32,690 bases of DNA from Candidatus Scalindua sp. (GTDB lineage: Bacteria > Planctomycetota > Brocadiia > Brocadiales > Scalinduaceae). Location of the stretch: the NCBI GenBank assembly GCA_021777035.1, contig JAIQZR010000188.1:1-32690 (forward strand), read 5' to 3'. The position numbers and the translations under genes were made by a program. Shown here one piece after another: positions 1 through 32,690 of the stretch. Under the pieces are notes generated by a model, which saw nothing but the letters and a program-made list of their open reading frames with translations, was not told where the DNA came from and searched no databases. Every line of letters begins with the position of its first letter. The stretch's first letter is position 1.

Positions 1-131
1 AAATCCTTCAGGTTTTCATGGCTGTCCGCGTGTGATTGCTCAATGATCTTTGCCAGTGTTTTTGACTGTTTGTGGTCAAATCCAGCATCTTCAAGTTCAT
101 TAATATTGTTCAACTCCTTGGTTATAGACAT
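1..131 (-). CDS. DUF1640-like coiled-coil protein, N-terminal part, cut by window edge
   Basis: An open frame begins at the ATG on the minus strand at 129-131 and runs off the left end after 43 codons. The visible protein contains NINELEDAGFDHKQSKTLA followed by KIIEQSHADSHENL. This resembles the start of DUF1640/CCDC90-like proteins, in which a short 'L..AGF...QA..LA..' segment precedes a long coiled coil. It lies 53 bases downstream of the small protein gene at 185-424 and in the same direction, so the two may be co-transcribed. No strong ribosome binding site is visible. The family call rests on a short stretch and is tentative; the function of such proteins in bacteria is unclear. Confidence 0.5.
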   Translation of the reverse strand, partial: MSITKELNNINELEDAGFDHKQSKTLAKIIEQSHADSHENLKD

Positions 132-184
132 GGGAGAAAAGTAACATATTGCCAAATTGTAGTCAATATTAAATTATTTGTCTG

Positions 185-424
185 TCAGTTTACAGTCGGG
201 CCTGAGACAGGCATCTCTTTCATAATGTCATCAACAGTACCTTTTCTGACTTCTCCTCGGCTATATTCTCCTTTCGCTTCTTTTATATTTTTTGCAATCG
301 TTTCTCTTCCTTTTCGGTTAATCTGTTTCTTATCTATATCTATTAGATCCATCTGCTGATAGTCAGGAAAAGATTCTATTATGTCCAAGGCTTCTTGAAA
401 TGAAACCGCCTGCTGAGTTTGCAT
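185..424 (-). CDS. Small acidic protein resembling addiction-module antitoxins
   Basis: This encodes 79 residues. The pattern (FQEALDIIESFPDYQQMDLI, then KGRETIAKNIKEAKGEYSRG and GTVDDIMKEM) matches a recurrent family of small proteins in cyanobacteria and planctomycetes. Members usually sit next to RelE/ParE-type toxins and end in 'GTVDDL(M/L)'. An AGGAGG ribosome binding site lies 8 bases before the ATG, which makes expression likely. No toxin gene is next to it here: the downstream frame (1-131) looks like a DUF1640 protein. It is therefore either an orphan antitoxin or a stand-alone protein of that family. It follows the TPR gene by 62 bases and could be the third gene of the ppdK-TPR transcript. 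Confidence 0.6.
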   Translation of the reverse strand: MQTQQAVSFQEALDIIESFPDYQQMDLIDIDKKQINRKGRETIAKNIKEAKGEYSRGEVRKGTVDDIMKEMPVSGPTVN

Positions 425-486
425 AATTAATACCTCCTATAATATTGCAATAAATTTAGTCTTCAAAATATAACGTATCATACCGT

Positions 487-2826
487 CTACTTACGACTAT
501 TCAGTTTTTTATACAATGATACTTCTCTCTTCGCCTGAAAGTGCATTCCTTTTTCCCGGTATACAACCCCCAGGTTGTAGTGAACACTTGGTAAGCCCGG
601 GTTTGATTCAATAACTTTTTTGTATTCAAGTATAGCGTCATCGTACATTCGTTTTTTGCTGTAGACTATGCCGAGGTTGTAGTGGGCAGATTCGTCGTCT
701 GGGTTTAGTTCTATGGCCCTCTTGAACGATCTAATTGCGTTGTCGTACATCTTCTTTTTGTTATAAGCAACTCCGATATTGAAGTGTGCTTCGGAGTACT
801 CAGGATTGATCCTGATTGCTTTTTTATATTGAACAATTGCCTGAGTGAACATTATTTTTTTCGCGTAAGTAGCGCCGAGATTATTATATGCCTCAGCATA
901 TTCAGGGTTGTTTTCTATCGCCATTTTGTACTGTTCACTGGCTTCATTCAGCATGTCCTTGCTGTCATACGCGACTCCACGATTATTATACGCCTCTGCA
1001 TAGTCAGGATTCAGATCCAGCGCTGCTTTGTAAAATGCTATTGCTTTGTCGGTATTGCCCTGTTTGGAATATACTACTCCAAGGTTATTGTATGCCTCAT
1101 CATAATCGGACTTGTGTTTAGTTGCTTTATTGTAATAGATAATCGCATCATCCAATTCTCCATTGTCATCACATAAAACTCCAAGGTTTTTATATGCTTC
1201 AGCGTATGATGGATTTATTTCTAACGCTTTTTTATGTGCGTTGACAGCTTCACCATGATTTCCTCTCACTCTACTTACTATACCTAAAGCGTTCCAGACT
1301 TCAGCATAGTTGGGATTAATTTTAATGGCTTTTTTATAAGCGGTGTGTGCTTCATTATATTTTTTATCTGACCGGTAAGCATTGCCCAGGTGGTAATAGC
1401 ACAGTGAATGATCTGGGGCCAGTGTTAAAACCTTATTAAACAGTGAAATGGCTTTTTCGTGTTTTCCAATGCTATTATATGAATTGCCCAATTCATGTAA
1501 GGCTTCTACATGCTTGTTACTAATCTTCAGTGCATTCTTGAAAGTTGAGATAGCGTCTTCATAAAGTCTCTTTTGGAAATATGCGAGCCCCAGGTTGTAA
1601 TAAATTTCTGCACCATCTTTTTTTGTATCTAATGCTTCTTTGTATTCCGTAATCGCATCATCGTATCTCTCTTCTTTATAATAAAGAAGGCCCATATAGT
1701 GGTGTGCATCATGGTTTTTAGAGTCAATTTTCAAGATTGCCTTAAAATTAGAAGCGGCGTCCTTATTGCTTCCATTTTTCATATAAATAACACCCAGGTT
1801 GTAAAGGGAAGGGACATGTTGATGGTCAGCCTTAAGGGCACTCAAAAATTCCATTTTAGCGTCCGTAGTCATCTCTTTTTCTTCGTAACAACACCCCATA
1901 TAATAGTGTGCATTTACATTGGCGGAATTGGCGCTTATGACCTTTTTGAACTCGGTAATTGCTTTATCAAATAATCCTTTTTTTCTATAAAGAACGCCAA
2001 GGTGAAAAGTTGCATCGATATGTCTGGTATTAAGTTCAATTACTTTATTGTAGCTATTAATTGCTTCATCTATCTCCTCATTTTGATCATATGATAAACC
2101 AAGGTTATAGTGAATGGCTTCATCGTTGGGGCCATATGCTAAGGCTTTCTTGAATACAGAAATAGCAGAAGGAAAAATCTTTTTCTTGTTGTAAGCAAGC
2201 CCAAGGCAATAATAGGGCGTGTGATCTTTAGGATTGCTATTTACAATTATACTTAATGTTGAGATGGCGTCATCATACCTCCCGACCTTGTAATACGCAA
2301 TTCCGAGATTATAGTTGGTATCGACATTGTGTTTGTCCAGTTCTATTACGGTCTCCCATTGTTGTATCGCCTCATCAATCCTGTCATTGTAATATGAGAT
2401 AAGACCAATCTCATAATACCCTTCCAGTGCAGTAGGGATTCCTGCTTTTGTCAGCCGTTCTATCTTTGCTTTCAGTTTATTGATTTTGATTTTAGTTCTT
2501 TGAGATATAGCCGGGTGTTTCTTGTCCAACTGTAGGAGAGAGGGGACGTTTGCGCCTTTACGTTCCATCTTCAGCATCTCTTCGAGGTCTCTTTTCTGCT
2601 CCTTCAAAAGATTCCTCCCCTCTTCATACATATGGTTCACAATGTTTAATTGTGCCTTCAGATCGTCTATCTGCTCTCCTTTTTGTTTTAATTTTACTTC
2701 AAGGGTTTCCCTTTGATAGAAATACCATGAAAAAATTTCCTTTATAAAATTAATAGATTTGAGGACGAAGTTCTCTTTCGTTAATTGAGGAGATTTTCTG
2801 TATTTCTCAGAGGGAAAACTTTCCAT
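487..2826 (-). CDS. Large TPR-repeat protein with N-terminal coiled coil
   Basis: The product has 779 residues. The first ~130 are charged, with a predicted coiled coil (about residues 40-95, rich in E/K/L) and no evident signal peptide. From about residue 135 to the end there are roughly 18 consecutive 34-residue tetratricopeptide repeats, with the usual pattern (for example YNLGVVYSKQGNTDKAIAFY and AEAYNNRGVAYDSKDMLNEA). Such arrays form superhelical scaffolds for protein-protein contacts; no catalytic domain is present, so the partner is unknown. The start codon immediately follows the TAG stop of ppdK (stop 2827-2829, ATG 2824-2826), which suggests translational coupling. TPR proteins this long are common in planctomycetes. 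Confidence 0.9.
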   Translation of the reverse strand: MESFPSEKYRKSPQLTKENFVLKSINFIKEIFSWYFYQRETLEVKLKQKGEQIDDLKAQLNIVNHMYEEGRNLLKEQKRDLEEMLKMERKGANVPSLLQLDKKHPAISQRTKIKINKLKAKIERLTKAGIPTALEGYYEIGLISYYNDRIDEAIQQWETVIELDKHNVDTNYNLGIAYYKVGRYDDAISTLSIIVNSNPKDHTPYYCLGLAYNKKKIFPSAISVFKKALAYGPNDEAIHYNLGLSYDQNEEIDEAINSYNKVIELNTRHIDATFHLGVLYRKKGLFDKAITEFKKVISANSANVNAHYYMGCCYEEKEMTTDAKMEFLSALKADHQHVPSLYNLGVIYMKNGSNKDAASNFKAILKIDSKNHDAHHYMGLLYYKEERYDDAITEYKEALDTKKDGAEIYYNLGLAYFQKRLYEDAISTFKNALKISNKHVEALHELGNSYNSIGKHEKAISLFNKVLTLAPDHSLCYYHLGNAYRSDKKYNEAHTAYKKAIKINPNYAEVWNALGIVSRVRGNHGEAVNAHKKALEINPSYAEAYKNLGVLCDDNGELDDAIIYYNKATKHKSDYDEAYNNLGVVYSKQGNTDKAIAFYKAALDLNPDYAEAYNNRGVAYDSKDMLNEASEQYKMAIENNPEYAEAYNNLGATYAKKIMFTQAIVQYKKAIRINPEYSEAHFNIGVAYNKKKMYDNAIRSFKRAIELNPDDESAHYNLGIVYSKKRMYDDAILEYKKVIESNPGLPSVHYNLGVVYREKGMHFQAKREVSLYKKLNSRK

Positions 2827-5580
2827 CTATATTTTCCCCTTTATTGCCGCTTGAGCGGCTGATAGACGTGCGATTGGTACCCTGAAAGGAGAGCAGCTTA
2901 CGTAGTCCATACCGTTTTTGTGGCAAAATTGTATTGAAGAAGGTTCTCCTCCATGTTCACCACAAATTCCTATCTTAAGCCCAGGTCTTGCTTGCCGTCC
3001 TTTTTTGATACCGGTTGTAACTAACTGTCCTACTCCATCCTGGTCGAGAACTTGAAAAGGGTCTTTTTCCAATATTCCGCGTTCTGCGTACTGCGGTACA
3101 AAAGAGCCTACATCGTCACGACTATATCCAAATGTCATTTGGGTTAAATCATTAGTGCCGAATGAGAAAAATTCAGCATATTTAGCTATGCGATCAGCGG
3201 TCAAAGCCGCTCTTGGTATTTCAATCATTGTGCCGATTTTGTAATTTATCTTTACACCCTTTTTTGCTAACACTTCATTCGCTACAATTTTTACGTCATT
3301 TTTAATGATACGCATCTCTTCATCTGTACCTACAAGAGGAATCATTATCTCCGGTATCACTTTGATACCACTCTTTTTTACCGCACATACCGCCTCAATT
3401 ATTGCTCTTACCTGCATTTGATAAATATCCGGGTAGATAATGCCCAGACGACATCCTCTTAGTCCCAACATTGGGTTAGTTTCATGGAGACTGTCAACCC
3501 TGTCTTTTACCTCTTTTGGGATCATCCCCATTTTCTTTGCAAGTACAATTTGTAAATGCCTCTCTTTGGGCAGGAATTCATGTAATGGAGGGTCGAGAAG
3601 CCTGATAGTAACTGGGAAACCATTCATGGCCTTAAAGATCTTTGTGAAATCACCTCTTTGCATTGGTAATAACTTATTCAGCGCACCTTTATATAACTTT
3701 TGTGATGCTTTAAGTTTTACTTTTATATGCTTTATTCTGTTATTTAATATAGCGAGTTTCCTTTTTGGAGTTTTATTAAGTTCTGCCTCAGCTTCATTCA
3801 GATCCACCTGTAGATTTGTTGTATTACCCGCAGTAAGTATCATTTGCCTGACGTAATCAATACGATGTTCACCAAAAAACATATGTTCTGTGCGGCACAG
3901 TCCAATACCTTCGGCACCAAAGTCTCTGGCTCTCTTGGCATCTTCGGGTGTGTCTGCGTTTGTCCTGATCCTAAGTCTGCGAATTTCATCTGCCCATTTC
4001 ATAAGTTCAGCAAAATCTCCACTGAGTTTTGGTTCCACTGTGGGGACTTTACCCAGTATTACTTCACCCCGTGTTCCGTCCAGAGAAATGTAGTCACCTT
4101 TTTTAATAGTTTTTCCACTAACAGTAAATTCTTCTTTTTCGTAGTCTACCTGAATGCTACCGCATCCTGCAACGCAACATGTTCCCATTCCTCTGGCAAC
4201 TACGGCAGCATGTGAGGTCATGCCGCCCTTGGTTGTAAGTATCCCCTCCGCGATATTCATGCCTCCAATATCTTCCGGTGAAGTCTCTATTCGCACAAGT
4301 ATTACCTTCTCATGCTTTGCAGCTAACGCCTCTGCTTCGTCGGCGTGAAATGTTACTTTGCCAGAAGCCGCTCCCGGTGAAGCAGGCAACCCGGATGCAA
4401 TTACGTCTCTTTTCGCCTTCGGATCAAATGTTGGGTGTAGTAGCTGGTCCAATTGGTTAGGGTCTATTCTGTTGATAGCAGTTTTCTTGTCGATGAGCTT
4501 CTCTTTTACCATATCTACTGCTATCTTTACAGCGGCTTGTGTAGTCCGTTTACCATTTCGAGTCTGGAGCATAAATAACTTTCCTTCTTGTATCGTAAAC
4601 TCCATGTCCTGTAGGTCTTTGTAGTGTTTTTCCAACTTATTTTTTATGTTTACTAATTTTCTATATGCTACGGGCAACTCTTTTTCCAAATCGCTTATCG
4701 GTTCCGGAGTTCGTATACCTGCGACAACATCCTCGCCCTGTGCATTCAGAAGGAACTCACCATAGAATTTGTTCTCACCATTTGATGGGTTTCTGGTAAA
4801 GCACACACCTGTAGCGGAGTTGTTACCTGTATTGCCATATACCATGGCCTGAATGTTTACGGCTGTTCCCAATAAACCACTGATATCGTATATTTTTCTA
4901 TATTTCACCGCTCTTGGATTGTTCCAGGAATCAAAAACGGCCACAATTGCTTTACGCAATTGTTCTTTAGGGTTTAGTGGGAAATTGGTGCCAGTTCTCT
5001 TTTTATAAACAGCAATGAAATCCTCACAGATATTTTTTAATTGATCCGCGCTAAGATCTGTGTCGTTTTCTACATTTGCCTTTTTTTTGTGTCGGTCAAG
5101 TATCTCTTCAAAGTCATGATGTTTCATGCCCATTACAACATTGCCAAACATATTTATGAATCGTCTGTATGCGTCCCATGGAAATCTCTCATTCTTGGTT
5201 TTATGGATAAGCCCCTGTACCGAATCAGGGTTCAGCCCCAGGTTCAGTACCGTGTCCATCATCCCCGGCATAGAAGCAGCGGCGCCGCTTCTTACTGACA
5301 CCAACAATGGGTTCCTTGCGTTGCCTAATTTGGCGCCCATTTCAAGTTCAAGGCGGGAGAGGTTTTTATCAATTTCACGTTGGAGTCCAGTGGGGAACTT
5401 TTTCTTATTGTTACTATATTCATCGCATGCCTGAGTTGTTATGGTAAATCCGGAAGGTACAGGGAATCCCATATTCGCCATCTCCGCCAGGTTAGCACCT
5501 TTGCCGCCGAGAAGGTCTTTCATTTTGGCATTGCCATCAGCACTATTGTTACCGAAAAAATATATGTACTTTCTTTTCAT
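2827..5580 (-). CDS. ppdK: Pyruvate, phosphate dikinase
   Basis: The enzyme interconverts pyruvate + ATP + Pi and PEP + AMP + PPi in the cytoplasm, linking glycolysis and gluconeogenesis. The N-terminal ATP-grasp domain (LLGGKGANLAEM, SVRSGAAASMPGMMDTVLNL) is followed by the phosphohistidine domain with GGMTSHAAVVARGMG. The catalytic His is residue ~457, close to His455 of the clostridial enzyme. The C-terminal PEP/pyruvate barrel has VTIRLLDPPLHEFLP, GLRGCRLG and IGICGEHGG with the catalytic Cys. I prefer the ATG at 5580 (917 residues) because AAAGGTG lies 6 bases before it; a GTG at 5589 would add three residues. The protein is about 45 residues longer than usual because of a lysine-rich insertion at ~586-630. 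It is divergent from purH across a 400-bp gap. Confidence 0.97.
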   Translation of the reverse strand: MKRKYIYFFGNNSADGNAKMKDLLGGKGANLAEMANMGFPVPSGFTITTQACDEYSNNKKKFPTGLQREIDKNLSRLELEMGAKLGNARNPLLVSVRSGAAASMPGMMDTVLNLGLNPDSVQGLIHKTKNERFPWDAYRRFINMFGNVVMGMKHHDFEEILDRHKKKANVENDTDLSADQLKNICEDFIAVYKKRTGTNFPLNPKEQLRKAIVAVFDSWNNPRAVKYRKIYDISGLLGTAVNIQAMVYGNTGNNSATGVCFTRNPSNGENKFYGEFLLNAQGEDVVAGIRTPEPISDLEKELPVAYRKLVNIKNKLEKHYKDLQDMEFTIQEGKLFMLQTRNGKRTTQAAVKIAVDMVKEKLIDKKTAINRIDPNQLDQLLHPTFDPKAKRDVIASGLPASPGAASGKVTFHADEAEALAAKHEKVILVRIETSPEDIGGMNIAEGILTTKGGMTSHAAVVARGMGTCCVAGCGSIQVDYEKEEFTVSGKTIKKGDYISLDGTRGEVILGKVPTVEPKLSGDFAELMKWADEIRRLRIRTNADTPEDAKRARDFGAEGIGLCRTEHMFFGEHRIDYVRQMILTAGNTTNLQVDLNEAEAELNKTPKRKLAILNNRIKHIKVKLKASQKLYKGALNKLLPMQRGDFTKIFKAMNGFPVTIRLLDPPLHEFLPKERHLQIVLAKKMGMIPKEVKDRVDSLHETNPMLGLRGCRLGIIYPDIYQMQVRAIIEAVCAVKKSGIKVIPEIMIPLVGTDEEMRIIKNDVKIVANEVLAKKGVKINYKIGTMIEIPRAALTADRIAKYAEFFSFGTNDLTQMTFGYSRDDVGSFVPQYAERGILEKDPFQVLDQDGVGQLVTTGIKKGRQARPGLKIGICGEHGGEPSSIQFCHKNGMDYVSCSPFRVPIARLSAAQAAIKGKI

Positions 5581-5589
5581 AGTTTTCAC

Positions 5590-5987
5590 CTTTTTTCAAG
5601 TTTAGGGCAATACCGGTAATCTAACGATATTGCTTTAGTAACCTTGCTTTGGCAAAATTACCATTTTAGAATGAATAGCCTTTTTATACAGATGTAGCGC
5701 AACACCGTCTTTTCAACCACAAAATTTTGGTTTATTGGCCGGTAGGAACGAAAATTTGATACTATCAAACATGTTTATGTCTAGCAAGTAAAATTATTAC
5801 TCTTATTGGTTTGACATAATAACACGGTTTTGGTAGCATTTTTTCTATTTTTTAATATGTTGAATATGAGATAAAGTGTAGTATAAATGTATTTTATATA
5901 GAAAATTTGCGGTAGATACTGTAAATGCACACATAATTTATTTATGCTGAAGAATCGAAAGAACCAGTAAATGGAAGGGAGTTAGTT
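5590..5987. other. Divergent intergenic region between ppdK and purH
   Basis: About 400 A+T-rich bases separate the two divergent genes. No open frame with a credible start is present. Apart from the candidate purH promoter at 5811-5839 I see no clear operator, riboswitch or strong hairpin. A near-palindromic stretch around 5715-5735 (AACCACAAAATTTTGGTT) is weak. The long leader before purH (about 150 bases after the candidate -10) is unexplained. Confidence 0.5.
5811..5839 (+). promoter_or_regulatory. Candidate sigma70-type promoter for purH
   Basis: A perfect -35 hexamer TTGACA (5811-5816) is followed after 17 bases by TAGCAT (5834-5839), a 4/6 match to the -10 consensus. It points towards purH, whose GTG start is about 150 bases downstream. 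The prediction is based on consensus only. Confidence 0.45.
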
Positions 5988-7559
5988 GTGGCAAAGATTA
6001 AAACCGCTCTAATAAGTGTTTCCGACAAGACGGGAATAATAGATCTTGCTAAAGGTCTGGCCGGCCTTGGTGTTAAGATTTTGTCAACCGGTGGTACCGC
6101 TAAATCGATCAGGGAAAGTGGTATAGAAGTTACAGATGTATCTGAATATACTGGTTTTCCTGAAATAATGGATGGCAGGGTAAAGACGCTCCATCCAAAG
6201 ATACATGGTGGTTTGCTTGCTGTAAGGGATAACGAGGGTCATATGAAACAGATAGCAGATTTAGGGATTGGCACAATAGATCTAGTTGTTGTTAATCTGT
6301 ATCCGTTTGAGAAGACTATCAGCAAGGAAAATGTATCTCAAGAAGAGGCTATTGAAAACATTGATATTGGTGGGCCGTCCATGATCAGGTCAGCTGCTAA
6401 AAATTTCAAACATGTTGCAATAGTAGTAAATCCTGATAGTTATGTTGCGCTATTGGCAGAATTGAACAAACTGGACGGTGATCTCTCATACGAAACGCGT
6501 TATGAGTTGGTTACTGAGGCGTTTAAACATACCAGCCAGTACGATAAGGTCATCTATGATTATTTTAACAGGGACAATAAGGAGGCTTATCCGGGGTTGT
6601 TAAGCATTGAAATGCATAAAAAGCAGGATCTGAGATATGGAGAAAATCCCCATCAGACAGCAGCATTTTATACCTATAAGAATTTTAATGTTCCATGCAT
6701 TTCAAATGCGGAACAGTTACATGGTAAGGCTTTGTCTTTTAATAACATATTAGATACCGATGTTGCCATTGAAATTGTTAAGGAGTTTGATGTGCCGTCC
6801 GCCGTCTTAATCAAGCATGCTAATCCATGTGGTGTTGCATGTGCAGAAAACCTTAAAGATGCTTTTACGAAAGCATATAGTACCGATACCGTTTCGGCTT
6901 TTGGATGTATACTGAGTTTAAACAGGACAGTTGATGTGGCGACCGCTGAGGCCATTACAGAACCAGGTCATTTTGTTGAGGCGATTGCTGCGCCGGGATT
7001 CGACGATAAGGCAATCGAGATTTTGACTACAAAGCGAGGTTGGGGAAAGGATCTTAGATTGTTGAAATTAAACTCATTGGGAGATTCTTCGTCCAAAGAA
7101 GGTATTAATGATTTCAGAGGTGTTGTTGGTGGTTTATTGGTTCAGGATAAAGATATGAATTCAGGTGACAAAGATAAACTGGAAGTCGTCACAAAAAAAT
7201 CTCCGTCAGAAGATGAGATAGAGGAGTTGCTATTTGCATGGAAAGTCTGCAAGCACGCGAAATCAAATGCAATAATTTTTACAAAAAATAAGATGGTTAT
7301 CGGTGTAGGAGCGGGCCAGATGAGCCGAGTTGACTCCACAAACATCGCAATCAGCAAATCAGATGGCAGGGCTTCCGGAACTGTTATGGCCTCTGACGCC
7401 TTTTTCCCTTTCAGAGATTGTATAGACATTGCGGCTAAGGTAGGAATTACCGCCATAATACAGCCTGGGGGTTCTAAAAAGGATCAGGAATCTATAGATG
7501 CAGCAGATGAACATGGAATCGCTATGGTATTTACAGGCGAAAGGCATTTTAAACACTAA
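5988..7559 (+). CDS. purH: Bifunctional AICAR formyltransferase / IMP cyclohydrolase
   Basis: PurH catalyses the last two steps of de novo IMP synthesis. The 523-residue length is normal. The N-terminal IMP cyclohydrolase (MGS-like) domain shows ALISVSDKTGI, LSTGGTAKSIRE, FPEIMDGRVKTLHPKIHGG and NIDIGGPSMIRSAAKN. The C-terminal AICAR transformylase domain shows RYGENPHQTAAFY, the catalytic KHANPCGVA segment, SNAIIFTKN, GVGAGQMSRVDS and the closing AMVFTGERHFKH. The start is GTG, preceded by GGAAGGGAG about 8 bases upstream. It is followed after 55 bases by a lipoprotein gene in the same direction, probably on the same transcript. Nothing is missing or unusual. Confidence 0.97.
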   Translation: MAKIKTALISVSDKTGIIDLAKGLAGLGVKILSTGGTAKSIRESGIEVTDVSEYTGFPEIMDGRVKTLHPKIHGGLLAVRDNEGHMKQIADLGIGTIDLVVVNLYPFEKTISKENVSQEEAIENIDIGGPSMIRSAAKNFKHVAIVVNPDSYVALLAELNKLDGDLSYETRYELVTEAFKHTSQYDKVIYDYFNRDNKEAYPGLLSIEMHKKQDLRYGENPHQTAAFYTYKNFNVPCISNAEQLHGKALSFNNILDTDVAIEIVKEFDVPSAVLIKHANPCGVACAENLKDAFTKAYSTDTVSAFGCILSLNRTVDVATAEAITEPGHFVEAIAAPGFDDKAIEILTTKRGWGKDLRLLKLNSLGDSSSKEGINDFRGVVGGLLVQDKDMNSGDKDKLEVVTKKSPSEDEIEELLFAWKVCKHAKSNAIIFTKNKMVIGVGAGQMSRVDSTNIAISKSDGRASGTVMASDAFFPFRDCIDIAAKVGITAIIQPGGSKKDQESIDAADEHGIAMVFTGERHFKH

Positions 7560-7614
7560 ATCTGGACACGAATTATACAAAACAATATTATTTTAGGAAG
7601 GAGTATTAAAGTTT

Positions 7615-8352
7615 ATGATACCAAAAAATAACACGCTTAATGGTTTACTGGTAATTGCAATTTTGATTATGTTCTTCGCGGTAGGGTGTACAACAACTAC
7701 GGTGAAAGAGACATCATCTCTCTCTGCAACAATACCGGAAACAGGTCTAACAGAAATTACCGACACAAATCAGATTCCAGGATTTAGAGATGATTATGGC
7801 AGGATAGAATTGCTTTACGCAGTAGACAATAGCAGGGAATATTTTAAAAAAGTTGAGTCATATCCTGATACCTTTAAATCAATAGGTTTTACTCCTGAAA
7901 AGCAGATAGAGACCTTAAACCTTTTCAGGGATGGATACGTTAGTAGCAAGAGCCCGCAGGAGCTGACAGAATTTATTGCTAAAAACTTCAGAGTGTTTCA
8001 GGCTAACGGGGCCGCAGTCCAGTTTGCAGGTTATGGATTTGCTGTTTTCGGTGACGATGTGAAAAGAAAATGGGATCATACAGTTTACAAAAGTTCAATA
8101 GGTTTTCCTGCTACACAGATGCGGAGCATTGCTACCGGTGAAGGATTTTATCCTCCAGGAGGGCTCGCATTTGCCGTCATAGAAACAGGAGAACAGAAAG
8201 GGAAATCATTCTTTGCTTTGGGCCATGATACCAAGAGTTCTATCAAGACGGCTGCCAGGGCAGATATCTTCTTCGGAATAGGCAAAGAGGCCCTTCGCAA
8301 GGCGGAGAATTTTAATACCTCTGGTAAGCTTTATTACCTTCTAAAGCGTTAA
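7615..8352 (+). CDS. Lipoprotein with MltA-type 3D (double-psi barrel) domain
   Basis: The product has 245 residues. An N-terminal hydrophobic segment ends in a lipobox (FFAVGC, lipidated Cys25), so it should be an outer- or inner-membrane lipoprotein. The C-terminal third resembles the 3D domain of membrane-bound lytic transglycosylase A: MRSIATGEGFYPPGGLAFAV, then ALGHDTKSSIKTAARADIFF and ending GKLYYLL. Asp205 (HDT) occupies the place of the catalytic Asp of MltA, and Asp217 lies in ARADIFFGIG. MltA is usually about 350 residues; here the first domain is reduced to a short FAGYGFAVFGDD stretch, so glycan cleavage is plausible but unproven. The start follows AGGAAGGAG by 11 bases. It lies downstream of purH and is closed by a strong hairpin. 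Confidence 0.65.
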   Translation: MIPKNNTLNGLLVIAILIMFFAVGCTTTTVKETSSLSATIPETGLTEITDTNQIPGFRDDYGRIELLYAVDNSREYFKKVESYPDTFKSIGFTPEKQIETLNLFRDGYVSSKSPQELTEFIAKNFRVFQANGAAVQFAGYGFAVFGDDVKRKWDHTVYKSSIGFPATQMRSIATGEGFYPPGGLAFAVIETGEQKGKSFFALGHDTKSSIKTAARADIFFGIGKEALRKAENFNTSGKLYYLLKR

Positions 8353-8368
8353 GTTATAAATTAACCGC

Positions 8369-8399
8369 ACTCGTTCCCACATATTATGTGGGAACGAGT
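8369..8399 (+). terminator. Perfect 14-bp hairpin after the lipoprotein gene
   Basis: ACTCGTTCCCACAT and its exact complement ATGTGGGAACGAGT are separated by three bases. The hairpin lies 17 bases past the stop of the lipoprotein gene and probably ends the purH transcript. The following bases are only moderately T-rich. The CTCGTTCCCAC sequence also resembles a dispersed palindrome seen in many bacteria, so it may be a repeat used as a terminator. Confidence 0.6.
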
Positions 8400-8550
8400 A
8401 TTATGGTATTTTGTTGTATATTACGTTCTTACAAGCTCTTAATTAAATGTTTTTCTATTTTTATCGATAAATATGATACAATAATTTCATGCAGAGTTGG
8501 GCTTATAGAAAACGGATTTCGTTTTTAACTTGTTCGGTATAAGTTTGGGT

Positions 8551-8808
8551 ATGTACAATCGATATAGCATCTTACATAATTTTATGCATGGCATCGGAAC
8601 CCTAATGAATATTTTTCCTGATCCAAAAAAAAGTTATCCTTATAGTTCTTATAATTCCTTTCATACTGATCTCATATCTTTAAGGAAGGATTGGGAGTCT
8701 ATAGGAAAAGACTTTTCTAATGTTTGTAAGTCTTTGGAAGGGGAACAGGAGATATTTAAGGCAATGAGTAAAGGTCAAGAATTAATACATAAAAGTTTTG
8801 TAAGTTAA
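8551..8808 (+). CDS. Small hypothetical protein upstream of a DUF2335 remnant
   Basis: An open frame of 85 codons begins at the ATG at 8551; a TTG at 8530 would extend it by 7. The product has no signal peptide or membrane segment and contains SLRKDWESIGKDFSNVCKSL, a predicted amphipathic helix. I have a loose impression that short proteins with an 'LRxDWExIGxDF' motif occur upstream of DUF2335 genes, which would fit the next gene, but I cannot verify it. No clear ribosome binding site is seen. It could be a real small gene or a decayed one. Confidence 0.4.
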   Translation: MYNRYSILHNFMHGIGTLMNIFPDPKKSYPYSSYNSFHTDLISLRKDWESIGKDFSNVCKSLEGEQEIFKAMSKGQELIHKSFVS

Positions 8809-8835
8809 TATGAAAGCGTATGACAAATCACGAAA

Positions 8836-9114
8836 GTGACAAAAAGCGGCCACCATCAAAACCGCCAGAAAAAAAATTCTCCTGAACAGCCACAGTCCCT
8901 ACCTCAGCAAACTAAAACAGTGTCAGCGGCTTCATTTACAGGGCCAATACCACCACCTAATATTCTTTCCGCATACAATGAAATAGAACCGGGATTGGCA
9001 AATCGTATCGTGTCCATGGCGGAAGAAGAAGCTATTCACAGAAGGGGCATAGAGAAAAAAGTGTTAAATGCTCAAAATCTTAAACGTTTAGTGTTGAACA
9101 TATTTTTTGTTTAG
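8836..9114 (+). pseudogene. DUF2335 membrane protein gene, truncated by a repeat
   Basis: The frame from a GTG at 8836 gives TGPIPPPNILSAYNEIEPGL and ANRIVSMAEEEAIHRRGIEK. This is the conserved core of DUF2335 predicted membrane proteins (proline-rich head, PxPPP.IL..Y..I.PG, then an A..HR..E helix). Normal members continue into two membrane helices; here the reading enters the 158-bp dispersed repeat at 9067 and ends after 15 unrelated residues, so the membrane part is missing. The N terminus is also doubtful: an ATG at 8820 in another frame gives MTNHESDKKRPPSKPPEKKF before a stop, which reads like a natural family start and suggests a frameshift near 8880. I regard the gene as broken. Confidence 0.6.
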
Positions 9115-9224
9115 AACATTTGTTTCTTTGACATTCGGATTTGTTTCGAATTTTGTGCTTCGGATTTCTGATTTTCCAGCTTGTCTGGGTTAGGTTATTG
9201 CATTTATTAGATTCTGAAAAAAAT
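9067..9224 (+). repeat. 158-bp dispersed repeat, copy A
   Basis: This segment is repeated at 20342-20499 with a single mismatch (9177 region, TTTCTG versus TTACTG) and no gaps. It begins AATGCTCAAAATCTTAAACG and ends ATTCTGAAAAAAAT. It contains imperfect internal dyads around TTCGGATTTG and TGCTTCGGAT, a type common among dispersed bacterial repeats. Copy A cuts off the DUF2335 gene; copy B forms the whole upstream region of the NOD-like gene. The two are direct repeats bracketing about 11 kb with the sensory cluster. Confidence 0.9.
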
Positions 9225-9302
9225 GCAGATGCCGCATTAGAACAGGTATTAATCGGTACAGGATAGACGCGCTCTTTTCGGGCAGAAAAAATAATAAATT
9301 AC

Positions 9303-9334
9303 TTGACTCTATACTTTGGTATAGGGTGTATTAT
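9303..9334 (+). promoter_or_regulatory. MerR-family operator/promoter (20-bp spacer)
   Basis: TTGACT (9303-9308) and TATTAT (9329-9334) are separated by 20 bases holding the perfect dyad CTATAC-TTTG-GTATAG (9309-9324) followed by GGTG. Long-spaced promoters with a central dyad are the hallmark of MerR-family control, and this one closely resembles lead/cadmium/mercury-type operators (TTGACTCTATA...AGGGTGT). A MerR gene lies 350 bases downstream in the same direction, separated by a microsatellite and a palindromic repeat. No metal-export gene follows directly, so the site either autoregulates merR or is the relic of a lost target. Confidence 0.75.
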
Positions 9335-9364
9335 CCTTGTTAAAAACTTGGAGCGAACCCTACC

Positions 9365-9425
9365 GCACACGCACACGCACACGCACACGCACACGCACAC
9401 GCACACGCGCACGCGCGCACACGCA
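9365..9425. repeat. (GCACAC)n microsatellite
   Basis: About ten hexamer units of GCACAC, ending in GCGCACGCGCGCAC variants and an ATATATAT tail, form an alternating purine-pyrimidine tract of about 60 bp. It lies between the MerR-type promoter and the merR gene. Frames through it (His-Thr or Cys-Val repeats) are not genes. Such tracts are prone to slipped-strand length change and can adopt Z-DNA. Confidence 0.9.
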
Positions 9426-9495
9426 TATATATGGAGGGTTAGTGTGTATAACCAGTTATGCAATATGCTATATAAGATAAAATATTTATGATAAA

Positions 9496-9624
9496 TTAGC
9501 CTTCGGCACAAATATGCAGGTAGGAGCCAACTCCTGTTGGCGAGCGTGGTTGCATACCGTGGTGGGTGATATTCGCTCGCCGTCGGGAGACGGCTCCTAC
9601 CAAGCTTAGAATTTCCTATGCATT
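9496..9624 (-). repeat. Palindromic element type A, copy 1 (inverted orientation)
   Basis: On the minus strand the element runs from AATGCATAGGAAAT through GGTAGGAGCCGTCTCCCGAC, a variable centre and GCCAACAGGAGTTGGCTCC to TGCCGAAGGCTAA. The two arms are small hairpins (GGAGCCGTCTCC-like and AGGAGTTGGCTCC) arranged as a BIME/REP-like pair. Copies 2 and 3 at 10231 and 20121 are in the opposite orientation and share ends and arms but differ in the centre. Copies 1 and 2 flank the merR gene as inverted repeats. Confidence 0.85.
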
Positions 9625-9681
9625 GAAGTAATTTTTCCTAAGCTCGTCTCAGGAAAAACAAGATTCTTGCTTTTGATTATC

Positions 9682-10131
9682 ATGAAAAAACTTTCTATAG
9701 GCGAATTAGCAAAGTATACGGAAATTCAAGTCGGAACTATCCGTTATTATGAAAAACGTGGTTTGATCTCGAAACCGTGTAGACTGGAATCCGGGTACAG
9801 GAGATTCTCTCTAAAACATATTGGAGAGATAGAGTTTATAAAGCAGGCAAAAGACTTAGGTTTTTCCCTGAAGGAAATTTCAGAACTTCGTACTCTCGTG
9901 CAGGATAAAGATGTTAAAAGTAGAATCCACGAATTTATAGCCGCCAAGTTAAAATATAGTGAAGACATTATCAGTGATCTTAAAAGAAAAAAAAGGTCTT
10001 TACAAAACATTCTTAAGAGATGTTCAGGTGGGGAATGTGTATACACGTGCTGCCTCTTCGAACCTCTTGGAGCCTCCTGGGTGGTAAACACAATTCCCGG
10101 TTTGTGTAACCGACCAAAGAATGAAACATAA
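9682..10131 (+). CDS. MerR-family transcriptional regulator, metal-binding type
   Basis: The product has 149 residues from the ATG at 9682; a TTG at 9667 with AGGA 12 bases upstream is an alternative start. Residues 1-70 form the winged-helix DNA-binding domain (LSIGELAKYTEI, VGTIRYYEKRGLI, SGYRRFS). A dimerisation helix follows, then a Cys-rich loop: KRCSGGECVYTCCLFEPL. The Cys-x8-Cys spacing resembles ZntR/CueR-like metal loops. The cysteine that MerR and ZntR carry at the start of the dimerisation helix is absent (QDKDVK there), so the metal cannot be named. The MerR-type operator at 9303 is its likely site. The gene stands alone between two inverted palindromic elements. Confidence 0.85.
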   Translation: MKKLSIGELAKYTEIQVGTIRYYEKRGLISKPCRLESGYRRFSLKHIGEIEFIKQAKDLGFSLKEISELRTLVQDKDVKSRIHEFIAAKLKYSEDIISDLKRKKRSLQNILKRCSGGECVYTCCLFEPLGASWVVNTIPGLCNRPKNET

Positions 10132-10230
10132 GCAGTTAAAAATAAAGCTCTTACAACAGTACGTGTGGAAAACTGATATAAAAAAGTTCTCCCATTAGGT
10201 GTTAAATTTATGTATGGTCTTTCAATGGTT

Positions 10231-10332
10231 GGTAGGAGCCGTCTCCCGACGGCGAGCGTAAGCGTTCAAATGCAATAATTCGGTCGCCAACAGGAGTTGG
10301 CTCCTACCTGAGTATTTATGCCGAAGGCTTAA
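10231..10332 (+). repeat. Palindromic element type A, copy 2
   Basis: GGTAGGAGCCGTCTCCCGAC, then GCGTTCAAATGCAATAATTC in the centre, then CAACAGGAGTTGGCTCCTAC, ending TATTTATGCCGAAGGCTTAA. It is nearly identical to copy 3 at 20121-20250 and inverted relative to copy 1. The left terminal ATGCATAGG is not preserved here. Confidence 0.85.
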
Positions 10333-10650
10333 TTTTCTGATTGTAATTTTCTAAAATATTTTGCTTGTCTACATAATAAACTCTACGTCTCTGAATCCCA
10401 ATCTCGGTCATACGGAGACATTATTGCGTGTTACGTTATTTCCCGTTCATCTGGATTTCCGCTATAAAGAATGCGGGAATGACAGTTTTCGGACAAAAAT
10501 GGAACACGCGCAAAAACCGAAACGGATGCTACTGAAAGGTATTTATAGTTTAATGAATAAAAATTTTAATGTTGTCTGATCCGAAACGAGTTGTGAATGA
10601 CAGATCAGATGTCACTTTCGTGAAACCTGCCATCGACACCGATCTTGGAT
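10333..10650. other. Non-coding stretch before the first kinase
   Basis: I see no credible gene. A 72-codon frame at 10361-10579 has no ribosome binding site and no family resemblance. It overlaps a decayed dyad (TTTCCCGTTCATCTGG at 10439 and GCGGGAATGACAG at 10471) that looks like a dispersed bacterial repeat. The promoter of the kinase cluster presumably lies here, but I cannot point to a convincing one. Confidence 0.5.
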
Positions 10651-12978
10651 ATGGAATCTAATGTTACTATGTTCAAAAATCTGAATATTACTACAAAAGT
10701 TGTAATTGCTATTTTTCTGGTAGTGGTAGTCTCTACATTTGTTAACACCTACATAATAGTCAAAGTCGCGGAAAGATATTTAGAGGTTACGCGTATAACA
10801 TCATTAGAAAATATTGCCGATTTTAAAGTAGACAAGATTGAGACATTTTTTCATGAGAGAAGGGGCGATATTGCAGTAGCTCAAGGCTATTTCAATATCA
10901 AAACCAATCTTCCTATAGTAACTCAGTTTGCACGTGACAGGAAAAATCCTGCTTACATTACAGCCAAGAAGGCTCTGGACAGCCAGCTAAAGATATTCCA
11001 GAGAGTTTACGGGTATATAGATGTTATGCTGGTGAACCCTGAAGGGTTAATCGTATATGTGTCCGAAGATACACATCTTAATATAGATATGGGTCTACAC
11101 ATCTCTGATGTAAATGTAAGGGCTCTTGAAGAAGGTGAAAAAGGGATTTGGTTTTCCGAAATCTATAAATCTGAAATTCAGAAAAATAAGTATAAGATGC
11201 TTATTACCGCACCAGTAAAAGATTTTGATGGAAGATTCATTGGGTTGATTGTCATACAAGTTGACGCGAACACTCTTTACGAATTTATACTGGAGACAAC
11301 AGGATTAGGGGAGACAGGGGAAGCGCTGATTGGAAAGGATATGGGAGACGCCGCCTTATTCTTGAATACTCTCCGTCACGATAAAGAATCGGTATTGAAT
11401 AAAAAAGTGCTTTACAGCGAGAAAGAGGCGTTCCCAATGCGTGAGGCGGTTCAGGGACGGAATGGATCCGGGTTGTCAATCGATTACCGTGGCAGAGAGG
11501 TAGTTGCTGCCTGGCGCTATCTTCCATCAGTAGACTGTGGGTTAGTGGTAAAGATAGATACGGATGAGGCGTTCTTGCTTATATATAAATTGAGAAAATA
11601 TGCCTTTCTTTGCACCTTCTGCATCATTTTCATAGCAATGTTTACGGGATATCTGTTTTTCAGAACCGTTACCACTTCTCTGAAGAAACTTATAAAAACA
11701 GCACGCAGGATAGCAGCGGGGGAGTTTGATTTGCGAACCGACATACAGTCACAGGACGAAGTTGGTTTGCTGGCGGGGAGCTTTAACATGATGACCGATA
11801 GTCTGCAGAAAGAGATAGAAAAGAAAAGAGTGAGTGAAGAGTGTTTCCGGGAGTTAGTTGAAAATATCAATGAGGTATTCTGGATATGCGACCCTGAACT
11901 TACCAGAATGATCTACATTAGTCGGCAATACGAGAGCATGTGGGGTCGTACATGCGAAAGTCTCTATAACGATCCGATGTCGTTTATGGAGGGTATCCAT
12001 CCTGATGATCGTGAACTGGTCAGGAACGCTGTTTCGAAATGGTGCGAAGAGCCTTACAACATTCAGTATCGGATCCTTCATTCTGATGGGACAATCTTTT
12101 GGGTATGGGCCCGCGCCTTTCAGGTCAAGGATGAGTCAGGGCAGACAAAGTACATGGCCGGGATCGCGGAGGATATCACCAGGCGGAAGAAGCTGGAAGA
12201 TAAATTAAAGGGGAAAATAAGAGAACTTCAAGTTGCACGGGAGAGCATTGTTCGCGCGGAAAGATTAGCCACTGTCGGCCGCTTCGCAGGCACTATAGCT
12301 CATGATGTCAGGCATCCTCTGACGATAATCAGAAACTCATCCTATTTCCTCAATATGACGCTGAAGGATGCGGATGAAAAGACGAGGAAACATCTCAAGC
12401 TTATCGATCGAGAGGTCTCATTCGCAAATAGTATCATCACACAACTCCTGACGTTTTCACGAGCAAAAGAACCGGAATGTATAAAAACCAATATCAACGA
12501 TTTCATTAGTGATTATATGAGTGAGTATTTACTTCCGGATGGTATAAAGGTGGTCACTGAATTTGACAACAAATGCCACGAGATAATGGTTGACCGTACA
12601 CAGTTTAAACAGTTATTTGATAATTTAACGGTTAATGCGATAGATGCGATGTCGGAAGGGGGCAGGCTGACGATTACAACCCGTTATTTGTCATCAGTCA
12701 ATAGTCATTTGGAAAAAGAAAAACCAATGACTGATGACCAGGAACCAATGACAAAATGTGATTTCGTCGAAATCACCTTTGAAGATACCGGAAGCGGTAT
12801 AAAAAAAGAAGATTTGAAGAAAATATTAGAACCGCTCTTTACGACAAAACAACAGGGTACAGGATTAGGTCTGTCAATAGTTAAGAATATTGTTGAGGTA
12901 CATGGAGGGAAGATATCGGTGGAGAGTGAAGAGGGGAAGGGGAGTAAGTTTACTATTGTGTTTCCTGGAAGTCGATAA
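10651..12978 (+). CDS. Membrane sensor histidine kinase (dCache-HAMP-PAS-HisKA-HATPase)
   Basis: The product has 775 residues from the ATG at 10651; TTG 10645 and ATG 10669 are alternatives. A first membrane helix (about 14-40) and a second (about 320-343) enclose a periplasmic dCache-type sensor domain (VYGYIDVMLVNPEGLIVYVS, KMLITAPVKDFDG). HAMP (~345-395) and a PAS/PAC domain with VFWICDPELTRMIYIS (~405-520) follow. The HisKA H-box is AHDVRHPLT with phospho-acceptor His551. The HATPase has the N-box NLTVNAIDAM, G1 DTGSGI and G2 GTGLGLSIVKNI. The H-box Asn/Asp position is His (RHPL rather than RNPL), shared with the next kinase. It is the first gene of the signalling cluster. The ligand is unknown. 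Confidence 0.92.
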   Translation: MESNVTMFKNLNITTKVVIAIFLVVVVSTFVNTYIIVKVAERYLEVTRITSLENIADFKVDKIETFFHERRGDIAVAQGYFNIKTNLPIVTQFARDRKNPAYITAKKALDSQLKIFQRVYGYIDVMLVNPEGLIVYVSEDTHLNIDMGLHISDVNVRALEEGEKGIWFSEIYKSEIQKNKYKMLITAPVKDFDGRFIGLIVIQVDANTLYEFILETTGLGETGEALIGKDMGDAALFLNTLRHDKESVLNKKVLYSEKEAFPMREAVQGRNGSGLSIDYRGREVVAAWRYLPSVDCGLVVKIDTDEAFLLIYKLRKYAFLCTFCIIFIAMFTGYLFFRTVTTSLKKLIKTARRIAAGEFDLRTDIQSQDEVGLLAGSFNMMTDSLQKEIEKKRVSEECFRELVENINEVFWICDPELTRMIYISRQYESMWGRTCESLYNDPMSFMEGIHPDDRELVRNAVSKWCEEPYNIQYRILHSDGTIFWVWARAFQVKDESGQTKYMAGIAEDITRRKKLEDKLKGKIRELQVARESIVRAERLATVGRFAGTIAHDVRHPLTIIRNSSYFLNMTLKDADEKTRKHLKLIDREVSFANSIITQLLTFSRAKEPECIKTNINDFISDYMSEYLLPDGIKVVTEFDNKCHEIMVDRTQFKQLFDNLTVNAIDAMSEGGRLTITTRYLSSVNSHLEKEKPMTDDQEPMTKCDFVEITFEDTGSGIKKEDLKKILEPLFTTKQQGTGLGLSIVKNIVEVHGGKISVESEEGKGSKFTIVFPGSR

Positions 12979-13102
12979 AGAGGTGAGAAGCAAGAAATAC
13001 TTACCTTTACAGTATATGGGAGCATTGTTATGATTCAGCCATATAAGAATCATAAAGCATATCTGGTCTCTTACTATAGCCAATTATAAACTCTGATTGA
13101 TT

Positions 13103-14596
13103 ATGAAGATAAAGACAAAATTTCTCGGCATTATGGGTATTTTTATTGTTATGATTATTATCACAGCAATATTCTTCTTGTATAGCTATTACAGGCATAG
13201 CATGGAGAATGTAACTGGCATGTTAAGCTATCAAGAGGAACTGGAGAGTGTCTCCCAATTGGAACTGTTTCTTTATAAGGCTCTCATGCCTGCAAACGAT
13301 TACCTTATCTACGGGAATAAAGAGGAGAGAGAAGAATTTAAAAATATTGATGTGAAGGTACATCAGTTGTTTCAGGAGTTGGAAGAACACGATCGTATCA
13401 CACAATTAAGGTTTGAAGAACAGAAACTCCTCTCACACGTGCAGAATCATTACGTTACGATAAAGGACATATCTGAAAAGCTTCTTAATCTGACTGATCC
13501 TGTAGGGGATGCAGAGGGAGGGCGTCTTATGGAGGAGATGGACTCAGTAGCTGATCATATACTTGAAGACATGAAGATGTTCCACAGGGTTGTCAGGCTT
13601 GAGGTACTTGGAATGATTGGGACTATGGATGCACGCTTCTATAAGAATATGATTATGATATTGATTATATTTCCTGTTACAATCACATTCTTATTTATCT
13701 ATGAGATATTTCTCTCAAAAAACATCTTTACACCCATTACGCATTTAACGAAAAATATGAATGATATGATAGAGACCGAAATGACAACTACAAACTCTGC
13801 TCCAGAAAATGAAATACGCTTGTTGACGTCTACCTTTAACAAGATGTGTAGTTTATTAAAAAAATCACAGGAAGAGCTTATCGGGAGAGAAAAACTTGCT
13901 GTTATCGGTCGTTTAACAGGTTCCATTGCCCACGACATCAGGCACCCGCTAACAACTATTAAAAACTCATCCTATTTTCTCAATATGACACTGAAGGACG
14001 CGGATGAGAAAACGAGGAAACATCTCAAGTTTATCGATGCTGAACTTGCTCATGCTGAGGAAATAATTACGAGTTTCACGAAATTGGCGAAACATGAAAA
14101 ATCTGATTTTTGCAGGACGGATATCAATAACGTTATTAAGGAATCACTGCAAGCCTGTCATTTGCCAGAATATATAACACTCACATTTGAACTTGATGAA
14201 AAATGTCCTGAAATAATGGCAGACAGTATTCAGATGAAGCGGGTGTTTGTCAATCTGGCATCAAACGCGAAACATGCCATGCCGGAAGGGGGGACGCTTA
14301 CCGTAAAGACGCGGATAGTAAAGAGTTCGGAGTTGGGAGTAAAGGAGGAAAAATGCCTGAACTCCGGACTCAAAGGGAATTTCGTAGAAATCTCCTTTGA
14401 AGATACCGGCAGTGGTATAAAAAAAGAGGAATTGGACAAAATATTTGAGATATTTGTCACAACAAGAGAAAATGGAATAGGATTAGGTCTGTCAATAGTT
14501 AAGAATATTGTTGAGGTACATGGAGGGAAGATATCGGTGGAGAGTGAAGAGGGGAAGGGGAGTGTGTTCAGGATTGTGTTTCCTTTGGATTTATGA
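13103..14596 (+). CDS. Membrane sensor histidine kinase (sensor-HAMP-HisKA-HATPase)
   Basis: The product has 497 residues from ATG 13103 (TTG 13097 is an alternative). A first membrane helix at ~8-29 and a second at ~185-207 bracket a ~155-residue, mostly helical extracytoplasmic region, like a four-helix-bundle sensor. HAMP follows (~208-255), then HisKA with AHDIRHPLT (phospho-acceptor His277) and a HATPase with NLASNAKHAM, DTGSGIKKEEL and GIGLGLSIVKNI. The kinase core is a close paralogue of the preceding kinase, and 85 bases in the 3' part are identical (12861-12945 and 14479-14563). It has no PAS domain. The gap from the previous gene is 124 bases, and the double-receiver gene starts 25 bases after its stop. 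Confidence 0.92.
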   Translation: MKIKTKFLGIMGIFIVMIIITAIFFLYSYYRHSMENVTGMLSYQEELESVSQLELFLYKALMPANDYLIYGNKEEREEFKNIDVKVHQLFQELEEHDRITQLRFEEQKLLSHVQNHYVTIKDISEKLLNLTDPVGDAEGGRLMEEMDSVADHILEDMKMFHRVVRLEVLGMIGTMDARFYKNMIMILIIFPVTITFLFIYEIFLSKNIFTPITHLTKNMNDMIETEMTTTNSAPENEIRLLTSTFNKMCSLLKKSQEELIGREKLAVIGRLTGSIAHDIRHPLTTIKNSSYFLNMTLKDADEKTRKHLKFIDAELAHAEEIITSFTKLAKHEKSDFCRTDINNVIKESLQACHLPEYITLTFELDEKCPEIMADSIQMKRVFVNLASNAKHAMPEGGTLTVKTRIVKSSELGVKEEKCLNSGLKGNFVEISFEDTGSGIKKEELDKIFEIFVTTRENGIGLGLSIVKNIVEVHGGKISVESEEGKGSVFRIVFPLDL

Positions 14597-14621
14597 TTTG
14601 CGATTGTCGATTTAATAAATA

Positions 14622-15371
14622 ATGAACAACAAACTATCAGTATTGATTGTGGATGATGATCCTAATATAGGTGATACCCTTGTAGATATTATTGATGCAA
14701 GTGGTTATGAAGCGGATTTTGTCACAAGTGGTAAAGACGCCTTAAGTTTAATTACGGAAAAGAATTACGATGCAATACTCATGGACATCAGGATGCCAGG
14801 TATGAATGGTGTGGAGACTCTCAAATGTATAAAACAGTACTCTCCGATGACCTCAATTGTCATGATAACCGCTTTCGCGGAAGACAAACTTGTCGAACAG
14901 GCAAGAATTGAGGGAGCGTTGCAGGTGCTGCCAAAACCTCTTGACCTGAAAAAGATTATTCATTTTTTAGGAAAAATGTGTCGTCTGAAAACCCTGCTTG
15001 TCGTAGATGATGACGTAAAGTTCTGCGACTCTCTTCGAAAAACCCTTCAAGATCATAATTATAGAGTTATTGTGGCCAATAATGTACACGATGCTCTTGA
15101 GACATACCATAAGGGAAAAACGGAATGTATCCTGGTCGATGTGAAGCTTGATGGGGATAACGGGACTGGTGTGGTAAACACGATCAGGGCTAAAGATTGC
15201 GAGAGCGTCATTATCCTGATGACAGGCATTTGTGAGCAATTTCAACCATTAATCGATGAAGCCCTGAAGGAAAAGGTAGAGTATTTTATTGAAAAGCCCT
15301 TTAATTTCGATAAAATCATCGAACTGATTGAGGAAGTCATTCGTAAAAGGTTACAGGCAGTATTGAGGTGA
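14622..15371 (+). CDS. Double-receiver (REC-REC) response regulator without output domain
   Basis: The product has 249 residues forming two CheY-like receivers. The first has LIVDDDPNIGD, phospho-acceptor Asp55 in AILMDIRMPGMNG and VLPKPLD. The second has LLVVDDDVKFCD, Asp173 in CILVDVKLDGDNG and YFIEKPFNFD. Both keep the acidic pocket, the Asp and the Lys of the KP motif, so both should be phosphorylatable. There is no DNA-binding or enzymatic output domain, so it probably relays or buffers phosphoryl groups between the two kinases upstream and the large HD-GYP protein downstream. It begins 25 bases after the second kinase gene. Confidence 0.92.
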   Translation: MNNKLSVLIVDDDPNIGDTLVDIIDASGYEADFVTSGKDALSLITEKNYDAILMDIRMPGMNGVETLKCIKQYSPMTSIVMITAFAEDKLVEQARIEGALQVLPKPLDLKKIIHFLGKMCRLKTLLVVDDDVKFCDSLRKTLQDHNYRVIVANNVHDALETYHKGKTECILVDVKLDGDNGTGVVNTIRAKDCESVIILMTGICEQFQPLIDEALKEKVEYFIEKPFNFDKIIELIEEVIRKRLQAVLR

Positions 15372-15433
15372 AAAAAAATTCACCACCGAAAGACACGGAA
15401 TACCACAGAAACGGACTGATTAAATAATAGACA

Positions 15434-18400
15434 ATGGATAAACCAAAACTCCTTGTTATAGACGATGATAGAAACCTCTGTGAGAGCTTGACGGATATCC
15501 TTGAAGCAAAAGGTTATCTGACGGATTCGGCCCATACCGCTGAAGATGGTATAAAGAAGACACAGGGAGGTTTTTATAACGTCATTCTGCAGGATATGAA
15601 ACTTCCCGACGCGAACGGAATAGACACCCTGGAGAAGATTAAGGATATTTCTCCGGATACGGAGGTAATAATCTTTACCGCCTTTGCTGAGACAGGGAGT
15701 GTGATAAAGGCTATGGAGAGAAAAGCCTTTTCATATATCGTTAAACCCTATGAAATAGCGAATCTATTAGATACGGTTAACAAGGCTTACGAAAAACAGG
15801 AGTTACTGCTTGAAAACCGCGCTCTATTTCAGAAGATATCTGATTCCAAGAAAGATTGGGAGAACACCTTTGACGCAATCCAGGACATGATCAGCATACA
15901 GGACATGGAGTTCAATATCGTTAAATGCAACAAGGCAGTTGCAGACACCTTTCATGTCAAACCCGGGGATCTCATAGGGAGAAAATGTTACGAGCTATTT
16001 CATTGTGACAAGAAACCATACGATAAATGCATTTTGCGCAGGTGTGAAGAGACACGGAAACAGGAAACTGAAGAGATAGATTTTTTGCCTTTGAACGGAA
16101 CAATTGAGATCACATGTTTTCCAAGATTTGACGAAAGAGGCAATATGACTGGCATTGTGCATGTAGGAAAGGATATCACGAGTAAAAAAAAGAGTGAGAA
16201 AGAGGAGGAAATACTCAGAGAGATATCAGCGAAATTAAGCGTAACACTGGATCCTGAGGAAATCTGCGAAATAATCTCTGACTGTATCGGACATATAATT
16301 CCCCATAACCATTTAATCCTTACTTCGGTGGATTCCGATACGCAAACCATGATTGTGCTTGCGGTCAGAGATAAAGAAAAGAATCTGAATATTAAAGCAG
16401 GCACGCAACTATCGCACAAAGACATGCCAACATTGTACTCCGCCTGCAAAAGTAAAGAGGTAGTCTATACATCTTTTGAGGAGATGAGAGGGAAGAATGT
16501 TGCATTTGACAATGATATTTTGGAACGTGAAGGGATTAAGAGGATTGTGATTGTGCCACTGGTCGTTGGCGGCGATGTAATCGGTTTGTTTGTACTTGCA
16601 TGTAGAAATGTTGACACCTCTTTTTTCCGTGAAGACGCCAGGCCGGTTTTGCAGAAGATAGCCGATATTCTGGTTGGCCCGATATCAAATGCTTTATTAC
16701 TTGAAAGGATAAGTACGTCCGAGAAGAAGTACCGTGAACTGTTCGAGACCAGTACTGACGGAATTTCTTTTACAGACCTTGAAGGAAATATCCTTGATTG
16801 TAATAAAGGGTATATAGATATGCTGGGTTATTCCCTGGAAGAGATAAAGACAAAGAGGTATCAGGATATCACTCCTGCAAAGTGGCATGATATGGAGGAG
16901 ACGATAGTCAGAGAGCAATTACTGAAAAGAGGTTTTAGTGATTTGTATGAAAAGGAATATATCAGGAAAGACGGAATCGTATTCCCTGTTACGTTAAGGA
17001 GTTGGTTTCAAAAGGATGAAAAAGGCAACGTAAAAGGGAAGTGGGGTATTGCAAGGGATATTACCCGGCTGAAATCTGATGAGGCCAGGATTCTCAGGCA
17101 ACGCAATCTCCTCAATGCAATCAACACGGTGTTCAAAGAAGCGTTAACGTGTGAAACAGAAGAAGAGGTTGGCTCTGCATTTCTGGCTGCGGCAGAGGAG
17201 TTGACGGGCAGCATGTTTGGTTATGTCGGTGAAGTGAACCCTGAAACAGGTCTCTTCGATACCATTGCCTTAAGCAATCCTGGCTGGGATGCCTGCACAA
17301 TTCCTGAAACGAATGCGGTAAAAATGATTAGTAATATGGAAATCCGTGGGATTGATAGAACAGCGCTCAGTGAGGAAAAGTCACGAATAGTCAATGACCC
17401 TGCATCTCACCCCGACAGAGTAGGGGCGCCGGAAGGTCATCCGCCGTTAACGTCCTTCCTGGGCGTTCTATTAAAACATGGAGGTAAGATATTTGGCATG
17501 ATAGGCCTGGCAAACAAAGAATCGGGCTATGAGCTGGCAGATCAGGAAGCGGTGGAAGCCTTATCTGTAGCATTCGTGGAAGCATTGATGCGTAAGCGAG
17601 CAGATTCAGCGCTGAAGAGAAGTGAAAAACGCTATGCGTCAGTCTCCGGTATGACATCTGATTATGTTTATCACATAAACGTCAATTCCGGGAAGCAGAT
17701 GACGGTTGATTCGATTACAGAAGGTTTCACAAAGTCAACAGGCTATACCGTAGATAATATACGGAACCCGGAAATGTGGAGAGAGATAGTCCCTCCTGAT
17801 GATATTTCCATTCTCATGGATACTTTCCGGAAAATTATAATGGGAGATTCAGGTGATTTCGAGTGTCGTATTATTACAAAAAAGGGCGAAAAGCAGTGGT
17901 TGCATGTTTACGGGCAGCCCGAGTGGGATGACAAACAGCAGATTGTTACCGGCATAATTGGCGCAGTATCCAATATTACTGAGCACAAGCGTTTCGAAAA
18001 GAGGATATTAGAGGAATCAGAGATTAATGAAATCCTGCTCAGTGTTTCAAATATAATATCAACAATGAAAAACCGGCAGGAATTGATAGAAAACACCTTA
18101 GAGACAGTCTATAAGAGTCTCAAAGGCGAATATTACTCCATAGCCTTATTGGATGAAGATACAAGGTCATTTAACACTATCGGCGCAAGGGGCACAGAGG
18201 ATTCGGTTACTAATATACTCAGGACAATAAGGTTTCAAGGGCCGTATGTTCCTTTGATAGAAAGGATGATGGAATCTAAAAAGTCTTTTGCGGTTACTAT
18301 TGACGAGACTGACGTAAAGACGAGGGAATTTATGAGAGAGATTCAGGCAAGGTCAATGTTGATAGTCCCGTTGGTTGCCGTTGGGATGGTAGCCGGATTT

Positions 18401-19624
18401 ATGCTGTATTATTACGCATCAGACCGCCCGTCTTCAGGAGCATCCAGTGCTTTCAGTCGTAAGGAAGATGCGGTGATTAAGGGGGCGGCGAGACAGTTAT
18501 CACTGGGTATTGAAAATGCAAGGCTTTATCAGGAATTGATGAATAAGACCGCTGTTCTTGAGAACAAGGTAGAGGTAATTTCAGTAACGCGGGATATTGA
18601 CAGGATCATCCTTTCTACCCTTGAGCCTGTTCAGATATTTGAGACTTCTACTCGGCTTGTAAGTCGCATAATCCCCTGTGACAGGGTTACGATTGTAATG
18701 ATTGATAAAGAGAGGGGCGGTTTTGTATATACGGCGGGATGGGGAGTTAAACTTGAGAAAGGGGATTTTGTGAGCTTTGAAGACACGAATACAACCGAGG
18801 TTGTGAGGACGGGAAGGACGATTGTTCGTTTGAATATTGCTGAGGAGAGTGGCCTCTTATCATTGGATAAGTCATTGCTGGAGCAGGGATTCCTGTCAGA
18901 CATACGCTTGCCGTTGATAATAAAGGGCGAGGTCTTCGGATTGCTGAACATTGGAAGCTATAGAAGGGCTGGTTTTACTCCTGAACATATTTTTATTGCC
19001 ACAGATATTGCCGCGCAGATCTCAGTTGCGATGAGTAATGCGAACCTTATAAACGAAGTAAAGGAGCTTTACTTTAACATGGTCAAGTCACTTTCTGCGG
19101 CGATTGACGCGAAGTCGGAGTGGACCAAGGGGCACTCCGACAGGGTGATGGATATTGCGATGTCAATCGGTAAGGAGATGGGTTTAGAGACGGACGACAT
19201 GGAAGATCTGAGATTTTCGGCAATACTCCATGATATAGGCAAGATCGGGACATATGAACACATCCTGGACAAACCGGGAAACTTAACAGAAGATGAGCAG
19301 AGGATTATGCAACAGCATCCAGCCAAGGGAGCGGAGATATTAAAAAGTATCAGGCAATTTAAGAATATTGTGCCTGCGGTATTGCATCATCATGAACGGT
19401 TTGATGGGAAGGGGTATCCAGACGGGTTAAAAGGCAAAGAGGTTCCTTTGTTTGCGAGGATAATCCATGTCGCGGATTCATTTGATGCCATGGTCTCAGA
19501 GAGGCCGTACAGGAAGGGATTGAGAAGGGAATTGGCGATGGAAGAGATCAGGAAGTTTTCAGGCACACAATTTGATCCTGAAATCGGTGAGGTATTTTTA
19601 AAGATAATAGATTCTTACAGTTGA
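15434..19624 (+). CDS. REC-PAS-GAF multi-sensor HD-GYP protein (c-di-GMP phosphodiesterase)
   Basis: The product has 1396 residues, all apparently cytoplasmic. Likely order: REC (4-118, acceptor Asp54 in ILQDMKLPDANG), PAS (~140-250), GAF (~260-420), PAS (~425-550), GAF (~555-720), PAS (~730-855), GAF (~860-1030), GAF (~1050-1200), HD-GYP (~1210-1390). The output domain has the HD pair at 1266-1267 (LHDIGKIG) and HHERFDGKGYPDGL with the GYP triplet at 1327-1329, so metal-dependent hydrolysis of cyclic-di-GMP is expected. Up to seven sensory modules between receiver and output imply integration of several internal ligands. It begins 62 bases after the double-receiver gene. A decayed CACAGAAAC-type repeat lies in that gap (about 15381-15411). 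Confidence 0.93.
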   Translation: MDKPKLLVIDDDRNLCESLTDILEAKGYLTDSAHTAEDGIKKTQGGFYNVILQDMKLPDANGIDTLEKIKDISPDTEVIIFTAFAETGSVIKAMERKAFSYIVKPYEIANLLDTVNKAYEKQELLLENRALFQKISDSKKDWENTFDAIQDMISIQDMEFNIVKCNKAVADTFHVKPGDLIGRKCYELFHCDKKPYDKCILRRCEETRKQETEEIDFLPLNGTIEITCFPRFDERGNMTGIVHVGKDITSKKKSEKEEEILREISAKLSVTLDPEEICEIISDCIGHIIPHNHLILTSVDSDTQTMIVLAVRDKEKNLNIKAGTQLSHKDMPTLYSACKSKEVVYTSFEEMRGKNVAFDNDILEREGIKRIVIVPLVVGGDVIGLFVLACRNVDTSFFREDARPVLQKIADILVGPISNALLLERISTSEKKYRELFETSTDGISFTDLEGNILDCNKGYIDMLGYSLEEIKTKRYQDITPAKWHDMEETIVREQLLKRGFSDLYEKEYIRKDGIVFPVTLRSWFQKDEKGNVKGKWGIARDITRLKSDEARILRQRNLLNAINTVFKEALTCETEEEVGSAFLAAAEELTGSMFGYVGEVNPETGLFDTIALSNPGWDACTIPETNAVKMISNMEIRGIDRTALSEEKSRIVNDPASHPDRVGAPEGHPPLTSFLGVLLKHGGKIFGMIGLANKESGYELADQEAVEALSVAFVEALMRKRADSALKRSEKRYASVSGMTSDYVYHINVNSGKQMTVDSITEGFTKSTGYTVDNIRNPEMWREIVPPDDISILMDTFRKIIMGDSGDFECRIITKKGEKQWLHVYGQPEWDDKQQIVTGIIGAVSNITEHKRFEKRILEESEINEILLSVSNIISTMKNRQELIENTLETVYKSLKGEYYSIALLDEDTRSFNTIGARGTEDSVTNILRTIRFQGPYVPLIERMMESKKSFAVTIDETDVKTREFMREIQARSMLIVPLVAVGMVAGFMLYYYASDRPSSGASSAFSRKEDAVIKGAARQLSLGIENARLYQELMNKTAVLENKVEVISVTRDIDRIILSTLEPVQIFETSTRLVSRIIPCDRVTIVMIDKERGGFVYTAGWGVKLEKGDFVSFEDTNTTEVVRTGRTIVRLNIAEESGLLSLDKSLLEQGFLSDIRLPLIIKGEVFGLLNIGSYRRAGFTPEHIFIATDIAAQISVAMSNANLINEVKELYFNMVKSLSAAIDAKSEWTKGHSDRVMDIAMSIGKEMGLETDDMEDLRFSAILHDIGKIGTYEHILDKPGNLTEDEQRIMQQHPAKGAEILKSIRQFKNIVPAVLHHHERFDGKGYPDGLKGKEVPLFARIIHVADSFDAMVSERPYRKGLRRELAMEEIRKFSGTQFDPEIGEVFLKIIDSYS

Positions 19625-19648
19625 TGATTATATCGCTTTCAATGTTAT

Positions 19649-19716
19649 TGGCAGGAGTCGTCTCCTGACGGCGATCGTCAGGATTTTACGCTGTGAGTTC
19701 GATCGCCTGTCCTCCA
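19649..19716 (+). repeat. Decayed palindromic element type A
   Basis: GGCAGGAGTCGTCTCCTGAC and GATCGCCTGTCCTCC resemble the left arm and part of the right arm of the type A element, with an unrelated centre. The right half and the GCCGAAGGC end are missing. It lies just after the HD-GYP stop codon and could contribute to termination. Confidence 0.6.
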
Positions 19717-19930
19717 AAAAAGCGCCAAACAGTCTCATACAAAAAACGGGGAATGCGCCCATTTTACATCGCACATGATAGTAACCTGCATTTCGCATCA
19801 TTCACATCAACCGGTGGATAAATAAGATAATCCCATGTAAGTTACGCTATCTTTCCAGATGTCCAGACTATATGAGACTTGAACCTACATATTTTATGTG
19901 ATAAAATCTAAGTTTTTGCTGCTTGTCTTG
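19717..19930. other. Non-coding spacer between repeats
   Basis: No open frame of interest, no strong hairpin and no recognisable promoter. It separates the decayed element from the type B element. Confidence 0.4.
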
Positions 19931-20120
19931 ATGCATAGGAAATTCAAAGTCGGCGGGTAACCTGCCCGACTTCGCTATTCAGGCGGGGAAACCCGCTCTA
20001 CAAAATATTATGTTTTTTTACTCGTAGGTCGGGTTTCCCCGCCGGTACCTATTCGGGCAGGTTACCCGACATTTTTTAACAGACATTATGAAGGCAAAGA
20101 ATTTTGCCGAAGGCTTAACT
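19931..20120 (+). repeat. Palindromic element type B (same ends, different core)
   Basis: The element starts ATGCATAGGAAATTC and ends TTGCCGAAGGCTTAAC, the same ends as type A. Its interior consists of other inverted repeats: GTCGGCGGGTAACCTGCCCG near the left pairs with GGGCAGGTTACCCGAC near the right, and AGGCGGGGAAACCCGC pairs with GTCGGGTTTCCCCGCC. It abuts the type A element at 20121. The shared ends with exchangeable cores suggest a family of small non-autonomous mobile elements. Confidence 0.75.
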
Positions 20121-20250
20121 TAATGCATAGGGAATTTTAATGTTTTGGTAGGAGCCGTCTCCTGACGGCGATCGTAAGCGTTCAAATGTAATAATTCGGT
20201 CGCCAACAGGAGTTGGCTCCTACCTGCGTATTTATGCCGAAGGCTTAACT
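20121..20250 (+). repeat. Palindromic element type A, copy 3
   Basis: It starts TAATGCATAGGGAATTTT, carries the arms GGTAGGAGCCGTCTCCTGAC and CAACAGGAGTTGGCTCCTAC, and ends TTTATGCCGAAGGCTTAACT. It is nearly identical to copy 2 at 10231. A short GCAGGCGGGGAAACCCGCC palindrome, related to the core of type B, follows directly (about 20251-20269). Confidence 0.85.
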
Positions 20251-20341
20251 TGCAGGCGGGGAAACCCGCCTTAACAAAAATATTTTGACCAATTATGGCA
20301 AAATATTCGAATATCGAAATCCGAAGCAAATACAAAACCCG

Positions 20342-20499
20342 AATGCTCAAAATCTTAAACGTTTAGTGTTGAACATATTTTTTGTTTAGAACATTTGTTT
20401 CTTTGACATTCGGATTTGTTTCGAATTTTGTGCTTCGGATTACTGATTTTCCAGCTTGTCTGGGTTAGGTTATTGCATTTATTAGATTCTGAAAAAAAT
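20342..20499 (+). repeat. 158-bp dispersed repeat, copy B, upstream of the NOD-like gene
   Basis: It is identical to 9067-9224 except for one base. It ends 15 bases before the start codon of the NOD-like gene, so any promoter and leader of that gene must lie in or beyond this repeat. It contains a TTGACA at 20403-20408 but no good -10 at the right distance. A related inverted segment (AAATCCGAAGCAAATAC) lies just upstream at about 20320. Confidence 0.9.
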
Positions 20500-20514
20500 C
20501 CAGAATGACAAATT

Positions 20515-22836
20515 ATGAAAAGTACTAATTGGTGGAAATACTTACTTGCTGTGCTGGTTGTGGGTGCTTCCGGTGTTATATTTATGGGTTTCAGTACGTA
20601 CAAAGACGCGCCGCCAAAGCCTGATTATATTTCGCCTTCAGGGGTCGAAATTGTTCAACGGGCTGCTGTTGAACGTGGACAGTTGGTCTTCCAGAAATAT
20701 GCTTTGATGGAATACGGAAGTATGTTTGGTGATGGTGCTGCTCGCGGACCAGATTTTACTGCCGAAGCTCTCCACCGTGTTGCTGTTGAGATGAACGATT
20801 ATTATGGCAAACAGATTGCAAATGGTAATTTGGAGACGTTGTCTCAAATAGAAAAAGATGGTATTTCTGTCAGAGTAAAGCGTGAACTTAAGGCAAATCA
20901 CTATGACAGCGAGAGAAATGTTGTTGTTCTTACCGAGGGGCAGGCGTACGCAGCAGAACAGCTGGTTGAATACTATAGTTCAAAATTCAAGGGAAATCAT
21001 AAGGAGGCTTTTAAGCCATCCGGCTATATTACAGATGATTCGGAACTCAAAGACCTTACGGCATTCTTCTTCTGGGGTGCGTGGGTTTGTGCAGTAGAAA
21101 GGCCCGGAGGAGAATCCAGTTATACCCATAACTGGCCTTTTGATGAATATGCCGGGAACACTCCAACTCCGTCAGTGATTTTATGGAGCGTTATCGGGAT
21201 GCTGTTTTTGATTTTCGGTTTGGGTGCGGTTCTCTGTACTTACAGTTACTATTCCAAGAATTCTCAGCTACAGGTCAAAGAAAATCCTGTTAACAATAAA
21301 AGTATTGAAGCATCTGCTCCTACGGCAAGTCAACGGGCAACATACAAATTCTTTGTGGTAGCGGTGTCACTGTTTTTCATACAGTTAATTGCCGGCGTCT
21401 TGACAATTCATGATTTTGTCGGATTTACAACTTTTTTCGGCTACAATATTTCTGAATTTCTGCAGATAACGATTACGCGTAGCTGGCATGTACAGTCATC
21501 TATTTTGTGGATAGCAACATGCTGGATAGCCGGTTCTATTTTCATCCTCCCGGGTATTCACAGGCAGGAACCGAAGCGTCAGGTTCTCCTGATCAACATA
21601 CTCTTCGGCTTACTGGTTTCAGTGGTTATCGGAATGCTTGTGGGTTGTTTTATGGGACCAAAGAACCTTCTTGGTGACAATTGGAGACTGTTTGGTAATC
21701 AGGGTTGGGAGTTTGTTGAACTTGGCAAAGTGTGGCAGATCGTTCTCTTTGCGGCACTCATTATGTGGGCTGTGATTGTATACCGTGGAGTAAAACCTGC
21801 TTTGAGAGGGCAGTCTGCATTCTCCTTGCCATATTGGATACTCTACTCTGTGGTGGCTATTACTATTCTGTTCATGTCAAGCTTTGTCGCTGGTAAGAAT
21901 ACGAATTTTGTTATTGCAGATTTCTGGCGCTGGTGCGTTATTCACATGTGGGCAGAGTGTTTTTTTGAGGTTTTTACGACAATCATTATCGCATGTTATA
22001 TGGTCTTAATGGGTCTGGTTTCCAGACAGGGTGCGACCAGGGTGATTTACCTGGCGACACTGTTGTTTCTCGGTTCTGGTCTGCTGGGTATTTCTCATAA
22101 CTTTTACTGGAACGCAAAACCAGCCGCTCTTATGGCTATGGGCAGTGTCTTCTCGACGCTCCAGGTTATTCCCCTTGTACTGCTGACACTTGAAGTCTGG
22201 AAGTTCGTACGGGTACCGGATTATTCGTTGAGACGTTCAGCAAATTCTGCCGTAGCAGGATCATCCTTCGGATTCTCAGAGGCATTTCTTTTCCTTATTG
22301 CCGTAAATTTCTGGAACTTTTTTGGTGCTGGTGTATTCGGCCTGATAATAAACCTTCCGATAATAAATTACTACGAACATGGCACTTATCTGACGGTTAA
22401 TCATGGTCATGCTGCTTTAATGGGCGTTTACGGAAACCTTTCGATAGCGGCAGTTCTGTTCTGCAGTCGACATGTTATAATATTGAAACGCTGGAATGCA
22501 AGGCTTCTGCGCTCTTCCTTCTGGGCGATTAACGTGGGGTTACTGCTGATGGTGGTGATGGATACATTCCCGGCCGGAGTTTTACAATTCAGGTCGGTTG
22601 TTGAAAATGGCTACTGGGTAGCTCGTTCACAGGAATTTATTCTTGGCGGTACCTTCCAGTTATTGACATGGATGCGTGCGGTTGGTGGTGTGCTCTTTTT
22701 TGCCGGTGTGATACCGCTACTTTACTTTATGATTTCGCGACTAAATTCGCTTAAGCCGGTTGCGACAGAGCAGAGGGCAGAAAAACCGGTTCTTATAAAA
22801 GAAGAGTTGCCGGAGTGTGATGTGCAGGTAGCATAG
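20515..22836 (+). CDS. nod: Putative nitric oxide dismutase (NOD-like qNOR paralogue)
   Basis: This is a 773-residue quinol nitric oxide reductase-fold protein: one N-terminal helix, a heme-free cytochrome c-like domain (RGQLVFQKYALMEYGSMFGD, RGPDFTAEALH) and about 13 further membrane helices. Heme-ligand positions are kept: His325 (RSWHVQ), His630 and His632 (VNHGHAAL). FeB ligands His477 and Glu481 (IHMWAE) and His528 are kept, but the third FeB ligand is Asn529 (ISHNFYW instead of HH). Gln550 replaces the Glu of the SALEVVPL motif (STLQVIPL). In the quinol site, canonical HYxVExxxF reads HDFVGFTTF (Glu to Gly303), and the Asp of the PGD motif is Gly725. From memory, HH-to-HN and loss of quinol residues mark NOD (2 NO to N2 + O2) rather than NO reductase. 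An in-frame TGA lies 9 bases before the ATG, which fixes the start; the ribosome binding site is poor. Confidence 0.8.
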   Translation: MKSTNWWKYLLAVLVVGASGVIFMGFSTYKDAPPKPDYISPSGVEIVQRAAVERGQLVFQKYALMEYGSMFGDGAARGPDFTAEALHRVAVEMNDYYGKQIANGNLETLSQIEKDGISVRVKRELKANHYDSERNVVVLTEGQAYAAEQLVEYYSSKFKGNHKEAFKPSGYITDDSELKDLTAFFFWGAWVCAVERPGGESSYTHNWPFDEYAGNTPTPSVILWSVIGMLFLIFGLGAVLCTYSYYSKNSQLQVKENPVNNKSIEASAPTASQRATYKFFVVAVSLFFIQLIAGVLTIHDFVGFTTFFGYNISEFLQITITRSWHVQSSILWIATCWIAGSIFILPGIHRQEPKRQVLLINILFGLLVSVVIGMLVGCFMGPKNLLGDNWRLFGNQGWEFVELGKVWQIVLFAALIMWAVIVYRGVKPALRGQSAFSLPYWILYSVVAITILFMSSFVAGKNTNFVIADFWRWCVIHMWAECFFEVFTTIIIACYMVLMGLVSRQGATRVIYLATLLFLGSGLLGISHNFYWNAKPAALMAMGSVFSTLQVIPLVLLTLEVWKFVRVPDYSLRRSANSAVAGSSFGFSEAFLFLIAVNFWNFFGAGVFGLIINLPIINYYEHGTYLTVNHGHAALMGVYGNLSIAAVLFCSRHVIILKRWNARLLRSSFWAINVGLLLMVVMDTFPAGVLQFRSVVENGYWVARSQEFILGGTFQLLTWMRAVGGVLFFAGVIPLLYFMISRLNSLKPVATEQRAEKPVLIKEELPECDVQVA

Positions 22837-22860
22837 TGCGGCAAAGTCACGACCAAGTTA

Positions 22861-22936
22861 GATTCTTCATTCCGCTTCGCTGCATTCAGAATGACAAGTC
22901 AGCATGTCATTCTGAGGAAGGGACGACCGAAGAATC
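22861..22936. repeat. Inverted repeat downstream of the NOD-like gene
   Basis: GATTCTTC ... CATTCAGAATGACA on the left pairs with TGTCATTCTGAGGAAG ... GAAGAATC on the right, forming an imperfect long hairpin. It belongs to the widespread AGATTCTTC...CAGAATGAC repeat type. A fragment of the same motif (AGATTCTG and CAGAATGACA) also stands directly before the NOD-like start codon. It may act as terminator. Confidence 0.7.
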
Positions 22937-23063
22937 TCAACGTCTCCAACTTTGAAAATTCTTATACATCAAGTTAAAAGTGTATAAAACTAGAAAGTGT
23001 CAGTAGTGTTCGGCTAGGTTTTTACACGTGCATAAATTAATGACTGAAAGGAGTTAATTTATT

Positions 23064-23324
23064 TTGGAGTGGAAAATTATAGGTATAATCGCCGCAGTGT
23101 GTACAACTTCAGGCTTTATACCTCAGATAATAAGAGGATTACGTACAAAGAGACTGGATGATGTATCTCCCGTTATGTGTATACTCCTAATCTTTGGCCT
23201 TTCTCTGTGGTTGTCTTATGGCATACATATAGAGGATATGATAATTATCGTGGCAAATGCATTTGGCGTTTTATTCAGCGTAATTATTATTACTTTGCGC
23301 TTTAAATATATGAGACAAAGATAA
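23064..23324 (+). CDS. SemiSWEET / PQ-loop family small transporter
   Basis: An 86-residue protein with three predicted membrane helices (~5-22, ~37-55, ~58-78). The first contains the PQ-loop signature SGFIPQIIRGLRTKRLDDVS, typical of bacterial SemiSWEETs, which form dimers and let sugars diffuse across the inner membrane. The start is TTG at 23064, with AAAGGAG about 10 bases upstream. The substrate cannot be read from the sequence. It follows the NOD-like gene by 227 bases with a hairpin repeat in between, so co-transcription is doubtful. Confidence 0.85.
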   Translation: MEWKIIGIIAAVCTTSGFIPQIIRGLRTKRLDDVSPVMCILLIFGLSLWLSYGIHIEDMIIIVANAFGVLFSVIIITLRFKYMRQR

Positions 23325-24095
23325 CGCTATAAAAAAATGTAGGTTTGGCAGGAGTTCTCTTTAGACGCTTCGAACTTGTATGCGGCTATACCACTTCTGT
23401 GTGTTAGACGGTTTCCTTGAGTTTGCAGGTAATAAACTTGTGTAACGTGCTTGATATTAAAGTCTGATAAGGGATTCCTTCTTTCGCGTACCCTTAATTC
23501 GTTTATCCTTCATTAATGTATTCCTCACCGCTTCCTCAAGTTGACTCTTTTATGAAATATAACATCTTCAAAGCTTACACCTCGTGTTTGTCCAAGGAAT
23601 CTGCTTGTCTCTTCACTCCAATCGAAATCGCTCACGCTCATTAATATGTCATAATGTGTGCCACCTTTTTATTCGGGTGGCACTCTTACTTACTGGATAA
23701 GGCAAAATGCGAATTTCTTTCTGGCCGGCGAAATATTTACGATGATTTACTGTAAAATAAACCTTGCTTCATGTGCAACCTACAGAATGCTTACAAAAAG
23801 AAATAAGTTAAATATTTAAAATCGGTGGTTGTATATGTCGTTAACATATCACCCTTTAAATTTTGTTTTAAAATTATTTCATATCAAATTGAAGTAAGAA
23901 AATTAGATTATTTTTCTATTGTTTATGTCTCTCAACGTTTTGGCGCGATTGTTGCGAGTCTTGTACTTATCTGTTGGAGAGTTGGGAATAGATGGGAAAT
24001 TTAATGTATGCAAGCCTTGGTAAAGTTGTTGTCTTATTTATACGTATTATATTTTTTAAGAACAAGAAGTACATAAAAGAAGGAGGAGTGAATAG
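23325..24095. other. Long non-coding region before the FISUMP gene
   Basis: About 770 bases without a credible gene on either strand. A small hairpin GTGCCACC/GGTGGCAC lies at 23658-23683. The last 300 bases are very A+T-rich and end in GAAGGAGGAG before the FISUMP start; TATTATATT near 24045 could be part of a promoter, but no matching -35 is convincing. Confidence 0.5.
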
Positions 24096-25214
24096 ATGAG
24101 AAATTACAGAATTTTAGCTGGTTTTATGATGGTGTTTTTAATAGCTTTTTTAAGTTTGAACGTTGCGGCACACGCAAAAGATGGCAAAAGTGATGATGAC
24201 GATAGTGGGCATAAGAAGCAGGGGAAAAAATTTGAGCAGCTTCAGGTACAGATTGACGTTAACAGGACATCAATAGAGAATATTGAGCTTACTCCAGGGC
24301 CAGCAGGAGCAGATGGGGTTCCGGGTGCTGATGGGGCTGATGGAGTACAAGGGCCGGCAGGAGCAGACGGTGCAGATGGGGAATCAATACAAGGGCCTCA
24401 GGGTGAACCTGGAACAAGTAGTTGGTCTGATGGTTTTGAAACCGTTTCGACATTTGGGAGTGTCCAGATCGGAAATGATACAGCCGACTGTACCGTGACC
24501 AACGCGGGTACACTTCGATTTAACGGTTCAGAATTTGAGGCATGTGATGGTACAGCATGGAAGGTGTTATCATTGGCGTCGGTTCCATTTGCCTGTGGTA
24601 CCGCTCAGGTTGAAGATGCAGACGGGAATCTGTACGATACCGTCCAGATTGGTAGTCAATGCTGGATGACCACGAATCTAAATGTTGGCGAGGAGGTCTT
24701 AGCGACTGAAGATCAAAACCAAGATACGACTGCTTTGGTTGGAATACAAAAATATTGTCAGAATAATCAATCATGGCGTTGTGATACTAACGGAGGTATT
24801 TATCAGTGGAATGAAATGATGTTGGGTGCAACAGATGAAGGTGCTCAGGGGATCTGTCCGACAGGTTGGCATATACCAACTGATTCAGAGTGGAATGAGT
24901 TAGAAATGTCGGTTGGCATGACACAGGCAGAAGTTGATGGGGAAAATGTGCGTGGAACGGAAGTTCATGCAACAGAACTCAAACAAGGCGGTTCGTCCGG
25001 CTTTGAGGCCCTGCTTACAGGCTACTATGTAGCTCCCGGTGGGTTTCAGAGCACCAACAGCGCTACCACCTTCTGGTCTTCTACATCCTACGTTACAACA
25101 CCAGGTCATGCGTGGCGCCATGGTTTGGGGTTTGGTGGTGTCTTACGGCAGCATGTTCCTGGGGCGCCTGGGGCTAGACATTTCGCTGCTTCTGTGCGTT
25201 GTCTCAAGGACTAA
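24096..25214 (+). CDS. Secreted protein with collagen-like repeats and FISUMP domain
   Basis: The product has 372 residues. A signal peptide (hydrophobic 8-24, cleavage probably after AHA27) precedes a charged stretch (KSDDDDSGHKKQGKK). A collagen-like Gly-x-y run follows at ~67-106 (GPAGADGVPGADGADG and relatives), then a ~60-residue linker domain with TLRFNGSEFEACDGTAWKVL. From ~167 to the end is a Fibrobacter succinogenes major paralogous domain (DADGNLYDTVQIGSQCWMTT, GICPTGWHIPTDSEWNELE, GFEALLTGYY, SVRCLKD). Such proteins are exported and surface-associated; the exact role is unknown. A strong GGAGG lies 8-12 bases before the ATG. It is probably a single-gene unit. Confidence 0.88.
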   Translation: MRNYRILAGFMMVFLIAFLSLNVAAHAKDGKSDDDDSGHKKQGKKFEQLQVQIDVNRTSIENIELTPGPAGADGVPGADGADGVQGPAGADGADGESIQGPQGEPGTSSWSDGFETVSTFGSVQIGNDTADCTVTNAGTLRFNGSEFEACDGTAWKVLSLASVPFACGTAQVEDADGNLYDTVQIGSQCWMTTNLNVGEEVLATEDQNQDTTALVGIQKYCQNNQSWRCDTNGGIYQWNEMMLGATDEGAQGICPTGWHIPTDSEWNELEMSVGMTQAEVDGENVRGTEVHATELKQGGSSGFEALLTGYYVAPGGFQSTNSATTFWSSTSYVTTPGHAWRHGLGFGGVLRQHVPGAPGARHFAASVRCLKD

Positions 25215-25334
25215 ATGGATCAAGTAGAAAGTTGCCATGTATTAATAGATACGTTCAATGACAACGAGTGAATTGTGGGGGGGGGCATGTTATTAGCATG
25301 TTCCTCCCGCATAATCACAGTTTATCTATGTTAC

Positions 25335-25356
25335 TTAGTTTCCGTACGGAAACTAA
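25335..25356. repeat. 22-bp perfect palindrome
   Basis: TTAGTTTCCGTACGGAAACT plus AA is its own reverse complement. A shorter relative with the same GTTTCCG/CGGAAAC arms lies 120 bases downstream. It could be a protein-binding site or part of a dispersed repeat. Confidence 0.8.
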
Positions 25357-25456
25357 TTAGTACTAGTTTTTCTGCTGTTAAAATTGAAGATCGTGAATTT
25401 CTCGGAAAGCTACCACTTTGTGTTTTTGTAGTCAAGAGAAAAAATAGTGATTAAAT

Positions 25457-25471
25457 GTTTCCGCCGGAAAC
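25457..25471. repeat. 15-bp palindrome related to the one at 25335
   Basis: GTTTCCG-C-CGGAAAC repeats the arms of the 22-bp palindrome with a one-base centre. The flanks differ. Confidence 0.7.
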
Positions 25472-25892
25472 TTATTAACATTTTATACCCTCATAAGATA
25501 TTAATGTGCTAAAAAAAGTTGTGAGATTATAACTTCAAATAAGAAATAGATGATACAATGAGTTATTAGAAAAGTTGCAAAAATATGTAACAAAACAGGA
25601 GAATAATCGATCAGCAATTTAAAAAGAGGGCGGCCCAACGCTTTTGCCACTAAAATGCACAAAAAACACAAAGTTATCAACGCTTAAACGAGTTTTGAGA
25701 AAAGTGGTAAGGTGTTTGTTACAGACATGTATCACAAAAACAATAGATATGGTGTCCCCCGATTTAATTTTTGTGTAAACCATTGACTATAAATGATATC
25801 GCACTATTAACGATCAAGTATCGCTCAATTTAGATCTCACTTTCTTTTATTTCTTACATAATAATGAGATTGTTAAGTGGGCTTGTGAATTG

Positions 25893-26222
25893 TTAGCTTT
25901 CTTCTCCTGAACATGATCGCTTTTCTTGATTCCATAGAGTATTTAGATCGCGTGCCCCATGTATAAATCCAATTATGTAAATTGTATCTTCAGTTACTTG
26001 ATAGATCATCCGATAACTTCTCACATAAAGCTCTCGTATACTCGGATTGTTGAATTCAGGCACTATTCTACCTTGTTTGGCAAAATAAGCTAATGAACGT
26101 GCAGCATCTCTTACTTCACGAACAAATCCCGAAGCATAATATGTTGAATCTTTAGCAATATAGTCTGCAACTCCCTCTAAATCGTTATATGCGACATTCG
26201 TCCATTTTACTTTCCCAGCCAT
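25893..26222 (-). CDS. RelE/ParE-family toxin
   Basis: A 109-residue protein of the RelE/ParE superfamily. It has the N-terminal helices (VKWTNVAYNDLEGVADYIAK), the central RIVPEFNNPSIRELYVRSYR strand region, and the closing MIYQVTEDTIYIIGFIHGAR. The Arg-rich strand followed by the 'Y(R/Q)V..D.I.I..(I/V)..(G/H)(A/R)R' ending is typical. Whether it cuts mRNA (RelE) or blocks gyrase (ParE) cannot be read from the sequence; the ending resembles ParE. Its ATG at 26222 lies inside the antitoxin gene, overlapping by 16 bases, which indicates a coupled operon. Confidence 0.85.
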   Translation of the reverse strand: MAGKVKWTNVAYNDLEGVADYIAKDSTYYASGFVREVRDAARSLAYFAKQGRIVPEFNNPSIRELYVRSYRMIYQVTEDTIYIIGFIHGARDLNTLWNQEKRSCSGEES

Positions 26223-26395
26223 TTGGACATCCTTCGTTCAACTTCTTCTTGATCCAGTACATGGCCTTCCTCAATATCTTTCAATCCATGTCGAATTTTC
26301 TCCTGAACATAAATATGATACTGAATGTCTTCATAGGATGCATCATCAGGGATTTGATGAAGCATTTTTCGAACATCTTCTTTTGCTGTAATCAT
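26207..26395 (-). CDS. Antitoxin of the RelE/ParE-type pair
   Basis: A 62-residue acidic protein (IPDDASYEDIQYHIYVQEKI, then GHVLDQEEVERRMSKWL). The N-terminal 'L..IPDDAS.EDI.Y..YV..KI..GL.D...G' pattern is a recurrent antitoxin family that accompanies ParE/RelE toxins. It lacks an obvious DNA-binding domain, so autoregulation may need the complex. The ATG follows AGGAG by about 8 bases. The antitoxin-first order with a 16-base overlap is as expected. Confidence 0.85.
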   Translation of the reverse strand: MITAKEDVRKMLHQIPDDASYEDIQYHIYVQEKIRHGLKDIEEGHVLDQEEVERRMSKWLGK

Positions 26396-26537
26396 TTTCT
26401 ATCTCCTGAGTATTGATTATAATTGTTAAATCAATAATACCAATCCTATCTTATATTTTTCTGCTCATCAATTTTTACGGTTTGACTATATTGCCATAAT
26501 GAAATTATCATAGAAGTATGTCAAGTATATTCTGCTT

Positions 26538-27854
26538 TCAAGGCCCTCCAGTCTTCCTAGGATTCATCGCTACCATGTCTAGTCTCTCTGATTCCTTTTG
26601 AACATGTGCAAGTGTTGTGACGCCCCTATCTAATAGAGAGACCATAGTTATAATTACCCAAGCTACTATGAAAGAAAACTCTGCAAGTCGTATTTCGTCA
26701 ATATGAGTATACTCAGCGCGATGAACAACTTTTGATCTCAGTGCATAATAGTTCTTTATCTTCTTTTTTAGTTGCTCATAATCTCCATACTTTTCATGTG
26801 AATACCCACCAAAAACCAAGATGGATGATATTCCCCGTGCATTAAGTTCTGTTATCTCGTCCTCTCCAAGGGTAAAGAAACATTCTACGCAAGACCATAA
26901 CTTAATCCAGGCAGATGCGCATGAGAGGTCTTTTTGAGCTTCACCAATCCAGAAGAGAGATTTAACGATGGCCTCCTCCAGTTCATTCCTTTTTTGCTTG
27001 TCTATTAAATTGGCAAGCTTTTCAAAAAAGTATTCTGAGCCAAGGCGATTCAATCGATCCGAATCTAGTTTTAAGTCTTGTTTAGACTTAAAATATCGAG
27101 TAAATATAAGACTTTTTTCTGAATCTCCCCAACCAAAGCTACTTGCAGAACCGTATGCATGAGAGCAATTATTTATCAGGCGTATGTTTATCTTACGGAT
27201 AGCTGCATTATATAAAGCGCAAGAATACAGCCTTAGCACAGATAGCGACAGTTCGGCATTGTGATAAAATCTTTCTTGAGCAGCCGAACTACTACCTCTT
27301 TCAGTTCCAACAATAACCAAGCCGTTGCCGTATTCTTTTTCTATCACATCATTAGCGTTATCACTGACGTTGCTTATTCCAGAAATAAGCTTATGATTAT
27401 ATTCCTTTATTTCTTTGTTCCCAATTACAATGCTACCTATCTCACTTAATGAAAGTCCGTCTATCCTGCAGACAAATGTATAATTATCTATTTTTCTAAA
27501 AAGCAATACATCCAGAGGATTAATAAACTCTGCATCATCTGGGATAAGTTTGTTACTTAACCACCGTCCGATTTCAGAAGTCACTTCATGAAATACATCG
27601 TTATAATTTAGCATATTATTATATTTCTTAGTCTGATGGACAACGTCGCATATCCTTCGTAATGCAACTCTTCCATCTTGAGATAAATAGATATCATTTT
27701 TATTTGCCTTAAATTTGGGTGAAAAGAATCCAATCTCCTTTATCTCGTCAATCGTCTTAGGAAAAGATAGGCCTTTTAATGAAAAAATTAGGTCAATATC
27801 TACTCTAATGGATCTTTTCAGCTTTAGTGTCAATTCTTCGTAGAGAGTTATCAT
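26538..27854 (-). CDS. Apea-type HEPN domain protein, possible defence RNase
   Basis: A 438-residue protein with no signal peptide or membrane helix. The C-terminal ~140 residues resemble Apea-like HEPN domains: a helix with SLFWIGEAQKDLSCASAWIK, LWSCVECFFTLG, then ALRSKVVHRAEYTHID carrying an R-x4-H motif (Arg373, His378), the catalytic motif of HEPN ribonucleases. The N-terminal ~290 residues are not recognised; they contain a GTERGSSSAAQERFYHNAEL segment. It follows the class III cyclase gene in the same direction with a 188-base gap that holds a restriction-gene tail remnant. RNA cleavage triggered by a phage or nucleotide signal is plausible, not shown. There is no clear ribosome binding site before the ATG. 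Confidence 0.65.
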   Translation of the reverse strand: MITLYEELTLKLKRSIRVDIDLIFSLKGLSFPKTIDEIKEIGFFSPKFKANKNDIYLSQDGRVALRRICDVVHQTKKYNNMLNYNDVFHEVTSEIGRWLSNKLIPDDAEFINPLDVLLFRKIDNYTFVCRIDGLSLSEIGSIVIGNKEIKEYNHKLISGISNVSDNANDVIEKEYGNGLVIVGTERGSSSAAQERFYHNAELSLSVLRLYSCALYNAAIRKINIRLINNCSHAYGSASSFGWGDSEKSLIFTRYFKSKQDLKLDSDRLNRLGSEYFFEKLANLIDKQKRNELEEAIVKSLFWIGEAQKDLSCASAWIKLWSCVECFFTLGEDEITELNARGISSILVFGGYSHEKYGDYEQLKKKIKNYYALRSKVVHRAEYTHIDEIRLAEFSFIVAWVIITMVSLLDRGVTTLAHVQKESERLDMVAMNPRKTGGP

Positions 27855-27880
27855 TATTTAAAATCTAACTATTAATTCAT

Positions 27881-27960
27881 ATTACTCTTCAAGAAGGGTG
27901 TCATTTAAGGCTTAAACAGTCAAGTTGCTGACTCCACAATTTTAATTTATTCCTCAGTTA
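27881..27960 (-). repeat. 80-bp direct repeat, copy 1: relic of the type IIG gene 3' end
   Basis: It aligns without gaps to 29025-29104 at about 81% identity (15 mismatches by eye). The part at about 27925-27960 corresponds to the last codons of the restriction gene; read on the minus strand it gives SLTEE, then a stop, then IKIV. The rest matches the sequence just downstream of that gene. It lies upstream of the HEPN gene. The two copies bracket the cyclase gene. Confidence 0.8.
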
Positions 27961-28042
27961 AACTCTTGCTGGTTCAGGTTTGCAGCCTGGACCGAAACAT
28001 TTCTTGCTTGACAAACGGGAGCCTTATATGGGTTAGGCTTTT

Positions 28043-28996
28043 TTATAATTTAAATTCCGCATCATCTTTAATTTTAAAAATCTTGTATTTTTCTCTCTCG
28101 GAAGTTTTATACGGCCATTCTGAACCAGATTCAAATTCTTCAATTCCCTCACGATACATTGTGTGAAGAAGTTTTGCTGCGGTATGACCTAGTAGAATAT
28201 TGCCTGGTTCACCAGCGTTTTGAATTTTGGTGGCGATATTAATCACGCTACCAATTATGTCTTTTTGAGATTTTGAAAGTATGTTGCCAAGCTCAACAAT
28301 GTACGCTTCCCCCGAATCAATTCCTATTCTGATTTGTATTCTTGGTAAATTGTGTTTATCGAAAATGGGATTCAGACAATTGTATACCAATTTCCTTATA
28401 CACAAAGAACAATCTAGGGAAAGATCATTCATCCTGATTAGGCTCGGAGCTGGGAAATAGGCTAGTAATCCATCTCCAGTAAACTTTAAAATGTAACCCC
28501 TGAATTTGGGAATAATCCGGCTCATTTCATCAGTAAATATGGAAATAATTTTTAAAAATTTATCGTGTTCAATGCTATTTGCAAGTTCTGTGGATCTAGC
28601 AATATCAATTGAAACAATAGCAAATTCTAATGTGTTCAATTCTTGGACTGACAAAAATTCTTCGGATTTATCTACAAACTTATATTGATGTGGAGTTAAG
28701 CAGACTAATTCTTTTTCAATCTCTGGATATCGTTCTTTGATATAATCATCAATGTTTCCAATATCTTGTTTTTGAAGGTAAATTGGCTTTCTTTCAAGTT
28801 GCTTTACCATTTCACGGAGAAGCATTTCTTTTTCAAAGAGAAAATTGTCAAATTTATCAAGAAAATATATTTTTCCCTCAATTTTTTTTTCTTCGTATCG
28901 CCTTGGACTCGGCTTTAAAGCAACTCGTATCATGCCACTATTTTCATCCAACGATAATACTTTAACTTCAAAATCAAGTCGAAACTCAACATCCAT
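28043..28996 (-). CDS. Class III adenylate/guanylate cyclase-type protein
   Basis: A 317-residue soluble protein. Residues 1-~120 form an unrecognised N-terminal domain; ~123-275 are a class III cyclase catalytic domain. The metal-binding aspartates are Asp131 (IVSIDIARST) and Asp175 (LKFTGDGLLAYF). Lys171 and Asp246 (KDIIGS) occupy the base-selecting positions as in adenylate cyclases. The transition-state Asn253 is present, but the usual Arg four residues on is Lys257 (NIATKIQ). The product is probably a cyclic nucleotide monophosphate; cAMP is the default guess, and pyrimidine products as in Pycsar cyclases are possible. AAGGGAGA precedes the ATG. Its place between an HEPN protein and a restriction enzyme suggests a defence role. 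Confidence 0.85.
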   Translation of the reverse strand: MDVEFRLDFEVKVLSLDENSGMIRVALKPSPRRYEEKKIEGKIYFLDKFDNFLFEKEMLLREMVKQLERKPIYLQKQDIGNIDDYIKERYPEIEKELVCLTPHQYKFVDKSEEFLSVQELNTLEFAIVSIDIARSTELANSIEHDKFLKIISIFTDEMSRIIPKFRGYILKFTGDGLLAYFPAPSLIRMNDLSLDCSLCIRKLVYNCLNPIFDKHNLPRIQIRIGIDSGEAYIVELGNILSKSQKDIIGSVINIATKIQNAGEPGNILLGHTAAKLLHTMYREGIEEFESGSEWPYKTSEREKYKIFKIKDDAEFKL

Positions 28997-29024
28997 GGAA
29001 TTCTCCCTTGGTGCAACTATTTAT

Positions 29025-29104
29025 ATTACTTCTCAATAATGGTGTCATTTAAAGCTTAAACTGTCAAGTTCATCCCCCCACAATCTTAATTTCTTCCTCC
29101 GTCA
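29025..29104 (-). repeat. 80-bp direct repeat, copy 2: 3' end of the type IIG gene and flank
   Basis: This copy includes the real last codons and stop of the restriction gene (29070 onwards) and 45 bases beyond. The partner lies 1144 bases away at 27881-27960, on the other side of the cyclase gene. The arrangement is that of a cassette inserted with, or by recombination within, a duplicated gene end. Confidence 0.8.
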
Positions 29105-32081
29105 ATCCATACAATTCATAAACCAGTTCATCAATTTGCCTGTCAGTTGCTTCAATTTGACGGTTGAGGACTGTTTTCTGTTGTGGAAGTTTAGCTTGTG
29201 CTAATTGTTTGTGAAAGTCTAGCATCTGATCAACCAGGGCAACAGTCTGATCATGTTTCTTTTTTTGTAATTTATTAGTAAAATCAATTTTAAAAACAGG
29301 AATCTGGATTAAATATTGATATATGAATCTTAAGTATCCTCCTCTATAAGTTGATGAGATATTTCTATAGAAAAAGCTTACAAGCGAAGAATTCAGGATT
29401 CCTAAAAGATATTTATCATCACTAGAAATAATATAAGCTGTGTTTACACAATATTTGTTTCCTTCTAAATCAACCATAAAGTTGCCCCGCAACGAAATAT
29501 CTGGCAGAACTATTTTAGGCTTCCCAAATTCCTCAATATAATCACACGCCCTCAGTTCCCACCAATATTCACCTTTATCATACCGCTTTTTGGCAGCTTC
29601 AATAAATGGTGATAAATGATTCGCAACAGCCGGATAGTTTTTCTTGAACCAACTCCATGCATCACTGGTATTATTAGAACTTTTATTTGTCCAGCCTTTA
29701 GGCATCAAAATTAGATGTTGATTGCTGTTTAACGTCTGATATCGTTTTATATCACGTCCTAATAAGAAAGGCTTAATGATTTCCGCACTCTTTGGGTCTT
29801 CAGAAATAAGCCTATCTTTCATCTCCGTATCAATTACAAATGCCTTGTTAAGTCCAGTAAGAACACCTCTATAAATTTTTCCATTTACGTACTCTTTTAA
29901 TGGAATTCCTGATGATTTCAACTTGTTTAATAATGATATATTCCCTTCATCTACAAGTGACCATCCTTTGTCATCGAGATTGGTTAGTTTTACCGGATGG
30001 CAATTTTTACTCACATAATTTTGAAGACTATTGAATTCGAGAGTACTTACCTGTGCTGCTGTCAGGGTTGAGGCGGGAGTATCCTTGCTAATTATGATTA
30101 TACACGGATAAGTAGTGGCTTTCTGAAAAACAGGCAAATCGCCAAAGTCAGTAATCTCCATAATATGCTGCTGCTTCAGCCAGCATCGGAGTGGTTCACC
30201 ATAATTTGCCCGCATCCATTTATTGGCGACTATGTAACTGAACAGACCTTTATCCTTAAGCAGTGAGATACCTCGTTCAATGAAGTACGCATATAGATCG
30301 GCACTACCATGATATACCTTGTAATTGTTCTGGAAATAAGTCTTGAAATCTCCAATACTCTCTTGCCTGACATACGGTGGATTGCCAATTACCGCATCAA
30401 ACCCTCCGTCTTTCATGATTTCAGGAAACTCCTTATTCCAATCAAAGACATTGATGCGGAACATTTCGTCTTCATTGAGTAGAGTCATCTGTTTGCCGTG
30501 GTAAAAGTCAGGGCCAATGAGTGAATTTCCGCATTTGATGTTGTTGTGCAGGTCAGGCAATACTCGCTCTTGAAATAGTGAAAGTTGACGGCCTATCGTC
30601 TGTTCGTTCTCTCCTTCAAGTACCTTGAGCAGGAGTGAAAGTTTTGTTACCTCTACGGCCTGATGGTCAATATCCACTCCATAAATATTATTAAGAAGAA
30701 TGCGCTTCCGTTCATCGGTAGTAAGCCGCCATTCGCCGCCTGTTCCCTGATAAAGGCGCGGAGTCCGTCCCTTTGCCCATTTATGTGGGTCGTCATTCAC
30801 ATATTGATCAAGGTGCCAATCGAGCAGAAACTGATAGGCTCCAAGCAGAAATGAGCCTGAGCCGCACGCCGGGTCAAGAATCCTGAGCTTACTTACGCCG
30901 CCCTGCGGGCCTGGTTTTTTAGCATCTACCAATTTGCCGACTGTTTGTTTGACGATGTAATCTACGATGTAGGTAGGTGTATAGTAGACGCCGCCCGCCT
31001 TTTTTACTTCCGGTTTGTCCTCAACTATGGCACGGTGTGCAGAGGTAAGGCGAATGACCTTCCCAAGAAACTGTTCATAAACCTGGCCAAGTATATCAGC
31101 AGGGAGGACGGAGAATTCATAAGGGCTGTCCGGATAATAGAGATTATTGATGACGTCTTTCAGCGTTTTATCATCAATGGCCAAGTTTGGAGTGAGACTG
31201 TCGTGTATATCCTTGCGCTCTTTTTCTTCCTTAAAATGGAATAGACCTGAATTGTATTTGTCGTCAGCTTTACGAAAGAGTTGAAACAGTTGTTTGTAGA
31301 CATTGTTTCCGTCTTTCAATTCCATCAGCTTTCCATAGGGTTCAATCGCACGGGCTTCACAGATGCGGAGGAAAATTATTCTGTCAATAGTAGATTGAAC
31401 AGCGAAGTTAAGTTCCCGTTGACTCAGATCAGGATTTCTCAATGCGATATTCTTGGCAAAGAGATCGCGCCAGCGCTCAATCTCTTGTAAGAAAGCCGCA
31501 TCGACTTCCGTGGTACCACGCTTAGACTTTTTAGATTCAACATATTTGTCGAATGAACCTTTCAGGATTGCTTCACGAGAGAAGATGTTCGTAATCTCTT
31601 CCCATCGTTCAGCATATTCTGTGTAGGTCATATAAAGAATGCGGGAATGTGAAGACTTGTCCGTCTTGACCGGTTTGGCGCGGCAGTCATAGACGGCAAG
31701 CTCCTCAAAATCGGTAAGAATACTGAGAGGGAGTTTGGCGCTCCAGGCATAGCGGCGAATTTGATAGGCGGGGTGGATATCTTCCTTTATGTTTACTGAA
31801 GGCTTTTTGGCCTCCAAAAAAAATTTGCGCACACCTCCGATACGAAAACCATAGTCAGGGGCCTTTGTTGCCTGGCCTATCTTGATAGACTCCTCGTGGA
31901 CTACGTCTTTATATGCTTCGGCATAACCTTGTTTGTTGGCAATATCCCAGCCCAACTCTTCAAAGAATGGGTCAATGAACTCACGTCTGATCTGGGTTTC
32001 GTTATATCTGCCCTGTTTGTAGGCATCCAGATTGCGGTCAAACCGCTTTACAAGTTCGAGGATTTTCGTGGGTATTGTCAT
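29070..32081 (-). CDS. Single-chain type IIG restriction-modification enzyme
   Basis: A 1003-residue fused nuclease-methyltransferase. The N-terminal PD-(D/E)xK nuclease shows Asp76 (APDYGF) and Glu90-x-Lys92 (FFLEAKKPS). A helical linker follows, then an N6-adenine gamma-type methyltransferase with motif I ILDPACGSGSFLLG (~401-414) and motif IV NPPY (567-570, VIGNPPYVRQES). Beyond that is a TaqI/Eco57I-like target-recognition region (~770-950, for example LLGILNSSLVSFFYR and YRGGYLRFIYQYL) and a C-terminal coiled segment ending YGLTEEEIKIVGG. One protein would both methylate and cut, so no separate subunits are needed; the recognition sequence is unknown. All key residues are present. It is the first gene of the minus-strand defence set; the ATG at 32081 has only a weak A-rich leader. 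Confidence 0.92.
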   Translation of the reverse strand: MTIPTKILELVKRFDRNLDAYKQGRYNETQIRREFIDPFFEELGWDIANKQGYAEAYKDVVHEESIKIGQATKAPDYGFRIGGVRKFFLEAKKPSVNIKEDIHPAYQIRRYAWSAKLPLSILTDFEELAVYDCRAKPVKTDKSSHSRILYMTYTEYAERWEEITNIFSREAILKGSFDKYVESKKSKRGTTEVDAAFLQEIERWRDLFAKNIALRNPDLSQRELNFAVQSTIDRIIFLRICEARAIEPYGKLMELKDGNNVYKQLFQLFRKADDKYNSGLFHFKEEKERKDIHDSLTPNLAIDDKTLKDVINNLYYPDSPYEFSVLPADILGQVYEQFLGKVIRLTSAHRAIVEDKPEVKKAGGVYYTPTYIVDYIVKQTVGKLVDAKKPGPQGGVSKLRILDPACGSGSFLLGAYQFLLDWHLDQYVNDDPHKWAKGRTPRLYQGTGGEWRLTTDERKRILLNNIYGVDIDHQAVEVTKLSLLLKVLEGENEQTIGRQLSLFQERVLPDLHNNIKCGNSLIGPDFYHGKQMTLLNEDEMFRINVFDWNKEFPEIMKDGGFDAVIGNPPYVRQESIGDFKTYFQNNYKVYHGSADLYAYFIERGISLLKDKGLFSYIVANKWMRANYGEPLRCWLKQQHIMEITDFGDLPVFQKATTYPCIIIISKDTPASTLTAAQVSTLEFNSLQNYVSKNCHPVKLTNLDDKGWSLVDEGNISLLNKLKSSGIPLKEYVNGKIYRGVLTGLNKAFVIDTEMKDRLISEDPKSAEIIKPFLLGRDIKRYQTLNSNQHLILMPKGWTNKSSNNTSDAWSWFKKNYPAVANHLSPFIEAAKKRYDKGEYWWELRACDYIEEFGKPKIVLPDISLRGNFMVDLEGNKYCVNTAYIISSDDKYLLGILNSSLVSFFYRNISSTYRGGYLRFIYQYLIQIPVFKIDFTNKLQKKKHDQTVALVDQMLDFHKQLAQAKLPQQKTVLNRQIEATDRQIDELVYELYGLTEEEIKIVGG

Positions 32082-32488
32082 CTTTTTTATGTTTATTTAA
32101 ATTACTAATCCTCACACAAAGACACGAAGGCACAAAGATTGACTTTATTTGAGTTCTCCGTTTATAATTCTTGTTATGGAATAAAAGAAAATTTCACACA
32201 GAGACGCCGAGATCACTAAGAAAACGGAATTTAAAAATAAAAAAAGATAATAGTTTTTACCCTTTGCCCCGCTGAGCGTGGCTTTGTGTGATTAATTTTT
32301 TTTAATATTTTACTCTTTTGGTGGAGATTCTGCAATTGTCCATTCAAGTTATTTTAGTCTTGATTACAGATGTACATTGTTTTAGCATGTACGGCATTCA
32401 GAGGCTATGTATTAACGATAGTACATGGTTTATGTATAAAGATGGGAGAGAGTGCGTAAAAGTATTATGACAACACATTGATTAAGTC
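32082..32488. other. Non-coding region with CACAAAG-type repeats
   Basis: Copies of a purine-rich repeat occur at 32113-32137 (CACACAAAGACACGAAGGCA), 32195-32220 (CACACAGAGACGCCGAGATC) and, inverted, 32260-32290. The last two could pair. Beyond the gene stub, a further copy lies at 32627-32653 (CACGCAAAGCCGCAAAGATC). Such sequences are widespread dispersed repeats in many bacteria. No promoter for the restriction gene is convincing. Confidence 0.6.
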
Positions 32489-32587
32489 ATGACAGATGAA
32501 GATATCAGATGGAAACAGAGGTTTCAGAATTTTGAAAAAGCCTGTAATAAACTTGATCATATAGGAATTTCCTTTTTAAGTCTTTAG
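32489..32587 (+). pseudogene. Stub of an HI0074-type nucleotidyltransferase partner gene
   Basis: An ATG frame of 32 codons gives TDEDIRWKQRFQNFEKACNK and then LDHIG before a stop. The start 'D.RW.QRF.NF.KA...L' is the typical N terminus of HI0074-family substrate-binding proteins, which pair with minimal nucleotidyltransferases as MNT/HEPN-type toxin-antitoxin systems and are normally about 130-140 residues long. The rest of the gene is absent and is replaced by a CACGCAAAG-type repeat, so this is a broken remnant. No nucleotidyltransferase gene is visible in the window. Confidence 0.55.
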
Positions 32588-32690
32588 CTTAAAATCTGTT
32601 ATAACAAAAACAAAAAACCGTATCCTCACGCAAAGCCGCAAAGATCGCAAAGGATAAAACTGCCGAGAAAATATACGAATATTTATGAGC

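Follow-up and report, generated by a model that had tools for sequence, protein, structure and literature searches.

The closest described relatives of the protein treated here are the qNORs and the putative nitric oxide dismutases (NODs). Three marks have been given for the putative NOD: an Asn in place of a His, a Gln in place of a Glu implicated in catalysis, and the absence of a proper quinol site (Ettwig 2012, PMC3413370). The nod sequences of another study deviate at His328, Glu332 and Phe336 (PMC10286720). The name has been applied to Muricauda (PMC3413370) and to Algoriphagus (PMC10264387), and amplicon studies describe 'unknown qNor-related' sequences that lie between nod and qNor and need cautious reading (PMC7338807, PMC10286720). 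The NOD enzyme itself is described as neither isolated nor characterised, with conflicting results (PMC13386854). In the Arabian Sea oxygen minimum zone (OMZ), Scalindua-affiliated sequences made up 40% of norB/norZ reads, and NC10-type nod was not found (PMC4830246). A nod gene in two Ca. Scalindua metagenome-assembled genomes (MAGs) has been reported in one sentence (PMC10359470).

Here, we analyse a stretch of 32,690 nucleotides (the window), which is contig C99 of the 4.16 Mb Ca. Scalindua bin G000, and in particular one of its genes, P0001. Judged from its residues and its place in the tree, P0001 is a member of the broadly defined NOD superclade, outside the branch that holds Methylomirabilis. 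As a search of the open PMC library shows, the occurrence of nod in Scalindua is already in print. The present analysis adds an assignment at the level of residues, a placement within the superclade, the distinction of two lineages in the family, the lack of the gene type in 45 further genomes of the order, and a locus that relatives have in common. The printed gene comes from the same genus and is of the same type by the HMM used there; it is matched to P0001 by description and not by sequence, and in the accessible text it comes without an analysis of residues, branch, locus or distribution (PMC10359470).

The gene, its predicted fold and its active site

P0001 is a protein of 773 amino acids, encoded from an ATG start by the open reading frame at 20515..22836 on the plus strand, as are all features of the protein given below. 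Pfam places a NorB cytochrome-c-like domain (PF22085) at residues 39-208 (20629..21138) and a COX1 domain (PF00115) at residues 275-727; no CxxCH haem c motif occurs anywhere in the protein. The AlphaFold2 model has a mean pLDDT of 83.7, falling below 50 at residues 564-582. Both its sequence and its predicted fold have qNORs as the closest solved structures, with that of Geobacillus first (3ayf, TM 0.89; Alcaligenes 8bgw, TM 0.87), and the match spans the whole length. The gene is under purifying selection, with dN/dS of 0.05-0.12 against four congeners; two more distant pairs were saturated.

Aligned with Geobacillus qNOR, the P0001 residues His477, Glu481, His528, Asn529 and Gln550 (codons CAC, GAG, CAT, AAC and CAG) fall at positions 508, 512, 559, 560 and 581, and Geobacillus numbering is used from here on unless two numbers are given. 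His508 and Glu512 (21943..21957) are the same as in qNOR. At 22096..22101 the FeB ligand His559 is kept and His560 is replaced by Asn, and at 22162..22164 a Gln stands at the catalytic-pocket Glu581. The other catalytic residues checked are conserved, so that P0001 shares with the Geobacillus and Alcaligenes qNORs not only the fold but also His508, Glu512, His559, His651 and His653. The former quinol site (21409..21435) retains His328 (His299 in P0001) and Phe336 (Phe307), and Gly303 stands at Glu332; a second glycine, Gly725 (22687..22689), stands at the quinol-binding Asp746. In place of the canonical qNOR signature of HH at FeB, Glu581 and Asp746, P0001 thus carries N, Q and G, with Glu332 also replaced by Gly. 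Set against the marks listed by Ettwig in 2012, the aligned residues include the Asn and the Gln, while the third mark is present by half, with two of the four quinol-site residues checked replaced. The five residues first named, and the codons AAC and CAG, are as the earlier note on this DNA had read them. Its constant offset of 31 from Geobacillus numbering applies to about positions 469-595, which include all five; elsewhere it comes to 17 (position 90), 29 (257-298), 30 (359-363) and 21 (607 onwards).

Relatives were gathered by searches with P0001, L090 and L159 (the best 120 proteins each, plus 80 loci), which confines the sampling to groups close to one of these queries. In the resulting 498-row alignment, the set H-E-H-N-Q at positions 508/512/559/560/581 is found in 478 of 479 superclade rows, the remaining row having T and Q, while 19 of 19 canonical qNOR rows have H-E-H-H-E together with Asp746; the rows include near-duplicates and the same genes fetched twice and are not independent (canonical L141 and L142 are one gene). 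None of the 479 rows has H at 560 or E at 581. Throughout the Scalindua clade (25 of 25 rows, at 79-100% identity to P0001) H-E-H-N-Q is present, with Gly at 332 and 746 and with His328 and Phe336 retained. A canonical qNOR with two sequencing errors, an explanation the earlier note had thought unlikely, is ruled out by the presence of N and Q throughout the Scalindua clade and in all but one row of the superclade. Residue assignment is alignment-based, and locus matches spanning at most 550 residues, together with L092 and L098, were left out of one alignment. A clean switch from a small canonical set to the NODs (at least 94% and at least 90% conserved) is confined to five positions: 90 (H/D), 509 (L/M), 560 (H/N), 565 (G/A) and 581 (E/Q), among them those of the FeB ligand and of the Glu. 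The 16 canonical planctomycete qNOR genes that were fetched are 35-40% identical to P0001.

Branches of the NOD superclade

The set with N and Q is split from the canonical qNORs with support 100 in trees of 97, 84 and 49 rows, which were built in the quick mode of IQ-TREE with SH-aLRT support only and gave long-branch warnings at 97 and 84 rows. The 84 and 49 rows used in trees and topology tests were chosen by hand from the 498 to span the groups. The alignment and tree that the earlier note had proposed as a check place P0001 with the NODs; one contrary outcome it had named, a position deep among canonical qNORs with HH in the relatives, was not found, since HH occurs in none of the superclade rows.

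Inside the N and Q set an NC10-like branch stands apart with support 100 (84- and 49-row trees). It holds the Methylomirabilota sequences P0331 and P0357, as well as P0349, which bears the JGI name nitric oxide dismutase. Opposite it (support 90, 84-row tree) the Scalindua rows group with Planctomycetota, Bacteroidota (Hydrotalea, Algoriphagus and Muricauda), Melainabacteria and Rhodocyclales. Membership of the branch of Methylomirabilis, the organism in which dismutation was originally postulated, was rejected, one clade of that branch with Scalindua having a p-AU of 5.3e-7. The likeness to the Methylomirabilis enzyme drawn in the earlier note therefore stands as to the NOD-type site and the grouping with sequences called NOD, but not as to the NC10 branch, and His328 and Phe336 are kept. 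The comparison with NC10 was made through P0331 and P0357; the sequences of M. oxyfera (DAMO_2434/2437) and strain HdN1 lie outside the sample. The putative Nod of Ca. Methylomirabilis has, like P0001, Asn at 560, Gln at 581 and Gly at 746. Unlike P0001, the NC10 branch has lost His328, which is found in none of its 126 rows, 20 of them placed by tree and the rest assigned through the search with L159. The two sides differ at 24 positions, each at least 85% conserved in each. Thr514, Ile564 and Lys660 of the NC10-like branch correspond to Phe, Asn and Tyr on the other side (each 1.00 after rounding), and these residues are candidates for a possible functional difference between the branches.

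NODs of the Muricauda, Algoriphagus and Sediminibacterium type lie on the same side of the tree as P0001, in holders that are not anammox organisms; Muricauda ruestringensis itself and Sediminibacterium are outside the sample. Algoriphagus (L072) and Hydrotalea (L022) have exactly the residue set of P0001 (H328, G332, F336, G746). The Muricauda rows L051 and L073, 53-55% identical to P0001, differ from it in having N328, D332 and A746. Four genomes of one planctomycete family (G177, G206, G275 and G310) have two matches each (L157-L160; L119, L120, L122 and L123), with identities to P0001 of about 62% and of 46-47% and both with N and Q; in G177 and G275 the second of the two groups in the NC10-like branch.

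Host, distribution and locus

Scalindua is an anammox bacterium of the ocean and of groundwater, and in this respect the anammox-type host that the earlier note had considered is borne out by the genus. The hydrazine synthase gene HZS_alpha is present in 13 of the 17 genomes of the family and without a match in G000 and its near relative G008, which is probably an assembly gap of the MAG; the anammox pathway of this bin is accordingly read from its relatives. The best named relative of P0001 among the matches listed is from a Ca. Scalindua MAG (L002, 92% identity).

The gene type occurs in 11 of the 17 family genomes (9/13 of the genus of the window and 2/2 of a second genus), in all 11 with N and Q. 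Of two further genomes with only a weak match, G003 matches by a cbb3 CcoN and G016 by a cNOR-like protein with HH; the four others gave no match. Among 45 genomes of the other families of the order the gene type was found in none, two weak matches being to CcoN-like genes. The two Scalinduaceae genera carry different lineages, the copies of the second genus (L090 and L091) being 47-49% identical to P0001. One origin for both lineages was also considered, and the corresponding single clade was rejected (p-AU 0.0003).

The gene order in G005 is TPR-PPDK-purH-3D-NOD-PQloop, and the same order is present on the window contig, with identities of 78-91% (63% for 3D). In the window, purH and the 3D-domain gene lie at 5988..8352 (plus strand), and a gene for a PQ-loop membrane protein at 23064..23324 (plus strand). 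The 3D gene directly precedes the NOD gene in G005, G008 and G012, with 384-503 bp between them, and the PQ-loop gene follows it in G005, G007, G008 and G013. At least one of these neighbours stands beside the NOD gene in five of the ten other gene-holding genomes (G005, G007, G008, G012 and G013), and none in the stretches fetched from G006, G009, G014, G001 and G002, several of which end close to the gene; the listing omits weak matches to the sensor, TPR and Fib_succ genes, those below 50% identity. This conservation bears on whether the gene came into the bin by contamination or mis-binning from a non-anammox bacterium. A bin contamination of 5.51% and the missing HZS_alpha in G000 and G008 would fit such an origin, but we consider it very improbable given the order shared with G005 and the presence of HZS_alpha on the contig of the orthologue, at a distance of 25 kb (G005) or 26 kb (G007).

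Between the 3D and NOD genes the window has a block of 12 kb (8353-20514) that is absent from this place in G005, G008 and G012. It encodes a DUF2335 protein, a MerR regulator, two sensor kinases, a double response regulator and a PAS/GAF/HD-GYP protein of 1396 aa. Related short inverted repeats with the core GGTAGGAGCC...CTCC...GGCGA occur near both ends of the block (9490-10337 and 19648-20224) and resemble REP-type repeats; a tandem run of CGCACA lies at about 9352-9432. Downstream of P0001, on the minus strand, are a ParE-type toxin gene (25893-26222) and a gene of the restriction-modification type, whose product combines Eco57I, TaqI_C and MmeI methylase domains (29070-32081).

Surrounding metabolism and possible reactions

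The genome has a gene for a cytochrome cd1 nitrite reductase and, at a contig end, the start of a gene for cbb3 CcoN, the catalytic subunit. Two further proteins seem to be DUF542/NnrS-like. No match to a P450 or a fatty-acid desaturase was found in the genome, and a Pfam scan of 19 of 41 window ORFs (at least 80 aa) gave no oxygenase family. CcoN is present in 9 of the 11 genomes with the gene type and in 18 of the 51 without it (p 0.007), or in 7 of the 51 when only matches of at least 75% identity are counted. Inside the family the link is not significant (9/11 with the gene type and 4/6 without it, p 0.58), and the association may thus reflect shared ancestry. A culture study of Scalindua reported its highest transcript levels for cbb3, with little change on exposure to O2, which would fit a basal need for the oxidase; NO was formed from nitrite alone, and the words nod, qnor and norB are absent from the accessible text (PMC13253579).

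The reading that we favour, tentatively and with a likelihood that we put near but below even, is that P0001 is an NO dismutase, turning NO into N2 and O2, with the O2 removed by the cbb3 oxidase. NO would be supplied by the cytochrome cd1 nitrite reductase. The damaged quinol site and the altered FeB and proton pocket would lead the enzyme to pair and rearrange NO without reduction to N2O, and the O2 produced would be consumed by the cbb3-type oxidase. Support for this comes from the consistent N and Q of the superclade as against the H and E of all canonical rows, from the split between the two in the trees, from the loss of Glu332 and Asp746 and the lack of CxxCH, from the cd1 nitrite reductase gene of this genome, and from the presence of CcoN in most genomes with the gene type. 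Counted against it are the retained His328 and Phe336, the exclusion from the NC10 branch and the want of any oxygenase, desaturase or P450 among the matches. Several named holders of the Scalindua-side branch are ordinary aerobes. These aerobic holders, the separate branch and the two retained residues bring close behind the dismutase a modified NO reductase, which would take electrons from quinol via His328 or from another donor and make N2O, in the detoxification of NO or in respiration.

Such a reductase is quite conceivable, if short of probable. The retention of His328 and Phe336 across the Scalindua clade leaves quinol as a possible electron source, and P0001 lies outside the NC10 branch. 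PF00115 has six matches in the genome, two of them fragments, and none besides P0001 is a full-length NO-reductase-like heme-copper gene, which leaves P0001 as the sole candidate. The expression of qNor by S. profunda was taken in 2013 to indicate NO stress (PMC3655542), and qnorB-like genes of the ETNP with this active site track N2O, whose formation by them has been argued (PMC5723336). The joint replacement of the FeB His and the catalytic-pocket Glu, reversed in no superclade row, together with Gly at two positions of the quinol site, speaks against an NO reductase of the normal, quinol-driven kind; the lack of a haem c motif also counts against the reductase. An N2O reductase has only a sub-threshold match in the genome; the control genomes were likewise without a match, and the search says little about absence. 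A third possibility, which we regard as rather improbable, is that P0001 binds NO or O2 but has another task, such as slow scavenging of NO, sensing, or a reaction directed at O2. The low dN/dS speaks for a function that is kept without specifying its kind, and immediately upstream is the block that encodes sensor kinases, response regulators and an HD-GYP protein. This block is, however, not at this place in the three relatives compared, and the conserved residues at 508, 512, 559, 651 and 653 also count against such a task.

Returning to the dismutase, a wider claim would be that Scalindua makes its own O2, respired at once by cbb3, that it possesses another way from NO to N2, one that bypasses hydrazine, and that NOD activity extends across the non-NC10 side, in Planctomycetota and Bacteroidota; we consider this claim as a whole rather unlikely, though not implausible. 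Were dismutation to take place, an oxygen-shy organism would gain an inner source of oxygen, one that is independent of light and lies in a main nitrogen-removing bacterium of the oxygen-poor zones of the ocean. This would help to explain the strongly expressed oxidase, and would change which organisms are assigned the N2 and N2O of these zones. If N2O were made instead, the nod marker gene would have been over-read across the Scalindua side of the superclade. Either product bears on many nod-type genes outside Methylomirabilota. Public names already diverge from the site: P0015, P0028, P0036, P0122 and P0331 are entered as 'qNor nitric-oxide reductase' or 'cbb3-type cytochrome c oxidase subunit I' despite their NOD-type site. 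The Scalindua japonica copy, P0015, is among those filed as qNOR, and its site, as read from the aligned residues, is of the dismutase type, so the record calls for correction.
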